DNA of 64,000 nt from Devosia sp. Lineage in GTDB: Bacteria; Pseudomonadota; Alphaproteobacteria; Rhizobiales; Devosiaceae. The stretch is from positions 1 through 64,000 of the forward strand of contig NZ_JACZKG010000003.1 of NCBI RefSeq assembly GCF_014860165.1, read 5' to 3'. Position numbers and translations under genes: made by a program. Below, in pieces: positions 1-64,000 of the stretch. The notes under the pieces are model-generated. The model was not told the origin of the DNA and did not search any database. It saw nothing but the letters and a program-made list of their open reading frames with translations. How positions within the stretch are numbered: the stretch's first letter is position 1; the number at the start of each line of letters is the position of its first letter.

Positions 1-76
1 CGGCAACCGGGACCCCGGCCTCCTGCTCCTTCAAGATCGCAATGATCTGCTCTTCGGTGAACCTGCTTCGCTTCAT
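1..76 (-). mobile_element. IS3-family transposase OrfA, 5' end only (runs off window)
   Basis: Reverse-strand reading from the ATG at 76 gives an N-terminus beginning MKRSRFTEEQIIAILKEQ, the standard opening of the helix-turn-helix OrfA of IS3-family (IS407-like) elements. The gene continues past base 1, so completeness cannot be judged. It shows that the left edge of the window is an insertion-sequence boundary next to the cation ATPase. Confidence 0.8.
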
Positions 77-174
77 CTCTGGTCCTTCTGATGGGGCCAG
101 AGCCTACTTCAAACTGGATTAGGCGCAGGGGGCAACGTCACGCGCCGGAAGGGCGTAGTATTTCTAGTCTCTGT

Positions 175-2982
175 TTACTGTCCCCATCGGCGCAAGGTCC
201 ACTTTCGGATTTCGCCAAACCAAAGCACACTACTGGCCATCGCTATGCATACAAGCCATTGCTCGGGCGGAAGTGGAACGGTGCCGAACGCTTGGCTCAG
301 TGGTCCGAAATTGACAACGGCCACCTGTAGTAGGATCGATAGGCCGACCGCCCGCCACAGCCACGGATTGGCGAACAGATGCCGAAAAGCGCTGCTTGTT
401 TCTGAACGCGCATTGAAGCAATTGAACAACTGGGCGAAGACCAGCACGGTAAATCCTGCTGTGCGCGCCTGATCCAGGCTCTGTGTTCCCGCGATCAGCC
501 CACCTGGCTGGTACAGATCAATCGTAAGCAACGTTGCCACGGCCATGACCAGACCGATCTCAACCACGCCGCGCCACATCCGTGCGTCGATTGCCCGCTC
601 ATGCATTTTGCGTGGAGGGCGAGCCATTACGTCCTCGGTTTGTGGATCGATGCCCATCGCGAGGGCAGGCCCCGTATCGGTTATTAGGTTGATCCACAAA
701 ATTTGGGTAGCTAGTAGCGGCAGGGCTAGTTCGCCCCCATTCGTCCGGTGTAGTCCAACGACGTTGGCCCCAACAACACCCAGGAACACTGTCATCACTT
801 CGCCCATGTTGGACGACAGCAGGTAGCGCAGGAACTTGCGGATATTGTCGAAGATGCCGCGCCCTTCACGCACTGCCTCAACGATTGTCGCGAAATTATC
901 ATCCGCCAAAATCATCTTCGCCGCTTCCTTGGTCACCTCCGGGCCGGTCACGCCCATGGCAATGCCTATATCGGCCGCCTTCAGCGCCGGGGCATCGTTC
1001 ACGCCGTCACCAGTCATCGCCACGACATTGCCCGCGGCCTGCAGCGCGTCGACGATGCGCAGTTTGTGGACCGGCGCGACCCTGGCGTAGACTGATGTCG
1101 TGCGAACTGCGTTCGCAAATTCGTCATCGTCCATGGCATCCAGCTCTGCCCCAGTTAATGCCTTTGTCCCGAATTCAACGATGCCGAGCTTGGCAGCGAT
1201 GCGTGCCGCGGTGCGGGGGTGGTCGCCGGTGATCATGATCACGCGAATTCCGGCGCGACGCGCCTCTGCTATCGCCACCTCCGCTTCCTCGCGCGGCGGA
1301 TCAGTGATCCCAACGGTGCCGACAAAGATCAGGTCCTCTTCCAGCTGCTCGCTGTTTCGTGGATCTTCTTGGGCGCCCAACGGCCGGTAGGCCACGGCCA
1401 ACGTGCGTAACCCTTCACCAGACAAACGCTCCAGACTGGCCTGGGCACGGCTCCGATGCGCGGCATCGAACGGCACCACGTCCATTCCGACCCGGACGCG
1501 CGAACAATGGCTCATCAAAACGTCGGGCGCTCCCTTTGAGATGACAACAAGTTCGCCGCCGCGCTCTAGGTCACGTTCGACGGTCGACATCATCTTGCGA
1601 TCAGAGCTGAACGGGATTTCAGTTAACCGCTCGAACCGCAGCTTGCGGCGTTCATGAACGCCAAGCTTGCGCTCGGCTACCAAAAAGGCGGCCTCGGTCG
1701 CATCGCCATGAATCGCCCAGGTTCCCTCTCCCGTCTGCCGCAGGCTGGCATTGCCCGCGAGACTACCGCCGCTCAAAACCACGATCTGCTCGGCACGAAG
1801 CGGGCCCCTGGGCTCCGTCCCGCCTTCGTCCGCCTCTAGCCGGCCCAACGGCTCGTAACCGACGCCAGTTACCTGGGCGCCGCCGGATGCGGTTAGTATC
1901 TGTTCGATCGTCATCTCGGAGCGCGTTAGCGTACCTGTCTTGTCCGAGCAAATCACGGAGGCAGAGCCCAGCGTCTCTACCGATGAAAGGTTTTTTACTA
2001 CAGCATTCAGTTTGGCCATGCGCTGCACCCCCAGCGCTAGCACAAGCGAAAGGATCGCCGGGAGGCCTTCGGGCACGGCGGCAACCGCCAGCGATACTCC
2101 CAGGAGGAGCACCGTGATGACGTCCGAAGGCCCCTTTATGTCGGACACCCAAAGCACCGATGTAACCACGATGATGGTGATGCCGACGACAGCGGTGCCG
2201 AGCATGCGGCCGATCCGGGCCACCTCCTTCTGTAGCGGCGTCGGCTCATCGGCCGTCGCGTCGAGCATGGCTGCGATGCCGCCCATCTCAGTTTGCATGC
2301 CCGTGGCGGAAACGACGGCAAGACCAGTTCCCTGCACGACCGCGGTGCCCTTGAACACCATGCAGAAGCGCTCGGCGAGCGGCGCTGGGCCATCAAGAAC
2401 AGCCGCGTCTTTCAGAACGGCTTCGCTTTCACCGGTGAGTGACGCTTCTTGCACGCTGAGGCTCGCCGAACGCAAAAGTCTTGCGTCGGCGCCGACGGCG
2501 TCGCCTTCCTCGAGCGCCAAGATGTCGCCGGGTACCAGTTCGGCGCTGGGGATCCGTTGCCTTTCCCCGTCGCGCAACACCGACGATGTGACAGCGGTCA
2601 TCCGTGCCAAGGCGGCCACAGCACCGGCCGCCTTGGCCTCCTGCACAAAGCCGAGCACAGCATTGGCAAGCACCACCATGGCAATGACCATCGCATCGAC
2701 CGGCCAGCCGCCCGGGCGCTCGATCAGCCAAGCCACAAGAGAGATGAAGATTGCACCAAGTAGCAGATAGACCAGGGGGTCTTGAAACTGCGCCAATGCG
2801 CGGCGCCAAGCCGACGGAGGCACGACCGCCCGCAGTTCATTGCGTCCGTAGGAGGAGAGACGGCGGGCCGCTTCAGCGCCGGTCAGACCAATCGTAGCGT
2901 TGCTGTGCAGATCGCGCATCAGTGCTTCGGCGTCGTAGAGCGACGGATCGGTTTGGGGGGAAGACAGAGGTAAGTCGCTCAT
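175..2982 (-). CDS. P-type cation-transporting ATPase (P2-like, PEGLP motif)
   Basis: A 935-residue integral membrane pump that uses ATP to move cations across the inner membrane. An N-terminal cation-ATPase domain (about residues 15-75) is followed by the actuator loop with a TGES motif, the PEGLP motif in transmembrane helix 4, the phosphorylation motif DKTGT and the hinge motif GDGVNDAP, with six C-terminal helices. PEGLP is typical of Ca2+- and Na+/K+-type pumps and distinguishes it from the CPC-type heavy-metal ATPases elsewhere here. The start at 2982 is preferred; an in-frame ATG at 3063 would add 27 residues unlike the family. Homologues often sit in low-oxygen/stress islands with alternative F-ATPases, and the next fragment fits that. 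The ion is not determined. Its last ~85 bp recur near 22,260. Confidence 0.9.
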   Translation of the reverse strand: MSDLPLSSPQTDPSLYDAEALMRDLHSNATIGLTGAEAARRLSSYGRNELRAVVPPSAWRRALAQFQDPLVYLLLGAIFISLVAWLIERPGGWPVDAMVIAMVVLANAVLGFVQEAKAAGAVAALARMTAVTSSVLRDGERQRIPSAELVPGDILALEEGDAVGADARLLRSASLSVQEASLTGESEAVLKDAAVLDGPAPLAERFCMVFKGTAVVQGTGLAVVSATGMQTEMGGIAAMLDATADEPTPLQKEVARIGRMLGTAVVGITIIVVTSVLWVSDIKGPSDVITVLLLGVSLAVAAVPEGLPAILSLVLALGVQRMAKLNAVVKNLSSVETLGSASVICSDKTGTLTRSEMTIEQILTASGGAQVTGVGYEPLGRLEADEGGTEPRGPLRAEQIVVLSGGSLAGNASLRQTGEGTWAIHGDATEAAFLVAERKLGVHERRKLRFERLTEIPFSSDRKMMSTVERDLERGGELVVISKGAPDVLMSHCSRVRVGMDVVPFDAAHRSRAQASLERLSGEGLRTLAVAYRPLGAQEDPRNSEQLEEDLIFVGTVGITDPPREEAEVAIAEARRAGIRVIMITGDHPRTAARIAAKLGIVEFGTKALTGAELDAMDDDEFANAVRTTSVYARVAPVHKLRIVDALQAAGNVVAMTGDGVNDAPALKAADIGIAMGVTGPEVTKEAAKMILADDNFATIVEAVREGRGIFDNIRKFLRYLLSSNMGEVMTVFLGVVGANVVGLHRTNGGELALPLLATQILWINLITDTGPALAMGIDPQTEDVMARPPRKMHERAIDARMWRGVVEIGLVMAVATLLTIDLYQPGGLIAGTQSLDQARTAGFTVLVFAQLFNCFNARSETSSAFRHLFANPWLWRAVGLSILLQVAVVNFGPLSQAFGTVPLPPEQWLVCIAMASSVLWFGEIRKWTLRRWGQ

Positions 2983-3296
2983 ATTTACACCGCAGTTCAC
3001 CAGAGTGGCTTTCAGCCGACCATGGACGCGTCTGGCTCGAATGCTGTTGCAGGTGAAGCCCAACGTAGAGCACCTGCCGAAAATCGTTGGTCTAGGTCAG
3101 CTTTTTCGATATCGGCGACATCTCCCTTCATCGCGGTTTCCTGTTCCGGTGTCGGAGGGTGGCGGACCTTAGCCCATGCCCTAACAGTCTCCGCGCCTTT
3201 GACCGCGCCGTTCCTGATGCACATCAGTGCGAGGGTTAGCCAGATGGGCCAAAAATGGATCACTCGCTGCGGGACCGGCAAACGGAAAGGAACCCA

Positions 3297-3575
3297 ATGC
3301 CAAAAACAGAATCCAAAGGGCGGGTCAATGCCGTGCGCGGTGCGGTTGTCGATGTGCGCTATGACTCGGGGCTCGCTGCCCGCACTGAACGAGGCTCTGC
3401 TGGTAGGATGGGACCGCCCCTGCCCGTTGATGCTGGAGGTCCAGAGCCATCTTGACTTGACCACGCTGCGCGCCGTGGCCTTGCAGGCGACTGCGGGGCT
3501 CTCTCGTGGTGTGACTGTACGGTCCACCGGATCACCCATCACGGTGCCGGTGGGGGCGGCAGTGCTGGGGCGGGC
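3297..3575 (+). pseudogene. atpD: N-terminal fragment of an alternative F-type ATPase beta subunit (AtpD), frameshifted
   Basis: From the ATG at 3297, preceded by GGAAAGGA, the frame reads MPKTESKGRVNAVRGAVVDV, the start of the alternative (N-ATPase type) beta subunit. After about 25 residues the match moves to another frame with PALNEALLVGWDRP, then LEVQSHLDLTTLRAVALQ and [11 protein letters not shown], and ends near 3575. Only about 90 of ~470 residues remain, with no Walker A motif. One frameshift and a 3' truncation make it a dead remnant. Such N-ATPase operons normally contain nine subunit genes; none of the others is here. Confidence 0.75.
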
Positions 3576-3604
3576 CGGACCAGGCGGCGGCCATAGCCCA
3601 AATC

Positions 3605-3862
3605 ATCCCCGACGCGCTGGATGCTATAGACTTTGCGGCGGGGTCGATGGGTCCGAAAATTACCGCCGCCTGCGTTTTCGCGCGGGCGGGCGGCTCGATG
3701 GCGGGAATAGGACGCTTGCAGGACGCTCGCGCAATCGTCGAGGGGCGGGCGGGCACGCAGGTGCGCCTTGTGCCTGTCACACCCGGGAACCGTCTTTCCG
3801 GCGAAAAGAAGAACGCCGGGTTGGCACGGCACCAACCTGGATCAGTGCAAGCGACGGTCTGA
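3605..3862 (+). pseudogene. arcC: C-terminal fragment of carbamate kinase (ArcC)
   Basis: The frame contains [17 protein letters not shown], then [20 protein letters not shown], which match the C-terminal portion of carbamate kinase, the enzyme making ATP from carbamoyl phosphate. The first ~250 residues are missing and the reading after about 3766 does not look like the family. The fragment abuts the AtpD remnant directly, so a deletion fused two unrelated genes of a former energy-metabolism island. Confidence 0.65.
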
Positions 3863-4010
3863 AGGGCGAATATCAGGCAGTGGAACCCATTCTGTTGAAC
3901 GCCCGCAAAAAAGACCCAATCCGCACTACCCACCAGCCCTTTGTCGTACCGCATCGGATGGACCGACCTGAAGCAGAGACGCCGTAATCGACTGGCTCAA
4001 AGGATACCAG

Positions 4011-4791
4011 ATGACTCATTCTATGACTGGCGAAATCGCTCTGATCACCGGAGCGGCAGGTGCCATCGGCCTGGCTACCGCCAAATTGCTGGCCGCCCGC
4101 GGTGCCACCGTGGTCGCCACCGACATCGTCGGGTCTGATTTTGGGCCGCTACGATCCGCCATCCCGAATGCCGAGCGGCTCTTGGTCCTGGAAGCGGACG
4201 TAACCGATGAGGCAGCATTCGCCGCAGCTGTCGCGGCCACGGTCAACGCATTCGGCACCATCGACATCTTCTTCAACAATGCGGGCATTGAAGGTCCGGT
4301 TGCGCCGATACCGGATTTCCCTACCGATGAATTTCGCAGGGTGATGGAAGTCAATGTAACCGGAATCTTCCTGGGGCTGAAATTGGTCATACCTGTGATG
4401 GCTGGCGCGGGCGGCGGCAGTATCATCAATTCGTCCAGTGTCGCCGGGCTGATCGGCTCGCCGGGGTTGAGCGCCAGCATGACGCGTGGCCAGCAAGCAT
4501 GCCATCCTGGGCTTGACCCGCGCGGCGGCGGTGGAATGGGGGGCCAAGGGCATCCGCGTGAACTGCATCAACCCCGGCCCGATCGAAAGTCGGATGATGG
4601 CCTCGATCGAGGAGGGCGTCAGCCCCGGCGAAGCGGTTGCCGTGCATGAGGGCTTCGCCGCCACGATCCCGATGAAGCGCTATGGCACCCCGGACGAGGT
4701 GGCGGGCGTCGTGGCGTTTTTGGCCTCCGATGACGCCGCATATGTCAATGGGGCCGCCTATACCGTTGATGGCGGTATGACCGCCGCCTGA
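4011..4791 (+). pseudogene. Short-chain dehydrogenase/reductase, frameshifted at the active site
   Basis: An SDR of about 255 residues split in two frames. The 5' part (4011 to about 4475) carries the Rossmann motif GAAGAIG near residues 14-20, the NNAG motif and the catalytic-serine region SSSVAGL. The 3' part (from about 4486) continues with ASKHAILGLTRAA, INPGPI and the usual C-terminal VNGAAYTVDGG. Between them ten bases stand where three are expected, so the frame changes and the Tyr of the YxxxK catalytic pair is lost. Without correction this cannot make a working oxidoreductase. The substrate is unknown. It precedes a convergent Crp/Fnr gene, whose stop codon begins one base after the SDR stop. 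Confidence 0.8.
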
Positions 4792-5547
4792 TCACTTCAG
4801 CAAGGGGCCGTCGTGATCGAGGTAGGTCTTGTCGAAATCCGCCAGTTGCACCAGGGCATTAAGGTCGTGTATCTCGACCTGCCCGTGCTGAAAGGTGACC
4901 AGACCATCGTCACGCAATTCGCGTAGGACGCGGTTGACATGAACCGCGCTCAGTCCCAGTGCGTCGGCAAGCAGGTATTGTGACAGCGGGCAGCCATATC
5001 CAGAGGTTGACCCGAGGCCCACCAGTTTCAGCCGTGCGCCCAACTCCAGCAGTAAATGCGCCGTGCGTTCCTTTGCATCCCGCCGCCCGATGCCTACCAG
5101 ATGCTCGACCACCATCGCCTCGTCGCGCGACGCAGCCCAGAGGACTGCGGTAGCCAGGCGCGGCGTGTTGCTGAAGGTTTCCAAAAGATCGTTGGCCAAC
5201 ACCTCGGACGCTTCGACCTTGATGACGGGTTCGATGTTGTGGTCCGCCGTGCGGAACAGCACGGATCGCAGACCCAGAAAATCGCCGGGAATCTGGAAGT
5301 CGACGATCTGTCGTGTGCCGCCAGACAGAATTTTGTACGAGCACACCCAGCCCGAGGCCAAAATGTAGGCCGATTGATTGATCTGGCCCTCATGCACCAT
5401 GTCGCGGCCGGCGGGAAACACCTTGCGGCGACTATGCAACCTGTCCAGCGCCGACATCTCGGCACCGGAGAGGGCGACGAAGGCTCCCAATTTGCGGGCG
5501 AATGGGCTGTGCAGTGCTGTCAATGCCGACGCTCCTTCGGTAGCCAT
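4792..5547 (-). CDS. Crp/Fnr-family transcriptional regulator
   Basis: A 251-residue cytoplasmic regulator. Residues ~25-140 form the cyclic-nucleotide-binding-type beta-barrel (GRDMVHEGQ, PGDFLGL), followed by the long dimer helix and a C-terminal winged helix-turn-helix (LSQYLLADALGLSAVHVNRVLREL). It lacks the N-terminal cysteine cluster of oxygen-sensing Fnr, so it is closer to the FixK/CRP-like proteins common in stress islands. It is convergent with the SDR pseudogene and divergent from a small gene at 5711. Likely targets would be FNR/FixK-type boxes; candidates are the repeats near 7,480 and 7,580 and the site at 56,179. The signal it senses cannot be told. Confidence 0.9.
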   Translation of the reverse strand: MATEGASALTALHSPFARKLGAFVALSGAEMSALDRLHSRRKVFPAGRDMVHEGQINQSAYILASGWVCSYKILSGGTRQIVDFQIPGDFLGLRSVLFRTADHNIEPVIKVEASEVLANDLLETFSNTPRLATAVLWAASRDEAMVVEHLVGIGRRDAKERTAHLLLELGARLKLVGLGSTSGYGCPLSQYLLADALGLSAVHVNRVLRELRDDGLVTFQHGQVEIHDLNALVQLADFDKTYLDHDGPLLK

Positions 5548-5710
5548 GCTCCTGAGACGGAACGGAAGGAAAAATCCGCGTGAACGACCAATGCCGCTGA
5601 CAACACTGATCTGCCTCAGTTCACGATACCATATTTCTGCGACACTGTTGCAGGGTCTGGATGAATTGGCGTTCCGCCTGTCCAGCGCCAGCCTTCAGAA
5701 AGTCAGCCCA

Positions 5711-5947
5711 ATGCCCAAGATCCCTGACGTGTCCGGAACGGCGGCCCTCGCGATTTGCGAGTCGCTGCTGCTGGCGCTGAACGACCGCAAGATCTTACCT
5801 GAACACGAAATCGTCGGGATACTGCGGGACGCAGCTGGGGCGCATTCAAACGACACCGGCAAGGACGGCAACGCCGACCTTCACCTCGCCGTCGCGGCAC
5901 TGATCAATGGTATTCTTGCAGGTGGAAATTCCGTTCGTCGCAGATAG
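5711..5947 (+). CDS. Small conserved-type hypothetical protein (78 aa)
   Basis: Begins MPKIPDVSGTAALAICES and contains a regular helical segment (LLLALNDRKILPEHEIVGIL) with a basic C-terminus. No signal peptide or membrane segment is visible. The same frame is open farther upstream, but the ATG at 5711 gives a compact protein resembling small proteins of unknown function found beside Crp/Fnr regulators and DUF302 genes in rhizobial-type stress islands (recollection, not searched). No function can be assigned. Confidence 0.55.
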   Translation: MPKIPDVSGTAALAICESLLLALNDRKILPEHEIVGILRDAAGAHSNDTGKDGNADLHLAVAALINGILAGGNSVRRR

Positions 5948-6162
5948 CGACGATTGGCGCCCCGCCTGTTGCAACTGGTCGATCAGATGCACTCTTGCCT
6001 CGAGCAACACGTCGGCACGTCTCGCCGAACCGACGCTAGGCGCTCGCCATCCAGCAGGCCGCGTGCATTGGTGAACACCGAAGGCGCGAACAGGCAATCG
6101 CCGAGCAGGGTGGTCCCGAGGATCGCCCTGCTCGGCGAGGGTGCTGGCCTCGCAGGTTCATC

Positions 6163-6550
6163 TCAGATCGCGTCGACGGCCTTCGCCAGAAGGTCCCGCA
6201 CATCGCCTGCCACGGCCGTCAATTCAGAGTTGTCGATCGGCTGCATCGATGCCACCGGGTCGATGGCGCTGACCTCCACCCGCCCTCGACTTCACGGAGG
6301 ATGACGTTGCAGGGCAGCATCGCGCCAACCCGAGGCTCGATTCCGATCGCCTGATGTGCCATTTTCGGATTGCAGGCCCCGAGAATGCGGTAGGCCGACA
6401 TCTCGACATCGAGCTTCTTCTTCATCGTCACCTTGACCTCGATTTCGGTTAGAACGCCAAAGCCATGCGCGGCCAGCGCTGCACGGGCGCGTGCATCGAC
6501 GGCGTCAAAGTCCGTACACCTGTTGTCAGGCGGTTGATCGTGTAATCCAT
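6163..6550 (-). pseudogene. DUF302 family protein, two frameshifts
   Basis: Read from the ATG at 6550 the protein starts MDYTINRLTTG, then needs a frame change to continue as DAVDARARAALAAHGFG, VTMKKKLDVEMSAYRILGAC and PRVGAMLPCNVILREVEG, and a second change to continue with SAIDPVASMQPIDN to a stop at 6163. This is the full DUF302 fold of ~128 residues, including the central ILGACNP and LPCNV signatures. DUF302 proteins have no firm function but accompany redox and sulfur or metal stress genes. The two indels suggest inactivation. Confidence 0.7.
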
Positions 6551-6565
6551 TGGCTCACCTTTCGT

Positions 6566-6667
6566 CTATTTGCGCAGGTATTTGACCAGCGCTGCAATCG
6601 CAAGACCGACAAGCACAGTGATGAGTATCATCCAGAGCCAGCCGAAACCCATACCATTGTCATTCAT
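6566..6667 (-). CDS. 33-aa single-helix membrane protein
   Basis: The ATG at 6667 is preceded by a consensus AGGAGG about 8 bases upstream. The product is one hydrophobic helix (MGFGWLWMILITVLVGLAIA) ending in KYLRK, which predicts an N-out/C-in microprotein of the inner membrane. It directly precedes the DUF302 remnant, whose start lies 15 bases past this stop, so the two form one transcription unit. The strong ribosome site and clean hydrophobic pattern are the only evidence that it is real. Confidence 0.6.
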   Translation of the reverse strand: MNDNGMGFGWLWMILITVLVGLAIAALVKYLRK

Positions 6668-6749
6668 CGTCAAAGCCTCCTGATCTGTAACGGGAATATC
6701 CGCCAACCGGCGCTAGGCTCGATTGGCGAGGGAACGGGGCCTGTTAGTT

Positions 6750-6845
6750 GTTGCCCATCACTATCCCGCATCTGAAGAGCTCGAGATCATCAATCTCGTC
6801 GAGCAGTCCCACCTGCCGACCCGCAAAACGCTGGACCGGCTGGTA
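6750..6845 (+). mobile_element. Transposase N-terminal fragment
   Basis: The frame reads YPASEELEIINLVEQSHLPT, then RKTLDRL, matching the N-terminal helix-turn-helix of a family of IS3-type transposases (YPASEKLEIIRLVEQSHLP). The similarity stops after about 30 residues. It is a scar, not an active element. Confidence 0.6.
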
Positions 6846-7108
6846 TCCGATGGGTCAGGGCATGATACCTCATTCTTGCTCGTTCCCATCCGCGATCGAT
6901 TTTTTTTGAGCGGACGGTTTTCCAGTGTCAGGCCGGCGACGCATTCCTTCGGCGCACTGGACTCACGGCTTAGATCCTTGACCTCATGGCTGGTGGCGGC
7001 CCGTGTCGTATTGCCAGGCGGCGACAGCTGTCGGCTCAAACACTCCGCCGACGCCGCTGGGCGTCCTCCGCGGGTTGCCTATCGGAGAGGCGCGGTCGAG
7101 CGCAAAGG

Positions 7109-7306
7109 TCATGCGAGCGCGTGCATCGCCGCGTCGCATTCACGGTTGCATTCGGTGTCGTTCTTCGCCGTATGCGCCTTCTCGGCCGCGTGACAATGCT
7201 TCATCGCCGCGTCCTTCTTGGGACCGGCAGGGGCCTTATCACACGCCTCCTTAACGGATTTCATCTTGTCGTCGTGGGTGCCGAACATGTGGGACTCGTG
7301 ATCCAT
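7109..7306 (-). CDS. Small His/Cys-containing protein (65 aa)
   Basis: Starts MDHESHMFGTHDDKMKSV with AAAGGA upstream of the ATG. It is rich in Lys, His and Ala and contains CHAAEKAHTAKNDTECNREC, giving Cys and His residues at helical spacing. No signal peptide is seen, so it should be cytoplasmic. The composition suggests metal binding or a stress-induced helical protein. The family is not recognised. Confidence 0.55.
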   Translation of the reverse strand: MDHESHMFGTHDDKMKSVKEACDKAPAGPKKDAAMKHCHAAEKAHTAKNDTECNRECDAAMHALA

Positions 7307-7472
7307 GAGGCTGGTCCTTTCTGGGTCCGCCCGAATTCACTAAGCCGCTCCGTCGAACCGGCACTACGCCCGGCAACCGATCAAGCACACTTTGCCGCAA
7401 CTCGAAACGGACGACTGACGGCGTGTTCGATTGCCGTCAGAGGAACCATATCGGGATGTCGTGGGACGGGAA

Positions 7473-7585
7473 CTGATGCAGGTTAGGTGTTCCGGACTTT
7501 TCCGCTTGCGTCTGGTCCCGCAAGATAAATACGACAGATGGGTCCTGTTCCTCGGCTCTCGGGTTCCGCAGGCTGATGCAGGTTA
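7473..7585. repeat. Pair of 13-bp direct repeats exactly 100 bp apart (FixK/FNR-like)
   Basis: CTGATGCAGGTTA occurs at 7473-7485 and again at 7573-7585. With one extra base the second copy reads CTGATGCAGGTTAA, which differs from the FixK/FNR consensus TTGAT-N4-GTCAA at two places. They lie upstream of the exported-protein gene at 7671, where an anaerobic activator could bind. This is a weak regulatory inference. Confidence 0.35.
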
Positions 7586-7670
7586 ATACCCGCACTCCGG
7601 AAACGGTGTAGGCAGATTGGAGAGGATCGCGACATTTGCCGCGCGCTTCTAGGCTCAAGGAAGAACCGAC

Positions 7671-8080
7671 ATGATAGCGATGCAAGCTTGGCGCCAGAGC
7701 CTCTCCGGCGGCAAGGCGGTCAGAGGCACAAAAATGGCCTGTATGCCCGAACACACGAAACGCTCGACTTTGGCCAGATCGCTGGCCGCATGCTTTGTCT
7801 TGGTCTTTCCACTCCCTCTGCTCGCGGCTGAGGCTCAAGAAACTGGCGTGGACAACCAACTGTCTTCCGGTGAAGTGAGCGTTTCCGCCACCGAGCCGGC
7901 GGATAAGTGTCTGAGCGATCTGCGCGCTCTAGACAGTCAGATGCAACAGGACGGCTACTGGCTCGGCGGTTATGGGACCGGCGATCCGGGGCTCGGGTAT
8001 GGCTATCCTTTAGGCGGATATGGCTACGAGTATGGTTCGGACCCCCATGGCACGGCAGCTGCCGCCATCCGGGCAGGTTC
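7671..8080 (+). pseudogene. Exported Gly/Tyr-rich protein, 3' end lost to an IS fragment
   Basis: AAGGAAG precedes the ATG at 7671. The protein has an N-terminal hydrophobic export segment (LAACFVLVFPLPLLAAEA, near residues 38-55), then DLRALDSQMQQDGYWLG and a Gly-Tyr-rich stretch. Similar proteins in alphaproteobacterial stress islands are about 200 residues. Here the frame runs into reverse-oriented transposase DNA near 8080 and the last residues are not native. The secretion signal is clear; the function is unknown. Confidence 0.55.
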
Positions 8081-8178
8081 AGGAGCCGGGCGGCCTGCGC
8101 CACCGCAACGCCCCGTTCCCTAACCAGCTTAACAGCCTCGAGCTTGAACTCCCGGCTGAACGTGCGTCTCTCCATCAA
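8080..8178 (-). mobile_element. IS3-family OrfA start, truncated
   Basis: Reading from the ATG at 8178 gives MERRTFSREFKLEAVKLVRE and RGVAVAQAARLL, the conserved OrfA N-terminus. It stops matching near 8080, where the exported-protein frame on the other strand begins to diverge. Only ~33 codons remain. Confidence 0.75.
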
Positions 8179-8259
8179 AACTCTCCAGTTCCAAAAACTG
8201 GACTGCCCCTAGCCCGGTAGACAGGCCCCGCCTATCCTTTGAGCATAGGAGGCAGCTTG

Positions 8260-8318
8260 TGAGTACACAGAGATTACCCCGGAATTTAAGGAAGAAGCCG
8301 TCAGGCAGGTGGTTAATC
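8260..8318 (+). mobile_element. Second IS3-type OrfA start fragment
   Basis: The frame containing TPEFKEEAVRQVVN matches the beginning of another OrfA subgroup. The GTG at 8260 is out of phase with it, so the start is already disrupted. It faces the fragment at 8080-8178, giving two divergent transposase relics within 250 bp. From 8319 to 8546 nothing coding is seen. Confidence 0.6.
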
Positions 8319-8546
8319 CCGCCTGGCGCTGCCGCCCGTCTCCTTCGTGAAGGCTAAGCGACCGGCAGGGAGCACCGCTGCGTGGTGTTTAGTCACTGTC
8401 CATTGCTGCCTTGGGTCCGGATCACGCCGCCGAGGCAGGGTCGCTTGGCGAAGCATCCAAGGAGAATGCGGCGTTCCCGAGCTAATGAGTGACAATCCAG
8501 GGTTCTCGCTCGCTGGAGGCCCGGCCGGGGGCAAATGTTCGCCGCT

Positions 8547-9005
8547 CTAAAGGCTTTCGTTGACCCGGTCGTGGTGGGCGATCTGGTCGTGGAATGTGCA
8601 CTTGCCGTGATCTGCGAGAATCTCGATGACCTGGCAGGTCTCCACGCGACCATGCGAGCATCCCTCTACCATTCGCTCTAGCTCGGCCTCGAGCGCGGTC
8701 AAGCTGGCGATCTTCCGCTTCACCTCCACCAAGCGGGCCTTCGCGATCGCATCGGCCTCGTGACACGATTGGTGGGGAGCATCCTGCAAAGACAGCAAGG
8801 TGCGGATCTCGTCGATGTCGAAGCCCAACTCGCGAGAATGCCTGATGAAGGTGAGACGCTCCACGTCCTTGCGGTCGTAGGTCCGCCGGTTGCCCTCGGT
8901 GCGCGGCGCCGCCGGCAACAAGCCGATTTGCTCATAGTACCTAATGGTGGGCACTTTCACCCCAGTAGCTTCCGATACCTTGCCGATCGCGATCGCGTGA
9001 CTCAT
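8547..9005 (-). CDS. MerR-family regulator of Zn/Cd/Pb export
   Basis: A 152-residue activator with an N-terminal winged helix (IGKVSEATGVKVPTIRYYEQ), a dimer helix and a metal-binding C-terminus. Cys81, Cys116 and Cys124 fall in the three-cysteine pattern of divalent-metal sensors such as ZntR, PbrR and CadR (Cys81 to Cys116 has the same 35-residue spacing), with a further Cys136 and His residues near the end. That argues against a CueR-type monovalent sensor. It is divergent from the ZntA-like ATPase and should bind the operator between the two genes. Zn, Cd and Pb cannot be told apart from sequence. Confidence 0.9.
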   Translation of the reverse strand: MSHAIAIGKVSEATGVKVPTIRYYEQIGLLPAAPRTEGNRRTYDRKDVERLTFIRHSRELGFDIDEIRTLLSLQDAPHQSCHEADAIAKARLVEVKRKIASLTALEAELERMVEGCSHGRVETCQVIEILADHGKCTFHDQIAHHDRVNESL

Positions 9006-9012
9006 TTTGCGC

Positions 9013-9043
9013 TTGCTCCTACAGTGGCTAGAGGATGTACGCC
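9013..9043 (+). promoter_or_regulatory. MerR-type operator/promoter for the ZntA operon
   Basis: TTGCTC at 9013-9018 is followed after 19 bases by TACGCC at 9038, with the imperfect dyad CTCCTACAGTGGCTAGAGGA in the spacer. The long spacer and central dyad are the standard architecture of MerR-controlled promoters, which the activator untwists. The -10 match is poor. Because transcription would begin after about 9048, the ATG at 9073 with AGGAG upstream is the better ATPase start. Confidence 0.6.
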
Positions 9044-9072
9044 CGATGGAAGGAATTCAAGGAGTCGGTGCT

Positions 9073-11424
9073 ATGGCCGCAGGGGTTGATACAACACGCT
9101 TCCGTGTAGAAGGCATGGATTGCGCCAGTTGCGCTACCAAGGTCGACACGGCAGTGCGCCGCGTTGCGGGCGTCGAGGACGTTTCCGTCTCGGTCGTCTC
9201 AGGCACGATGACGGTCCAGCATTCGACCACCACCGATCTCGGTGCGGTCTCCGGTAAGGTGACGAGCCTCGGATACAAGGCCACCCCATTGCCCGCAAGC
9301 ACGGCGCCGGGAGCTGCGGTGAATGAACCTGTCACCGCGGATGGTGTTGGAGAGGATCATGATCATGAAGGTCATGATCATGAGGACCATGACCACGCTT
9401 CGCACGCGGGTTACGATCATGGAGGTCGTGACCACAGCGTACACGAAAGCCTGCACGGCAAGCGCAGGGAGTCCGCAACCAGACCCGCAACTGCCAAGAA
9501 TGCGGTCGCCCTGGAGGGTCTTCACGGCCATGATCACGCGTTCGAAGAAGGGACGTGGTGGAAGACTCCCAAGGCGCGGCTGACTATCATCGCCGGCATC
9601 GCGGTCGCCGTGGCGTTCGCGGCGGGGCAGATATTCCCGCAGATCGAACAGTGGGTTTTCATTGCCGCCATGGTTGTCGGCTTGCTCCCCATCGCCCGTC
9701 GCGCCTATGTCGGCGCGGTCAATGGCAGTCCGTTTTCGATCGAGACCCTGATGACGGTGGCGGCCGTGGGCGCCGTCTTCATCAACGCCGCCGAAGAGGC
9801 GGCGATCGTCGTGCTGCTGTTTCTGGTCGGTGAGCTGCTGGAAGGCGTCGCCACCGGGCGCGCGCGCGCCAGCATCAGGGCGCTCGCCACGCTGGTGCCC
9901 AAGACCGCGTTCCGCGAGGTCGGAGGGAAGATCGAGGAAGTCTCTGCCGATTCCCTCGCCATCGGTGACGTCATATTGGTGCGCCCAGGCGATCGCGTCC
10001 CAGCCGACGGCATCATTGTATCCGGTGAGAGCGCGATCGACGAGGCACCAGTCACCGGCGAATCCGTACCCAAGCGCAAGCAGATCGATGATCAGGTATT
10101 CGCCGGAACCATAAACCAGGAAGGCGCTCTGCGCGTAAGTGTAACGGCCGCTGCAGCCGACAATACCATTTCGCGCATCATCGCTCTGGTTGAGGAAGCC
10201 CAGGAATCCAAGGCTCCGACCGAACGCTTCATCGACAGGTTCTCCCGCTATTATACGCCAGGCGTGATGGTGGTCGCCGCCCTGATTGCGGTCCTGCCTC
10301 CCTTGATCACGGGCGCTCCGTGGGACGAGTGGATCTACAAGGGCCTTGCCGTCCTCCTGATCGGCTGCCCCTGCGCGCTGGTCATCTCCACGCCGGCAGC
10401 GATCGCCGCCGCGCTTTCCGCAGGCGCTCGCCGCGGCCTGCTGATGAAGGGCGGCGCGGTTCTCGAGTCCCTGGGCAAGATCAATATGGTCGCTCTGGAC
10501 AAGACCGGCACCCTGACTGCCGGCAAGCCCCAGGTCACCGACATCGTCGCCGGCGCCAGATCCGAGCGCGAGACCCTCGAACTTGCCGCTGCCCTCGAAG
10601 TCGGATCGAGCCACCCGCTCGCCAGCGCCATTCTTACCAGGGCGAAGGCTGACGGCATCGAACCCGCTCAGTCCAGCAAGGCCGGTGCTGTCGGCGGCAA
10701 GGGTGTCGTAGGCACCGTGAATGGCATTGACTTGTTCCTGGGTTCGCCCAGGGCCGTGGCGGAGAAGGTCGCGCTCGACAATGAGCTCGATGCGCGGATC
10801 GTTGCCTTGAACGACGAAGGCAAGACCGTCTCGGTGCTGCTGGCGAATGGAGAGGTCGCCGGCCTCATTGCGATGCGCGACGAGCCGCGCCCGGATGCGA
10901 TCGAGGGCCTCAAGGCAATCAAGGCCCTGGGCGCTGACATCGTGATGTTGACGGGCGACAACAAGCGCACCGCCGCCGCGATCGGCAGGGCCTTGGGCAT
11001 CGAGCCGCGGGCCGAACTTCTGCCCGAGGACAAGCAAAGGATCGTCGGTGAACTCAAGGCCAGCGGCAAGGTAGTGGCGAAGGTCGGCGACGGCATCAAC
11101 GACGCTCCCGCCCTTGCCGCTGCCGACATCGGCATCGCCATGGGCGGCGGCACCGACGTGGCGCTGGAGACGGCGGATGCCGCGGTTCTGCACGGGCGCG
11201 TCGTCGACGTGGCCAACATGATCGCGCTCTCGCGGGCGACCATGGCCAATATCGGCCAGAACATCACGATCTCGCTCGGACTGAAGGCCTTCTTCTTGGT
11301 CACCACGGTGATAGGTGTCACCGGCCTATGGCCTGCCATCCTGGCGGACACCGGCGCGACTGTCCTGGTCACGGCGAACGCCATGCGCTTGCTTGGCTGG
11401 AAGGGATTGGGAGGCAAGGCGTGA
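9073..11424 (+). CDS. zntA: Zn2+/Cd2+/Pb2+-exporting P1B-type ATPase
   Basis: A 783-residue inner-membrane heavy-metal pump. It has one N-terminal HMA domain with GMDCASC, then a His/Asp-rich linker (repeated DHDHEGHDHEDHDH) that would bind divalent metal, eight predicted helices with CPCALVIS in helix 6, the phosphorylation motif DKTGTLTAGKP, the hinge [10 protein letters not shown], and Lys and Asp residues in helix 8 (near DTGATVLVT) that mark the P1B-2 Zn/Cd/Pb class. AGGAG lies 8 bases before the ATG at 9073; upstream in-frame ATGs fall in the operator. The GTG of lspA overlaps its stop by 4 bases. Pairing with lspA is characteristic of lead-resistance (pbr) modules. Confidence 0.93.
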   Translation: MAAGVDTTRFRVEGMDCASCATKVDTAVRRVAGVEDVSVSVVSGTMTVQHSTTTDLGAVSGKVTSLGYKATPLPASTAPGAAVNEPVTADGVGEDHDHEGHDHEDHDHASHAGYDHGGRDHSVHESLHGKRRESATRPATAKNAVALEGLHGHDHAFEEGTWWKTPKARLTIIAGIAVAVAFAAGQIFPQIEQWVFIAAMVVGLLPIARRAYVGAVNGSPFSIETLMTVAAVGAVFINAAEEAAIVVLLFLVGELLEGVATGRARASIRALATLVPKTAFREVGGKIEEVSADSLAIGDVILVRPGDRVPADGIIVSGESAIDEAPVTGESVPKRKQIDDQVFAGTINQEGALRVSVTAAAADNTISRIIALVEEAQESKAPTERFIDRFSRYYTPGVMVVAALIAVLPPLITGAPWDEWIYKGLAVLLIGCPCALVISTPAAIAAALSAGARRGLLMKGGAVLESLGKINMVALDKTGTLTAGKPQVTDIVAGARSERETLELAAALEVGSSHPLASAILTRAKADGIEPAQSSKAGAVGGKGVVGTVNGIDLFLGSPRAVAEKVALDNELDARIVALNDEGKTVSVLLANGEVAGLIAMRDEPRPDAIEGLKAIKALGADIVMLTGDNKRTAAAIGRALGIEPRAELLPEDKQRIVGELKASGKVVAKVGDGINDAPALAAADIGIAMGGGTDVALETADAAVLHGRVVDVANMIALSRATMANIGQNITISLGLKAFFLVTTVIGVTGLWPAILADTGATVLVTANAMRLLGWKGLGGKA

Positions 11425-11906
11425 GGAAGGCGTTCGTCGCGCTCTACCTCGTCCCAATCCTTGTCGCCATCGACCTCGGGACGAAGTTTTGGGCGTTGGA
11501 GACGATGAAGGGCTTTTGGGGGGCGATTCCGTTGTTCCCCGGGGTATCCCTGCGCCTCTTCTCTAATCCTGGCATTTCCTTTGGCCTATTCGCAGGCTCG
11601 CCGTGGCCGGTAACTCTTGTCACGGCGGCGATGACCGCAGCCCTCGCAGTTTGGTTCGCCTGTTCGAAATCGGACCGGGAGCCATTGGCCATCGGCTGCA
11701 TCATGGCGGGTGCCGCCTCCAACCTCATCGACAGGCTGCTGAACGGTGCGGTCACCGACTTCCTTTCGTTCGGGAGCCTGGACGCACCGCTGTTCACCAA
11801 CAATCTCGCGGACATCTGGATCACCCTTGGCGTGATCTTGTTGTTTGGAGGCGCATTCCTCGGCCGGCGCGGAACCTCCCCACTTGCCCGGAGCGAGCGA
11901 CCATGA
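11421..11906 (+). CDS. lspA: Signal peptidase II (lipoprotein signal peptidase)
   Basis: A 161-residue inner-membrane aspartyl protease that removes signal peptides from prolipoproteins. Four hydrophobic helices are visible, as are the conserved segments SNLIDRLLNGAVTDFL and FTNNLADIWI, which carry the two catalytic aspartates. The GTG start overlaps the ATPase stop (GTGA), so it is translated as part of the metal operon. Extra LspA copies next to P1B ATPases occur in Pb(II) resistance clusters, where they are proposed to process or modify envelope components. That function is inferred by analogy. Confidence 0.9.
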   Translation: MRKAFVALYLVPILVAIDLGTKFWALETMKGFWGAIPLFPGVSLRLFSNPGISFGLFAGSPWPVTLVTAAMTAALAVWFACSKSDREPLAIGCIMAGAASNLIDRLLNGAVTDFLSFGSLDAPLFTNNLADIWITLGVILLFGGAFLGRRGTSPLARSERP

Positions 11907-12001
11907 CGGCCACAATTGCTGGCGTCTTGAAAGGCGGGACAGTTCCGGCATGTCTTTTGGGGTGGGATCGACTATCCACCAGGTATTACCGGAGCACCGA
12001 C

Positions 12002-12304
12002 ATGGCCTATAAGGCCCCTCTGCCCCTGCGGCTCTTCCAGTACGCCCTTTGGGCAATCATGCTGTTCGTCCTCGTGTGGTTCTTCGTCATCCCCCTTTTC
12101 CTCAGGGCCACCGCGCCGCAGGCCCCGCCGGCGCAGCAGAGCCCATCGTCCGGGGCAGACCTCGACCAGCCGCTCGGGATGACCGAACAAGATGGTCGCG
12201 ACCCAACACAAGATGACTTCGCCGGCCGTTCCTTGGCAACCCAGGAAGGGGAGCCGTCCAAGCCGCAACCGCGGCAGTTGCGCAACCCGATCGGGCGCGC
12301 GTGA
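12002..12304 (+). CDS. Small membrane-anchored protein, Pro/Gln-rich tail (100 aa)
   Basis: One transmembrane helix near residues 12-32 (FQYALWAIMLFVLVWFFVIP), then a hydrophilic proline- and glutamine-rich domain, probably in the periplasm. An ATG at 11903 overlaps the lspA stop (ATGA) and would add 33 residues; the ATG at 12002 gives a more usual membrane-protein start. The next gene begins with a GTG overlapping this stop. Its place between lspA and a thioredoxin suggests an envelope role in metal resistance. The family is not recognised. Confidence 0.6.
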   Translation: MAYKAPLPLRLFQYALWAIMLFVLVWFFVIPLFLRATAPQAPPAQQSPSSGADLDQPLGMTEQDGRDPTQDDFAGRSLATQEGEPSKPQPRQLRNPIGRA

Positions 12305-12870
12305 GACCGTTGGACGCATCCCCGCATCCCGCCCGGCGTCTGTTGCTCGCCGGCATCCCTCTGGTTGTCTTGGTTGGTCTGGTGGGAACTTTCGCTGTCG
12401 CTCTCAACGACACGTCCACCGACCTGCCTTCGGTTCTGGTCAACAGGCAGGCTCCGGAATTCACTCTCCCGCCGATCGTGGCAACGGGCGTGCCCGGGCT
12501 CGGTCGGACCGATCTGCTCGGCCAGGTGAGCGTTGTCAACGTCTTCGCCAGCTGGTGCATTCCCTGCCGAGACGAACATCCCTTGCTCGTCGAACTGAAG
12601 GAACGGACCGGTGTCCGGCTCCTCGGTATAAACCTTAAGGACGAGGCGGCGAACGCAACGGCGTTCCTCGATGAGCTGGGCAATCCCTACGATGCGATCG
12701 GGGCCGACAGAGACAGTCGGGCGTCCATCGACTGGGGCGTCTACGGCGTCCCGGAAACCTTCCTCGTCCGGGCGGACGGTCTGGTCCTGCGGAGACACGT
12801 CGGTCCGCTGGATCGCGCGTCGCTTGATGAATTCGTCGCTGCCATTGACAGGGAGAAGAGCCCCAGATGA
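12301..12870 (+). CDS. Membrane-anchored thioredoxin-like protein (DsbE/CcmG type)
   Basis: A 189-residue periplasmic thiol-disulfide protein. An N-terminal anchor (LLLAGIPLVVLVGLVGTFAV) is followed by a thioredoxin fold with ASWCIPCRDEHPLL as the active site (WCxPC) and the cis-proline region YGVPETFLV. These match CcmG/DsbE, which reduces apocytochrome c thiols, more than general thioredoxins. Here it lies in the metal-ATPase operon with 4-base overlaps on both sides and not in a ccm operon, although a ccmF gene lies 1.7 kb downstream. It might protect thiols from metal oxidation or feed CcmF. Confidence 0.85.
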   Translation: MRPLDASPHPARRLLLAGIPLVVLVGLVGTFAVALNDTSTDLPSVLVNRQAPEFTLPPIVATGVPGLGRTDLLGQVSVVNVFASWCIPCRDEHPLLVELKERTGVRLLGINLKDEAANATAFLDELGNPYDAIGADRDSRASIDWGVYGVPETFLVRADGLVLRRHVGPLDRASLDEFVAAIDREKSPR

Positions 12871-13925
12871 CCCCGAGATACGGCTCGATACAATACTTGC
12901 GAGGCCTGGCCGCCACCCTGGTCGTGGCGTCCCACGCTTTCCTCTACCCCATTGCCGACGAACCCCTGCTCTATGGTCGCTGGGGATGGCTGGGCGTCAT
13001 CCTGTTTTTCGTCATCTCGGGCTTCATCATGGTGACCGTCACCGGAAACGGGCGTTTCGACGGGCCGTTCTTTCTCCGGCGCCGGGCCGTTCGCGTGATC
13101 CCCATGTACTGGGCGGCCACCCTGTTCACCGCGGCCCTAGCCCTGGGTGCTCCCCAACTCTTTAAGACCATGTCCTTCGAATGGTCGCAGCTCTGGCGCT
13201 CGCTGCTTTTCATCCCCTTCTACAACGAGACGAGCGGTGGCATCCATCCGATCTACAAGCTGGGCTGGACGCTCAACTACGAGGTCTACTTCTACCTTTG
13301 CTTCGCGATCCTGTGTTTTTTGGGCTCGACGTCTCGCGTCATGATCCTCTCCCTCCTCTTCGGAGGACTGGCTCTGTACGGGTATCTCGCAACGCCGCAG
13401 GACGCCCTGTCCGTTTTCTACACCAGCTATGTACCGCTGGCCTTCTGCGTCGGAATGGGCCTGGGTCTCATGGCTCTTCGCGGCGCACGCGCAACTTCCC
13501 CGCTCACCCTGTGGAGTGCTGGACTGGTCGGCCTGACGGGTCTGGTGGTGGGCTTGGCGTGGCCTGCACAGGTCGTCGAAGACTGGACAGCCTTTCTGGG
13601 CTGTCTCGTCTTCGCGACTTCTGCCGTATTCCTCGGGGTGCAACTCGAACCTGTCCTGCCACGCGTCAGGTATCTGGAGCGGTCCGGCGATGCGTCCTAC
13701 TCGACCTACCTCTCGCATATTTATGTGGTAGGCGCCCTTTCCTGGTTAGCTTACGCTGTCCTGCGCGCTGAGGATCCAGCAACGTATATATCGGTAGCGA
13801 TGGTGACCATCGCTTGCGCCACCGCCGCGGGGGTTCTCCTCCATGTTGCTATCGAGCGTCCGTTAACCCGATGGTTCACGCCACTCGCAGCGCGAGCGCC
13901 AACCGTTCCTGCGGTGCCGACTTGA
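12867..13925 (+). CDS. Acyltransferase 3 family membrane protein
   Basis: A 352-residue protein of about ten transmembrane helices. It starts with the family signature YLRGLAATLVVASHAF and contains LFFVISGFIM and a RRRAVRVIPMYW loop, as in OafA/NodX-type O-acyltransferases that modify surface polysaccharides. The ATG overlaps the thioredoxin stop by four bases, closing an operon of five coupled genes from zntA. Surface acylation could change metal binding to the envelope; this is inference. The acceptor is unknown. Confidence 0.85.
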   Translation: MTPRYGSIQYLRGLAATLVVASHAFLYPIADEPLLYGRWGWLGVILFFVISGFIMVTVTGNGRFDGPFFLRRRAVRVIPMYWAATLFTAALALGAPQLFKTMSFEWSQLWRSLLFIPFYNETSGGIHPIYKLGWTLNYEVYFYLCFAILCFLGSTSRVMILSLLFGGLALYGYLATPQDALSVFYTSYVPLAFCVGMGLGLMALRGARATSPLTLWSAGLVGLTGLVVGLAWPAQVVEDWTAFLGCLVFATSAVFLGVQLEPVLPRVRYLERSGDASYSTYLSHIYVVGALSWLAYAVLRAEDPATYISVAMVTIACATAAGVLLHVAIERPLTRWFTPLAARAPTVPAVPT

Positions 13926-13981
13926 GGTGTGCAGACAATTCGTGGGCCTGGCGTGTGGTCCTTGTGGCTTGGTAGGTTGGC

Positions 13982-14275
13982 GTGAGTAAAGGGGACGTGG
14001 TTGCTCTGGCTGCGACTTTCAGGGTGCTGGGCAGTCCTGCGCGCTTGCGCATCCTGCTCTGCTGTCTTGACCGGCCCCAGTCGGCACGCAACGTCGCGCT
14101 GGATCTCGACCTATCCCGCTCGCTGGTAAGTCAGCACTTTAGGGTTTTGCGAGCGGCGCGTCTGGTTACCGGAGTTCGAGCGGGAAAGCGTGGGTCCTTA
14201 AGGCTTGCCGATGGACACGTCAGGACCTTTCTGGAGGATATGCTCATGCTCACGTCAAAGGCGTTGCCTCGCTAG
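13982..14275 (+). CDS. ArsR-family winged-helix regulator
   Basis: A 97-residue repressor-type protein with FRVLGSPARLRILLCCLDRP and the recognition helix region LSRSLVSQHFRVLRAARLV, standard for ArsR/SmtB proteins. The GTG at 13982 is the likely start. No clear ELCVCDL-type metal box is present, though a Cys-Cys pair lies in the second helix. It could act on ccmF downstream or on its own promoter. A copy of its first ~40 bases recurs at 14331. Confidence 0.8.
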   Translation: MSKGDVVALAATFRVLGSPARLRILLCCLDRPQSARNVALDLDLSRSLVSQHFRVLRAARLVTGVRAGKRGSLRLADGHVRTFLEDMLMLTSKALPR

Positions 14276-14330
14276 ATCTGTGCGACGCCCTGCACGCTCA
14301 ACCGGGGAACTGGCGTGCCGCGCGCACGCG

Positions 14331-14371
14331 TTGGCGTGAGTCAAGGGGACGCAGTCGCTCTCGCTGCTCGA
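14331..14371 (+). repeat. Degenerate copy of the ArsR gene start
   Basis: TTGGCGTGAGTCAAGGGG and the following ~20 bases closely match 13978-14018, the start of the ArsR gene, but the similarity ends after ~40 bases. It is a partial duplication or the remnant of a second ArsR gene. The rest of 14276-14598 shows no coding signal. Confidence 0.55.
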
Positions 14372-14598
14372 CCAGACGGCTTTGGGGGATCGCTGGCGCA
14401 TGTCGATTGTCCATGAACGGCGGGGCGTTTGAGATGATTGCGATTGTCCGCCAGTTCGTATGTCAGTCTGAGACCCGCGCGCTGCGTAAATGACAGGTGC
14501 TATGGTTTTCTGTCGTATTCACTTTATATGCTTCGCGGTGATGCCGCCGCCGGTTCAAACCGCCCGGCTTTCTGTTTATGTCCATAGGGAGTTGCCTC

Positions 14599-16572
14599 AT
14601 GTCGATCGAATTGGGGCATTTCGCATTGGTACTCGCCTTCGCCATAGCTGCCGTCTCGACGATCGGCGGTTATGCGTTCTGGCGGCCCGGCCAGCGCATC
14701 GCCATGGTGCTGTGCCAGGGAGCCGTGCTGCAATTCGTGCTGGTCACGGTGGCCTTCCTGGCACTGATCCAGGCCTTCGTCACCTCGGACTTCAGCCTGG
14801 CGTTGGCCGTCAACAATTCCCATTCGCTCAAGCCCCTGCTGTTCAAGATCTCCGGCGTCTGGGGCAATCACGAGGGCTCGATGCTCCTCTGGATCCTCAT
14901 CCTCGTCGCCTTCGGCGCCATGGTCGCTGCCTTCGGCCGGCGCCTGCCCAACGACCTGCTGGCGCTGGTGTTGGCGACGCAGAGCCTGCTCACCGCGGCC
15001 TTTGCCGGCTTCACGCTGTTCACCTCCAATCCGTTCGAGCGCGTCTTTCCGCCCCCCTTCGAGGGCAATGACCTCAATCCGGTCCTCCAGGATATCGGTC
15101 TCGCCATCCATCCGCCGCTGCTCTATGCCGGCTATGTCGGCTTCTCGATCTGCTTCTCTTTCGCGGTGGCTGCGCTGATCTCGGGCCGCATTGACCAGGC
15201 CTGGGCGCGCTGGGTGCGGCCCTGGACCATGCTGAGCTGGACCTTCCTCACCCTGGGCATCGCCATGGGCTCCTACTGGGCCTATTACGAGCTCGGCTGG
15301 GGCGGCTGGTGGTTCTGGGATCCGGTGGAAAATGCCAGCTTCATGCCTTGGCTCGCCGGCACGGCCCTACTGCATTCGGCGCTGGTGATGGAGAAGCGCA
15401 ATGCGCTCAAGATCTGGACGATTCTTCTGTCCATCATCACCTTCTCCCTGTCGCTGCTCGGTACCTTCCTGGTCCGATCCGGCATCCTCACCTCGGTCCA
15501 TACCTTCGCCAGCGATCCGACGCGCGGGCTGGTGATCCTGACGCTGCTGGCGCTGGTCATTGGCGGCGCCTTCATGCTCTTCGCGCTACGGGCCTCTTCC
15601 TTGCGGCAGGGCGGTCTCTTCGCGCCGGTCAGCCGCGAGGGCGCGCTGATCCTCAACAACCTGTTCCTCGCCAGCGCCCTTGGCGCCGTGCTGGTCGGTA
15701 CGCTCTATCCGCTGCTGCTCGATGCGCTGACCGGCACCACCATCTCGGTCGGGGCGCCTTTCTTTAATCTCACCTTCGGCGCGCTGATGTCGCCACTGCT
15801 GCTGGTGCTGCCCTTCGGGCCGCTGCTGGCGTGGAAACGGGCCGATATCGTCGGGGCAGCGCAACGGTTGATCGGAGCGGCGGCGCTGGCGATCTTCTGC
15901 ACCATCCTCATCTCGGCGCTGGGTGGCGTGTCGATTTCACTGGCGCCGCTGGGCCTGCTGCTCGGCTTCTGGGTCGCCTTTGGCGCCGTCGCCGAACTGA
16001 TCGACCGCAGCAAGCTGGGCCGCATTCCCTTGGTGGAGAGCTGGCGTCGGCTCGTCGGCCTGCCGCGCTCGGCCTGGTCGACGGCTTTGGCGCATTTCGG
16101 CATCGGCATCACCGTGCTCGGCATCGTCGCCACGTCCGCCTGGGAAACCGAACTGGTGACCACGCTCAATCCGGGGGAAAGCGCCGAGCTTTCGGGCTAC
16201 ATCGTCGCCTTCGACAGTTTCGAGCAGGTGCCAGGCCCCAACTATGTTGCCGATGAGGGGCACTTTACCGTTACGTCGCCTTCCGGCGACACTCGACAGC
16301 TCACCGCCGAACGTCGCACCTATGTCGCCAGCGGCATGCCGACCACCGAGGCGGCAATCGAAACTTACTATCTCTCTCAACTCTACCTCCAGCTCGGCGA
16401 GCCGCTGGACACGACACATGTCATCCGTGTCTGGCACAAGCCCTACATCACCCTGATCTGGTTTGGTGCGATATTGATGGCTGCAGCGGGGGTGCTCTCC
16501 CTCTCCGATCGCCGCCATCGTATTGGAGTGCCGCGCGTGTCGGTCAGAACCATTCGGCAACCCGCTGAATGA
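14599..16572 (+). CDS. ccmF: Cytochrome c heme lyase subunit CcmF
   Basis: A 657-residue polytopic protein of the System I cytochrome c maturation pathway, where it attaches heme to apocytochrome thiols. The heme-handling signature GGWWFWDPVENASFMPW is intact near residue 240, along with GNHEGSMLLW, conserved periplasmic histidines and about 15 membrane helices. AGGGAG precedes the ATG at 14599. The companion genes (ccmABCDE, ccmH) are absent, so this is a detached copy that may supplement a chromosomal set, plausibly for the cytochromes in this window. Confidence 0.92.
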   Translation: MSIELGHFALVLAFAIAAVSTIGGYAFWRPGQRIAMVLCQGAVLQFVLVTVAFLALIQAFVTSDFSLALAVNNSHSLKPLLFKISGVWGNHEGSMLLWILILVAFGAMVAAFGRRLPNDLLALVLATQSLLTAAFAGFTLFTSNPFERVFPPPFEGNDLNPVLQDIGLAIHPPLLYAGYVGFSICFSFAVAALISGRIDQAWARWVRPWTMLSWTFLTLGIAMGSYWAYYELGWGGWWFWDPVENASFMPWLAGTALLHSALVMEKRNALKIWTILLSIITFSLSLLGTFLVRSGILTSVHTFASDPTRGLVILTLLALVIGGAFMLFALRASSLRQGGLFAPVSREGALILNNLFLASALGAVLVGTLYPLLLDALTGTTISVGAPFFNLTFGALMSPLLLVLPFGPLLAWKRADIVGAAQRLIGAAALAIFCTILISALGGVSISLAPLGLLLGFWVAFGAVAELIDRSKLGRIPLVESWRRLVGLPRSAWSTALAHFGIGITVLGIVATSAWETELVTTLNPGESAELSGYIVAFDSFEQVPGPNYVADEGHFTVTSPSGDTRQLTAERRTYVASGMPTTEAAIETYYLSQLYLQLGEPLDTTHVIRVWHKPYITLIWFGAILMAAAGVLSLSDRRHRIGVPRVSVRTIRQPAE

Positions 16573-16723
16573 GCGGGTAGCCGAAGTAGGGACAAGCGAT
16601 AGCGATGGTCGACAGCGCTGATTTTCTCGGTCGTCTTGGCGGATCGACCAGGTGTTCCGGCGCACTGCTGACCCCTGCCTAGCGATTGCCGGACTGCTGT
16701 CCTTTGAAGTGTTCCACATGTGA

Positions 16724-17362
16724 TCAGGGTTGCGTCGCGCCGACCGCCGCGTCAGCGCTTTGGGCCACTATGGTCGAGCGATTATCTTGAAGATCGACCC
16801 ACTGACCGGCGTCAGCTTGGGACTGGCGTTTGATGTAGAAATATGGGGTCTCCGACCATGTCAGGATCTTGCTATCCTGATTATCAAGCACAAGATCTCC
16901 ACGATCCGTACGAACCATCAAAACGGCGTGCCCTTCTCCGCTGGCTTGCCTCACCACAGCGATCAGCAGGGTGCTTGCCGGCCATCCTGCGTCCAAAAGC
17001 GCGCGGCGCTTTGCCAAAACATAGTCTTCGCAGTCGCCCGCTCGGTTGGGATAGGTCCAAAACTCCGCAACCTGGTATAGATCGTCGTCCGAGACAGGAC
17101 GAACCTCGGCATTGTATCGGGCGTTGATCCCAAGGAGTTCGCTCCAAAGGACCTGATCCAGGGCGACTGCTGGAACCATAACGGGATTGCGGACGCATTC
17201 AAGAGGACGGGAGCGACAGAACTCCATGTGCCCGATTGGAATACTTGTGAGTTCCCCTGAAGGCGCAAACGCCGGGTTGGCTAAGTCTATCGCCAGAGCT
17301 ACGGTAGAAGGCACCAAAAACATAGTGGCAAAAACGAAAGCTGCAATTACTCTGCGGGACAT
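16724..17362 (-). CDS. Transglutaminase-like cysteine peptidase (BTLCP family)
   Basis: A 212-residue exported protein. The N-terminus is a signal peptide (VIAAFVFATMFLVPSTVALA). The papain-like triad is visible as Cys in RAGDCEDYVLAKR, His in GEGHAVLMVRTDRG and Asp in LVLDNQ, the arrangement of the bacterial transglutaminase-like cysteine proteinases (LapG relatives). These act in the periplasm, often on adhesins or in cell-envelope processes. It is convergent with ccmF and has no partner gene nearby. The substrate is unknown. Confidence 0.9.
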   Translation of the reverse strand: MSRRVIAAFVFATMFLVPSTVALAIDLANPAFAPSGELTSIPIGHMEFCRSRPLECVRNPVMVPAVALDQVLWSELLGINARYNAEVRPVSDDDLYQVAEFWTYPNRAGDCEDYVLAKRRALLDAGWPASTLLIAVVRQASGEGHAVLMVRTDRGDLVLDNQDSKILTWSETPYFYIKRQSQADAGQWVDLQDNRSTIVAQSADAAVGATQP

Positions 17363-17823
17363 AGTCTCGTCTCCCTACGCAGGACGAGGCTACGAAGGCG
17401 AGATTTGCGCTCGCGGAACAATGCTACTAAATTTTAAATCGAATTCAGCGCAGAACGCGAAGATGTCGTTAAGCATCAGGTGGCTGGGTGCGCGGGCGCT
17501 ATTCGCTCAAATGTGCTAGCGCTTGGCATGCGTTACCTTGGTGCGGGCCTCGATCATCGATCCATCTGCGCGACCACCTTCATCATGCTGTTGTAGTACT
17601 CAGATCGCCCATGTGGGTGCGCTGCACCGGTCATCGAGCTTTAGCCGTGGTGCTGCAAACCGGCGACCCGCGCAGCGGCGGCCATGAGTGGCTCGGTCGA
17701 ATTGCGCGAAAAAGCTGCCGGCAGATCGTTGAAAATTGCGATAGGCGCGGTAAGGCGCGCCTTCGAACGTCAAAGTCCCGTCGCCGACCAAACGCCAATC
17801 TCTGCCGAAGCGATGTCGAGGTC
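17363..17823. other. No convincing gene (460 bp)
   Basis: Short open frames exist on both strands, but none has a ribosome site, a family signature or a full-length product. The stretch next to the MotA-like tail contains reverse-strand frames such as GDGTLTFEGAPYRAYRNFQ that might be decayed coding DNA. I could not identify them. Confidence 0.5.
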
Positions 17824-17880
17824 TTAAGTTGTAGCTGGCAAGTTCTGCGTGGCGAGGTCAACTTCCTCGAAGGTTGGCCC
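17824..17880 (-). pseudogene. motA: 3' tail of a second motA gene
   Basis: The reverse strand encodes GPTFEEVDLATQNLPATT followed by TAA. The intact MotA at 37,773 ends RPTFEEVDKATTDLSNAA and a stop, so these 19 codons are a MotA C-terminus. Nothing else of the gene remains. It abuts the broken end of the copper-chaperone gene, marking a recombination join. Confidence 0.6.
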
Positions 17881-18139
17881 CGACGCATCCTGGAGACGCC
17901 GTCACGACGCTTTGGTGGAATTCCACCCTGACCGCAGCATCGGTCTCGATAGCGAGCAGGCGATCCGGCTCCGGTCCGGTATTGGTCAGGATCATGTAGG
18001 CTGCGGCAGTCTTGGCTCCCGGAAGGGTAGCGGCAAGATAAGGGTGTGTGATCTCAACATCGGCCACCTTGAACTCATGCCCGCCGGCGGACCCGGTCAA
18101 CGCCAGCAGGATTGTGGTGGCAAGCGGCAACAGTTTCAT
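17881..18139 (-). pseudogene. Copper chaperone PCu(A)C, C-terminus lost
   Basis: AGGAGG lies before the ATG at 18139. The frame has a signal peptide (MKLLPLATTILLALTGSA) and the PCu(A)C start: VADVEITHPYLAATLPGAKT, AAAYMILTNTGPEPDRLL, EFHQS. The Met/His copper site in the second half (HxM...HxM) is missing because the sequence changes abruptly into the motA tail after ~85 residues. Complete members carry Cu(I) to cytochrome oxidase in the periplasm. This copy should be inactive. Confidence 0.7.
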
Positions 18140-18214
18140 TTCGTCCTCCTGGGGCCCGGCACCCGATGCGGTCGTTGACGCCTTCCGGGCAGCAATAGGC
18201 AGGCCAGCGGGTTT

Positions 18215-18281
18215 TTGCAATTAATTCCTACTTGCAAGACGGATGCGAAAGGCGATAGGGATCATTTGCGAACGGTTCGCA
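18215..18281. promoter_or_regulatory. Two dyads upstream of the multicopper oxidase gene
   Basis: Two copies of the self-complementary TTGCAA lie at 18215-18220 and 18232-18237 with an 11-base spacer, and a perfect dyad TGCGAACGGTTCGCA lies at 18267-18281, 13 bases before the ATG. The AT-rich TTGCAA pair resembles Fur/Mur-type sites. A Fur-family gene ends this same three-gene cluster, so autoregulation is plausible. Confidence 0.4.
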
Positions 18282-18294
18282 TCTTGGATGCCAT

Positions 18295-19440
18295 ATGTCG
18301 AATAACGAACTTGCCCCCGAAACGGTGACCCGCCGGAGCCTGCTGATTGGTGGCCTTGTCGCCGCTGGCGGGGCTGCTGCCCTCGTCAACACCGCAGTGG
18401 CTCAGGATATGCCGGGGCACGACATGGGCACCATGCCGGCGGATGAGGCCACGACCCCCGCCGATCCCTACGCCGCGCCCAGCTCGCATAGCGGCGCCCA
18501 CGGCGACATGATCACGGTCGGCATGGTGGACCACGCCGCCAATGGCTTCGATCCCACCACCATGCTGACCGAGTGGGAGACCGGCACGCTGTCCACCATG
18601 GAGGATGGCCAGACCCTCCGCACTTTCGAGATCGAAGCGATCGACAAGGAAATCGAGATCGCTCCAGGAGTCATGTTCCCGGCCTGGACCTTCAATGGCC
18701 GCGTGCCAGGCCCGGCGCTGCGGGCGAAGGAGGGCGAGCGCCTGCGGGTCGTGTTCAAGAACTATGGCTCCCATCCGCATTCGATGCATTTCCATGGCAT
18801 CCATTCCGCCCGCATGGACGGTGTCCCCGGCGCCGGCCTGATCAATCCGGGCGAGGAGTTCGTCTACGAATTCGACGCCAGGCCGTTCGGCTGCCACCTC
18901 TATCACTGCCACGCGCTGCCGCTGAAACGGCACATGCACAAGGGCATGTACGGCGCCTTCATCATCGACCCCGATCCGGCGCTGCATCCCGAATTCGCCG
19001 ACGTCGCCGCCTCCCGCCTGCTCGGCACGCCCGAGAATGCCGGCTGGCAGGAAATGGTCATGGTGATGAATGCCTTCGACACCAATTTCGACAACGAGAA
19101 CGAATTCTACGCCGTCAACACCATCGCCCACGCCTACGCCCGGACGCCGATCCGCATCGTCAAGTCCAGGCCGGTCAGGATCTACCTGGTCAACGTCACC
19201 GAGTTCGACCCGATCAACTCGTTTCACCTGCACGCCAATTTCTTCGACTATTTCGACACCGGCACCAATCTGACCCCGACGCTGCGCACCGTCGACCTCA
19301 TCATGCAGTGCCAGGCCCAGCGCGGCATCCTCGAATTCTCGTTCAAGGAACACGAAGCCGGCAGCTACATGTTCCACCCGCACCAGACCGAGTTCACCGA
19401 ACTGGGCTGGATGGGCATGTTCGACGTAGTGGAGGGCTGA
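18295..19440 (+). CDS. Tat-exported multicopper oxidase (two-domain type)
   Basis: A 381-residue periplasmic copper enzyme. A Tat signal (TRRSLLIGGLVAAGGAAA) is followed by a Met/His-rich stretch (DMPGHDMGTM). Four HxH motifs of a trinuclear centre are visible: MHFHG, LYHCHALP, FHLHANF and FHPHQ. The type 1 copper ligands appear in YHCHALPLKRHMHKGM. About 380 residues fits the two-domain laccase-like group. It precedes a ZIP transporter by five bases and a Fur regulator, suggesting that it oxidises Cu(I), Fe(II) or Mn(II) in a metal-uptake context. The substrate is uncertain. Confidence 0.88.
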   Translation: MSNNELAPETVTRRSLLIGGLVAAGGAAALVNTAVAQDMPGHDMGTMPADEATTPADPYAAPSSHSGAHGDMITVGMVDHAANGFDPTTMLTEWETGTLSTMEDGQTLRTFEIEAIDKEIEIAPGVMFPAWTFNGRVPGPALRAKEGERLRVVFKNYGSHPHSMHFHGIHSARMDGVPGAGLINPGEEFVYEFDARPFGCHLYHCHALPLKRHMHKGMYGAFIIDPDPALHPEFADVAASRLLGTPENAGWQEMVMVMNAFDTNFDNENEFYAVNTIAHAYARTPIRIVKSRPVRIYLVNVTEFDPINSFHLHANFFDYFDTGTNLTPTLRTVDLIMQCQAQRGILEFSFKEHEAGSYMFHPHQTEFTELGWMGMFDVVEG

Positions 19441-19444
19441 GCCG

Positions 19445-20650
19445 ATGAACGATATGACCGAAGTGATGTCCCCCTCGGCCACGACGACCACCACCGGCAA
19501 AGGTAGGGCCCTTCTCTGGCTGCTGCTGCCGCTCGGACTGCTCTTGCTGGCCATCGCCTGGATCGCCTCCACCGATCCGCTGCGCAACTTCAACAATGGC
19601 GCGCCACCCGTCGAGGCGCTGACCTATGAGCGCACTGTGCTCGACGATACCGGCATCCATGTCCTGGTCCGCGCCGGCGGCTCCGAGCCGATGTCGATTG
19701 CCCAGGTGCAGGTCGACGATGCCTATTGGAACTTCACCCAAAACCCGCCCGGCCCGATCGCCCGCGGCAACACGGCCTGGCTCGACCTCGCCTATCCCTG
19801 GGTGCTCGGCGAAGCGCATGTCGTCAACATCATCACCAATACCGGCACCGCCTTCGCCCACGAAATCGCCGTCGCCGTGCCGACCCCGGTCCCCACCCAG
19901 TCGATGCTCTGGCAGCAGGCCCTGATCGGCATCATCGTCGGCGTCCTGCCAGTCGCCATTGGCCTCATGTGCTATCCGGCGCTGCGCGGCGTCGGCCAGA
20001 CTGGCATGAATGCCCTCCTGGCCCTCACCATCGGCCTCCTGGCTTTCCTGCTCGTCGACATGACCTTCGAGGCGCTGGAACTGAGCGCCGAATCCGCCGC
20101 CATGTTCCAGGGCTCATCCATGGTGGTGCTGGCGGCGCTGGCCAGCTTCCTCATCCTGATGGCCATCGGGCGCTGGCGCGGCACGCCGGCCGGCCTGTCG
20201 CTGTCCTTCTTCATCGCGCTGGGCATCGGGCTGCACAATTTCGGCGAGGGCCTGGCCATCGGCGCGGCTTTCGCGGCCGGTTCGGCGGGCCTCGGCACTT
20301 TCCTGGTGCTGGGCTTTGCCGTTCACAACGTCACCGAAGGCATCGGCATCGCCGCCCCCATCCTGAAGGTCCGCCCACCGCTCTGGAGCTTTGCCGCCCT
20401 GGCATTGCTCGCCGGCGCACCCGCCGTCTTCGGCCTGTGGCTGGGCAGTCTCGCCTATGCGCCGCAATGGTCCGCCCTGGCCCTCGCTGTGGGGGCCGGC
20501 GCCATCGCCCAGGTCATCGTCGAAGTCGGCGCCTATCTGCTGCGCTCCAACAAGGGCGCCCGCTCGCCGCTCTTCTCCCCGGCCGTGCTTGGCGGCTTCC
20601 TCGCCGGCATCGGCTTCATGTATCTCACCGCCGCCATCATCAAGATCTGA
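19445..20650 (+). CDS. ZIP-family metal transporter with extracytoplasmic N-terminal domain
   Basis: A 401-residue membrane protein. Residues ~25-45 form a first helix, ~50-155 a beta-rich extracytoplasmic domain, and the rest an eight-helix ZIP transporter. The ZIP metal-site motifs are intact: GLHNFGEGLAIGAAFAAG in helix 4 and AVHNVTEGIGIAAP in helix 5. ZIP proteins bring Zn, Fe or Mn into the cytoplasm. The N-terminal domain is not part of ordinary ZIPs. It begins five bases after the multicopper oxidase, so the oxidase may present oxidised or reduced metal to it. Confidence 0.88.
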   Translation: MNDMTEVMSPSATTTTTGKGRALLWLLLPLGLLLLAIAWIASTDPLRNFNNGAPPVEALTYERTVLDDTGIHVLVRAGGSEPMSIAQVQVDDAYWNFTQNPPGPIARGNTAWLDLAYPWVLGEAHVVNIITNTGTAFAHEIAVAVPTPVPTQSMLWQQALIGIIVGVLPVAIGLMCYPALRGVGQTGMNALLALTIGLLAFLLVDMTFEALELSAESAAMFQGSSMVVLAALASFLILMAIGRWRGTPAGLSLSFFIALGIGLHNFGEGLAIGAAFAAGSAGLGTFLVLGFAVHNVTEGIGIAAPILKVRPPLWSFAALALLAGAPAVFGLWLGSLAYAPQWSALALAVGAGAIAQVIVEVGAYLLRSNKGARSPLFSPAVLGGFLAGIGFMYLTAAIIKI

Positions 20651-20681
20651 GGCGGAGCAACCAGCGAGGAGTGTCGTGCCG

Positions 20682-21095
20682 ATGGCGTCAGTTGAGAGTT
20701 TCATCGCCGAATGCCGGATAAAGGGCATCAAGCTGACGGGGCAGCGCCGGGTTATCGCCCAGGTCATGGTGGAGGGACAGGGGCACCCGAACGCCGAGCA
20801 GATACACGCAGACGCAGCCCACCAGCATGATCGGATCTCGTTGGCGACCGTGTATCGAACGCTCCGCGTGCTGCGCGATGCCGGCATGGTCATCGAGCAC
20901 GCGTTCCCGGACGGTCGTTGCCACTATGAATTGGCCGGTCGCCCTCACCACGACCACCTGATCGATAAGGAAAGCGGCGCCATCGTTGAGTTCTGCGACC
21001 CCGAGATCGAACGGCTACAGCAAGCCATTGCCCTTCGCCTTGGCTATCGGCTAACCGGCCACCGCCTTGAGCTATATGGCGTTCGAGCGCGCTAA
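20682..21095 (+). CDS. Fur-family metalloregulator
   Basis: A 137-residue repressor. Visible are KLTGQRRVIAQVMVEG, the DNA-binding helix segment SLATVYRTLRVLRDAGMV and the regulatory metal motif YELAGRPHHDHLI. The paired CxxC zinc sites of Zur are absent, pointing to Fur, Mur or Irr relatives. GCGAGGAG precedes the ATG. It follows the ZIP gene by 31 bases and probably controls the oxidase-ZIP unit. The sensed metal is not settled. Confidence 0.9.
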   Translation: MASVESFIAECRIKGIKLTGQRRVIAQVMVEGQGHPNAEQIHADAAHQHDRISLATVYRTLRVLRDAGMVIEHAFPDGRCHYELAGRPHHDHLIDKESGAIVEFCDPEIERLQQAIALRLGYRLTGHRLELYGVRAR

Positions 21096-21147
21096 GCTGC
21101 CGCGGTAGTTTGCAGCGCCCAAAAGGGGCAGTCAGTGGGCACGTCAG

Positions 21148-21483
21148 TCACCAGCGCGGTGCGAAAAGGATGATCGCGGTGGCGACCAATGCGAGCGCAC
21201 CCCCAACAAGATCCCAGCGGTCCGGGGCCGTCCCGTCTATCAGCCACAGCCAAAGCAGCGACGCGACAATGTAGACGCCGCCATAGGCAGCATAGGCGCG
21301 GCCTGCGTGCTCGGCCGGCGCTAGCGTCAGCAGCCAGGCGAATGCGATCAGTGACGGGATGCCCGCCGCCAGCCAGATCGGCGACTGCCCCTGGCGCAGC
21401 CACACCCAGAACGCAAAGCATCCGGCGATCTCTGCCAGCGCCGCACCGGCGTAGATCAGTCCAGTGGTCACGACGATGGGCAT
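21148..21483 (-). CDS. UPF0060 membrane protein (YnfA family)
   Basis: A 111-residue protein with four transmembrane helices, beginning [20 protein letters not shown] and containing [20 protein letters not shown], the conserved features of YnfA. YnfA is a small-multidrug-resistance-like protein with reported efflux activity in enterobacteria, but the role in alphaproteobacteria is unclear. It is complete and stands alone, convergent with the Fur gene. Confidence 0.9.
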
Positions 21484-21519
21484 GGCCGCCTCCCGATTAG
21501 GTCAGGTTGGTTGACACCA

Positions 21520-22025
21520 TCAAATGCTCGTCGTCAACGCGGTCAGCCAACCGGGCGCACCAGCGGTAAGCGCCGTTTGGATCGGACGATCTAGGCCGGT
21601 CAGCGTCAGGGTGCCGGCCGTCACCAGGAGGGCGCCGAGAACCATCTTGAGCGTCGACGCTGCCCGGACCATGCCACCACGCCAGCGAAGCAGCAACTCG
21701 CGCGACAGCATGACCAGGATGAGAAGCGGCACCGCCGTGCCCACGCCGAACGCCATCATGGTGATGGCGACTTCGACCAGGTTCTCTCCCCGGGCAGCCA
21801 TCAGCGAGGCAGCGCCAAGTGTTGGCCCAACGCACGGCGTCCAAACGGCGCCCATCAACAGGCCGACGCCGAACTGCCCGCCGACGCCGGCCGTCGAGAA
21901 CTTGCCGAAGCGATGCTCAGTCCAGTTGGCGACCGGTCCCGCAGCGGTCGCAAAGCGGGTTTGTAAATGTGGCACGAGCAGGACCGCGCCGACCGCGATC
22001 ATCAGGATGGCTGCCATCACATCAG
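21520..22025 (-). pseudogene. CcdA/DsbD-like membrane protein, N-terminus missing
   Basis: The reverse frame from 22020 encodes the C-terminal ~165 residues of a cytochrome c biogenesis/thiol-reductant transporter: FGVGLLMGAVWTPCVGPTLG, MLSRELLLRWRGG and a C-terminal helix pair. The first helices with the other redox cysteine are absent and the similarity breaks near 22025. With only one of the two cysteines that shuttle electrons it should not work. Intact homologues supply reductant to CcmG-like proteins such as the one at 12,301. Confidence 0.65.
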
Positions 22026-22257
22026 GGAACCTGCCTCACACTCAGAGCAAGCCCGACTACCTATGCTTTCGGGAGATGGCTCAGCCCTGCTGAACGTCCG
22101 ACATGGGCCGGGCGCGAAGCGGTCGGCGGATTCGCATAACATGCAGTCTGGAACGGAGCAGTGGGTTCCGCTTCCCCGGCCTAATCGACGTCACCAGGCG
22201 TCTCCTCTCGTCCGCAATTGGGAGCATCGCCTCATTTTGCATCGCGCCAGAGGACCG

Positions 22258-22345
22258 CAGTATTTCTGGTCTCGGTTCACTTTTCTCACCGGCGCAAGGT
22301 CCATTTTCGGATTTCGCCAAACCAAAGCACGCTACTGGCTATTGT
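22258..22345 (-). pseudogene. Duplicate 3' end of the P2-type cation ATPase
   Basis: The reverse strand encodes SSVLWFGEIRKWTLRR, identical to the last residues of the ATPase at 175-2982 apart from its final four. DNA similarity with 147-233 extends about 25 bases past the stop codon. Nothing else of the gene is present. The flanking sequence 22026-22257 and 22346-22560 has no recognised gene. Confidence 0.8.
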
Positions 22346-22563
22346 TCCGGCGCTTGTCTCCAACAGGTCGGAGATTCGGTGGGTGCTCATGTTGCGGGCG
22401 CTCGGCTTCAACATCGGCACGTTCGCCTCAACGAGGGTCATGCCACCCTTTTGCTTTGGTCCAGGCACAACTTTTCGCATGCGGCGATTGAAACTTAGCA
22501 GCGCCCTGAAAAACATTGTAAACCACTCTGTGTCATGCTTCGCCGCTGTGGCGGAGCGTTCGC

Positions 22564-22887
22564 ATGTGGAATTCATTCAAGACAGAACTGAGTCAACTGC
22601 TGGACCTCAGCAAAGACGCGCTTCACATCCACATTGGTATCGCCATCTTCCTCCTTGCCGCCGTTCTCCTGCGAAAATCGCTTGGTAGTTGGGTGCCATG
22701 GCTCGTTGTATTAGCCCTGCAGATGGTCAACGAATATCTCGACGCATTTCACGGCCTGCATGGGTCCTGGGCACTATTTTTCGATGGCGGCATTAAAGAC
22801 ATCGCCAATACGATGTTTTGGCCCACGCTTATTGTGTTGCTGTCGCGTCATATCAGCCATCGAGCGATTAAAGCCGAAATTGTGTAA
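22564..22887 (+). CDS. Small integral membrane protein (107 aa)
   Basis: Starts MWNSFKTELSQLLDLSKDAL, then three hydrophobic segments (IAIFLLAAVLLRKSL, VPWLVVLALQMVNEYLDAF, TMFWPTLIVLLSR). The acidic and aromatic residues between the helices (NEYLDAFHGLHGSW, DIAN) look conserved-type. Similar unnamed proteins exist in proteobacteria (recollection). Its last ~10 residues abut an IstB fragment and may not be native. Function unknown. Confidence 0.6.
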   Translation: MWNSFKTELSQLLDLSKDALHIHIGIAIFLLAAVLLRKSLGSWVPWLVVLALQMVNEYLDAFHGLHGSWALFFDGGIKDIANTMFWPTLIVLLSRHISHRAIKAEIV

Positions 22888-22990
22888 CAGCAACTGGCCT
22901 CTGGACTGGGCGAAGGGCAGATAGCCCAGTTCATCGAGCACGACGAAGTCCAGTCGGACCATATAGTCTGCCATGCGCCCCTGCTCGCCA
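22888..22990 (-). mobile_element. istB: IS21-family IstB fragment
   Basis: The reverse strand reads RLDFVVLDELGYLPFAQS and RGQLL, the Walker B region of IstB, the ATPase helper of IS21 transposition. Only ~35 codons remain. From 22991 to 23248 no gene is recognised; one reverse frame there may be more decayed IS DNA. Confidence 0.75.
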
Positions 22991-23248
22991 TGGAGGGCTG
23001 ATTGGCATGGTTATGCTCCTGCGAGAGGGCCGTGGCGCTCCTAGATGAGACTTTCCGCGGTGGCAAGGTCAAGCGATGTGTTGATGGCCGCTCATGGCCC
23101 CTCGGCTTCCGATCGCGAACGCTGATAGTCGCGCTCGCGATCCGGCCAGATGCTCTTGATGAAGAGAACGCCAGGCCAACGAGCGCCTTCACGATGTGTT
23201 CGTATCTCCGTGATGAATGCGGGCAGGCTTGGGGCCTGCCCTTGGTGC

Positions 23249-23449
23249 TCATGGCTGCGGTATAGCAGTATAGCCGGCATCGGTGATTGCAGTGGCGAAC
23301 ACCGATGCAGGCTTGTCGCTCTGGATTTCGACATGGTGCGCCTTGAGGTCTATTCTGACCTGTGCCCCAGGATCGACGGCCTTCACCGCCTTGTCTACGC
23401 TCAAAGCGCAATGGCCGCAGGTCATGTCGTTGACTTTAAACTTGTACAT
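23249..23449 (-). CDS. copZ: CopZ-like copper chaperone (HMA domain, 66 aa)
   Basis: A single heavy-metal-associated domain with NDMTCGHCALSVDKAVKAV near residues 7-25, where the two cysteines bind Cu(I). The beta-alpha-beta-beta-alpha-beta fold is complete and ends with DAGYTAIPQP. It is cytoplasmic and would deliver Cu(I) to CopA. GGAG precedes the start at 23449. A CueR-type promoter lies just upstream. It is paralogous to the gene at 32,846, with the same length and motif. Confidence 0.9.
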   Translation of the reverse strand: MYKFKVNDMTCGHCALSVDKAVKAVDPGAQVRIDLKAHHVEIQSDKPASVFATAITDAGYTAIPQP

Positions 23450-23478
23450 GAACGACTCCGAGAAAATGTAACGGGAGG

Positions 23479-23509
23479 AATGTGGGCTTCCCCACAGTAG
23501 GAAGGTCAA
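23479..23509 (-). promoter_or_regulatory. CueR-type promoter of the first copZ
   Basis: On the reverse strand TTGACC is followed by a 19-base spacer (TTCCTACTGTGGGGAAGCC) and CACATT. The spacer length and CTTCC...GGAAG dyad match copper-responsive MerR promoters. It is nearly identical to the promoter at 32,786. Confidence 0.75.
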
Positions 23510-23559
23510 AGACGCATCTAGATGCAGTTCGGGATTGATTGATCGCTGCGGTGTCCGCC

Positions 23560-24258
23560 TCACGCGGCATCTATCGCGACGCTCGGTATTTTGTCGCGAC
23601 CCCTGCGGGCTCTGCGCCAAACCACATAGGTCGCGCACCAGCGCAAAACCTGCACGGACAACGTCAGGCCGACGACAAACCAGGTGACCGGATTGGGTGG
23701 AGGGTCAGGCCGGTGATAGTGCAGGAAGTGCATGAGGAGGAAATATCCCGCGTGGAGCACCACGAGGATCCAGATGGCGCTGGCCGCCGACTGAAGCCAC
23801 TTCCACGTTCTTGGTCCAAACAGGACAATTGCGCGATCATTGCTGATCAGTGCCAGCCCGATGGCTGGAACCAAGGCAAATAGTCCAATCCAGTTGGCAA
23901 GGCCGAGGCCATGTTCCGCCAGCACGTAGCGTTGAAGGGTCGGATGAAAAGCGAAACCGCTGAGCCGCCAAAGATCGAGGCCAAACCAGCCAATGAACAC
24001 GATTGCCGTATGCAGTGTGGCGGCAACACCGGAATAGACGCCCAGTTCTCGACGCCAGGGAAGAACGGGTGACGCGCGCGGAAGCAGCGTCACGATAGGA
24101 CCCAGAGCCATGGTGAGGGCAATAAGAATGAAGGCGGTGTCGCCAAAGGCCCTGTTCCAGCGGTGCATCGGGTCCCACTCACCCCTTAGCCATCCAAACA
24201 GCAACACCGCCACAGCGGCAGCGACCAGGACCACCAGATGTCGCACGGGTGTCTTCAT
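23560..24258 (-). CDS. Ferric-reductase-like transmembrane protein (heme b type)
   Basis: A 232-residue membrane protein with about six helices. Histidines in helices (TLHTAIVFIGWFGLDLW; HAGYFLLMHFLHYH) resemble the heme-binding pairs of FRD-domain proteins such as MsrQ and the Nox/ferric-reductase family. The start at 24258 overlaps the stop of the L,D-transpeptidase gene by four bases, so it is the last gene of an operon that includes DsbB. A role moving electrons across the membrane is likely. The acceptor is not known. Confidence 0.75.
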   Translation of the reverse strand: MKTPVRHLVVLVAAAVAVLLFGWLRGEWDPMHRWNRAFGDTAFILIALTMALGPIVTLLPRASPVLPWRRELGVYSGVAATLHTAIVFIGWFGLDLWRLSGFAFHPTLQRYVLAEHGLGLANWIGLFALVPAIGLALISNDRAIVLFGPRTWKWLQSAASAIWILVVLHAGYFLLMHFLHYHRPDPPPNPVTWFVVGLTLSVQVLRWCATYVVWRRARRGRDKIPSVAIDAA

Positions 24259-24902
24259 GCTGTTTGCTGGACCACGATCGCACTGCCCACGGGAACGCGG
24301 CTGTACAGGTCTATGACGTCTTGATTGATCAGCCGGACACAACCGCTGGACACCGCCAGCCCGATGGTGGTCGGATCGCTGGTGCCATGTACGCGATAAA
24401 GCGTGTCGCGCCCGTCCTGGAAAATATAGAGCGCCCTAGCGCCCAGTGGGTTGTCCAGCCCCGGAGCCATACCGTTCCGGTAGGGTTCAAGTTCGGGCTG
24501 CCGCACGATCATTTCGGACGGTGGGGTCCAAGTGGGCCACTCCCGCTTCAGGCGAATTTCCCCACGCCCCGACCAGGTGAAGCCATCACGCCCGATGCCA
24601 ACCCCATAACGCATGGCCTTGCCGCCCTCTGCCACCAAATAGAGGTAGCGGTGCGCAGTATCGACGACGATCGTGCCTGGGCGCTCGGTCGTCGTATAGT
24701 CGGTGAGTTGTCGCCGGTAGCCCGGACGGATCAGACTGACGTCAACCGGTGGAATATCGAACGCTTCCCCATGAATACCGGCGTAAAGTGGCGCATCGGG
24801 ATCCGCCGTTAACGCCGTCGCCTGCTGGGCGTGCGTGCGATTTAAGGTCATCGGCAGAGCCGACATGGCCGTCAGACCAGCGATAAAGTGGCGTCGTTGC
24901 AT
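24255..24902 (-). CDS. L,D-transpeptidase (YkuD domain), short form
   Basis: A 215-residue exported enzyme with a Tat-like signal (RRHFIAGLTAMSALPM). The YkuD catalytic motif reads VHGTSDPTTIG followed by VSSGCVRLINQD, with the catalytic Cys in SSGCVRL. These enzymes make 3-3 cross-links in peptidoglycan or attach proteins to it. It lies between a small anchored protein and a heme reductase, so envelope maintenance under copper stress is a reasonable inference. L,D-transpeptidase cysteines are copper-sensitive in other bacteria. Confidence 0.9.
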   Translation of the reverse strand: MQRRHFIAGLTAMSALPMTLNRTHAQQATALTADPDAPLYAGIHGEAFDIPPVDVSLIRPGYRRQLTDYTTTERPGTIVVDTAHRYLYLVAEGGKAMRYGVGIGRDGFTWSGRGEIRLKREWPTWTPPSEMIVRQPELEPYRNGMAPGLDNPLGARALYIFQDGRDTLYRVHGTSDPTTIGLAVSSGCVRLINQDVIDLYSRVPVGSAIVVQQTA

Positions 24903-24925
24903 TGGATACCTCTTGTATTATGCAG

Positions 24926-25369
24926 TTAGCGAACCGTTATGGGGATTTGTAGCGAGTTGCCGTCGGCCTCGATCTCGACCGTCCAGGCGCCTGCCATGGC
25001 GGGTTCGAGAATGGCCTGAAAACGGGTGGGGCCGAGCGCGCGCGTCCGCGGACGCCCGGTCATGGCGTGCCCGCGCATGAATGCGGAGATGACCGGCCAA
25101 GGCGGCGGCCGCATGTTGTCCTGATCCTTAGCGAACAGTTCGACATCCACTAGCAACGCCTGTGACGGCTGGGAACTCACAGCGGCCGACAGCGTCCAGC
25201 GATCCAGCTCAATGGTACCGCGCGACGCTGATGCAGGCTGCCGCGGGGAGATCACAGAAAGCAGCGCTGGCGCGGCCAACATGGCGATAATCGCGAAGAG
25301 TGCTACAACCGGTAGCCAAGCCATAAGCTGCCAGGTCGATTGACGATGTCGGAGCGAATCGCGCCTCAT
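24926..25369 (-). CDS. Membrane-anchored FixH/YtkA-like protein
   Basis: A 147-residue protein with one N-terminal helix (LMAWLPVVALFAIIAMLAAP) and a beta-rich periplasmic domain ending in a pattern (GPTRFQAILEPAMAGAWTVE) like the Ig-like domain of FixH/YtkA proteins. Its ATG overlaps the DsbB stop by four bases. FixH-type proteins are linked to copper handling in oxidase assembly. The residues MRPPPWP and RGHAMTGRP may be metal-binding. Assignment is tentative. Confidence 0.55.
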   Translation of the reverse strand: MRRDSLRHRQSTWQLMAWLPVVALFAIIAMLAAPALLSVISPRQPASASRGTIELDRWTLSAAVSSQPSQALLVDVELFAKDQDNMRPPPWPVISAFMRGHAMTGRPRTRALGPTRFQAILEPAMAGAWTVEIEADGNSLQIPITVR

Positions 25370-25896
25370 GGCTGGGTTTGGCGGGTTGGCTCGGCGCCCG
25401 CCTTGCGCAGGCCAAGTGAGAATCCTACCAGGACCGAGATCAGCAACGAGAGCCCCGCGTTCCAACCAGCCAGACTCAAGCCGAGGAAACGGAACTGGAC
25501 TTGGTCGCAGGGGACAACGCGGGCATTGTTCAAGTCGGCCATGGCATCAAAACTGACATCCGAGCCGGTTCCTGTACATGCGGTCGGACCGGACCAGAGT
25601 TTCCACTCCACTCCCGCATGGTAGACGCCGAGATAGGTTCCCCACAGAAAGAAAGCCAGGGCGCAAAGTCTCAATCCAACGCGGACACTCCTGGCAGGTG
25701 CGAGAAGGCTCGCGAGCAGAAGCGGGATACCAAAATAGTAAGGCAAGCGCTGTGTCAGGCACAACTCACATGGCACCAGGCCCCCAAGGATTTCGGAGGC
25801 CAGCGCCCCGAGGATCGTCGCGGTGGCGAGTCCCAGCGCCACACGCGCCGGATCTGGATAGCCAGAGATCACACCCATGGCAGCACCAGTGTCCAC
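25366..25896 (-). CDS. dsbB: Disulfide bond formation protein DsbB-like
   Basis: A 176-residue membrane protein with four helices. Redox pairs are CELC near residues 43-46 (VPCELCLTQRLPYY) and two later periplasmic cysteines (TACTGTG and VVPCDQ). DsbB reoxidises DsbA using quinone. No dsbA is seen nearby. An in-frame ATG at 25878 could also serve. First gene of the operon with the anchored protein, transpeptidase and heme reductase. Confidence 0.9.
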   Translation of the reverse strand: MDTGAAMGVISGYPDPARVALGLATATILGALASEILGGLVPCELCLTQRLPYYFGIPLLLASLLAPARSVRVGLRLCALAFFLWGTYLGVYHAGVEWKLWSGPTACTGTGSDVSFDAMADLNNARVVPCDQVQFRFLGLSLAGWNAGLSLLISVLVGFSLGLRKAGAEPTRQTQP

Positions 25897-26071
25897 CGAC
25901 TTGGGACCTGTTCTACCACCCGGGTGTTGGGTTGGGATTTGTCGATTAGCGCCCCAGCGCTAATGGGGGTCTGTCGGAGGGGCATAAAGCCCCGCGACAG
26001 CACAAAGTTCAGCATGATTAGACCTCATCAAAGCATTGCGCGCGGAACGTCGTCGTTCCGCGGTCGATTGC

Positions 26072-26416
26072 TCAGATGCGTCTAGGAGGTTGCTCTGGAT
26101 CGTAAGGCTCGGTGCCGTCGCTAATCACAGGCGCAGGGAAGCCCCAGCGCTCGCGTGATATCGCGGCTTGGGGCAGGCCCGCTAGCCGTAGCATGGGCAA
26201 TTCGTGCGCATGGTCAGCGGCAACGTGATGACCTGCATTATTTGCGCTGAAGTGGTCTTGGCTCGACCTGGCATCGGCTTCCTGAACAACCATCACCGAA
26301 TGCTCGACTTCACTGGCATGGCCTACCGATTGCCACAACGGCACGAGCGCCAGCCCAGCAACCACCATTGCCAGCATGAGGCTCTTCAGCAGAAGTTGGA
26401 CCGATCGTGGAATCAT
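26072..26416 (-). CDS. Small exported His-rich protein with PPRR tail (114 aa)
   Basis: An N-terminal helix (LLLKSLMLAMVVAGLALVPL) leads to a His-rich middle (HFSANNAGHHVAADHAHELP) and the tail DPEQPPRRI. No domain is recognised. The organisation (export helix, His or Cys cluster, short tail with Pro-Pro and Arg) recurs in four other genes here (39042, 41126, 48959, 56227), so it is probably a periplasmic metal-related family. 26417-26770 upstream holds no recognised gene. Confidence 0.6.
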   Translation of the reverse strand: MIPRSVQLLLKSLMLAMVVAGLALVPLWQSVGHASEVEHSVMVVQEADARSSQDHFSANNAGHHVAADHAHELPMLRLAGLPQAAISRERWGFPAPVISDGTEPYDPEQPPRRI

Positions 26417-26770
26417 GCACCATATCGCAGGATATAGACGGCGGCATTGTGGCGGGGTTCGACGATGCGGTCCAGACACAAGTTTGTCGCACGACGACGC
26501 TCGGAGCATATCTATGCGGGGGGAACGTCGCCCGCTGTGCGTGCCCTTGTTGGCTCCGATTTGCCCCTGGAGGCCCGCTACGCTCCCTGTGGAAGAGCGA
26601 GGAGATCGGCGAGCGTCTCGCGCTAACCTGAAAAGGTGTCGTAAAAGACCTGCGCATACGCCCGTTGGAGCTTTTGCTTCCTCGGCTACCAACGATCAGT
26701 TTTGGCAATCGATTAGCGTATTGCTCCTTTAGATGAGGCCAGGCCGGCATGCGCCGGTCCGACGCGCTCG

Positions 26771-27000
26771 TCAGCCCACCGGCACTTCACGCTGGGGTGC
26801 GAAACTGTGCACGAACAGCAGCGCCGCCGCCGCGCCCAGGAAGGCCGCCACCGCGGCACCGAAGAACGCGGTCTGGAAGCGGGCGGCAGGTCCCCGGTTT
26901 CGGTTCCGCCGTGGGCGCCACCGACGCCGCCAGTGCGACCATGACCGCTAATCCGATCGCGGTTCCGACCTAGTAGGTGGTGTTGATGAGGCAGAGGCGA
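26771..27000 (-). pseudogene. C-terminal fragment of an MFS drug-efflux transporter
   Basis: The reverse strand encodes LINTTY, a stop, then VGTAIGLAVMVALAASV, and after a frameshift continues to a Val-His-Ser-Phe tail ending at 26771. That is the last helix pair of an EmrB/QacA-type transporter. An internal stop, a frameshift and loss of the front make it dead. Confidence 0.6.
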
Positions 27001-27115
27001 GGTCCGGTGCGCTCGGGCCTGCCAGCTCCCCTGCTGCGGCAGGTCGGCGAATAGCACGCAAGAGGCCGCGGGCCATGATGAGCCGCGGCCTGTCATCGCG
27101 TTGTGACAGTGGAAG

Positions 27116-27580
27116 TTAGTTGGCGTGCGCCCGATCCGGCGTGATCCCCGTGACGCCGAAGCGTGGCTGCCGCTTCTTCGGCGTCGGCGCCGCGGCCGCG
27201 GCGAATCCTTCGATGATCGGGCAGTCAGGACGGTCGTCGCCATGGCAATGGTCGGCAAGGTGCCGCAAGGTCTTACTCATCGCTTGAAGCGCTCGAGCCT
27301 TCTCGTCGAGTGCCCGAATATGCTCGAGCGCGATCGACTTGACGTCGGCGCTCGCGCGACTGCGGTCCCGCCAAAGCGCCAAGAGGCTCCCCATCTGCTC
27401 CACCGAAAACCCGAGATCGCGGGCCTGGCTGATGAAGCGCAACGCGTGCACGTCGTTGTCGGAATAGACCCGGTATCCTGACTCAGTGCGCAGTGGCGCT
27501 TTGATCAGGCCGATGGATTCGTAGTAGCGGATCATCTTGGTGGAGACGCCGCTCGCCTTGGAAGCTTCGCCGATATTCAT
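27116..27580 (-). CDS. cueR: CueR-like copper-responsive MerR regulator
   Basis: A 154-residue activator. The winged helix [20 protein letters not shown] is typical. The metal loop has Cys112 and Cys120 ([10 protein letters not shown]) and Ser77, exactly the CueR signature for Cu(I)/Ag(I)/Au(I). The C-terminus has a basic extension of ~35 residues. The start codon overlaps the copA stop by four bases, so cueR is the second gene of the copA transcription unit and regulates its own expression. Targets should be the three TTGACC-type promoters at 23,479, 30,165 and 32,786. Confidence 0.92.
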
Positions 27581-30135
27581 GATGCAGGCTCCAGAATGTC
27601 AATACCGTCGGATGCGGAGGCACGCGTACGCGTCTCCTGGGTGAGGGCAAGGGGCGCCGCGAACCGCCGCAAGCGCAGTGCGTTGCCCAGAACGAATACA
27701 CTCGAGAGGGCCATGGCGCCCGCGGCCAAGATCGGCGACAGGAGCGTCCCGTTGATGGGGTAGAGGATGCCGGCGGCAACCGGGATCAGCGTCACGTTGT
27801 ACGCAAAGGCCCAGAACAGGTTCTGCTTGATGTTCCCGATCGTCGCCTTGGAGATGGCGATCGCGTTGACCACGCCGCGGAGATCGCCGGACATCAGGAC
27901 GACGTCTGCGCTTTCGATCGCGATATAGGTACCGGTGCCGACGGCCAGGCCGACATCGGCTTCAGCCAGGGCAGGGGCATCGTTGATCCCGTCCCCGACG
28001 AAGGCCACGACGCGATTGCCGGCCCGTAGCCGCTTGATGGCGTCCACTTTGCCGTCCGGAAGGACCTCGGCGACCACCTCGTCGATCCCGAGCCGCTTGG
28101 CGACGGCTTGCGCGGTCCGGCCATTGTCGCCGGTGATCATCGCAACGCGCAGGCCGAGGTCGTGCAGGGCACGGATAGCATCGACCGAGGTCTCCTTGAT
28201 CGGATCGGAGACAGCGATAATGGCGGCCAGTTGACCGTCGATGGCGGCATAGAGCGGCGACTTGCCTTCGTCGCCAAGCATCCCGGCAACGCCGGCGAAC
28301 TCGGAGACGTCGATCCCAGCCTTGGCCATGGCCCGGTCCGCCCCGACCAATACACGCTTTCCGGAGACGGTGCCCGCGACCCCGAATCCAGGCTCCGCAT
28401 CAAAGGCCGTGACCTCGGACAGCGCCAGTCCGTCCCGCTCCGCGGCGGCGACGATGGCTTCGGCAATGGGATGCTCGGACTTGGTCTCGATGCTAGCGAT
28501 CAGCCGCAGCACCTCGCCACGATCGAAACCGGTCCGGACCGTCAGGTCGGTAAGTTCGGGCTTACCCTTGGTGAGGGTGCCGGTCTTATCGAGCGCCACG
28601 ACCTGGGCCGAGCGCAGAGTCTGGAGCGCCTCGCCCTTGCGGAAGAGGATGCCGAGTTCCGCCGCACGACCAGTGCCGACCATGATCGAGGTCGGGGTTG
28701 CCAGACCCATGGCGCACGGGCAGGCGATGATGAGCACGGCGACGGCGTTGACGAGCGCGAAGGTCAGCGCCGGCGATGGGCCTAACACGTACCAGGCCGC
28801 GAAGGTCAACACCGCCGCGGCGATAACCGCGGGCACGAACCACGAGGTCACATTGTCGACGAGGGCCTGGATCGGCAGCTTGGAACCCTGGGCCTCTTCG
28901 ACCATGCGGATGATCTGGGCCAGGACGGTGTCGGCGCCGACTTTAGTGGCCGCAAAGGTGAAGGCGCCGGTCTTGTTGATGGTGCCGCCGACGACCTCGG
29001 CGCCCACTGTCTTGCGCACGGGCACCGGTTCGCCGCTGATCATCGATTCATCGACATAGGAGTCGCCTTCCAGCACCGCGCCGTCGACCGGCACGCGATC
29101 GCCCGGCCGGATCTCGATGCGGTCGCCCACGACCACCTGTTCCAGGCCGAGTTCGACGACGGTCCCGTTCCGGATCACGCGGGCGGTTTTGGGCTGCAGG
29201 CCGACCAGCCGCTTGATCGCTTGGCTGGTCCGCCCTTTAGCCCGGGCCTCGAGGAAGCGACCGAGCAGGATGAGCGTGACGATAACCGCCGCCGCCTCGT
29301 AGTAGACGTAAGCCGTGCCGCTCGGCAGCACCGAAGGCATGAAGGTGGAGACGATCGAATAGAACCAGGCCGCGCTCGTGCCGAGGACCACCAGCGAGTT
29401 CATGTCCGGAGTGCGGCGCAGCAGGTTGGGGATGCCCTTGCGGAAGAACCGCAAGCCGGGCCCGAACAGCACCACCGTGGCCAGCACGAACTGGATGTAG
29501 AGATTGGTCGGCATGCCGATATTGGTCATGATCCACATGTGGATTGCCGGCACGTAATGAGAGCCCATCTCCATGACGAAGAGAGGGACGGTCAATGTGG
29601 CGGCAACGGCGAGGGCCCGGCCCAGCGCTCCGATCTCGGCAGCTCGGCGCTCTTCGGCGTCGTCGCTCTTGGCGCCCTCGGCGCTTTTGATGACGTCGTA
29701 GCCGCTGACACGGACGGCATTCTCCAGCGCGGCTCGGGTCACCGAACCGGCAGGGTAGCGCACGACAGCGCGTTCAGTTGCCAGGTTAACGGCCGCCGAG
29801 GTGACGCCCGGCACTGCCGCCAGAGCCTTTTCGATCCGCGCCACGCAGGACGCACAGGTCATGCCTTCGACCTGAAGCTCGAGTGTTTCTTCCGGGGTGG
29901 TATAGCCGGCCTTCGCGATGGCGGCGGTGACCGCCTGCGGATCCGGCTGGCTCGAAAAGGCTACGGTCGCCTTCTCCGTCGCCAGGTTGACGTTGGCGGA
30001 CGCGACGCCCGGAACGGCGCGGATGGCCTTCTCAACTCTGGAGACGCAAGAGGCGCACGTCATTCCCTCGACCCGAAATTCGGTCGAGGGAAATTTCGGT
30101 GAAGTGAGCTCTATCGATGCTGATTGCGAGGCCAT
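27577..30135 (-). CDS. copA: Cu(I)-exporting P1B-type ATPase CopA
   Basis: An 852-residue inner-membrane copper pump with two HMA domains (GMTCASC at residues 24-30 and 91-97), the CPC metal site in [15 protein letters not shown], phosphorylation motif [11 protein letters not shown], hinge [10 protein letters not shown], and the P1B-1 residues YN in helix 7 ([15 protein letters not shown]) and MxxSS in helix 8 ([15 protein letters not shown]). All catalytic residues are present. A CueR-type promoter lies 30 bases upstream and cueR follows with a 4-base overlap. A short piece of another copA survives at 42,082. Confidence 0.95.
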
Positions 30136-30164
30136 TTTCTGCAGTCCTTTTCCAACTGCAGATC

Positions 30165-30195
30165 TAGATAATCCTTACCACCATTGTAAGGTCAA
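30165..30195 (-). promoter_or_regulatory. CueR-type promoter of copA-cueR
   Basis: Reverse strand: TTGACC at 30195-30190, then an 18- or 19-base spacer containing the perfect dyad CCTTAC-N7-GTAAGG (30173-30191), and TTATCT or TATCTA as the -10. The -35 hexamer matches both copZ promoters exactly. The start codon of copA is about 30 bases downstream. Confidence 0.75.
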
Positions 30196-30262
30196 GGTCT
30201 CATTTTTTGGCATTGCGATTGCTTTGGCGGGACGTGACCAGGCTCATTGGTCGCGGCGCTGA

Positions 30263-30784
30263 TCAGTCTGCGTTTCCCCGCAAGGCGTCGTAGCGCCGGA
30301 TTTGGTCGGCCGTGAGGATGGCTGGGGTTGAAAGATGGGCCGACAGGTGAATGTACCGGAGATCCCCTTCGGCGTTCGCGATCCGGTCGAGCGCCGCGAG
30401 CAACCCTTCGGCCTGCACCTCGCCGGCGGCGAACGCTGCGTCCAGTGCCAGTTCCAGGGCGATCAACTCCCGCCCGACTGCGATTGCGTTCGTCTTCATG
30501 TCCAGCCGGATGGCTTCGATCTGGGTCCGCTGCTCCGGCGTTAGTTCGAGCTCCTCCGCGAGTTCAAGGGCATGGGTTGGCCCGGGCGCACCATTGAGTT
30601 CCGCGGGCTTCGCCATGCCTCGACCGGCGCCCTCGAGCAGCTCGGCAACATCCTCGGCCGAATACGATTTGGGGATCGAGATTGCGGCCGCGTCCGAAGT
30701 TGGTGCGTGGTGCGGTGTCTCTTGAGCCACGGCCGGCACAACGAGCATTGCGAAGGAGGCGAACGAGATGATGAGCGTCTTCAT
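30263..30784 (-). CDS. Spy/CpxP-like periplasmic protein (LTxxQ-type)
   Basis: A 173-residue exported protein with a signal peptide (LIISFASFAMLVVPAVAQ) and an all-helical domain containing ELTPEQRTQIEAIRL and STPAILTADQIRRYDAL, like the paired LTxxQ motifs of Spy/CpxP/CnrX relatives, which act as periplasmic chaperones or metal sensors. AGGAA precedes the ATG. It lies upstream of the copA promoter in the same orientation and is divergent from a Crp-like gene. Heavy-metal involvement is inferred from family and location. Confidence 0.75.
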   Translation of the reverse strand: MKTLIISFASFAMLVVPAVAQETPHHAPTSDAAAISIPKSYSAEDVAELLEGAGRGMAKPAELNGAPGPTHALELAEELELTPEQRTQIEAIRLDMKTNAIAVGRELIALELALDAAFAAGEVQAEGLLAALDRIANAEGDLRYIHLSAHLSTPAILTADQIRRYDALRGNAD

Positions 30785-30839
30785 TGGGATGTTCCTGGTT
30801 TTCACGGCTGTACCCTTGCAAACCGCTCCGTCCGAAAAC

Positions 30840-31388
30840 ATGATCGAAATCATGTCTAGCGACCTTTTGGGTTTCATATCCGCTCTGCGACACCGCGTCC
30901 TGGCTTTGGCGCGAGGACAGTCCGTGTTCTTCGCCGAGGATCCCGTTACGACGTTATTCGCCCTGGTCGAAGGGGGTGTCGACCTGATCCGCACGCAGCC
31001 GGATGGCCGGCGCGTGGTCCTGCAGCGGGCTCGCGACAACCAGGTTCTGGCGGAAGCGTCGCTCTATTCGGACCGCTACCATTGCGATGCGATCGTGATG
31101 CGGCGCACGCAATGTCTCGCGGTGGAGGTCGAAGCTTTTCGAAGGGCCCTGGCCGAGAACGACGCATTCCGCCAAACGTGGGACGCGCATTTGGCACGGG
31201 AGCTGATGAAAGCCCGGCAACTTACCGAGTTGCTCTCCCGACGCACGGTGCGCGACAGGCTTGATGGTTGGTTGCAGTTGCATGGCAATGCCTTGCCCGA
31301 TAGGGGGACCCGAACTGAGCTGGCGGACGAGCTGGGCGTCTCGAATGAGGCTCTCTATCGCGAGATTGCCCGCCGCCAATTGAGATGA
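30840..31388 (+). CDS. Crp/Fnr-like transcriptional regulator
   Basis: About 182 residues. A cNMP-binding-type barrel (ALARGQSVFFAEDPVTTLFA, GRRVVLQRARDNQVLAE) is joined to a short C-terminal helix-turn-helix (RTELADELGVSNEALYREIA). The ATGs at 30840 and 30852 are alternatives; the open frame before them overlaps the divergent Spy-like gene. The HTH is smaller than in classical CRP. Likely controls itself and the Spy-like gene. Confidence 0.75.
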   Translation: MIEIMSSDLLGFISALRHRVLALARGQSVFFAEDPVTTLFALVEGGVDLIRTQPDGRRVVLQRARDNQVLAEASLYSDRYHCDAIVMRRTQCLAVEVEAFRRALAENDAFRQTWDAHLARELMKARQLTELLSRRTVRDRLDGWLQLHGNALPDRGTRTELADELGVSNEALYREIARRQLR

Positions 31389-31408
31389 TCATGGATCACG
31401 GCTGTTGC

Positions 31409-31921
31409 TCACGCCTCTTCGGCGCCCGCTGACGCACGCCTGTTCCAGCCATATCGCGTCAGCCCCCGAGGCTTGTAGACCGATAGGATCACTGCACCGA
31501 GAAGAACCAGCAGCCCGCCACCCGCGTGCAGAACCATGGACGCACGCGCGGCGGCTAATGCCGGCCCGTCGGCACCGACTGGCTGCATTGCCAGCATCTG
31601 GATGTTCCCGGTTTGTATCCACAGCACCACCACCACGGCAACGGTAAGGATCAGCTTCACCACCACCCAATAATGCCTGATCAGTCCCCAGGGCGTGACC
31701 AATGACTGAAACGTGCCGATTACCAGACTCATTAGCGCCAGCGGCACGATGAGGTAACCGGTGACCAAGTCCATCGCGGGATAAACCGGCGGTCCGCCGG
31801 CACCGGTGGAGAGGCCGACAATTGCCAAAGCCAGGAAAGCCGCGACTGCGCCCATCAGCCCCATCGACGTGACTATATGAAGCGTCAGCAGCAGCTTGCG
31901 AAATGCCGGTCCCGCCCTCAT
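31409..31921 (-). CDS. Integral membrane protein, four helices (170 aa)
   Basis: The protein begins MRAGPAFRKLLLTLHIVTSM and has four hydrophobic segments with conserved-looking His and Trp residues (LHIVTSMGLMG, WGLIRHYWVVVKL, MVLHAGGGLLVLLG). The pattern resembles small heme-binding or DUF2269-like membrane proteins. The ATG overlaps the preceding small gene (ATGA). The pair is divergent from a TetR gene, so it is probably repressed by it. Function unknown. Confidence 0.65.
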   Translation of the reverse strand: MRAGPAFRKLLLTLHIVTSMGLMGAVAAFLALAIVGLSTGAGGPPVYPAMDLVTGYLIVPLALMSLVIGTFQSLVTPWGLIRHYWVVVKLILTVAVVVVLWIQTGNIQMLAMQPVGADGPALAAARASMVLHAGGGLLVLLGAVILSVYKPRGLTRYGWNRRASAGAEEA

Positions 31922-32094
31922 TGCGCTGTCTGGTCCTGCGCAACGTGGCGTCCAGGACCGTGGTTGCCTCCCAGCCCTCCCGCCAACGCAATGATCAGAA
32001 GCACCACGACGACTGCGGCGGCGATACCGAGCCCCTTCACCCATCCGGGTGTCGAATACCCGCCGGGGGCAGGTCTGCGCTTTTGGTCGGTCAT
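31918..32094 (-). CDS. Small single-helix membrane protein (58 aa)
   Basis: From MTDQKRRPAPGGYSTPGWVK a hydrophobic helix follows (GLGIAAAVVVVLLIIALAGG), then a hydrophilic tail GGNHGPGRHVAQDQTAQ. An ATG at 32115 would add seven residues. It forms a two-gene operon with the four-helix protein. No family recognised. Confidence 0.6.
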   Translation of the reverse strand: MTDQKRRPAPGGYSTPGWVKGLGIAAAVVVVLLIIALAGGLGGNHGPGRHVAQDQTAQ

Positions 32095-32121
32095 GAAGGC
32101 CTCCATCGGTTTCATTTATCA

Positions 32122-32153
32122 ATACAGTATGTCTCGGTCAATTCAATCTGTAT
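32122..32153. promoter_or_regulatory. Inverted repeat between divergent TetR and membrane genes
   Basis: ATACAG (32122-32127) and CTGTAT (32148-32153) form an inverted repeat with a 20-base spacer in the 82-base gap between the TetR gene and the membrane operon. This is where a TetR dimer pair would bind to control both directions. Arms are only six bases, so it is a candidate only. Confidence 0.4.
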
Positions 32154-32188
32154 GGACGATAGTCACTTTGTCGGCTATGACGTCTGCC

Positions 32189-32755
32189 ATGCCCAAGCTC
32201 TGGAACGACACGATCGACGCACACAAGCGCAACGTCAGGGATTCGACCCTCGACGCGACAGCCGATCTCGTGACGCGAAAGGGCCTTGCCGCGGTGACCA
32301 TGTCGGAAATAGCGCAGGAGACCGGTATCGGCCGGGCGACGCTCTACAAGTATTTCCCCGACGTGGAGGCGGTGCTACTTGCGTGGCATGAACGACAAGT
32401 TCATCGGCATCTGGCGTCGTTCAAGGCGATCGCGTCAGGGGAGGGTTCACCTCTTCCGCGATTGCGCAATGTACTTGATGCATATGCGCAGATGGCCCAG
32501 GACCACGAAGGCAGCGAACTGGCGAATGCCTTGCATCGGGGCGGACACATGGTTCACGCTCGGGAACACCTGACGGCATTTCTTTCCGGCATCATCACCG
32601 AAGCCGCGGGCGCGGGGGAGATTCGTATGGATATGCCCCCCAGGGAACTGGCCGTCTTTTGCCTCAGTGCGGTGGCAGGCGCGGCCGACCTGCGATCGAA
32701 GCAGGCTGTGGGGCGGTTAGTCTCGGTAACGCTGGCCGCTCTTCGACCGCTGTAG
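32189..32755 (+). CDS. TetR-family regulator
   Basis: About 188 residues. The N-terminal helix-turn-helix is clear (VTMSEIAQETGIGRATLYKY), followed by an all-helical ligand domain with HRGGHMVHAREHLTAF. An ATG at 32177 would add four residues. It is divergent from the membrane pair at 31,409-32,094 and only ~30 bp upstream of the CueR-type promoter of copZ2. The ligand is unknown. Confidence 0.88.
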   Translation: MPKLWNDTIDAHKRNVRDSTLDATADLVTRKGLAAVTMSEIAQETGIGRATLYKYFPDVEAVLLAWHERQVHRHLASFKAIASGEGSPLPRLRNVLDAYAQMAQDHEGSELANALHRGGHMVHAREHLTAFLSGIITEAAGAGEIRMDMPPRELAVFCLSAVAGAADLRSKQAVGRLVSVTLAALRPL

Positions 32756-32785
32756 CCGCAGCTGCGATAAAATGATGATCGGCTC

Positions 32786-32816
32786 TTGACCTTCCCACCG
32801 TTGGAAAGCCCACATT
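32786..32816 (+). promoter_or_regulatory. CueR-type promoter of the second copZ
   Basis: TTGACC at 32786-32791, a 19-base spacer (TTCCCACCGTTGGAAAGCC) and CACATT at 32811-32816. Both hexamers are identical to the first copZ promoter and the spacer differs at only a few positions. The dyad TTCC...GGAA is centred in the spacer. Confidence 0.75.
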
Positions 32817-32845
32817 GTGACAATCCCATCGGAAAGGACCACCAG

Positions 32846-33046
32846 ATGTATGATTTCCAAGTCAACGACATGACCTGCGGCCATTGCGTCGCGACGGTCG
32901 AAAAAGCAGTCAAGAGCGTCGACCCGAGCTCGAAGGTTGCAATCGATTTGGGCTCGCACGCCGTCAAGATCGAAAGCGACAAGCCGGCGGCCAGCTTCGC
33001 CAAGGCAATTGAGGACGCCGGCTACACCGGCGAGTTGCGCGGGTGA
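32846..33046 (+). CDS. copZ: CopZ-like copper chaperone (HMA domain, 66 aa)
   Basis: Reads MYDFQVNDMTCGHCVATVEK, the HMA metal loop with the CxxC pair, and ends with EDAGYTGELRG. It has the same length and layout as the copy at 23,249, with about 60% identity by eye. GGAAAGGA precedes the ATG. A strong hairpin terminator follows the stop, so it is transcribed alone from its CueR-type promoter. Confidence 0.92.
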   Translation: MYDFQVNDMTCGHCVATVEKAVKSVDPSSKVAIDLGSHAVKIESDKPAASFAKAIEDAGYTGELRG

Positions 33047-33067
33047 AGGAGCCACAGTTGGGGCAGG

Positions 33068-33095
33068 GGCCGCGGCAGCGTTCGCCGCGGCCTTT
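33068..33095 (+). terminator. Intrinsic terminator after copZ2
   Basis: GGCCGCGGC and GCCGCGGCC form a 9-bp perfect stem with a 7-base loop, followed by TTT. It lies 22 bases after the copZ stop. Confidence 0.75.
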
Positions 33096-33127
33096 CCGTG
33101 CCGGACGGGCCGGGAGCCCAGACTGGG

Positions 33128-33598
33128 TTACATTTCCGTCCGCATCGCGCTCCGAGCCGGTAGCTCGCGATAGAGGTAGAGGCCGGTGGTGATGACGGTC
33201 AGCAGGGCGAGGGCGGCGCTCAGAATGCCCGTCCCCTCGTAAAAAGCGGTGGACGCGGACGGGGACCAGAGCTGCATTGCCGTTGCGACGATGTCCTCCT
33301 CGCTCCCCGGCAGAAAGGTGACGTTTTCCATGCCGGCGGCTTTGGCGACGTGATCGAGGAAGCCGTCCAGAAAGCCGAACCAGAACACGACAAGTGCCGC
33401 GTAGGCTGCGTAGGCCCAGAGCAATGCCGGTTTACCGGTCCGTGCATGGAGGAGCCACAGCACGACAGGCACTGCCACCCCGATCACCGTCGGTAGTATC
33501 AGAGCTGGGCCAAGGCGGAAGATGTGGTGAATTCCGGTGGCGACGAGAGTGGCAACAAGCGCCGTGAGAGAGGCGAGCGCCGAGGACGTTTTTGACAT
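33128..33598 (-). CDS. Integral membrane protein (156 aa), TetR-linked
   Basis: Four hydrophobic helices (LASLTALVATLVATGIHHIF, ILPTVIGVAVPVVLWLL, LLWAYAAYAALVVFWFGFLD, GILSAALALLTVITTGLYLY), with GFLDGFLDHVAKAAG in a loop. Nothing else is recognisable. It is divergent from the TetR gene at 33,695 across a palindromic operator, the layout of a TetR-repressed transporter or detoxification protein. Function unknown. Confidence 0.65.
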   Translation of the reverse strand: MSKTSSALASLTALVATLVATGIHHIFRLGPALILPTVIGVAVPVVLWLLHARTGKPALLWAYAAYAALVVFWFGFLDGFLDHVAKAAGMENVTFLPGSEEDIVATAMQLWSPSASTAFYEGTGILSAALALLTVITTGLYLYRELPARSAMRTEM

Positions 33599-33617
33599 TG
33601 ATCTGTTCCATTGTTGA

Positions 33618-33632
33618 CGGATAGGCTATCCG
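33618..33632. promoter_or_regulatory. Perfect palindromic operator for the TetR gene
   Basis: CGGATAGGCTATCCG has two 7-base arms and a one-base centre, in the gap between the divergent membrane protein and TetR genes. A second imperfect dyad (GAACAGGTGTTC) follows 7 bases later. The presence of the operator argues against the earliest in-frame start at 33611. Confidence 0.6.
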
Positions 33633-33694
33633 TTACGGAACAGGTGTTCGGAATCCGGCACGGTGTCCATCCAGCGGTGTTCGCTACGGAACGG

Positions 33695-34234
33695 ATGACA
33701 GGGGAGCGTTCGCAAACGATGGATCGCCGTGTCAGAAAGACCAGGGAGGCTCTCTATTCTGCCTTCGCCGCGCTCGTCGCCGAAAGGGGTTATGACCGGC
33801 TGTCGATCCAGGACATCATTGATGAGGCCGATGTCGGCCGCACTACATTCTATGCCCATTTCAAGACCAAGGATGACCTGCTGCGGTTTGGCTTCATCCG
33901 CTTGCGAGAGCACCTCGAGCTCCTGCCGCGCTCAACGCCGCAGGACCGCAGGGCATTCCTTGCGGCTCTGCTTGGCCACGCCAAATCGCATGCAGGGCTC
34001 TTCGTCGCGCTTGCCCGTGGTGGAGGCGGGGGGCTTGCGGAGACAGAGTTCAGCTCAATCATCGAGGACGTTGTGGCGAGTGAAGTGGGGGAGGGTGAGC
34101 GCCGTGGCACCATGTTAGCGATGTTGAGCGGCGCCCTTCTGACGGCGATCCGCCGCTGGATCGATGCCGGAGCCAAAGGAACGGGGTCAGAGATCATCGA
34201 GGCGTTCGATGTGCTGGTCACGGCGGCTCGATAG
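33695..34234 (+). CDS. TetR-family regulator
   Basis: About 179 residues. The HTH reads LSIQDIIDEADVGRTTFYAHF, and the rest is helical (LELLPRSTPQDRRAFLAALL; GTMLAMLSGALLTAIRRW). An ATG at 33719 is an alternative start. It is divergent from the 156-aa membrane protein and overlaps the DUF1007 gene tail to tail by 17 bases. The ligand is unknown. Confidence 0.88.
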   Translation: MTGERSQTMDRRVRKTREALYSAFAALVAERGYDRLSIQDIIDEADVGRTTFYAHFKTKDDLLRFGFIRLREHLELLPRSTPQDRRAFLAALLGHAKSHAGLFVALARGGGGGLAETEFSSIIEDVVASEVGEGERRGTMLAMLSGALLTAIRRWIDAGAKGTGSEIIEAFDVLVTAAR

Positions 34235-35000
34235 AAATGGAGCCTGGATTTGGTGGCGCCCCGCCGAATGGAGCTTTGCGTTCGGGCGCCTCGGCGCCTG
34301 GCGTGCCGTCCGGCTGATTAGTCGATGGCGCTCCACAGCGGACCAAGATCTCGCCCTGCACCCATTTCATGGCGGCCGCCAGGTCCGGGGGGAGATCCAG
34401 GACCTCGGCGCCCAACGAATATAGTCGTTCCTCCAAGGCGGGATCGAGTGGCTCGGGTGGTACCACAGCCACCTCGCACCCTGCGGGCATGTTCTCTGTC
34501 GTCACCGCCTCTGATGAGGGGAACTCGATCGCCACGTAGTATTCCGGATCATTGATGGCCATGTGAAGGGTATCGCCTACCCGGTAAGAGGGTTGGGGTG
34601 CCACCTCGAAACTCAAGGTGACGCGGCCGTCGTTGATGGCATAGGTTGCCGGGAGGTCACTTCCGAATGTGAGCGCATAGTCTTCTTCGAAGGCGTAGGT
34701 GTAGTATTCGAACTGCGCCAGACCCACCATGTTGTCATCGGCGCGTACCTGCAGCTCCTGAGGGGACACCGTGCCGTCCCGGTCGGTGTCGATGCCCTGG
34801 ACCGACCAGGCGCTGAAAGCGGCGTCGAAGGTCCAGGTGTGACGCACCGCAGATACGGTGCCGGCATCATCAAAGACGATCGTCGCCCTGGCATCGATCA
34901 TGATGTGCGGGTGTGCATTGGCGTTCCAGGTCCAAGTCGCGAGCACGGCGACAGCCAGGAAACACGAACTGATGTTAGGCACCGTATGGCTCCGCTTCAT
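34218..35000 (-). CDS. DUF1007 family exported protein
   Basis: A 260-residue exported protein beginning with a signal helix (ISSCFLAVAVLATWTWNANA), then the family opening HPHIMIDARATIVFDDAGTV and RHTWTFDAAFSAW. An EF-hand-like DTDRDGTVSPQEL follows. DUF1007 proteins are commonly encoded beside RcnA/NicO-type nickel-cobalt or zinc transporters and are thought to bind metals in the periplasm. No transporter of that type is here. The C-terminal ~50 residues are Pro/Gly-rich. Confidence 0.85.
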   Translation of the reverse strand: MKRSHTVPNISSCFLAVAVLATWTWNANAHPHIMIDARATIVFDDAGTVSAVRHTWTFDAAFSAWSVQGIDTDRDGTVSPQELQVRADDNMVGLAQFEYYTYAFEEDYALTFGSDLPATYAINDGRVTLSFEVAPQPSYRVGDTLHMAINDPEYYVAIEFPSSEAVTTENMPAGCEVAVVPPEPLDPALEERLYSLGAEVLDLPPDLAAAMKWVQGEILVRCGAPSTNQPDGTPGAEAPERKAPFGGAPPNPGSISIEPP

Positions 35001-35035
35001 AGTCAGGCCCGCTGATCCATAGCATTCGCCTGCAG

Positions 35036-35527
35036 CTACACAATCCGGGACAAGAATGACCGATCGCCAATCCAGCGCCATATGGCCGAGGCGACATGAA
35101 GGCCAACCAGGCCAATCAGAACATAGCCCATCCACCGGTGAACCAGACCGGCCAGCTGCGGTTGCACCAAGCCAAGCGTCGGTATCTCGAGCCCGCCGAG
35201 AACGGTGGCTCGCGGCAGAAACGCCGTGTTCTGCACCGCGGCCACCCCGGAGACGAGCAGGCCGAACAGCACGACATAGAGCGCGGCTTGCACAAGAGCC
35301 GAGATCCTCGATCGATAACCCGCGGGGCGGGCGACAACGGTCTTGGTCAACAGTCGAACCAGCAAGACCACCAGCAGCGCGACGCCGAGGTTGGCGTGCG
35401 TTTCAGACGGGCTGAAGTGGCCCATTCGACCGGTGAGGCCCGTATAGAATAGCGGCACCAGCAGGACGACGGTTGTCCAATGCGATAGGCGGACGATCCA
35501 GTGCCATTTGCGTGGAGCACTCGCCAT
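35036..35527 (-). CDS. Cytochrome b561-type membrane protein
   Basis: A 163-residue four-helix protein beginning MASAPRKWHWIVRLSHWTTV. Histidines in RLSHWTTV, ETHANLGVALL, LVHRWMGYVLIGLVGLH and GLHVASAIW fit the two-heme ligation of the prokaryotic b561 family, which passes electrons between quinol and periplasmic acceptors. It lies 36 bases downstream of the DUF1007 start on the same strand, so the two are probably separate. Confidence 0.85.
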   Translation of the reverse strand: MASAPRKWHWIVRLSHWTTVVLLVPLFYTGLTGRMGHFSPSETHANLGVALLVVLLVRLLTKTVVARPAGYRSRISALVQAALYVVLFGLLVSGVAAVQNTAFLPRATVLGGLEIPTLGLVQPQLAGLVHRWMGYVLIGLVGLHVASAIWRWIGDRSFLSRIV

Positions 35528-35568
35528 TCGTTCACTTTCCGTTAGGGCAACCTGGCCAAGCGCTCTGC

Positions 35569-36819
35569 CTAGACCTCAAAACTGACCTTGCCGGCCTTGT
35601 CGAACTCGTAGACGTCGTCCCGGAAGCTCACCGTTCCCTGCCGGTTGGCCCAAGCGGAAATGTAGGTAAAATGCAGTTCCACCGGGCTCTTGACCGAGAC
35701 GTCGAGCCGCTCTCCCGATGCGAAGACGCTGCCGATTTCCGGGGCGCCCCAGTCGCCGTTATCCCGCAGAACCCAGGCGACGAAGTCCTGCACCTGGTCC
35801 ACACGGACGCATCCGGAGGAATAGAAGCGGGAGTTCTCGCCGAACAGACCCTTGGTCGGCGTGTCGTGCATGTACACCGCATGCTCGTTGGGAAAGTTGA
35901 TCTTGACGTTGCCCATCGAGTTGTTGGGCCCCGGGTCCTGACGGAAATTGTAATTCACGGCATCCTCGGTCGCCCAATTGATGTCGGTGGGCTGCAGTTC
36001 GGTGCCCTTGCCGTCGTAGATGCGGATGCGCTGCTCGGTTAGGTAGTTCGGATTTTCATTCATGTATTTGATGAGATCGCGCCGGATAATGCTCTTGGGC
36101 ACGTTCCAGAACGGATTGAAGTTGATCTGGTGGATGTTGCTCTTGAGAATGGGTGTCTGGCGGTCAATGCGGCCCACCACAGCGGTGTGCCGCCGCGCCA
36201 CCATTCCGCCCTCGACTGTCTCGATCGACGCCGCCGGAATATTGACGACAACATATCGGTCCGCCAGCCGGGGCGCCATCGCTTGAACGCGCAGGAGGTT
36301 CAGCCGAAGCTGGTGCAGTCGTGCCTCGGCCGGAACGTTGAGCGCATGCCAGGTCGCCTCATCGACCTGTCCCGTGATCTGAAGGCCGTGCCGTGCCTGA
36401 AACCGCCGCAGGGCCGCGTCCAAAGGGGCATCGAACACGTCATCGACGCGATCTGCCATCGCCAGATCAGCCGAAGAGATCAATCGACGTTTCAGGGCAA
36501 CCACCGCAGCGCGAGAGTTACCCAGGATGAGCTGATAGGCTTCCTGGGGCACCTCATCCCAGCCACCCGCGACAACGAAAGGCTCGTATTGGGCAATGGC
36601 AAGCAAGAGGTTATTGGCAGTGTCGTAAGACAGGACGGGCTCGACGGTGTCGATCGCCTGCATCGCGGCGACGCTGTTGGCCTCCCTGTCCGCTTCGTTC
36701 AGGACGCGGCCGCGAGACATCATATCCCATATGGAGTCACCCTCCTGGGCGCGGGCAAGCATCGGCACCAGCCCGCCCGCAGCGAGCGAGAGAACTCTGA
36801 TAAAATCTCGGCGTTTCAT
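35569..36819 (-). CDS. L,D-transpeptidase with peptidoglycan-binding domain (LdtD/YcbB-like)
   Basis: A 416-residue exported enzyme with a twin-arginine-like signal (MKRRDFIRVLSLAAGGLVPM). A PG-binding-1 motif (ALRRFQARHGLQITGQVDE) lies near residues 140-165, and the C-terminal YkuD domain includes YMHDTPTKGLF and RFYSSGCVRVDQVQDF with the catalytic Cys. It forms 3-3 peptidoglycan cross-links. The length and order match YcbB/LdtD. A short, broken copy of its C-terminus is found at 43,671. Confidence 0.9.
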   Translation of the reverse strand: MKRRDFIRVLSLAAGGLVPMLARAQEGDSIWDMMSRGRVLNEADREANSVAAMQAIDTVEPVLSYDTANNLLLAIAQYEPFVVAGGWDEVPQEAYQLILGNSRAAVVALKRRLISSADLAMADRVDDVFDAPLDAALRRFQARHGLQITGQVDEATWHALNVPAEARLHQLRLNLLRVQAMAPRLADRYVVVNIPAASIETVEGGMVARRHTAVVGRIDRQTPILKSNIHQINFNPFWNVPKSIIRRDLIKYMNENPNYLTEQRIRIYDGKGTELQPTDINWATEDAVNYNFRQDPGPNNSMGNVKINFPNEHAVYMHDTPTKGLFGENSRFYSSGCVRVDQVQDFVAWVLRDNGDWGAPEIGSVFASGERLDVSVKSPVELHFTYISAWANRQGTVSFRDDVYEFDKAGKVSFEV

Positions 36820-37041
36820 GGGGAGCCCCTGAGGTTTTGCGTTAGCTGGCGTTAGCACTTTTGATCTTTGCCCGAAATGCACCTCGCCAGTATTCACGTC
36901 CCTTTGATCCATCTGCACCGCAACGCGCAGTCAGAGCAACATCCGGATGTCGCAGGGCACCACTGGCCTAAGGCCATCACGTTGCGTCGATCCGATGGAC
37001 TCGGAGCCCCGGCCGGCACAATGTTGTGCAGGGGGCAGTCG

Positions 37042-37149
37042 ATGAAATTCCTACGTATCGCGGGCCTGATTTCGGTGCTCTTGCTATGGGCAACGGCGCT
37101 TATGTGGGCGACGTTTGTGTTCACCGCCCACTCGACCTTTGCGCCGTAG
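37042..37149 (+). CDS. 35-aa membrane microprotein (uncertain)
   Basis: MKFLRIAGLISVLLLWATAL continues as one hydrophobic helix and ends in AHSTFAP. A purine-rich AGGGGGCAG precedes the ATG. The short length means it could be chance. 37150-37467 holds no recognised gene. Confidence 0.35.
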   Translation: MKFLRIAGLISVLLLWATALMWATFVFTAHSTFAP

Positions 37150-37467
37150 ATTGGACGGAATGAGGGCGGTGGTTTGGCAGCGAAGGGGTACTAAGTGCCG
37201 GTTGCGCTGAGGATCCATCGACGCTTCTGATCGTACCCGGCGGGAAAGGTCCCGCCCACGCCGGCGAACATGGTCGGTTTAGAGGTCTGCTCTTTACGAT
37301 CGTCAGCTTGCCGTTTATGCGACCGGCCTCGTCTCCCGCCTGCACGGCGGTTCCAGGCATGTCAAACCGCTAAGGAGGGGCTTGTGGGCTCGGTCTCAAC
37401 CGAATAGGGCACGGCAGCCATTTTCACGATCTTTGGTACCCGATTCGATGTCTTCAAAGGAACCAAC

Positions 37468-37734
37468 TTGGGCAGCCGCCGCTTCTATCAAACCTATGAC
37501 TTTGACCTCGGCGAAGACGTGCGGAAGTTTGTTTCCGTCAGGATTGTCGAAAGCAAAATGACCGTGGTTTCAGTCTACCATATTGGTGACATCCGCGAAA
37601 ACGCGGAATGTGTCTTCCAGATAAAGGGGATGCCCCGTTTGCAGCGGAGCGAGTTTAGTTTGGACGTCGCATTTGACTGGGTGCCTGTCGGATGGCTAAC
37701 ATTCCTGTCGCTGCCGCTAACTAGGGTGTTTTAG
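37468..37734 (+). CDS. Unrecognised small ORF (88 aa)
   Basis: The frame encodes GSRRFYQTYDFDLGEDVRKF and RIVESKMTVVSVYHIGDIRE, then a hydrophobic end. Alternating hydrophobic residues suggest a beta-rich, partly genuine protein, and the open frame extends a further ~15 codons upstream without a good start. No family or ribosome site is seen. It may be a fragment. Confidence 0.3.
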   Translation: MGSRRFYQTYDFDLGEDVRKFVSVRIVESKMTVVSVYHIGDIRENAECVFQIKGMPRLQRSEFSLDVAFDWVPVGWLTFLSLPLTRVF

Positions 37735-37772
37735 GTCCCGGCGACCCTCCGGCCTTCGGGGCATTTCACCTC

Positions 37773-38636
37773 TTACGCCGCGTTGGACAGGTCTGTGGTA
37801 GCCTTGTCTACTTCTTCGAAGGTTGGGCGGACGTCCGACATTAGCGACTTGCGAGCGAACTCAATGGCCATAACAGGGACCTGACCAGAGACGTGTGCGA
37901 GCAGACCCGTCTTGAGCGACAGGAAGTACTTGGACTCCGATTCATAGATGCCCCGTAGGGACTGGGCCATCGGGCCAAAGAAGCCGTAGGCGACGAACAC
38001 GCCAAAGAATGTACCCACGAGGGCGCCGCCGATCATGTGACCGAGGACTTCCGGCGGTTCGCTAATGGCGCCCATGGTCTTGATAACACCCAACACGGCG
38101 GCCACAATGCCGAGCGCCGGTGTGCCATCCGCGAGAGCCTGGATGGCGCCGATCACTCGTTCTTGTTCCTGATGGTGGGTTTCAAGCTCCTCGTCCATCA
38201 GTGCCTCGAGCTCGTGGACGTTGTTCGATCCCATGGTCACCATGCGTAGGTAGTCGCACGTGAATTCGACCGCGTGATGGTTGGAAGCGAAGATGGGGAA
38301 TCTTTTGAAGATCTCGGAATCCTTCGGGCTTTCAATATGGGTTTCGAGAGCCAATATCCCCTTGGTCTGGATGAGCTTGAAAAGGCTGAACTGCAGGCCA
38401 AGCAGTTCGACATAGGCTTCCTTCTTATATTTCGCGCCCTTAAAGAGCGTGCCGAACAATCCGAGGGACTGCTTTAGCACAGAGCCTGGATTGCCGATGA
38501 CATAGGCGCCGATCGCTGCACCCAGGATGATCACGTATTCAAATGGTTGCCATAGGACAGCGAGGTAGCCGCCCAGTGCGACATAACCGCCAAAAACGCT
38601 GCCGCAGACGATAAGTATGCCAATGATAAGGCGCAT
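37773..38636 (-). CDS. motA: Flagellar motor stator protein MotA
   Basis: A 287-residue inner-membrane protein. It has the four MotA helices (GILIVCGSVFGGYVALGGYL; EYVIILGAAIGAYVIGN; GIVAAVLGVIKTMGAI; LVGTFFGVFVAYGFFGPMAQ) and the conserved ELEALMDEELETH cytoplasmic loop. With MotB it conducts protons to turn the flagellum. No motB or other flagellar gene is next to it, so it is an orphan. Its final 19 codons have a second, isolated copy at 17,824. Confidence 0.93.
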   Translation of the reverse strand: MRLIIGILIVCGSVFGGYVALGGYLAVLWQPFEYVIILGAAIGAYVIGNPGSVLKQSLGLFGTLFKGAKYKKEAYVELLGLQFSLFKLIQTKGILALETHIESPKDSEIFKRFPIFASNHHAVEFTCDYLRMVTMGSNNVHELEALMDEELETHHQEQERVIGAIQALADGTPALGIVAAVLGVIKTMGAISEPPEVLGHMIGGALVGTFFGVFVAYGFFGPMAQSLRGIYESESKYFLSLKTGLLAHVSGQVPVMAIEFARKSLMSDVRPTFEEVDKATTDLSNAA

Positions 38637-39041
38637 CTATTTCGAAACCTGTGCTCGATTGCAGCTACCGGCGGTGGACGCCGCGACGGGGCACCGTGGA
38701 CCCGGACTTCGGGACGCAAACCTTCGTCATCTGAACTCTGCCATGCTTAACCTTAATGTGCGGTGTATCATCTGGCGGCATATGCTCGGGCCTATCTCGC
38801 GCTCTCTGTTCTTCCTCTATCCACCGCTAACGCCTGGAAACTGGCTCCCCCGCCACAACACCAATAATGACGGCGAAGAGGTCGCGATGGCGGATTGATG
38901 ATAGTCATCGTGCTCACTGTCTGACGGCCAGCCCCGTCCTGGGCGGAGAAGGGGACCGTCTCCTCCCGGGCAAACTGCAACCCGGCCCACAGCTGAGGTG
39001 TACAATTGCAGTCGGGCGCAAGTATCAGGCGCCATTAACCA
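38637..39041. other. No gene recognised (405 bp)
   Basis: Short open frames lack ribosome sites and family features. The first part should contain the promoter of motA on the reverse strand. Confidence 0.5.
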
Positions 39042-39467
39042 TTGATTAGCCATCTCGGGCCAAAACTGGTGGCCATCGCCTCGACACAATTGTCCCCTCA
39101 AAACGACGCGCAATCGAGTTCGGATTCGCCCTTGAAGTCGCTACTTATTCTTGTCAATTGGACGGCCATGATCATGGTCTTGGTGCTCGGAGCGGGTCTT
39201 TCCCACGCTGGCCAGCCGGCGCACGTACATGGCGCGGCTGACGAGGCGGTACTGGTGGCCCAGGACGAGGCTATCCAAAGCGACCTACATACCGAGCAAG
39301 ACAAGTTGCAAAATGAGCCAACCTTTCATTGTGGTGCGCCATTCTTGGGGATCGCGTGCGAGCACGTCGCCGAGCGCTATTTTGGCCGGTTGCCATACGC
39401 ATCAATCCAAGTGCGCATTCTGACTGTCCGGCCGACGCCATTGGACCCCCGACCGCCGCGAGCCTGA
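39042..39467 (+). CDS. Small exported protein with RPPR tail (up to 141 aa)
   Basis: A hydrophobic export segment (LLILVNWTAMIMVLVLGAGL) begins near residue 34, so the true start may be internal. Then come HAGQPAHVHGAAD, FHCGAPFLGIACEH and the tail LDPRPPRA. It belongs to the set of small exported proteins with a C-terminal Pro-Pro motif. It lies ~60 bases upstream of a c'-type cytochrome gene and could be co-transcribed. Confidence 0.55.
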   Translation: MISHLGPKLVAIASTQLSPQNDAQSSSDSPLKSLLILVNWTAMIMVLVLGAGLSHAGQPAHVHGAADEAVLVAQDEAIQSDLHTEQDKLQNEPTFHCGAPFLGIACEHVAERYFGRLPYASIQVRILTVRPTPLDPRPPRA

Positions 39468-39525
39468 TCACCGACAAGGGTGCGCCGCAGCAGCGGCGAA
39501 GGCAAATAATGCGGATCATAGAGAC

Positions 39526-40167
39526 ATGATGAATAAACTCGGAATCGCCTGGCTAGCGGCCGGCGGAATAGTAGTGCTTACGGGCGTAACGGCATTGGCC
39601 CATGGCGGCGCCACCGGTATTGTCGGTGAACGCATGATGGGCATGATGATGCTCAGTGAGCAGGTAAAGCTCCTGGCGCCGCTTTTTGCCGATGGAGAAC
39701 CTGTGGATCCAGTGCTCCTCGCAGAGGCCGCCACGATGATCGAAATGCACGCCGGCCGGGCGATGACTGACCTGTTTCCTGAGGGTAGCCTCGAAGCGCC
39801 ATCCGAAGCGAAGCCAGAAATTTGGGACAGGTGGCAGGAATTTACGTCATACGCTGATCGCCTTGGAATGCTCGGTGCAGAGTTAGCCGCGGTCGCTCGA
39901 CCGGCAGAAGCAAAACTTGCCGATATCGCCGCGCCAGTCCCGGCACCGCCAGAGCCTGAACGCAGCGAATGGGAGAGATTGGACTTCGCCAGCCTGATGG
40001 GTCTTGCGCCAGCGCCGGCCATTCAAACCGTTAGCATCGACAGTCTGATTACCGGTTCCCTGGGGGACGCGGTTCCCAGAGCTGCGCCAGCGAGCAGGAC
40101 GCAGCAGCAGGTATTTGCCGACGTCACCGCTACTTGCTCATCTTGCCACGCCGCATTCCGGCGCTGA
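39526..40167 (+). CDS. Cytochrome c' / c556-like protein
   Basis: A 213-residue exported protein with a signal helix (LGIAWLAAGGIVVLTGVTA), then HGGATGIVGERMMGMMMLSE, typical of cytochrome c'/c556, and a C-terminal heme site CSSCHAAFRR. The class binds one high- or low-spin heme at CxxCH near the end and is involved in NO binding or electron transfer. An insertion of ~40 Pro/Ala/Glu-rich residues makes it longer than the usual ~150. A diheme cytochrome starts 3 bases after the stop. Confidence 0.85.
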   Translation: MMNKLGIAWLAAGGIVVLTGVTALAHGGATGIVGERMMGMMMLSEQVKLLAPLFADGEPVDPVLLAEAATMIEMHAGRAMTDLFPEGSLEAPSEAKPEIWDRWQEFTSYADRLGMLGAELAAVARPAEAKLADIAAPVPAPPEPERSEWERLDFASLMGLAPAPAIQTVSIDSLITGSLGDAVPRAAPASRTQQQVFADVTATCSSCHAAFRR

Positions 40168-40169
40168 AG

Positions 40170-41051
40170 ATGAAGCTGCTACCTGGTCTTTCTCTCGCGC
40201 TGGTGCTGGCGGCCGCTTTGGCCGTGTTGACGATTAAGCTCTGGCCACTGCCACCGCCGACTAGCGTTGTCCAACTGACAGGCGACCCGAAGCGCGGCGC
40301 CTACCTCGCACGCCTCTCAGGGTGCGTTGCATGCCATACTGCCGGCGGAGAGGAGCCTCTCTCCGGCGGCGCAGCGCTGAATTCCAAGTTTGGTGCCTTC
40401 TTCGCGCCAAATATCACCCCCGATACCGTGTATGGCATCGGCGGCTGGTCATTCGAGCAGTTTGTCCGCGCCGTGCGCCAGGGGGTTTCCCCGGAGGGAG
40501 CACCTTACTACCCGGCCTTTCCCTATGAATTCTACGCCAGCTTGACCGATCAGGACATGGCAGACATTTGGGCTGCAGTTCAGGCGGTGCCGCCGGTGGC
40601 CCAGCCGTCGACGCCGCATCAAGTGGGCTTCCCCTTCAATGTCCGGGACGGAATTCGCGTTTGGCGATCGTTCTTCGAACAGCCGCAGACATACGTGGAG
40701 GATTCAAGTCGGAGCATTTCCTGGAACCGTGGCAGGTATATGGTTCAAGGCCCGGCCCACTGCGCGGCATGCCATACGCCAAGAAATATCGCTGGTGGTC
40801 TGATCTCTGACCGGGAGCTGACGGGCGACCCGGCGATGCAGGATGGCGGACGCTCGCCTGCCATAACTTGGCGGGCCCTGACAGTGCGGGGCTGGACCAA
40901 GGACGCGCTCGTCGCGGCTCTGCGAACCGGTGTACTTCCCGATGGCGATGCTTTCGGCGGCTCCATGGCCGAAGTTGTCCATGGAGGCACGAAATACCTG
41001 CTGGACCAACATCTGGAGGACATGGCGACCTACCTGCTCAATCTCGAATGA
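40170..41051 (+). CDS. Diheme cytochrome c, membrane-anchored
   Basis: A 293-residue protein with an N-terminal anchor (LSLALVLAAALAVLTIKL). Heme sites are CVACHTAGG and CAACHTPRN, with the distal segments NITPDTVYGIGGWSFEQF and GRSPAITWRALTVRGW as in the cytochrome subunits of periplasmic dehydrogenases. It shuttles electrons from a periplasmic donor. The dehydrogenase is not here. The C-terminal motif YLLDQHLEDMATYLLNLE is echoed in a broken form at 50,526. Confidence 0.9.
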   Translation: MKLLPGLSLALVLAAALAVLTIKLWPLPPPTSVVQLTGDPKRGAYLARLSGCVACHTAGGEEPLSGGAALNSKFGAFFAPNITPDTVYGIGGWSFEQFVRAVRQGVSPEGAPYYPAFPYEFYASLTDQDMADIWAAVQAVPPVAQPSTPHQVGFPFNVRDGIRVWRSFFEQPQTYVEDSSRSISWNRGRYMVQGPAHCAACHTPRNIAGGLISDRELTGDPAMQDGGRSPAITWRALTVRGWTKDALVAALRTGVLPDGDAFGGSMAEVVHGGTKYLLDQHLEDMATYLLNLE

Positions 41052-41125
41052 TTTTTGTCGCAAGATCGCCACGGGCGGAAGGCACGATTGGGGAACAGTT
41101 TGAACGCCGGAGCGTTAGCCACACC

Positions 41126-41485
41126 ATGCGAGCAAAGCCACCAATTCCGCGCGAGACTCGCAAAGTAGCTCATGCGATTGCACTTCTCTTCGCGGTGCTG
41201 CTCAGCCTGACTGTCCACCACGTACCATTGGTGGCCCGGGTACCAGACACAGCGCACACAATCACGCATGTGCAAGCAGCGTTCGACTGTTCCGAGCGCC
41301 GTTGTGATCCTTCTCACCAGACAACCCCTGGATGCTGCGCCACGAATATTTGCCTAGGAGCACCCCCAGCTTCTGCCGCCGGGTTTTTGGCCGTGAGCCA
41401 CGTCATCGGTCACGATCCACATGGCCCATCAATTGCCTTGCGGTGGTCAAATGACGGACCCGATCGGCCACCAAAAGTTTCTTGA
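41126..41485 (+). CDS. Small exported Cys-rich protein with RPPK tail (119 aa)
   Basis: Begins MRAKPPIPRETRKVAHAIAL with a hydrophobic segment, then CSERRCDPSHQTTPGCC and ATNICLG, five or more closely spaced cysteines, and ends GPDRPPKVS. The cysteines could bind copper or form disulfides in the periplasm. It lies just upstream of the DUF305 protein. Part of the five-member set with Pro-Pro tails. Confidence 0.6.
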   Translation: MRAKPPIPRETRKVAHAIALLFAVLLSLTVHHVPLVARVPDTAHTITHVQAAFDCSERRCDPSHQTTPGCCATNICLGAPPASAAGFLAVSHVIGHDPHGPSIALRWSNDGPDRPPKVS

Positions 41486-41551
41486 TGAATGCAGATTCAA
41501 ACGGCATGGCCTCTATGCCTTGCCGGCAAAAGCCAACTAGGAACCACTATT

Positions 41552-42025
41552 ATGAACACGTTTAAAATCACCATTCTGACCACCGCAATGCTGCTCGCGG
41601 TGGTCGGCCCATCTACAGCCCAGGACGCGATGCCCGGGCACGATATGTCGACCATGGGTCAGTCAGGCGCATCCACCGCTCAATCGATGCTCCCTGAGAT
41701 ATGCAAAACGGCTGGAGCCATGGGTTCGATGAATTCAATGGGCTCTATGGGATCGATGGAGATGGACGCAGCCCATACCGACCTGATGGCCGGTATGGAC
41801 GCCATGAACCAGGATATGATGATCGGTGCCATGGCCGAAGACATCGACGTGGCCTTCGTCTGCGGTATGATCCCGCATCACCAGGGCGCGATCAGCATGG
41901 CCAAGGCTGAGTTGGAGCACGGCGACGACGAGTGGGCCAAGGAAATGGCCCAAAAGGTAATCGATGCCCAGGAGGCCGAGATCGCCGACATGCTGGCCTG
42001 GCTCGAAGAACAGGCTGCCAAGTAG
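41552..42025 (+). CDS. DUF305 family periplasmic protein (CopM-like)
   Basis: A 157-residue exported protein: signal peptide ([18 protein letters not shown]), Met/His-rich linker with [12 protein letters not shown] and [14 protein letters not shown], and the DUF305 four-helix domain with [20 protein letters not shown]. Met and His clusters are classic copper ligands. The cyanobacterial homologue CopM binds copper in the periplasm. A strong terminator follows. Confidence 0.9.
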
Positions 42026-42040
42026 GCCTCGCAAAACTTA

Positions 42041-42061
42041 GGGGCGCTTCGGCGCCCCTTT
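42041..42061 (+). terminator. Intrinsic terminator after DUF305
   Basis: GGGGCGC-TTCG-GCGCCCC is a 7-bp perfect stem with a stable UUCG loop, then TTT. It ends the DUF305 transcript. Confidence 0.85.
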
Positions 42062-42081
42062 CCAATCGAGGAGCCGGACCG

Positions 42082-42231
42082 TTGAACGCGGCAGGCATTC
42101 CAGTGGTGGCGGGTGTGCTCTACCCATCCTTCGGCTTGACCCTGTCATCGGCAATTGCCGCCGCCATGGCGCTGTCCTCGGTCAGCGTCATCGGCAACTC
42201 CCTCAGATTGCGCAATGTGAAGATCGGCTGA
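42082..42231 (+). pseudogene. copA: C-terminal fragment of a copper P-type ATPase
   Basis: Encodes [18 protein letters not shown] and [20 protein letters not shown], the last two helices of a CopA-type ATPase including the MxxSS motif. The rest is missing. The TTG at 42082 has AGGAG upstream by coincidence or design, so a 49-aa peptide could be made. It is a different paralogue from copA at 27,577. Confidence 0.75.
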
Positions 42232-42280
42232 GGGTCTGTCCAGACGGCAGTTCCCTTCCAACCCCAAAAGGAGCGGTATC

Positions 42281-42707
42281 ATGTCCGACCACCACCATGC
42301 GGAGATGACCAAGGGCAGCTATTGGCGCTTCGGCGTCGAACTCGCGATCGACTTCGTCATCATGTACCTGGTGATGTACAATGATCGCGACCCTCGGGCA
42401 CTTCTACCTCAACCTCAACAATGTCCACATGACGCTGATGATGGTGGCGCCCATGGCGGTCGTGATGCTGATCTCGATGCGCTCGATGTTTCCATCCCGG
42501 CGGGCCAACAGGGTCATTGTGGTCGTCGCTCTTGTGGTCTTCGGGATCAGCTTCTGGGGCATGCGCAGCCAGGCCGCCATCGGCGACGCGGAATTCGTGC
42601 GATCCATGGTGCCGCACCATTCGGGGGCGATCCTGATGTGGCCTCGGATCATTGCCGGCCAACAGAGCGAGATCGACCAGATGCAGGCGATCCTGGAGCG
42701 GCTTTGA
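42281..42707 (+). pseudogene. DUF305 membrane protein, frameshifted and internally deleted
   Basis: Starts MSDHHHAEMTKGSYWRFGVE with AAAAGGAG upstream. After FVIMYLVMYN a 2-base loss moves the reading to the frame with MIATLGHFYLNLNNVHMTL, helices and SMVPHHSGAILM. The ~20 residues that normally follow are missing before QMQAILERL. It is therefore a broken member of the membrane DUF305 group often found on copper islands. Confidence 0.7.
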
Positions 42708-42715
42708 GCGCAGTA

Positions 42716-43495
42716 CTATAGCGCGGCCATGGTCGAGAAAGAGCCGGCCGGGCAGGCGGCGGCAGGGTCGAGCGGCGCGGTCAACGCGCCGGTAGGACCG
42801 AAAAAGTAGCGCTTTTCGCATACATCCCAAGCCGGTGGCTGGCGTGTCGCCTCGAAAATGTCGGTGCCTTGCTTGAGGTTCTGCCAGAACGGCACGTGAG
42901 GGCTGGTCGCGTTCAAGGCCAGGTTGGCGTCGGTCATGCGGAACGGCAGCAATTGCAGCTGGAACGAACGATTGCCGCCCCGGAAGCTCTCGCGCGCCAG
43001 CGCAAAGATCTCCTTGATGCCCTCGTCGGTCATGGCGAAGCAGCCCACCGACTTGCAGTCGCCATGCACCATCAGATTGGTGCCGGTGCGGCCCCAGACT
43101 TGGTCGAACTTGTTGGGAAAACCCACGTTGAAGGACAGCCAATAGGCGGATTTCGGATTCATCAGCGCTGGGGTGATGTCGTAGAAACCCTCCGGAGACT
43201 GGTAGTCGCCTTCCTGAATCTTGGGCCCCAGTCCACCCGACCACTTGCAGATCGGATACGTCTTGAACAGCGTATAGTCGCCGGTGCGGGTGCGTTTCCA
43301 GACCTCGAGCTCCGAACTCTGCTTGTAGACGCGAACGACCATGGCCTCGCCTGGAGACGAGCCGATCTCCGCCAATCTTTCGATGGTCGCCTTTGCCAGC
43401 GGAACATTGTGACGGTTGTCGCCGACGAACTGGCTGCAGCCCGTGATGAGGACAAGGGTGGCCAGCAGTAGCATCGTTCGGATGAAAAGGAACAT
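42716..43495 (-). CDS. YafK-like L,D-transpeptidase family lipoprotein
   Basis: A 259-residue protein with a lipoprotein signal (MLLLATLVLITGC). The YkuD domain shows VRVYKQSSELEVWKRT and GTNLMVHGDCKSVGCFAMTD, with the catalytic His-x-Cys-Cys region of YafK/DpaA proteins. YafK cleaves the bond between Braun lipoprotein and peptidoglycan. The start at 43495 puts the lipobox at residue ~20. It is the third YkuD protein in the window. Confidence 0.85.
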   Translation of the reverse strand: MFLFIRTMLLLATLVLITGCSQFVGDNRHNVPLAKATIERLAEIGSSPGEAMVVRVYKQSSELEVWKRTRTGDYTLFKTYPICKWSGGLGPKIQEGDYQSPEGFYDITPALMNPKSAYWLSFNVGFPNKFDQVWGRTGTNLMVHGDCKSVGCFAMTDEGIKEIFALARESFRGGNRSFQLQLLPFRMTDANLALNATSPHVPFWQNLKQGTDIFEATRQPPAWDVCEKRYFFGPTGALTAPLDPAAACPAGSFSTMAAL

Positions 43496-43670
43496 GAAGT
43501 CACCGCTTGAACTTTTCGGCAACCATAGGCGTCGTAGGTTACCGTATGGTGATCTGTCGATCCAGACGACTGCGGCGCTCAAAAAAGTGATCACCCAAGC
43601 TCCGACAACGAGTATCGCCTCCAGCAAGGGTCGGGCCTGAATTTCGGGCCTCGGCACCTTTCGGCCATAT

Positions 43671-43725
43671 CAAGGCGTAAACGTCGTCGCGGAAGCAGGC
43701 CGCACCCTGCCGTTCGCCCAAGCGG
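43671..43725 (-). pseudogene. 3' fragment of the LdtD-like gene
   Basis: The reverse strand matches the region of the transpeptidase at 35,569 that encodes AWANRQGTVSFRDDVYEF, but here it reads AWAN in one frame and RQGAACFRDDVYAL in another. About 55 bases are similar at DNA level. A short dead tail. Confidence 0.55.
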
Positions 43726-43799
43726 CGAGGCGGGGCGGTGTCCGCAAACGGATCATTTGGCTCAGATTGGGTCGGCGGCTAGCGAAGTGTCGGCCTCGT

Positions 43800-44110
43800 C
43801 TTGGGGGTTGATGTTAAGCGCCGATGTTGGATGGTCAGGCGTTTAAATCCTTTCGCGCTGTTTGATGATGGCTGCGGCCCTGCCAAAGTGGGCGTCGGCT
43901 GGTGTCACGTTGTCGAGGCTCTCGTGGTAGCGCCGATGGTTGTAATGCTCGACGAAGGCGCTGATCTGGGCCTCAAGGTCTCCCGGGCAGGAAGTAGTTT
44001 TCCAGCAGGATGCGGTTCCTTGAGGGTCTGGTGCCAGCGCCTGATCTTGCCCTGGGTCTGGGGAGGCATCGGAGCGCCCCGTGTCAATCGGCGCCGGATA
44101 AGGCCTCCTA
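43800..44110 (-). mobile_element. IS3-family integrase C-terminus, degenerate
   Basis: The reverse strand contains RGAPMPPQTQGKIRRWHQTL, then after a shift the equivalents of ENYFLPGDLEAQ, FVEHYNHRRYHESLDN and GRAAAII. These are the C-terminal half of an IS3-family DDE transposase, including its last catalytic region. Several frameshifts make it inactive. 44111-44378 has no recognised gene. Confidence 0.7.
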
Positions 44111-44378
44111 TCGGCGTCAAAGAGGCTTTTTGGAAGCCGATTTCCCCGAAAAGGGGGGCCTCATTCCACGCGTAATCACAGCTATCAACCGCGGTGGTAG
44201 GTAAAGCGGAGGAACGTTGGGCGTCCACAGCGTTGACGGGTGCAGGGGACATTCATGCTGATCTCATCGAGACCGGCTAAGAGAGGATTTCAGGCAAATG
44301 GACGACTTTCGCGCGTCGTTTCAAGTCGGCAGAAAAGATATCGTGACTTGATACCTGGCGGGAACCCCCCTTATTCTG

Positions 44379-44951
44379 GTGGATGCCATGCTTTGGGAAT
44401 TTAGAGCAAGGACGATGGGTGCAGGAGAGAGTGTAAGGTCGAGCCGGCGAGACTTCCTGTTCGTTGCAACCGCTTCAACTTTTGCCGTTGGCATCACGGC
44501 AGTGGTCTGGCCGGTCATCAACAGCCTAAGCCCCGCCGACGACGTTAGAGCGCTGGCCGTCTCGGTTGAGGTGGACCTGTCGCCTATTGAAGTGGGTCAG
44601 CGCATAACGGTCATGTGGCGCTCGATGCCGGTTTTCATTGATCACCGAAGCCAAGAGCGGATTGCCGAAGCGAGGGCCACTAATCTGGCCGAATTGAGAG
44701 ATCCTCAAAGGGACGAAGACCGCGCGTTGCGGCCCGAATGGCTGATCCAGGTCGGCATCTGCACGCATTTGGGGTGTATCCCGCTAGGACAACAATCGGG
44801 CGATCCCGTCGGCGATTGGGACGGCTGGTTCTGTGCCTGCCACGGCTCCCAATACGATTCCTCGGGACGTGTCCGAAAAGGGCCGGCTCCGCGCAATTTG
44901 GAAATTCCACCCTACGCCTTCGTCTCTGACATGATGGTCCGGATCGGTTGA
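44379..44951 (+). CDS. petA: Rieske iron-sulfur subunit of cytochrome bc1 (PetA-like)
   Basis: About 178-190 residues. A Tat signal/anchor ([20 protein letters not shown]) precedes the Rieske fold with the [2Fe-2S] motifs CTHLGC and CACHGSQYD and the proline loop [10 protein letters not shown]. It would oxidise quinol in complex III. ATGs at 44388 and 44415 are alternatives; the last has AAGGA upstream. No cytochrome b or c1 gene is adjacent, so it is an orphan copy that would join the resident complex or another. Confidence 0.9.
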
Positions 44952-45476
44952 CAGACGCCGCTCGGGAGTTGCAGCGTTGCGGACTCTCACAAGCGCGCGG
45001 CGGTAACGCCGGACGCTAGCCAAGCGCCGACTGCCTGACTTACAATCGCACAATCTATCCGCAGCAGGCTCCCTTCATCCCGCCTGCCCGCCAATCAATT
45101 CGAATACAACGAAGTCCGACCGGTCCCGCCAGCGGCACGCCAAACACATGAAGAATGGCGCGCTCCAAGCGTCCGGTTTTTGAGGTCACACACTTCACTT
45201 CCTTGCCAGGTTCAAGCCTTTGTCCACCTGTTTGCAGCTTGTCCTTCACTTGGCCGCCTCACTGCATTCCGGTTTGGCCTTAGGTGCATCTTGCCTCGTG
45301 CCACATTTCTCGGTGCCGACGCTCGGATCGGTACCATCCGGAGCGGCGTCTGTTCATGTGTGGTTGGCGTACGTTCTGATTACTCTGGCAGGCTACATAT
45401 CGCCTCGACGCGTGGGCACTGGCGCGCCAATTAGTCACTAAAAGAATTGAAAGCCCCCAAGAGTTGGCCTTACGGT
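44952..45476. other. No gene recognised (525 bp)
   Basis: A 73-codon hydrophobic frame at 45220-45441 and a reverse frame at 45055-45249 are open but show no ribosome site or family match. I see no repeats or terminator. Confidence 0.45.
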
Positions 45477-46595
45477 CTAGCCTTTCCAGCGCAGTGCTGG
45501 ACGCTCAACTGCTGCCCATGAAAACCACGCCAGGGAACCCGCCAGGAGCAGGGACGTCGCTATGTGGGCTGGGATGAGCCCCTCTGACCAATTGAATACA
45601 TGCACCAGTGCCTGTTGCACTGGCCAGCCATATAGGTAGAGTCCGAATGAAATGTCCGCGCGCTGTGTCCACGCCCACGCTTGCCGCAGAGTTGTTCCCC
45701 CGAGCACCAAAGCGGCGTAGCCGAAGGCCAGGATGGACCAGACGGAGGCGCCCGGCACTAGACTTAGGGAAAGGGCAGCTGCTACCGCGATAAAGGCAAG
45801 TGCAGGCGACAGGCCGATACGATGTCGCAGCTCGAAAGCTAGCATACCCAGAGTGAACGCGAAAGCGAAGCGGGCCAGACTGGCCACCGCGTTCTCGCTT
45901 TCGGCATCTACGCCGATGCCCAAAGTTACAGCCACGGCGCTTATGGCCAAGACGACCGACAGAATCAAGCGACTGCCCGCCCACCCAAGGACAGCCAGAA
46001 TAGCGAAGGATACGTAAGCGATAAGTTCGAACTTTATGGTCCACAAAGATGCATTGGTCTCATGTCGCATCTCATGGCTGAAGGCGGGGAGGTCCGCTCC
46101 AGCAAAGTCATAAGCAACTTGCAATGGGTACAACCAGTTTGCAGGATCGGTGAAGTAACGCCAGACCGGTACATCGGCGCCTATCGGGCCGATCGCAACC
46201 GTGGTGACCACTCCCGCCATGAGGAGTGCCGGGTATATTCGAAGAACTCTGGCCCGCAGAAATCTTGCAAGGTTCGGGCGCAGCGCAAAGCTACGGCTGA
46301 CCATCATCCCTGAGAGGACGAAGAAGATATTTACTGCAGTTGCTCCCAGATCATAGGCCGCCCATGAAAGAGGTTCTGACCGGTTTCCATCCAGCAATAT
46401 AAAAAAGGAATGGGAAACTATCACCATAACGGCCGCAAGCAGCCGGACAAAGTTAAAGCTATTCGCTGGGTTGTCGAGCGCCATGGATAGGCTTGGTCCA
46501 AGCGGCAAAAGTCCTTTTCGGAACCTGATAACGTTGAACGAAATTCCGGCAACCTCGTTTAAGGTCGACGGTAGTCTAGGTCCAAAAGTTCTCAT
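45477..46595 (-). CDS. Acyltransferase 3 family membrane protein
   Basis: A 372-residue protein of about ten helices. It includes NSFNFVRLLAAVMVIVSHSF, FFVLSGMMVSRSFALRPNLA and RARVLRIYPAL, the usual opening of the family that O-acylates polysaccharides or peptidoglycan. AAGGACC lies before the ATG at 46595; an internal ATG at 46484 is possible. The ATG overlaps the truncated GH25 gene by four bases. Confidence 0.85.
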   Translation of the reverse strand: MRTFGPRLPSTLNEVAGISFNVIRFRKGLLPLGPSLSMALDNPANSFNFVRLLAAVMVIVSHSFFILLDGNRSEPLSWAAYDLGATAVNIFFVLSGMMVSRSFALRPNLARFLRARVLRIYPALLMAGVVTTVAIGPIGADVPVWRYFTDPANWLYPLQVAYDFAGADLPAFSHEMRHETNASLWTIKFELIAYVSFAILAVLGWAGSRLILSVVLAISAVAVTLGIGVDAESENAVASLARFAFAFTLGMLAFELRHRIGLSPALAFIAVAAALSLSLVPGASVWSILAFGYAALVLGGTTLRQAWAWTQRADISFGLYLYGWPVQQALVHVFNWSEGLIPAHIATSLLLAGSLAWFSWAAVERPALRWKG

Positions 46596-47149
46596 TGTCG
46601 GTCCTTCCCGCAGCGACCGGAGCCGGCGAAATAGGCAAACGCACGCGGGTCGCAGCCCGTCGCTAAAAAGGCCTGCCAATCCATCGCAGAGCCAAAGAAG
46701 GCGTTGCGATCGACCTCACCAACTACGCCGCGCACCACACCCGTCTGAGTCCACTGCCAGAAAGTCCAACCACGATTGACATAATGGTCTTTAGTATCGG
46801 CAGCAGTAGAGCGCAGCCAGATGCTGTTGGGAAAGGTCTCTCCCGCAAGGATATCCCGATGAAAATTGATGTCGGTATAGATGATGGGCAGCTTGCCGGT
46901 GTGGCGTTCCATCGCAGCGAGCATGAGCTGCACCTTGCCAAGCGTTTCGGCTCTCGACCCGCGGCTGCGGCAGCTTGAGCCGTTCTGCCATTCCAGATCG
47001 AGCACCGGCGGCAGCGCGTCAGCGTCAGCGGGAACCATGGCGGTGAACCAGGCCGCCCGTTCGGCAGCGCTGGAACCCGACCTGAATGGTGTTAGGGGCG
47101 CTGTCGCGCGATACTGCGCGCTTACCCGTTTGGTCGGCGGGGTAATCAC
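46592..47149 (-). pseudogene. GH25 lysozyme-like protein, N-terminal half missing
   Basis: The frame encodes VPADADALPPVLDLEWQN, HTGKLPIIYTDINFHRDIL, PNSIWLRSTA and RGWTFWQWTQTGVVRGVVGE, the C-terminal half of a GH25 muramidase, including the DxE catalytic acidic region. The first half (DVSHWxG and the first acidic residue) is missing. A GTG overlapping the PBP2 stop could start a 185-aa product with a foreign N-terminus. It may be expressed but is probably inactive. Confidence 0.65.
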
Positions 47150-48882
47150 GGCTGCTCTCCCGCGACAAGCGGAGCAGCCGTCAGCGGGCGTGTCATCGCT
47201 GCGATGATAGCGGCGTCCAGATCGGGTGTCGGCGCGGGTGCCACCCCAAGCATCGGAGCAACTTTTGCAATGATGCGTCCCGATACTTCGCCCGCATTCC
47301 ACCCCGCCGTATTACCCGACTGCGGATTTTCCGGTTCCGCTTCATCGAGGAGAATTAGCATCACGTATTGCGGGTCTTCCATTGGAAAGGCGGTAACGAA
47401 GACATTCAGATTTTTCTTTGCTCCATAGCGTCCGTTGACGACCTTCTCCGCTGTTCCCGTTTTGCCGCCGACACGATAACCCATGGCGATACGGTTCATC
47501 CGCGAACCCGAGCCTTGCATGGCGTTGAACCGCAACAACTGACGGAGTATGGCGCTAGTTTCCTCGGAAATGACCCTCGTTGCCATCGTTAGGGCCACTG
47601 TTTCAGTGCGGGGATAAAAGGTTGGCTGGAGCAGGTTTCCCCCATTGACGAACGCAGCCAGAGCCCGTGCCATGTGCAGAGGCGAAATGCTGAATCCGTG
47701 ACCGAAAGAAGCGGTGGCTGCGACGACTTCGGAAAATTCGGCTGGCACATTCGGGGCCGCCATTTCCGGCAACTCGGTGACGATGGGCTTGTCGAAACCG
47801 ACGCGCGAAAAGAAGGCGCGGTAGTTGTCTTTACCCATTTGCTGGACGATTTGGATCGTTCCAACGTTGGACGAGTAACGAAAGATCTCGGGCACGGTTA
47901 GGATGCGGCCTTCGCCGCGAAAGTCGTTGATCGCAAAGCGGCCAAAACGCACCGGAAAGCGCGCATCAAACGAGTCGTTGAGGGTAACTGCACCGCTGTC
48001 TAATGCTGCGGCAAACGAAACGGTTTTGACCACAGACCCCAGTTCGAAATTGCCGGCCGTGATGCGGTTGAAACGTCCCTCTTCCAACGCAGAAGCGGGA
48101 ACATTGGGGTCGAAGTCGGGCAGGGACACCATGGCGAGGATTTCACCCGTACGCGCGTCGAGCATCACACCGGCGCCGGCGATGGACTGGTAGCGCTTGA
48201 TCGCATCAACCAGCTCAACATACATGGCGTGCTGTACGCGCATGTCGATCGTCAGTCGCACCGCCTGTAGGGCCTGGCCCCGAGCAATACCCGCAGCTTG
48301 CAAGGCGGCCACGCCGCTATCGTCCAAGTCGCTTTCGATACCGGCTATGCCTTGGCTGTCAATGTTCACGGTTCCAAGTACATGTGATGCTTCGACACCC
48401 CCTGGATAGAAGCGACGGCTTTCGGTCAAGAAATCGATGCCGGGGATCCCAAGGCCCATCACCTGGTCACGTATATTGGGTGTCAGTTCTCGCTGGACCC
48501 ACACAAAACCCTTGTCCCCAGTCAGACGGTTACGCAGCCAAGTGGGATCGAGATCAGGCAGAACGCTTCGAAGGGCCGTTACCGCCTCCTCGACATCAAT
48601 AATTCTGCGTGGTTCGGCGTAAAGCGACGGCACCCGAAGGTCGACGGCCATCTCCAATCCATTCCGGTCGAGGATGGCCGGACGAGACGCCTCGATTTCG
48701 CTAATCTCCTGCCCCTCGATGGTGGTCGTGGTTTCCACAGTGCCCAGCTGGACGAGCTTTGCGCCAATCACAGCAAAGCCGATCGAAACTACGATTGTCA
48801 TGATGGCAAGCCGTCGGCGAGTCATCGCCGTGCGCGCGTAATTTGCCCCGGGGAGGGTGATTGTTTGGTCAATGGTGCTCAA
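47146..48882 (-). CDS. Penicillin-binding protein 2 / FtsI-type transpeptidase
   Basis: About 578 residues: one N-terminal helix (IMTIVVSIGFAVIGAKLVQL), a pedestal domain, and the transpeptidase domain with SVVK, SSN (in IFRYSSNVGTIQI) and GGKTGTAEK. This is a class B PBP of the FtsI/PBP3 type that cross-links septal peptidoglycan. The start is uncertain: ATG at 48825, TTG at 48882, or ATG at 48996. It stands outside a division cluster, so it is an extra copy. Overlaps with the two genes downstream suggest one transcript. Confidence 0.88.
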   Translation of the reverse strand: MSTIDQTITLPGANYARTAMTRRRLAIMTIVVSIGFAVIGAKLVQLGTVETTTTIEGQEISEIEASRPAILDRNGLEMAVDLRVPSLYAEPRRIIDVEEAVTALRSVLPDLDPTWLRNRLTGDKGFVWVQRELTPNIRDQVMGLGIPGIDFLTESRRFYPGGVEASHVLGTVNIDSQGIAGIESDLDDSGVAALQAAGIARGQALQAVRLTIDMRVQHAMYVELVDAIKRYQSIAGAGVMLDARTGEILAMVSLPDFDPNVPASALEEGRFNRITAGNFELGSVVKTVSFAAALDSGAVTLNDSFDARFPVRFGRFAINDFRGEGRILTVPEIFRYSSNVGTIQIVQQMGKDNYRAFFSRVGFDKPIVTELPEMAAPNVPAEFSEVVAATASFGHGFSISPLHMARALAAFVNGGNLLQPTFYPRTETVALTMATRVISEETSAILRQLLRFNAMQGSGSRMNRIAMGYRVGGKTGTAEKVVNGRYGAKKNLNVFVTAFPMEDPQYVMLILLDEAEPENPQSGNTAGWNAGEVSGRIIAKVAPMLGVAPAPTPDLDAAIIAAMTRPLTAAPLVAGEQP

Positions 48883-48958
48883 GGTGATTCCATAATTACG
48901 CGACTGCGCCGCTATAGGCGCCTTAGTCAGTCTGGGCCAAGCCTGCCCGGCTGCGTAA

Positions 48959-49297
48959 TCAGGAGCGGTTCGGTGGCCGTTCCAGGACGTGTCCAATGGA
49001 AAGAGTCGTCAGTGGCGTGCTGCTCAACTGCCAAGTCGAAGATGGTTTATCGCGGTTCTGGTAACTTGTCGCGACGTTCGCATTTCCGTCAGGGCTATGG
49101 TCGTGTACCGAGTGCCCGTGGCGGTGACTTTGAACGTCCCCAGCCGAGGGGAGCTGTGTATGGCTGGCAGAAACGAAGTGAATGCTTCGTTCGCCATGAC
49201 CGCCCGCAAAAGACCCCGCACTCGCCTGTGCAAAAATGGCCACGCATATTGCCAGCAGCCCTACCGACAAGAGCGATTTCAGGTTGCGGAACGACAT
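48959..49297 (-). CDS. Small exported His-rich protein with ERPPNRS tail (112 aa)
   Basis: MSFRNLKSLLSVGLLAICVA begins an export signal. The mature part has SHRHGHSVHDHSPDG, a His-rich metal-binding-type stretch, and ends GHVLERPPNRS. It overlaps the possible N-terminal extension of PBP2. Member of the five-protein set with Pro-Pro tails. Confidence 0.55.
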   Translation of the reverse strand: MSFRNLKSLLSVGLLAICVAIFAQASAGSFAGGHGERSIHFVSASHTQLPSAGDVQSHRHGHSVHDHSPDGNANVATSYQNRDKPSSTWQLSSTPLTTLSIGHVLERPPNRS

Positions 49298-49836
49298 GAA
49301 TTCAGCGTCCTACAAAATTGTTAAATATGCGTGAGGAAACGCCGTTTCTTTCATGTGTGCACAATCCAAAGAACCTGGCTCATCCAAGGTGTTCCTCAAA
49401 GCTCCCCATCTGCGTCGATGACCGGCGCAGAACGGAGTACATTCATCAGGTGCTGCGCAGGTCCGTGACCTCGAAGCTACCTGTCTCGCCGGGGGCCAAG
49501 GGCTCGGTGCACGCGGTGTTGGAAGCGCCATCCAGTTCAGGAACGGACTTGGGTGCCCAGTGGACAATCGTGGTTGGTTGAGGCGTTGATGTCGGTCAAC
49601 ATGGGAGGTCTCGCCGGGAGGAAGGATCAGGCCTAGCCTGCTGAAACCATCAGTAATGCCGAGCCATGCTGCAAAGGCCGCAAGACGAGGCGGAGCAATC
49701 GGCGCGGGGTCGACCGGCGCTATGACTGGATGGCTCATCGTCGGTCGAAACAAGCTGTCAACGGGCTCTTTGGTCCAACCTCGGCTTGAATCTGCGAACT
49801 CGGAACAATCTCACATCTCCGGAAGCAGTGTCTACT
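49298..49836. other. No gene recognised (540 bp)
   Basis: Reverse-strand frames overlap here but none has a family signature, and frames change repeatedly, which suggests decayed coding DNA. Confidence 0.45.
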
Positions 49837-49929
49837 TCAGCCTCCCCTCGTGCCAAATTGCGCCTTGACGGCTTTGGATACCGATCGCTCGCAGCCGGTG
49901 CAGGTCATGCCCCCCTGGTAAGTTAGCGT
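49837..49929 (-). pseudogene. HMA domain fragment (copper chaperone or ATPase N-terminus)
   Basis: The reverse strand encodes [20 protein letters not shown], then VKAQFGTRGG and a stop. This is the metal loop and first helix of a heavy-metal-associated domain with its CxxC. The remaining beta strands are absent, so it is a truncated MerP/CopZ/ATPase-type domain. Confidence 0.6.
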
Positions 49930-50080
49930 GGTCTGGCTCCATCGTGGTGACCTCCGGTTCCGAACTCCGAGGGTGGCGCCTGGCGATCGGTGTGCTCGAA
50001 GTTGTGCTGCAACCATATCGATGGTGAGGTTTTTGGTCCACGGGCCGACTGTGGCTCTTCCTCAACTAAGGAGATTTAAG

Positions 50081-50482
50081 ATGCACGTACGCGAGATGAT
50101 CAGCACCCACCCACATGTCCAGGGCGGCACCGCAGACAACCTACTGAAATGCATCGAAGAGTGCTATGCCTGCGCCCAGACCTGCACCAGCTGCGCCGAT
50201 GCCTGCCTTGGCGAGGACATGGTCAACGAACTGACCCATTGCATTCGCCTGAACCTTGACTGCGCCGACATTTGTACGGCCGCCGGGGCAATGGCTTCCC
50301 GCCGCACCGGCTCCAACATTGAAGTGCTGCGCGCCGCCATCCAGGCATGCGCCGAAGCGTGCCGCGCCTGCGGCGACGAATGTGCAAAGCACGCCCAGAT
50401 GCACGAGCACTGCCGAATCTGTGCCGAGGCGTGTCGCTCCTGCGAGCTGGCCTGCAGGGAAGCACTGTCCGACGTCCACTAG
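50081..50482 (+). CDS. Four-helix-bundle copper-storage protein (Csp3/DUF326)
   Basis: A 133-residue cytoplasmic protein, with AAGGAG before the ATG. It contains 18 cysteines spaced at helical intervals ([49 protein letters not shown]), which line the inside of a tetrameric four-helix bundle and store many Cu(I) ions. No signal peptide is present, in line with cytosolic Csp3. It is not next to copA but fits the copper theme. A hairpin follows. Confidence 0.92.
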
Positions 50483-50490
50483 GAATCAGA

Positions 50491-50515
50491 GGAGCCGCGG
50501 CTTGGCTGCGGCTCC
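50491..50515 (+). terminator. Hairpin terminator after the Csp gene
   Basis: GGAGCCGC and GCGGCTCC form an 8-bp stem with a 9-base loop, without a long T run. It lies 9 bases after the stop and may serve both directions. Confidence 0.5.
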
Positions 50516-50525
50516 GCGTTGCTAC

Positions 50526-50650
50526 TCACTCCATGCTCACCAGGTAGTTCGCCATGTTCTCGAGGTGGTCGTTCGGCAGGTATCTGCTGATCTCGCGCAC
50601 GACCTCGACGGCGTCGCCGTTCGGATGCACGCCAGTCCAGACTTCGATAT
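50526..50650 (-). pseudogene. C-terminal fragment of a diheme cytochrome c
   Basis: The reverse strand encodes TGVHPNGDAVEVVREISRYL then PNDHLENMANYLVSME and a stop. The diheme cytochrome at 40,170 ends TGVLPDGDAFGGSMAEVV...YLLDQHLEDMATYLLNLE, so this is a related tail lacking ~5 residues. No heme site remains. Confidence 0.55.
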
Positions 50651-50814
50651 ATGTGTGGGTCCCGACCGACGTGGAGCCAACCCGAAAGTGAAGCCAACCG
50701 GGGCCGAGGCTCGGACAAATCAAGCGTGACTAGTCAACGCCGGTTAGCCCTACCATTCAAGTTCGAATCTGAGCAAAAAACGCGAGAATAACGCTGTTAT
50801 GGCGCGCGCCAGCG

Positions 50815-51795
50815 TCACTGCGGCGCGTTGAGCTCGGGATAGATCACGGCCGAGCACTGCCGGTTCTGCGCGTCGAGCAGGGCCTGCTCTCTAGCCGTGA
50901 CGATGCCGGTTTCGATGGCGCTCCAGAGGTCATTGGTCTCCACGCCCTCCAACCCGCATTGACAATAGGTGGTGCAGAGGCCCGGCGCCGTGCCGCCGGC
51001 CTCACAGGTCGACTGGCAGGAGCGCAGGAAATCGGCGCTGCGCATGGCGATTTGCGGCTGGAAGACCAGGGAGGCCGGATAAACCAGCCCCAGCAGCAGG
51101 GGCTGGTGCAGCAGATAGATCAGCAGGCTCCAGCGCCCCAGGATAGCCAGCAGGCGCGGCAGGCGTCCGGTTGGTGCGATGGCGGCGATGCGCGGCGCCC
51201 AGGAGGCCAGCACCAGCCGCGTGGCAATCACCCCGAGCAGCACGACGCCCAGCCCGGGAAAGACCGGCACGAGGTCATTGGTTGGCGGCGGCACCTGCCA
51301 GAAGCCGAGCCATGACCAGGCCTTCTCGTTGAACAGGGCATCCGAGTAAAAGAAGGGCAACGCGATGACCACGGCGGCAACCCCGATGGCTAGCCAGAGC
51401 GGCGTGCGCACAAAGGCCAGGCCCATGAGGCTGAACAGGGCGATGGCATGCAGCACGCCGAAATAGACAAAGCTCTGCGGGAAGACAATCCAGGTCGCCA
51501 CCGTGATGGCCAGGGCGCCGGCGACGACAAAGACCCAGCGCTTCCAGAAGCTCCGCCAGCGGATGGCTTTGCCATGGCCCAGCACCAGCCCGACGCCGAC
51601 AAGGAACAAGAAAACCGCAAGTATGCTGCGGGCAATCAGCACCCAGGCTGGGTCATAGCCGACATCAGCGGCGATGAAGCGGAAATAGCTCAAATCCCAG
51701 CACAGGTGATAGGCCGCCATGGCAATGATGGCGATGCCGCGGGCGATATCGATAATGGCGAAGCGCGGGCGGGGAGTGCCGGGGTTGTCGGTCAT
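50815..51795 (-). CDS. DUF1624 / heparan-alpha-glucosaminide acetyltransferase-like membrane protein
   Basis: A 326-residue polytopic protein beginning with FAIIDIARGIAIIAMAAYHL and CWDLSYFRF, the family opening. About eight helices follow. The C-terminal ~70 residues contain unusual cysteines (SCQSTCEAGGTAPGLCTTYC, QCGLEG) outside the membrane. Bacterial members are membrane proteins of unknown substrate. The Cys-rich tail is not typical and might bind metal. Confidence 0.8.
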   Translation of the reverse strand: MTDNPGTPRPRFAIIDIARGIAIIAMAAYHLCWDLSYFRFIAADVGYDPAWVLIARSILAVFLFLVGVGLVLGHGKAIRWRSFWKRWVFVVAGALAITVATWIVFPQSFVYFGVLHAIALFSLMGLAFVRTPLWLAIGVAAVVIALPFFYSDALFNEKAWSWLGFWQVPPPTNDLVPVFPGLGVVLLGVIATRLVLASWAPRIAAIAPTGRLPRLLAILGRWSLLIYLLHQPLLLGLVYPASLVFQPQIAMRSADFLRSCQSTCEAGGTAPGLCTTYCQCGLEGVETNDLWSAIETGIVTAREQALLDAQNRQCSAVIYPELNAPQ

Positions 51796-52066
51796 AGGAC
51801 CCTCATCCGCCCTGCGGGCAGTTTCGCCCACGAGGGGATAAGGAGAGACGGTACTAGCGTCAAGAGTGGAGCCGCCCTTGTCCCCTCGTGGGTGGATCGG
51901 GCAAGGCCAAGACGGGTGGCGCGGTGCTTTCTATTCGATCGCGCATTCGCCGAAATCAGCTGGCATTCACGTTTCCGAGAGACAGCACCAGAAGTTGTGC
52001 TGGATCAAAGAAGGCGGTGCCGACCAGAGGTCTAGTCAAAAGCAAGAATGATGAAAGGCTTGTCCG

Positions 52067-53146
52067 ATGCTACTCCGCACGTCCCTGCTCAACGCCGTTG
52101 CCGGTCTTGTGCTCGCAGCTACTTTGGCCTCACCGGCGCATGCGGCCGGTACTCACGCTCACCCCGCCGAGAACGGGACGGCGGATGTGCCGTTGGACAT
52201 CGTTCGTGCACCCACGGATTTGCCGGGACCGCTTGTTGCGCGTGGCCCCGAGACCATCAAGGTCGGCCTGGAAACGGTGGAGGTCACCGGTGCTCTTGCT
52301 GACGGCGCCACCTACCACTACTGGACCTTCAACAGGAAGGTCCCGGGGCCTTTCGTACGGGCACGAGTTGGCGACACCGTGGAGGTGAGCCTGCATAACG
52401 TGGACGACAGCACCGAGCCGCACAGCGTGGACTTCCACGCAGCAACAGGACCTGGGGGCGGGGGCGCTGCCACCCATGCGCAACCCGGCGAAGCAAAGAG
52501 CTTCTCTTTCAAGGCGCTGAAGCCTGGCCTGTATGTCTACCATTGTGCGGTGCCGCTTGCGGCCGAGCACATTGCAAATGGCATGTATGGGCTCATCCTC
52601 GTGGAGCCCGAGGAGGCATTGCCCGCAGTTGACCGGGAGTTTTACGTCATGCAGGGCGAGATCTACACCGCGGAGGAATTCGGTTCCAAGGGAATGCTGA
52701 CGGGCAGCGTTGACCGGCTGCTCGACGAACAGCCGGAATACTATGTGTTCAACGGCGCCGCCGAGGCGCTGACGGGCGACCACGCGCTGAGGGCAGAAGT
52801 CGGAGAAACTGTCAGAATCTACTTTGGAGTGGGTGGGCCAAATAAGTCTTCTAGCTTCCACGTCATCGGGGAGATCTTCGACAAGGTCTACAATCTGGCA
52901 TCATTTGCGACCGAGCCAATGTCCGATGTGGCAACCGTCTCGGTTCCTCCTGGCGGCGCTGCGGTGGTCGATTTAACACTCGAGGTGCCCGGTGAATTTC
53001 TTCTTGTCGATCACGCACTGTCACGGGCTGCTCGTGGCCTTGTTGGCAAGCTCGTCGTCGAAGGAGAGGATGCGCCAGCAATCTTTAGCGCCACGGAGAG
53101 CTCGGAACCTGACCAGTTAGAATCCCACGGCGAGCCAGCACATTGA
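52067..53146 (+). CDS. nirK: Copper-containing nitrite reductase NirK (first copy)
   Basis: A 359-residue periplasmic enzyme reducing nitrite to NO. A Sec-type signal (LLNAVAGLVLAATLASPAHA) is seen. Type 1 copper ligands are His in PHSVDFHAATG, Cys in YHCAVP, His and Met in AEHIANGMYG. Type 2 ligands are the second His of VDFHAATG, the His of YHCAVP and SFHVIGEIF and the His of LVDHALSRA. The catalytic Asp (VDFH) and Ile (HVIG) are conserved. The C-terminal copper site is complete. DUF411 follows after 14 bases. Confidence 0.92.
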   Translation: MLLRTSLLNAVAGLVLAATLASPAHAAGTHAHPAENGTADVPLDIVRAPTDLPGPLVARGPETIKVGLETVEVTGALADGATYHYWTFNRKVPGPFVRARVGDTVEVSLHNVDDSTEPHSVDFHAATGPGGGGAATHAQPGEAKSFSFKALKPGLYVYHCAVPLAAEHIANGMYGLILVEPEEALPAVDREFYVMQGEIYTAEEFGSKGMLTGSVDRLLDEQPEYYVFNGAAEALTGDHALRAEVGETVRIYFGVGGPNKSSSFHVIGEIFDKVYNLASFATEPMSDVATVSVPPGGAAVVDLTLEVPGEFLLVDHALSRAARGLVGKLVVEGEDAPAIFSATESSEPDQLESHGEPAH

Positions 53147-53160
53147 AGGGAACTGATCGA

Positions 53161-53598
53161 ATGAAGCTGAGAACGATTATCCTTGCCGGGGCAATGGTGC
53201 TGCTGCCAGCTTCCGTCGCTCTCGCCGACGTGGCCGACGTCTTCAAGACCGCCGGGTGCGGGTGCTGCGAGAGGTGGATCGCCCATGCCCGGGATGGTGG
53301 TTTCGAACTCTTGCCACGCGATATTGATGTCGGCGAGATGGCGCGTATCAAAATGGAAGCTGGCATCGGGCCTAACTGGGCCTCCTGCCACACGACAATG
53401 ATCGGGGACTACGTGATCGAAGGCCACGTGCCGGCTCCCGAAATCGCTCGACTTTTGGCCGAGCGTCCGAACGCGCTAGGTCTTGCGGCTCCCTCCATGC
53501 CGGCGGGTTCGCCCGGCATGGAGGGAGCTAGCGAGGAGCCCTACGATGTGCTGTTACTGCTTGATAATGGTGAGGCTGTGGTCTTTTCCAAGCACTAG
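53161..53598 (+). CDS. DUF411 family metal-binding protein
   Basis: A 145-residue exported protein: signal peptide (LAGAMVLLPASVALADV), TAGCGCCERWIAHARD with the three-Cys motif, PNWASCHTTMIGDYVIEGHV and GLAAPSMPAGSPGMEG. DUF411 proteins (CopG-like) bind copper in the periplasm and are linked to copper and silver resistance. It sits between two nirK genes and may supply copper to them. Confidence 0.88.
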   Translation: MKLRTIILAGAMVLLPASVALADVADVFKTAGCGCCERWIAHARDGGFELLPRDIDVGEMARIKMEAGIGPNWASCHTTMIGDYVIEGHVPAPEIARLLAERPNALGLAAPSMPAGSPGMEGASEEPYDVLLLLDNGEAVVFSKH

Positions 53599-53717
53599 CG
53601 GCGTGTAAGACCCGAGGGGATGCCCTGCACCAGGAGCATTGACTTGCCTACTTAGGTTTGAACCTTTTCTTGTCCCCCCGTTTGCGACAGAAAACCGAAA
53701 ACCGATAGGGGAAGAAA

Positions 53718-53885
53718 GTGAAAACCGCATCATTTCGCGTGGCATGCGGACTGGCCGGGCTGATGCTCGCCGCGCCGGCATTAGCCCGAGTCCAAGGCAC
53801 CCGCTGCCCAGTAATGGAATTCAGGACCTGTGCCCGTATGAGCAGGCCCTTTTTGGCAAGAACGGAGAGAGCGAATGACGGATAA
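53718..53885 (+). CDS. Small ORF with export signal (55 aa, uncertain)
   Basis: GTG start with GGGGAAG upstream. The N-terminus is a convincing signal peptide (FRVACGLAGLMLAAPALA), but the mature part is only ~30 residues (RVQGTRCPVMEFRTCARMSR) and overlaps the next start by 11 bases. It could be the front of a truncated exported gene. Confidence 0.35.
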   Translation: MKTASFRVACGLAGLMLAAPALARVQGTRCPVMEFRTCARMSRPFLARTERANDG

Positions 53886-55047
53886 AAAGGACGATGAGAT
53901 GCACGGGCCGAAGGCGGGCGCGGGTCTCAGCCGCCGCAGCCTGCTGGCTGGATCGGCAGGCTTGACCTTCGCCGGCGCGTTGGGTGGGCAGGCGCTGGCT
54001 CAAGCCCCAGGCGGCGCTGCGGTGAACCGGAGCGCGCATATGTCCTACGCTGGGGCAAACAGCCCTAGCGGCCGCCTCTACCAGGTCAATCCCGGGATGA
54101 CCGAGCATAATGACATTGCCCATGATCCGGCCGAGATCCCGCCTCCGCTCACCCGGCGGGAACCGCAGACCGTCCGCGTCGATCTCGAAACCGTCGAGCT
54201 CGAGGCCCATCTCGACGCCAACAGCACATTCCGCTTCTGGACTTTCAATGCGCGCGTGCCTGGCCCCTTTATCCGGGTGCGGGTCGGCGACACGGTGGAG
54301 TGCTACCTCAAGAACGCCGAAGACAGCTGGATGGCGCATAACGTCGATTTCCATGCTGCCACCGGCCCTGGCGGCGGCGCCGTGCTCACCACGTCCATGC
54401 CGGGCGAGGAACACGCCTTCCGTTTCAAGACGCTTAACCCAGGGCTCTATGTCTATCACTGCGCGGTGCCGCCGGTGGCCATGCATATCGCCAATGGCAT
54501 GTATGGCATGATCCTGGTCGAACCCGAGGAGGGCCTCGCCCCCGTTGACCGCGAATTCTACGTCATGCAGGGCGAAATCTATACCGAGGAGGCATTCGGC
54601 ACGGCGGGCCTGCTCACCGAGAGCTACGACAAGCTGATCAATGAGCGGCCGGAATATTTCGTCTTCAACGGCCACGTCAGTGCGCTCACCGAGCATTTTC
54701 CGCTCAAGGCCAATGTAGGCGAAACCGTCCGCATCTTCTTCGGCGTGGGCGGCCCGAACTTCACCTCCTCCTTTCACGTGATCGGCGAGATCTTCGACCG
54801 CGTGTACCAGGCGGCGTCGCTTACCAGCTCTCCGTTGACCAATGTGCAGACGGTGACGGTTCCGTCTGGCGGCGCGGCCGTGGTCGAATTCAAGTGCGAT
54901 GTTCCCGGCCGCTATGTGCTGGTGGACCATGCCCTGTCGCGTGCCGAGCGGGGTCTAGCCGGCTACCTCATCGTCGAAGGCGATGAGCAACCCGAGATCT
55001 TCGCGCCCATTGGGGAGCCGCCGGATCCTTCGATGTCCGGCCACTAA
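53875..55047 (+). CDS. nirK: Copper-containing nitrite reductase NirK (second copy, Tat-type)
   Basis: A 390-residue enzyme with a twin-arginine signal (LSRRSLLAGSAGLTFAGALG). All copper ligands are present: HNVDFHAATG, YHCAVP, MHIANGMYG, SFHVIGEIF and LVDHALSRA. It is ~55-60% identical by eye to the first copy over the cupredoxin domains but has a longer N-terminus and a different export route. GGAGAGAGCG precedes the ATG. Two intact paralogues side by side suggest different conditions or acceptors. Confidence 0.92.
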   Translation: MTDKKDDEMHGPKAGAGLSRRSLLAGSAGLTFAGALGGQALAQAPGGAAVNRSAHMSYAGANSPSGRLYQVNPGMTEHNDIAHDPAEIPPPLTRREPQTVRVDLETVELEAHLDANSTFRFWTFNARVPGPFIRVRVGDTVECYLKNAEDSWMAHNVDFHAATGPGGGAVLTTSMPGEEHAFRFKTLNPGLYVYHCAVPPVAMHIANGMYGMILVEPEEGLAPVDREFYVMQGEIYTEEAFGTAGLLTESYDKLINERPEYFVFNGHVSALTEHFPLKANVGETVRIFFGVGGPNFTSSFHVIGEIFDRVYQAASLTSSPLTNVQTVTVPSGGAAVVEFKCDVPGRYVLVDHALSRAERGLAGYLIVEGDEQPEIFAPIGEPPDPSMSGH

Positions 55048-55134
55048 TCCAGACTTGGCCCCGGCATAGTGAAGGGCTGACCATTCATAACTGGGTGATT
55101 TACGTGGCAAGCAAAGACAAGCGAGCACGCTGCC

Positions 55135-55182
55135 AAAAAGAGGCAGGTGGGCACACTATACCGCAGACACTGCCTCTTTTTT
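55135..55182. terminator. Bidirectional hairpin terminator
   Basis: AAAAAGAGGCAG (55135-55146) and CTGCCTCTTTTT (55170-55181) are perfect 12-base arms around a 23-base loop. It would end nirK transcripts on the plus strand and the membrane-protein transcript on the minus strand. The stop codon of the latter lies inside the loop. Confidence 0.7.
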
Positions 55183-55824
55183 CTGCAGCATCGCAAACAC
55201 CAGGTACAGCGAGGCCAATGCTCCGCCAAAACAGAAGACCGAGATGTGTGCGTATTGAAAGAAGGCATACGTTACTGCAAGGGCGCCTGCGACGAGCAAT
55301 CCAAAGAATCTGACGTGACGATCTCGCGAGATCAAAAGTGGAGCAGCGACGAAGAATACATAGATGCCATATGTAAACTCGCGCGCCATTATGAAGTCGA
55401 GCAGCTCGGTTGTGTCGTAGACGATTGCCCGCTCTAGAAATCGGATCGTCAGCCATCCATCATGCGCAAAGTAAGGCACGTACAGAAGTGCCCCCAACAT
55501 CGCTCCGCCGATCGCGAACGCTACATACAAGAGCCGCTTTCTGCCCGTCTCGATGAAGTATCCAGAGATGGGAACCCACACTGGCCAAGCAATCCACGCG
55601 AAGAACATATAGGCCAGTGAATTACCTGACACAGCGCCCTGATCGCCCGCGGCGCCGGCGAGCCATACCATGCCTTCGAAGTACTGCTGCAGGCCGAAGA
55701 ATACTGGGAGTGCCGCAAGGGCGAGAAAGCGTCGGTCAACTTTGAGCGCGCGGTTCACAGCAAACGCTCCAGTTGGAATAAGAGCGGCAGCGGCGGCGAA
55801 ACTGACGGGAGCAGACAGGCACAT
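55156..55824 (-). CDS. DUF6629-type integral membrane protein
   Basis: A 222-residue protein with about seven helices, starting MCLSAPVSFAAAAALIPTGA and containing LPVFFGLQQYFEGMVWLAG, like unnamed membrane proteins of the DUF6629 group. Convergent with nirK. No catalytic motif is seen. 55825-56178 upstream holds only the promoter region and no recognised gene. Confidence 0.75.
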   Translation of the reverse strand: MCLSAPVSFAAAAALIPTGAFAVNRALKVDRRFLALAALPVFFGLQQYFEGMVWLAGAAGDQGAVSGNSLAYMFFAWIAWPVWVPISGYFIETGRKRLLYVAFAIGGAMLGALLYVPYFAHDGWLTIRFLERAIVYDTTELLDFIMAREFTYGIYVFFVAAPLLISRDRHVRFFGLLVAGALAVTYAFFQYAHISVFCFGGALASLYLVFAMLQKKEAVSAV

Positions 55825-56178
55825 GCTTCAATGCTCAGTACGGGCGGTAGGATGGGTACCAACCTAGCGGACGTATTTGTGCGACACCAGTAGAGACGGC
55901 CGCCCTCCCTCAAAGCGCGCGAAATGTTGTCCTCCAATCGCTTTCCGATTCTGGCTCCGTTCGCGCGCCGATAACTTTACGGTCTTCGACGCGGTCGCCA
56001 GGTTAAGGCGGTACGCCCGACCGACGAAGTGCAATGGTCAAAAGTAGGCCGGGTTGGTGCCCGGCGTTACCCTTTCAGCGCGGTAACAGTCATCCACGAA
56101 GCTTGTGCATGGTCCTTCGGACGGCCATCTTTTGCGTGCTGATATTTTTCGTTCAACTGCGTCCGCTCGCCCGCTAAA

Positions 56179-56192
56179 TTGATGTGGATCAA
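56179..56192. promoter_or_regulatory. Perfect FNR/FixK-type site
   Basis: TTGATGTGGATCAA matches TTGAT-N4-ATCAA at all ten defined bases. It is centred about 41 bases upstream of the ATG at 56227, a position consistent with activation. A Crp/Fnr-type regulator is encoded at 4,792 and another Crp-like at 30,840. Confidence 0.75.
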
Positions 56193-56226
56193 AGTTGAGC
56201 GCAGGGTCGGAAGGTATGGTGTGCCC

Positions 56227-56604
56227 ATGAACGCTGTACTTGGCAAATTGCGGACCTTTGGTGTGCTGCTGATCCTGGCGGCGGGCGTTGTACTCGCCGG
56301 CACAGCCTTTGCCGCCGTAGACGGGGCACCGTTTCCAACCGCCGATGAGATGCACCGCGCGGTCGGTGATTTGACGGGCCCCATCGAAAAGGCCTGCGTG
56401 ATCGCGTCTCCCAAGGCTGAGTGTTCGATTTGCTGCCATGACATGGGAAGCTCCCTTTGTTGTGGCCACCTTGTCGCCTTAGGGACTGAAACCAACGCTG
56501 GCCCATCCGTTGTTCGCCTCTTTGTGACGGGCCCGTGGATGCCCGTCGCCATGTACGACGCGCACCTAGAAGTCGGTAAGCGGCCTCCCCGTCACGCAGT
56601 CTAG
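56227..56604 (+). CDS. Small exported Cys-rich protein with RPPR tail (125 aa)
   Basis: MNAVLGKLRTFGVLLILAAG begins an export signal. The mature part contains CVIASPKAECSICCHDMGSS and LCCGHL, six cysteines in 30 residues, and ends GKRPPRHAV. It is downstream of a perfect FNR-type box, so it may be induced without oxygen. It is one of the five small exported proteins with Pro-Pro tails. Confidence 0.6.
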   Translation: MNAVLGKLRTFGVLLILAAGVVLAGTAFAAVDGAPFPTADEMHRAVGDLTGPIEKACVIASPKAECSICCHDMGSSLCCGHLVALGTETNAGPSVVRLFVTGPWMPVAMYDAHLEVGKRPPRHAV

Positions 56605-56755
56605 AAAACCAGCTATCCGGGTCGATTAGGCGCATTGCGCCAGATTGCGCCCGTTGCAAGCTGATTGTCGTGTCTGCCATCGCGATCGCGCGGTGTCATC
56701 GGCTACCACGTCACCCCCACATCAAGATTCACGCAGACGCAAAGGGAGTTTACCC

Positions 56756-57082
56756 ATGCGCGCTTTTAGAACCCTATCCATCGCTGCTCTTGCTTTCGCT
56801 TTGGCTCATCCCGTGATGGCTCAAGATGATCCCCATCACCCTGCCGGGGCGGAGGTGCCCGCCGCCGAGGCCCCGGCAATTATCGAAGCGCCGGCAGACA
56901 AGTCTGAAACCCCCGGACCAAACGCTCCGGCGAACCCGATGATGGGCTGTGCGGACATGATGGGCATGATGGCGATGATGCAGTCCATGCAGACGATGCA
57001 AATGGAGATGATGCGGCAGATGCTGGAGATGCAGAAGGCCTTGCCGGCGGCGCCGAGTTCCGGCGAGGAGGCATCGCGATGA
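56756..57082 (+). CDS. Exported Met-rich protein (108 aa)
   Basis: Signal peptide (FRTLSIAALAFALAHPVMAQ), Pro/Ala-rich linker, then MMGCADMMGMMAMMQSMQTM and MQMEMMRQMLEMQKAL, an extremely Met-rich helix. Methionine arrays of this kind bind Cu(I) in the periplasm. AAAGGGAG precedes the ATG. The next gene overlaps its stop by four bases. Confidence 0.75.
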   Translation: MRAFRTLSIAALAFALAHPVMAQDDPHHPAGAEVPAAEAPAIIEAPADKSETPGPNAPANPMMGCADMMGMMAMMQSMQTMQMEMMRQMLEMQKALPAAPSSGEEASR

Positions 57083-57354
57083 CCAATTCCGTCGCGAAAC
57101 GGACGCTATCGGTGCTCGGGCTAAGCGTGGGGACCAGCGCGGCCCTCATCGTGCTGTTCGCGCTGTGTGCTGTCGCAGGCCTGGCCTTTCCTGGCGTTCA
57201 GGCGACCCATGCTTGGGTGACCTTGTTCACACTGGCCCCAGTGACTTCACCGCAGGCCTGGCTAGAAGGCATCTTCTTTAGCTCGGCATTCGGGGTCGTC
57301 GGTGGGTCTATCGTCGCGGCATTGCACAACGCCGTCGCCGCCCGCGGGCTCTAG
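57079..57354 (+). CDS. Small membrane protein, DUF5676-like (91 aa)
   Basis: Two hydrophobic segments (GTSAALIVLFALCAVAGLAF; GIFFSSAFGVVGGSIVAAL) with FPGVQATHAWVTLF between them, resembling DUF5676 two-helix proteins common on metal islands. Translationally coupled to the Met-rich protein by ATGA. Function unknown. Confidence 0.7.
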   Translation: MTNSVAKRTLSVLGLSVGTSAALIVLFALCAVAGLAFPGVQATHAWVTLFTLAPVTSPQAWLEGIFFSSAFGVVGGSIVAALHNAVAARGL

Positions 57355-57405
57355 TAATGGCGGGTCGCCGGGCCTCCCCTTTCCATTTTTGTGAGTGAAC
57401 GATCC

Positions 57406-58773
57406 ATGAGCCTTTCACTATCATTCCTTGGCGGCGCGGGAACCGTCACCGGCTCCAAGTATCTCCTTGAAGACGGCTCAAAGCGAGTTCTCATCGACTG
57501 CGGCCTCTTCCAGGGCCCGCGCGAGCTTCGTCAGAAGAATTGGGACGCTTTTCCCGTAACACCGAGCTCGCTCGATGCGGTGCTGCTTACGCATGCACAT
57601 ATCGACCATTCGGGGTATCTTCCGGCTCTGGTCCGCGACGGCTTTTCCGGCCGCATCTATTGCTCACATGCCACCATGGAGCTCTGCGAAATCCTCCTGC
57701 GCGATAGCGGTTTCCTTCAGGAAAAGGACGCCGAGCTAGCCAACCGGCATGGATACTCGAAACACCGACCGGCCCAGCCACTCTATACCCTGAAGGACGC
57801 CGAGGCCGCGCTGCCGCACCTAAATCCGGTGCCGTTCCACCAGCTCTACAGCGTTCCCGGCGGCGGACCGGAGATCACCCTACGGCGAGCCGGGCACATC
57901 CTGGGGGCAGCCTCGATCGAGTGCCAGTGGCACGGAACCAAGATTGTCTTCTCTGGGGATCTCGGCCGTTTCAACGATGCCATGATGGTCGACCCCGAAC
58001 CGGTTTCGGCAGCGGACTACCTGATCGTGGAGTCGACTTACGGAAATCGCCGTCACGATCCGGTGAACGCGCAGGATGCCCTGGCAGAAATCATAAACCG
58101 CACCACGGCGCGCGGCGGCACCGTGGTGATCCCCGCTTTCGCGGTGGGTCGGGCTCAGTCGCTGCTCTATCACCTGGAGCAGCTTAGCGCCGCAGGGCGA
58201 CTCACGAATGTGTCCGTATTTCTCGATAGTCCGATGGCGATCAACGCCAGCAATATGCTGTGCACACACCTCGATGATCACAGGCTATCGGCGGACGCGT
58301 GCGTCAAGGCGTGTGGTATCGCTACCTATGTGCGCGGGGTCGAGGAATCCAAGGCCCTCACGAACAACCCCATGCCCAAGGTGATTATTTCGGCCAGCGG
58401 CATGGCCACCGGCGGGCGGGTCCTGCATCATCTCAAGCGCTACGCCCCCGACCGGCGCAACACAATTCTCTTTGCCGGCTTCCAGGCGGCCGGGACCCGC
58501 GGCGCCGCAATGGTGGCCGGTGCCGACGCCGTCAAGATTCACGGCGAGTACGTGCAGGTGCGAGCCGAGGTCCAGAACCTCTCCATGCTGTCGGCGCATG
58601 CGGACGCCGATGAGATCATGGTCTGGTTGCGCGGCTTCGCGCGGCCGCCACGCATGACGTTTATCACCCATGGCGAACCTGATGCTTCGGACGCCCTGAA
58701 ACGACGCATCGAGGCCGAGCTCGGCTGGTCCTGCGCAGTGCCGGAACTCGCCCAGCGGGCGGTGCTGATATGA
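57406..58773 (+). CDS. MBL-fold beta-CASP ribonuclease
   Basis: A 455-residue metallo-beta-lactamase-fold nuclease of the CPSF73/RNase J superfamily. The zinc motif THAHIDHSG lies near residues 62-70, with GDLGRF, VESTYGNRRHD, then the beta-CASP insert (RGGTVVIPAFAVGRAQSLLY) and the RMMBL end (SAHADADEIMVWL, THGEPDASDAL). These enzymes cut RNA 5'-to-3' or endonucleolytically. A GTG at 57391 is an alternative start. The next gene starts within its stop codon (ATGA), so it is tightly coupled to the phosphorylase. Confidence 0.92.
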   Translation: MSLSLSFLGGAGTVTGSKYLLEDGSKRVLIDCGLFQGPRELRQKNWDAFPVTPSSLDAVLLTHAHIDHSGYLPALVRDGFSGRIYCSHATMELCEILLRDSGFLQEKDAELANRHGYSKHRPAQPLYTLKDAEAALPHLNPVPFHQLYSVPGGGPEITLRRAGHILGAASIECQWHGTKIVFSGDLGRFNDAMMVDPEPVSAADYLIVESTYGNRRHDPVNAQDALAEIINRTTARGGTVVIPAFAVGRAQSLLYHLEQLSAAGRLTNVSVFLDSPMAINASNMLCTHLDDHRLSADACVKACGIATYVRGVEESKALTNNPMPKVIISASGMATGGRVLHHLKRYAPDRRNTILFAGFQAAGTRGAAMVAGADAVKIHGEYVQVRAEVQNLSMLSAHADADEIMVWLRGFARPPRMTFITHGEPDASDALKRRIEAELGWSCAVPELAQRAVLI

Positions 58774-60344
58774 TGTTACCCTCGCCGGATTCTCATCAGA
58801 CCGCCTCAGCCGCGCCACTGAGGGCAAAGCGTATGGGCGTCCTGACGCTCGACGATCCCATCGTCTTCATGCGCACGGATTGCCATGTTTGCCGTTCGGA
58901 GGGGCTGTCCTCACGTTCGCGAGTCCTGCTTCAGTCGGGAGGCAAGAGTGTGGTCGCGACACTTTACCAGGTGGCTTCCGAGATGCTCGACGCCGACGAA
59001 GCCGGCCTGTCAGAGGCCGCCTGGGACCAGCTCGATGTCGCCGAGGGAGATCCCATCGTCGCCCGGCATCCCAATCCCTTGGCTTCGTTTGCACACGTGC
59101 GCTCCAGAATATTTGGTAGCCGGCTGTCCGAGGTGCAGCTCAGGGATATCATCGGCGATATCGCCGAACGCCGGTACTCGGCGATCGAAACGACCGCCTA
59201 CCTGGTTTCCGGCTCGTCATTCCCGATGGATAACCAGGAGATGCATGCCTTGACCAAGGTGATGGTCGAGCTCGGCGATACCTTGACCTGGCCCGGCAGA
59301 CCTATCGTGGACAAACATTGCGTCGGCGGCCTGCCCGGCAACAGGACGACCCCCATTGTCGTCGCCATTCTGGCAGCCCTGGGGCTCACGATCCCTAAGA
59401 CATCATCGCGAGCGATAACCTCGCCAGCGGGTACGGCCGATACAATGGAAACGCTGGCGCCCGTCGACCTCGACCTTAGGACCATTCGCCAGGTGGTGGA
59501 ACAAGAAGGTGGCTGTGTCGTCTGGGGAGGGGCCGTCCGCCTTAGTCCGGCCGATGACCTACTGATCCGGGTCGAAAGGGTCCTCGATCTCGACTCCGAG
59601 GGCCAGCTTGTAGCGTCCGTACTTTCCAAGAAGGTCGCGGCCGGCGCCACACATCTCGTGCTCGACATTCCTGTCGGGCCGACGGCAAAGATCCGAACAT
59701 CGGCCGCTGCCGCCGCGCTTGCCAGCAAGCTCGAGGGCATCGCGGGTCAGTTCGGGATCACCACGAAGGTTGTGGTCTCCGATGGAAGCGAACCAGTCGG
59801 CTTCGGAATTGGGCCGGCCCTCGAGGCCCACGATGTCCTGGCGGTGCTTCAACTGACCCCGGGATACCCCACGGATCTGCACTTGCGTGCCTGCACGCTT
59901 GCGGGCGCCGCCCTGGAAATGGTCGAGCGAGCAGCTCCAGGCACCGGCGTTGCCGTGGCCGCACAAGCAATCGCCGACGGCAGCGCCTGGTTAAAGTTCC
60001 AGCGCATTTGCGAGGCTCAGGGTGGCATGCGCGCTCCTCCAGTGGCGGCACTCACGCAGCCGCAACTTGCGCAGTCGGGCGGATATGTCACGGCGATCGA
60101 CAACCGCAAGATTGCGCGCGTCGCCAAACTCGCTGGTGCTCCGGGAATTCCAGCCGCCGGCGTCAGGATGTTTGCCCGGGTGGGCGAGAAGGTATCGGCT
60201 GGCCAGCCACTCTACACCGTACATGCCGATACTGGCGGTGAGCTTCAATACGCCCTGGATTATGTGTCCGCCAATCCGGACATCATCCGCGTCGGCGATC
60301 AGCGCAACGGTGCTCGGCCAACAATAGGAGACGGCAATGACTGA
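58770..60344 (+). CDS. Archaeal-type thymidine/AMP phosphorylase family protein
   Basis: A 524-residue enzyme of the nucleoside/NMP phosphorylase family with the N-terminal domain found in archaeal AMP phosphorylases, longer than bacterial DeoA (~440). Substrate motifs are VDKHCVGGLPGNRTTPIVVA (residues ~180-199) and SSRAITSPAGTADTMETLAP (~212-231), which match AMP phosphorylases. The reaction is NMP or nucleoside plus phosphate to base plus ribose 1,5-bisphosphate or ribose 1-phosphate. The exact substrate is not certain. The start overlaps the RNase stop, and the end overlaps the GAPDH gene by 8 bases. Confidence 0.9.
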   Translation: MMLPSPDSHQTASAAPLRAKRMGVLTLDDPIVFMRTDCHVCRSEGLSSRSRVLLQSGGKSVVATLYQVASEMLDADEAGLSEAAWDQLDVAEGDPIVARHPNPLASFAHVRSRIFGSRLSEVQLRDIIGDIAERRYSAIETTAYLVSGSSFPMDNQEMHALTKVMVELGDTLTWPGRPIVDKHCVGGLPGNRTTPIVVAILAALGLTIPKTSSRAITSPAGTADTMETLAPVDLDLRTIRQVVEQEGGCVVWGGAVRLSPADDLLIRVERVLDLDSEGQLVASVLSKKVAAGATHLVLDIPVGPTAKIRTSAAAAALASKLEGIAGQFGITTKVVVSDGSEPVGFGIGPALEAHDVLAVLQLTPGYPTDLHLRACTLAGAALEMVERAAPGTGVAVAAQAIADGSAWLKFQRICEAQGGMRAPPVAALTQPQLAQSGGYVTAIDNRKIARVAKLAGAPGIPAAGVRMFARVGEKVSAGQPLYTVHADTGGELQYALDYVSANPDIIRVGDQRNGARPTIGDGND

Positions 60345-61404
60345 CCCTCGCAAAGTCCGCGTTGCGATCAACGGCTACGGCGTGATCGGCAAGCGCGTGG
60401 CGGACGCGATCATGCTCCAACCCGACATGAGCGTTTCCGGCATCGCGGATGTTGTCGACGATTGGCGAATCCGGTTGGCCGCCGAAAAAGGGTACCGAGT
60501 GTTCGGCGCGACGGTAGAGGCGGTAGCCGCGATGAGCAACGCCGGCATCGCGACGAGCGGGACCCTCGCGGATCTTCTTGCCGATAGCGACATCGTCATC
60601 GACTGCACACCGAAGAACATCGCCGCGGCCAATGTCCCTACCTATCGTGCCGCTGGCGCGAAGCACATTCTGCAAGGTGGAGAAAAGCACGCACTCACCG
60701 GGCATTCGTTCGTCGCCGAAGCGTCTTACGCCAGTGCCGTGGGCGGTTCCAGCACCCGCGTGGTGTCGTGCAACACCACCTCAATCGTGCGGACACTGAC
60801 AGCCCTCAAGAAGGGTGGCCTGCTCGGGTCCGCGAGAGGGACGCTGTTGCGCCGCGCGACGGATCCCTGGGAGAGCCATCAGTCGGGGATAATGAACACC
60901 CTGGTTCCGGAGTCCCGCATTCCGAGCCACCAGGGTCCGGATGCCAAAAGTGTCGACCCCGATCTGGATGTCGTGACGATGGCGGTGAAGGTCCCGCAAA
61001 CCCTTGGCCACCTGCACCTCTGGAACGTCCGGCTTACCAGGCCCGCCGAAGTGGCAGAAGTCCTGGACCTTTTTCGAGCCTCCAGCCGCATAGCGCTGAT
61101 CCGTAGTGACGCGGGGCTGCCGGCACTCAACAGCATCAAAGAGTGGATGCTCGACCTCGGGCGGCCGCACGGGGACCTCTATGAGGTTGCGTTGTGGGAG
61201 GACATGCTGACTGTTGAGGGCGATGAGCTCTTCTACGCCTACATGGTCGACAACCAGGCGATCGTCATCCCGGAAACCATCGACGCCATTCGAGCGCTTT
61301 GCGGGCTTGAGCGGGAGGCGGCGTCCTCGATTGCCATCACCAACGCGCCTTTAGGGATTGGCAAGCTCGTCGCTCGGCCCGACCGACAGGCTGATGCCCC
61401 ATGA
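60337..61404 (+). CDS. Type II (archaeal-type) glyceraldehyde-3-phosphate dehydrogenase
   Basis: A 355-residue enzyme. The Rossmann start KVRVAINGYGVIGKRVADAI and catalytic Cys145 in RVVSCNTTSIVRTL mark the phosphorylating archaeal GAPDH (type II), distinct from bacterial GapA (SCTTNC). It oxidises glyceraldehyde 3-phosphate to 1,3-bisphosphoglycerate with NAD(P). Its presence in a bacterium, coupled to an archaeal-type phosphorylase, is unusual. The following gene overlaps it (ATGA). Confidence 0.9.
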   Translation: MTDPRKVRVAINGYGVIGKRVADAIMLQPDMSVSGIADVVDDWRIRLAAEKGYRVFGATVEAVAAMSNAGIATSGTLADLLADSDIVIDCTPKNIAAANVPTYRAAGAKHILQGGEKHALTGHSFVAEASYASAVGGSSTRVVSCNTTSIVRTLTALKKGGLLGSARGTLLRRATDPWESHQSGIMNTLVPESRIPSHQGPDAKSVDPDLDVVTMAVKVPQTLGHLHLWNVRLTRPAEVAEVLDLFRASSRIALIRSDAGLPALNSIKEWMLDLGRPHGDLYEVALWEDMLTVEGDELFYAYMVDNQAIVIPETIDAIRALCGLEREAASSIAITNAPLGIGKLVARPDRQADAP

Positions 61405-61880
61405 CCAAAGGTCCATGGAATATGTCGGCCGTCCTTCTCTCGGTCGCCGGCCTGCTGGTGTCCGGGATCGGCGTCTACTTTCTTGCCTTCCGTCCGGCGC
61501 TGCTGCCCGAGGATATCCGGTTCATCGGGTTCTCGCCGACAGAGGTCGAGCAACTGGGTCCAAGATTGGGGCCGTGGCTGTCCAATGTCTTTCACGTGCT
61601 GGGCGGCTTTGCCCTGGCGACGGGCGTTGTAACCATCGCGTTGGCCGCCACGTCGTACCGCGCAAGGAGCCCGGCAGCCGTGCTGGCCGCCTCGCTGGGA
61701 GGCACGGTCTCGATCGTTCTGATGGCGATAGTCAACTTCTCCATCAACTCCGACTTCAAGTGGCTACTCGCCGGCTTCGCGCTCGTCTGGGCGAGCAGTC
61801 TCGTGGCTTTCGCCTTCGAAGTGCCGATCAGTCTTGCGCAAGAGACAAACCCATCAATTCATAGAGGAAAATGGAAATGA
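61401..61880 (+). CDS. Four-helix membrane protein (159 aa)
   Basis: Four hydrophobic segments (AVLLSVAGLLVSGIGVYFLA; NVFHVLGGFALATGVVTIAL; LGGTVSIVLMAIVNFSI; LLAGFALVWASSLVAFAF). The ~30-residue hydrophilic loop contains EDIRFIGFSPTEVEQLGP. No recognised family. Coupled on both sides by overlaps (ATGA with GAPDH; four bases with the oxidase). Function unknown. Confidence 0.75.
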   Translation: MTKGPWNMSAVLLSVAGLLVSGIGVYFLAFRPALLPEDIRFIGFSPTEVEQLGPRLGPWLSNVFHVLGGFALATGVVTIALAATSYRARSPAAVLAASLGGTVSIVLMAIVNFSINSDFKWLLAGFALVWASSLVAFAFEVPISLAQETNPSIHRGKWK

Positions 61881-63256
61881 AACGTCGTCAATTCGTAACA
61901 GGGCTCGTTGCCGGCACGGCCGCCCTGTCTCTCCCACCCGCATTCTTGCGGTCGGCCTATGCGGCCCAACCCTCCACCGCCACCCCGCTCAGTATCGTGC
62001 GAAGGACGATCGAAGTGAATGGGAGGGCCGCCAGCGTCTTTGGGCTAGAGCAGGCCGACGGCTCAACAGGGCTGCGCCTGCGGGCCGGCGAACCTTTCAA
62101 CGTCCTGTTGCGCAACGAGACTGCTGAGCAGACCATCATCCATTGGCACGGGCTTACGCCGCCCTGGCCGAGCGATGGTGTTCCCGACGCCCCGCTGCCC
62201 CTGATCAACGCAGGCATGGAACGCGTATTCGAGTTCCCCCTTGAAACGCCCGGCACGCACTGGATGCACGCTCATACGCTCCAGGAACAAATGCTGTTGG
62301 CCGCCCCCCTGATTGTCGAGGATCCGGCGGATGATGGGCGCGATGAGCAGGAGGTGGTCATTCTCCTCCATGACTTCTCCTTTGCCTCGCCGGAGGAATT
62401 GCTCGCTGGCCTGGCCAAGCCTGCGGATGCCATGGCGCCGATGGACCACGGCGGAATGGCGATGGACCTTAACGATATCGAATACGACGCCTACCTCGCC
62501 AATGATCGAGCCCTGGACGACCCCGAAGCCGTCAAAGTCGAGCGCGGTGGCCGCATTCGGGTTCGTATCATCAACGGCGCCACAGCCACAGCGTTCACCA
62601 TCGACCTCGGTGCGATCAATGGTCAGTTGGTGGCAGTGGATGGGCAGAACATCGAGCCGGTCGGCGGGCGCCGCTTTCCCATCAGCATGGGTCAGCGCCT
62701 CGACATCCGTGTCGAACTCCCGAGCGAGGGAGGGCCGTTCCCGATTCTGGCTCTTCGGGAGGGCTCTGCACACCGGACCGGCGTCATCCTGCAGCCACCA
62801 GGTTCCCAGATAGCCAGGGTGGCATCTATAGGCAGTGAAGACGGGCCCATCCTCGATCTGGCGCTCGAGGCAGAGCTACGAGCCATCGCGCCGCTCCCGA
62901 CCCGTGTTGCCGACAAATCGTTTGAGATGGTGCTCAACGGCGACATGGCGAAGTACCGATGGAGCCTTGGCCTACGGGAGCCGATCATCGCTGCGTCGGG
63001 TGACCGGGTCGAGGTCACGATGACCAACATGAGTATGATGGCCCATCCGATGCATCTGCACGGCCACCATTTTCAAGTGGTTGCGATCGACGGAAAGAGG
63101 ATTGCTGGTGCAGTCCGCGACACCGTCCTCATACCGCCGAGGCGGGCGGTTACCATTGCGGTCGATGCGAGCAACCCCGGGCAATGGGCATTCCACTGCC
63201 ACCATCTGTACCACATGGCGACCGGCATGATGTCGACCTTCGGCTATCAGACCTGA
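61877..63256 (+). CDS. Multicopper oxidase (CueO/CopA-type), Tat-exported
   Basis: A 459-residue periplasmic copper oxidase with a Tat signal (MKRRQFVTGLVAGTAALSLP). Four copper motifs are present: IIHWHGL, THWMHAHT, HPMHLHGHHFQ and FHCHHLYHMATGM, as needed for type 1 and trinuclear centres. A Met/His insertion (MAPMDHGGMAMD) resembles the Cu(I)-binding segment of CueO. AGAGGAAA lies 8 bases before the ATG at 61877. It is the fifth gene of the RNase operon and likely detoxifies Cu(I). Confidence 0.92.
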   Translation: MKRRQFVTGLVAGTAALSLPPAFLRSAYAAQPSTATPLSIVRRTIEVNGRAASVFGLEQADGSTGLRLRAGEPFNVLLRNETAEQTIIHWHGLTPPWPSDGVPDAPLPLINAGMERVFEFPLETPGTHWMHAHTLQEQMLLAAPLIVEDPADDGRDEQEVVILLHDFSFASPEELLAGLAKPADAMAPMDHGGMAMDLNDIEYDAYLANDRALDDPEAVKVERGGRIRVRIINGATATAFTIDLGAINGQLVAVDGQNIEPVGGRRFPISMGQRLDIRVELPSEGGPFPILALREGSAHRTGVILQPPGSQIARVASIGSEDGPILDLALEAELRAIAPLPTRVADKSFEMVLNGDMAKYRWSLGLREPIIAASGDRVEVTMTNMSMMAHPMHLHGHHFQVVAIDGKRIAGAVRDTVLIPPRRAVTIAVDASNPGQWAFHCHHLYHMATGMMSTFGYQT

Positions 63257-63288
63257 GACGCACGATACTGACGAAAGAGGAACGACAC

Positions 63289-64000
63289 ATGAAGAACGTG
63301 ACGCTGCAAGTCAGCGATCTCCTCAGCATTTTAGATTTTGCGGCAGTCCAAAAGCGCCTTGGTGCGCTGCCCGGAGTCCAGAGGGTTGCCATGAATGCCG
63401 GGTCCAGCACGGCCAGCATTGCCTTCGACGAAGCTGTTACCAGTCCGGAGCGCCTGGCGCGGGAAATTGAAGCCTGCGGCTTCCATTGCAGAGGCGAGAT
63501 CGCACCCCGGCACGTGTGTGTTCCGGACCAGACCGCTGTCAGCGTCACCGACCCGCGGGCGCCGTCTCACGCCGAACATATGGACCACCGCGCCTCGGGT
63601 CACATCCACCAGGAAGCAGTGTCTCCCAGCCCGAAAGGCAAGCCGGATCACGACGCCATGGCCCACGACATGGGCCATGGCGCGGGCATGGACATGCAGG
63701 ACATGGTCCGGGACATGCGCAATCGCTTCCTGGTCAGCCTCATTTTCACGCTGCCGATACTTGCCATGGATCCGATGGGGCTAGCTGAGCCGCTTTTCGA
63801 GCCCCCCTTTGGCATGAGCATGAACGTCACGATGTTCCTGTTCGCCACCGCGGCGATTATCTACCCGGTTTGGCCGTTCCTCGTCTCCGCTTGGCGTGCC
63901 TTGCGGAACCGCGTGCTCAATATGGCAGTCCTCGTTGTTCTCAGTGTGGGCACTGGCTATCTCTTCAGTGTCGGTTCGACGTTCTTCTTCGATGGGGCCC
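63289..64000 (+). CDS. Heavy-metal P1B ATPase (CopB-like), N-terminal part, runs off window
   Basis: From the ATG at 63289 (GAAAGAGGAA upstream) the frame is open to the window end. The first ~70 residues have an HMA-like fold, but the metal loop is VSDLLSILDF with no CxxC. A His/Met-rich linker follows (DHDAMAHDMGHGAGMDMQDM), then the first helices (FLVSLIFTLPILAMDPMG; FLFATAAIIYPVWPFLVSAW; LNMAVLVVLSVGTGYLFSVG). This fits CopB-type copper ATPases. Catalytic motifs lie beyond the window. Confidence 0.85.
   Translation, partial: MKNVTLQVSDLLSILDFAAVQKRLGALPGVQRVAMNAGSSTASIAFDEAVTSPERLAREIEACGFHCRGEIAPRHVCVPDQTAVSVTDPRAPSHAEHMDHRASGHIHQEAVSPSPKGKPDHDAMAHDMGHGAGMDMQDMVRDMRNRFLVSLIFTLPILAMDPMGLAEPLFEPPFGMSMNVTMFLFATAAIIYPVWPFLVSAWRALRNRVLNMAVLVVLSVGTGYLFSVGSTFFFDGA

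Follow-up and report, generated by a model that had tools for sequence, protein, structure and literature searches.

What does a Devosia bacterium do with a gene run headed by a beta-CASP metallo-RNase, an archaeal-type phosphorylase and a type II glyceraldehyde-3-phosphate dehydrogenase (GAPDH)? The run lies on the forward strand of a 115-kb contig, of which the first 64,000 nt form the window, in a genome 99.92% complete and 3.04% contaminated. In the ORF list, the RNase gene (57406–58773; alternative GTG start at 57391) and the phosphorylase gene (58770–60344) share a 4-nt ATGA overlap, and the phosphorylase and GAPDH (60337–61404) genes overlap by 8 nt. The coordinates and coupling reported in the first-pass annotation were reproduced, and its three family names were upheld by profile scans. 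The extent that it gave to the unit was too short. The GAPDH gene is overlapped (ATGA) by a gene at 61401–61880 for a membrane protein (by eye; no family match), which a multicopper oxidase gene (61871–63256; PF07731, PF07732, and PF00394) overlaps in turn; the start of a heavy-metal P-type ATPase follows at 63289–64000, its match extending to contig position 65664. A divergent PRPP synthetase (PRS; NF005537, TIGR01251) is found outside the window on the same strand (contig, about 65.7–66.67 kb), followed in a same-strand run by the arginine deiminase genes ArcD/A/B/C, acetate kinase (AckA), and phosphoketolase. We give slightly better than even odds (about 0.5) to the reading that the trio leads a low-oxygen RNA-to-pentose-phosphate accessory energy module.

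The run begins with a small ORF (56227–56604); a small membrane protein (by eye; no family match) is encoded at 57079–57354, its start overlapping the preceding ORF, which ends at 57082. The box TTGATGTGGATCAA (56179–56192, forward strand) lies 34 nt before the ATG at 56227 and is a perfect match to TTGAT-N4-ATCAA, which we take to be the FNR/FixK consensus. Matching this FNR/FixK/Anr-type consensus, it is a putative FNR/FixK regulon site. Such perfect boxes are expected at 0.07 per window, and 6 of 100 shuffles hold one; across 86 related loci there were 17, vs. 1.55 in shuffles. The first-pass guess of low-oxygen control fits this box and the FixK2 control reported, in the available part of PMC9104804, for a like-named operon of Bradyrhizobium diazoefficiens, bll3117-bll3116-bll3115 (phosphorylase family, PRS, and MBL-fold). 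The three core families are shared, as matched by product name, but the gene order differs and the predicted operon contains no GAPDH in the source as available. These genes were raised in microoxia (PMC6515984, Table 2), where they belong to a wider group (log2 change ≥1) outside the 62 most significant proteins. Loss of FixK2 lowered bll3117 by 6.6-fold and bll3115 by 30.6-fold (PMC9104804). In the available parts of the two papers, PMC6515984 marks the three genes as non-targets of FixK2; PMC9104804 lists bll3115 and bll3117 as FixK2-controlled.

The RNase contains Beta-Casp (PF10996, 114.7 bits, cut-off 27.7) and RMMBL (PF07521, 63.9 bits, cut-off 21.6) domains and aligns over residues 13–436 with TTHA0252 (PDB 2dkf, E = 1.6e-78). 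The island form and TTHA0252 have in common what we take to be the metal-binding and beta-CASP motifs, and by its family the enzyme would degrade RNA. Scores for aCPSF1 (TIGR03675, 249 bits vs. 580) and Cas14 (NF045584, 357.8 bits vs. 800) fell below cut-off. Coupling of RNase and phosphorylase is widespread, as the RNase is present in 58 of 80 genome loci and 63 of the 86 related loci. It is not due to chance, because in 62 loci with a same-strand upstream RNase a phosphorylase start codon overlaps the RNase gene by 4 nt in 49, and 61 have one no farther than 20 nt away. PRS is a partner in 74/86 loci, phosphoketolase in 35/86 and acetate kinase in 19/86; the lack of phosphoketolase in 51 of the 86 stretches, many of them truncated, speaks against the energy module. 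GAPDH is found directly 3′ of the phosphorylase in two loci of the 86, the window and one Devosia metagenome-assembled genome (L034). Its supposed role as a conserved third member was thus not borne out: the usual third member is PRS, outside the window. The refuting condition set in the first-pass annotation, that the trio occurs together nowhere else, is avoided by a small margin: the genes are adjacent in one other locus (L034) and on the same stretch in 11 more. The phosphorylase itself was above cut-off in 43 of 398 genomes sampled from the phylum and was found on 110 plasmid records, with a single place covering at least 80% of the query.

By sequence, the phosphorylase belongs with the archaeal NMP phosphorylases rather than with the DeoA type. 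It exceeds the cut-offs of TIGR02645 (531.9 bits vs. 434.6) and NF003338 (635.4 vs. 434; "putative thymidine phosphorylase," archaeal type), and it is 39.9% identical to the Thermococcus enzyme 4ga5 and 27.3% to E. coli DeoA. The earlier label of archaeal AMP phosphorylase holds for the type and fails for AMP phosphorylase proper, since the score with the archaeal AMP phosphorylase equivalog TIGR03327 (448.3 bits) is below the cut-off of 535; despite this shortfall the enzyme may still act like one. When 86 island enzymes were compared with 15 DeoA-type enzymes, 62 columns separated the two sets, two of them C-terminal gap columns; at the remaining 60, 4ga5 matches the island enzymes at 41, DeoA at 6 and neither at 13. 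The entries 4ga5/4ga6 are presumably those of the Thermococcus kodakarensis NMP (AMP) phosphorylase TK0352, which at ∼40% identity has the same N-terminal extra domain and the KTSSRAITSxAGTAD and WGG motifs; it differs in that the window enzyme scores under the TIGR03327 cut-off. The phosphate region of the window phosphorylase includes K210, R214, T217, and S218. T217-S218 (GH in DeoA) align with two serines of anthranilate phosphoribosyltransferase that contact the 5′-phosphate of PRPP, according to the available part of PMC9835598. These residues, together with the PhnN fusions described below, suggest that the enzyme would split NMP with phosphate to ribose-1,5-bisphosphate (R15P).

The island PRS is above cut-off for TIGR01251 (164.9 bits vs. 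113) and NF005537 (389.9 vs. 322). The NF005537 (PRK07199) subfamily keeps FPDxE, RQD, DPHLHRY, KxRxGD, and DDI of PRPP synthetases and has a GPDxESxQW signature; solved relatives have a TGGT loop, presumably that for ribose-5-phosphate, whereas the subfamily has SSGRT or similar (SSAQT in the PRS of this run). Among 80 genomes, the subfamily exceeded its cut-off in 39 of the 43 with the phosphorylase and in none of the 37 without it (p = 1e-18), and 36 of its 40 places are ≤250 nt from the phosphorylase on the same strand. The other four carriers comprise one with a sub-threshold PRS beside the phosphorylase and three with PhnN-phosphorylase fusions. PhnN is an R15P kinase and NadC a PRPP consumer. 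Within the order, 13 of 397 genomes have such a fusion, and NadC adjoins the fusion gene in 9 of 15 loci. The PhnN domains of the fusions score 164–186 bits, a narrow margin above the cut-off of 156. In the Devosia genome, PhnN is neither fused nor adjacent, but is encoded separately by two genes on other contigs. PRS co-occurrence and PhnN fusion point to R15P and PRPP as the metabolites that link the phosphorylase to its partners.

Since PRS and PhnN are both PRPP-forming families, the enzyme might instead consume PRPP, as a phosphoribosyltransferase that joins nucleobases with PRPP or releases them via pyrophosphate, the module being one for base salvage from RNA. The PRPP user NadC beside the fusions and a weak TrpD homology (TIGR01245, E = 9.4e-8) agree with this, as does K210, which is invariant (Met in DeoA types) and aligns with a lysine of anthranilate phosphoribosyltransferase that contacts pyrophosphate in the available part of PMC9835598. 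However, the TrpD lysine is assigned to anthranilate binding in a passage of PMC5537072, and the Thermococcus enzyme, which shares the K and TS and is the nearest characterized relative, is described as a phosphate-using phosphorylase in the sections available of PMC8376864 and PMC9700705. We regard the phosphoribosyltransferase as unlikely.

The type II GAPDH is above cut-off for NF003251 (432.5 bits vs. 185) and TIGR01546 (313.5 vs. 232.9) and matches 1cf2 over its full length (E = 5.3e-78), its catalytic-Cys motif SCNTTS aligned with SCNTTG. It thus resembles 1cf2 and 1b7g, which we take to be archaeal type II GAPDHs, in whole-length match and the SCNTT catalytic motif; the difference is that here it belongs to an accessory island of a bacterium with two strong type I-like Gp_dh_C matches. 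Those two matches, along with two ordinary PRSs in the genome, would suit a copper island, in which GAPDH and PRS would be extra, copper-tolerant versions of two known cytosolic copper targets, travelling with the copper oxidases and ATPases, and the RNase-phosphorylase pair a passenger in its own right. The window and L034 share the order GAPDH, multicopper oxidase, P-type ATPase, PRS; GAPDH-II is beside a heavy-metal/copper ATPase in 3 of 12 plasmid loci, in one also beside cueR; and in S. aureus both are affected, Prs being inhibited by Cu(I) and GapA being a copper target (PMC10249872, available part). But PRS follows the phosphorylase in stretches with no oxidase or heavy-metal ATPase match (e.g., L036, L040, L048, and L057), 4 of the 12 plasmid loci have GlgP, pfkA, phosphoglucomutase or phosphoketolase next to GAPDH-II, and the Bradyrhizobium expression results, as far as available, concern oxygen. 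The copper island is in our estimate quite improbable. GAPDH adjacency in 2/86 loci and the frequent copper or other sugar-gene neighbors also weigh against the energy module.

An ordinary thymidine/pyrimidine-nucleoside phosphorylase in the operon by chance, as annotated, would have on its side the database name "thymidine phosphorylase family," the shared fold and the conserved residues. It is very improbable: TIGR02643 (135.8 bits vs. 570.7) and TIGR02644 (165.6 vs. 409) were both missed, a DeoA-type gene (C21) is present elsewhere in the genome, the 5′-phosphate-site residues are unlike those of DeoA, and relatives are fused to an R15P-kinase-type domain.

The first-pass proposal of the archaeal NMP → R15P → RuBP → RuBisCO route with absent parts elsewhere agrees with the phosphorylase type and is hardly tenable. 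For the Devosia genome it is refuted, save for the case that isomerase and carboxylase come from unrelated families, since profile searches of that genome gave no match to RuBisCO (PF00016), to an IF-2B-fold protein (PF01008) or, even weakly, to R15P isomerase (TIGR00511). TIGR00511 was above cut-off in 0/80 genomes (weaker matches in 39) vs. 3/14 control genomes. TK0352, by contrast, works with R15P isomerase and RuBisCO (PMC9700705, available part). RuBisCO-family proteins were found in 20 of 43 carriers vs. 10 of 37 non-carriers (p = 0.10), so a RuBisCO step may operate in other genomes.

In the energy module that we favor, oxygen shortage would induce the run, the beta-CASP nuclease would cut RNA, and the coupled phosphorylase would convert 5′-NMP and phosphate to base and R15P. 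R15P would then enter the PRPP/ribose-5-phosphate pool, not RuBP/RuBisCO, via the divergent downstream PRS, or via PhnN in genomes that fuse it to the phosphorylase. Ribose-5-phosphate would pass to phosphoketolase and acetate kinase and glyceraldehyde-3-phosphate to type II GAPDH, yielding ATP without respiration alongside the arginine deiminase pathway, which the run also encodes. We infer the substrates, the island PRS reaction, the flux direction, and the benefit.

A further, rather unlikely possibility is that the island PRS subfamily uses R15P itself in place of PhnN, either R15P → PRPP, or R15P + AMP → ribose-5-phosphate + ADP, the latter being the ordinary PRS reaction reversed with one phosphate fewer. 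Such an enzyme would account for the near-obligate pairing, the PhnN fusion replacing PRS, the altered SSGRT loop, and the 30 of 39 island-PRS genomes without PhnN or R15P isomerase above cut-off. If so, the phosphorylase-PRS pair would convert the NMP glycosidic bond to a phosphoanhydride, an RNA-fueled substrate-level phosphorylation without RuBisCO at low oxygen. The name "thymidine phosphorylase family protein" is probably wrong; its partners (RNase, divergent PRS, and PhnN fusion) predict the biochemistry and another fate of R15P where RuBisCO is absent. The like-named Bradyrhizobium operon, microoxic in the available accounts, would thereby be tied to a testable function, the consumption of the cell's own RNA once respiration stops.

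Reading-frame calls agreed with the three plus-strand ORFs that the first-pass annotation had described, including their coordinates and overlaps: an RNase gene at 57406-58773, a phosphorylase gene at 58770-60344 (product P0002) and a GAPDH gene at 60337-61404. Family scans backed the names given to them (beta-CASP nuclease, archaeal-type phosphorylase and type II GAPDH). The contig (C80) totals 115,137 nt, of which the window covers 1-64000, and the same-strand run extends beyond GAPDH. An ORF at 61401-61880, encoding a membrane protein to which the family scans gave no family, shares ATGA with the end of the GAPDH gene and also overlaps a multicopper oxidase gene (61871-63256). Further along the same strand lie genes for a heavy-metal P-type ATPase (63289-65664), a divergent PRPP synthetase of subfamily NF005537 (the island PRS, at about 65.7-66.67 kb of the contig), and the arginine/ornithine antiporter ArcD, arginine deiminase ArcA, ornithine carbamoyltransferase ArcB and carbamate kinase ArcC (66736-71421, or 3736-8421 of the fetched stretch L027). 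They are followed by an MFS protein gene, a 443-aa ORF (72770-74101, L027 9770-11101) with no match in Pfam or NCBIfam, and the genes for acetate kinase (74125-75321) and phosphoketolase (75318-77690). The arc genes share a run with phosphoketolase and acetate kinase; arc genes were also seen in another fetched locus (L054), and one plasmid GAPDH-II gene likewise has them beside it. Two copper nitrite reductase (NirK) genes stand close together a short distance upstream of the run (52067-53146 and 53875-55047; TIGR02376 over cut-off), which fits a low-oxygen island. A CcmF-type cytochrome c assembly gene (14578-16572) and a cytochrome c' gene (39526-40167) are further respiratory or nitrosative-stress genes on C80.

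The island is accessory DNA. Among 101 genomes (its own, 60 of the genus and 40 of the order), a high-scoring archaeal-type enzyme was found in its own genome, in G100 (57%) and in G094 (43%); the remaining genomes gave weaker DeoA-like matches or no match. The far end of the contig (C80 103-115 kb, stretch L029) encodes an ArdC anti-restriction protein, a ParB-like protein, a strawberry-notch-type helicase and a Toprim protein, which we read as probable signs of a mobile element. One place covering at least 80% of the query was present in 110 of 72,556 plasmid records for the phosphorylase and in 35 of 72,556 for GAPDH. The genome record is 3.04% contaminated; contig C80 is presumed to be part of the host genome.

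To describe the neighbours we used a census of 86 loci, made up of the best 80 of 572 confirmed genome loci, five plasmid stretches and this contig whole. Flanks were up to 10 kb and often shorter (genome loci up to 21.6 kb each, plasmid stretches 22-35 kb). The plasmid stretches were hand-picked from match lists, four of the five for having GAPDH on the same record, and locus L024, which has no phosphorylase, was left out. PRS was present in 74 of the 86 loci (68/80 without the plasmid stretches and this contig), RNase in 63 (58/80), phosphoketolase in 35 (30/80), acetate kinase in 19 (17/80) and type II GAPDH in 13 (8/80). Within the same census of the best 80 of 572 plus added stretches, a 4-nt overlap couples RNase to phosphorylase in 49 of 62 loci, and where PRS is downstream (54 loci), a PRS start codon falls no more than 60 nt from the end of the phosphorylase gene in 51. 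GAPDH directly 3' of the phosphorylase was found in this contig and in the Devosia MAG locus L034 only; the latter carries a 72% identical phosphorylase in the order RNase, phosphorylase, GAPDH, oxidase, P-type ATPase, PRS. GAPDH was ruled out as a conserved partner, as it adjoins the phosphorylase in 2 of these 86 loci. The PLSDB gene tables list no phosphorylase in 12 further GAPDH-II plasmid loci of ∼10 kb each, where the neighbours include UbiB-like, CBS, GlgP, pfkA, aldolase, phosphoketolase, arginine deiminase and copper genes. The host genome has two strong Gp_dh_C matches apart from the island GAPDH.

Over aligned columns, P0002 is 39.9% identical to the NMP phosphorylase 4ga5, which we take to be the Thermococcus enzyme, and 27.3% identical to E. 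coli DeoA. An identity of ∼40% to a solved enzyme already settles the fold. P0002 missed the AMP-phosphorylase model (448.3 vs. 535 bits) and was therefore filed under TIGR02645/NF003338, as a protein predicted to work like NMP phosphorylase; genome G350 holds a below-threshold relative with a long frame. Comparison of 86 island enzymes (best-80-of-572 census) with 15 DeoA-type rows, which were lower-scoring matches from the 101-genome search, gave 62 columns that set the two apart, two of them C-terminal gap columns. At the other 60, the archaeal type, represented by the single Thermococcus enzyme, is island-like in 41, DeoA-like in 6 and neither in 13. Fusions of the phosphorylase to PhnN, the ribose-1,5-bisphosphate (R15P) kinase, are island-like in 42 and DeoA-like in 1 (at least three of four fusions). 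In a 47-row tree the DeoA types separated (100/100), the fusions formed one clade (100/100) and the islands formed their own clade at 94/97, slightly below the program's mark for strong support; the place of the archaeal row is unsure because it is a single row with a long branch.

The P0002 stretch KTSSRAITSPAGTAD aligned to KHGNRSVSSKSGSSD of TrpD, where DeoA has MISGRGLGHTGGTLD. Two serines of this TrpD loop bind the PRPP 5'-phosphate and the loop lysine binds pyrophosphate according to a review (PMC9835598); another paper assigns the same lysine to anthranilate instead (PMC5537072). The alignment and the ligand roles in PMC9835598 make T217-S218 a candidate 5'-phosphate ligand and K210 a candidate ligand of a second phosphate. 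That the phosphorylase-like enzyme is in fact a PRPP-dependent transferase is a main rival reading, which we consider unlikely.

The PRS association was also seen across 80 genomes, 43 carriers (phosphorylase over cut-off) and 37 non-carriers. NF005537 PRS was over cut-off in 39/43 carriers vs. 0/37 non-carriers (p 1e-18), the non-carriers being hand-picked from the genome survey and loosely matched. In 36 of 40 such PRS places, at most 250 nt separate PRS from a phosphorylase gene on the same strand; G387, one G250 copy, this genome and G332 (other contig) are the exceptions. Carrier G379 has an adjacent PRS at 299.6 bits (cut-off 322), and the remaining three carriers (G402, G475, G485) encode PhnN and phosphorylase in one reading frame. 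In HMM scans of these fusions TIGR02322 scored 164-186 bits against a cut-off of 156, and the phosphorylase domain came after it; in a fourth fusion, from G344, the phosphorylase part fell below cut-off (409.6 vs. 434.6). The fusion occurred in 13 of 397 genomes of the order: 12 gave full-length alignments (three with one TGA) and G475 aligned in two pieces. Of the 36 genomes with a match, the remaining 23 matched without the whole PhnN part. NadC lies 10-65 nt from the fusion, measured between match edges, in 9 of 15 loci, and the other six loci belong to one genus. By eye, from ORF starts, apparent cytochrome bc1 genes replace NadC in those of one genus (L196, L198-L200, L202, L203). Locus L195 (G567) has NadC and the fusion together with an RNase-phosphorylase island pair ∼6 kb off. 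No phn (C-P lyase) cluster was noticed as a home for the fusion, the scanned neighbours being NadC or bc1-like genes. PhnN passed its cut-off in 29/80 genomes, of which 13 are carriers. Among the 39 genomes whose island PRS is over cut-off, 9 also have PhnN over cut-off. The host genome has two PhnN copies and two ordinary PRSs.

The RuBisCO route proposed in the first-pass annotation was rejected for this genome, in which no match to RuBisCO, an IF-2B-fold protein or R15P isomerase was found. The isomerase model TIGR00511 was over cut-off in 0/80 genomes, with weaker matches in 39, and RuBisCO-family proteins were found in 20/43 carriers and 10/37 non-carriers. E. coli PhnN converts R15P to PRPP (as cited in PMC9700705). 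From the PRS and PhnN association, with no RuBisCO or IF-2B-fold protein found, we infer that R15P and PRPP connect these enzymes, R15P exiting toward PRPP or ribose-5-phosphate (R5P). Nothing in the open-licence literature, as far as accessible, describes the PhnN fusion or treats the pairing of phosphorylase and PRS as a pathway.

Island PRS retains FPDxE, RQD, DPHLHRY, KxRxGD and DDI and has a GPDxESxQW signature (71 aligned sequences). The TGGT loop was present in none of the 71 (of 74) caught by motif search, being mostly SSGRT-like. Its best solved relatives by sequence, 1u9y, 4twb and 3lpn, presumably of archaeal origin, are all named ribose-phosphate pyrophosphokinase. The island PRS may be an ordinary PRS or may act on R15P.

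A perfect TTGAT-N4-ATCAA box (56179-56192) stands 34 nt before an ATG that opens the run; one perfect box in 64 kb arose in 6 of 100 shuffles. L034 has one perfect box at a similar distance upstream. Among 86 fetched loci of the best-80-of-572 census, with contig C80 excluded, 17 perfect boxes were found in 16 at varied positions; shuffled loci averaged 1.55, with 4 the largest (20 shuffles). By product name we equated the island genes with the Bradyrhizobium operon bll3115-bll3117, and a Bradyrhizobium MAG locus (L040) has the order RNase-phosphorylase-PRS. At 0.5% O2, bll3115/3116/3117 rose by log2 2.9, 4.4 and 2.1 in protein and 15.4-, 7.7- and 5.1-fold in transcript (wider list, PMC6515984, Table 2); that paper does not mark them as FixK2 targets. 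In PMC9104804, bll3117-bll3116-bll3115 is predicted to form an operon and has a FixK2 box at -74, bll3117 and bll3115 transcripts drop without FixK2, and the phosphoketolase-acetate kinase pair bll2518-bll2517 is in the same FixK2 table.

Our best reading, at a probability of just over one half, is a route from RNA through NMP and R15P to PRPP/R5P and on to phosphoketolase, acetate kinase and GAPDH. Judged from the protein families, RNase would release NMP from RNA, the phosphorylase would convert NMP and Pi to base and R15P, and island PRS or PhnN would turn R15P into PRPP/R5P. Phosphoketolase would then split pentose phosphate into acetyl-phosphate and triose phosphate. ATP is formed by acetate kinase, and by phosphoglycerate kinase after GAPDH, and in the proposed route would come from these two steps. 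The other main rival, that GAPDH and PRS serve copper tolerance, arises because both GapA and Prs are targets of copper poisoning in S. aureus (PMC10249872), and we regard it as quite improbable. The first-pass annotation was sound in its observations and half right in its interpretation. What is new here is the longer operon, PRS as a partner, the links to PhnN and NadC, the evidence that speaks against a RuBisCO route in this genome, and the connection to a FixK2-controlled operon already in print.
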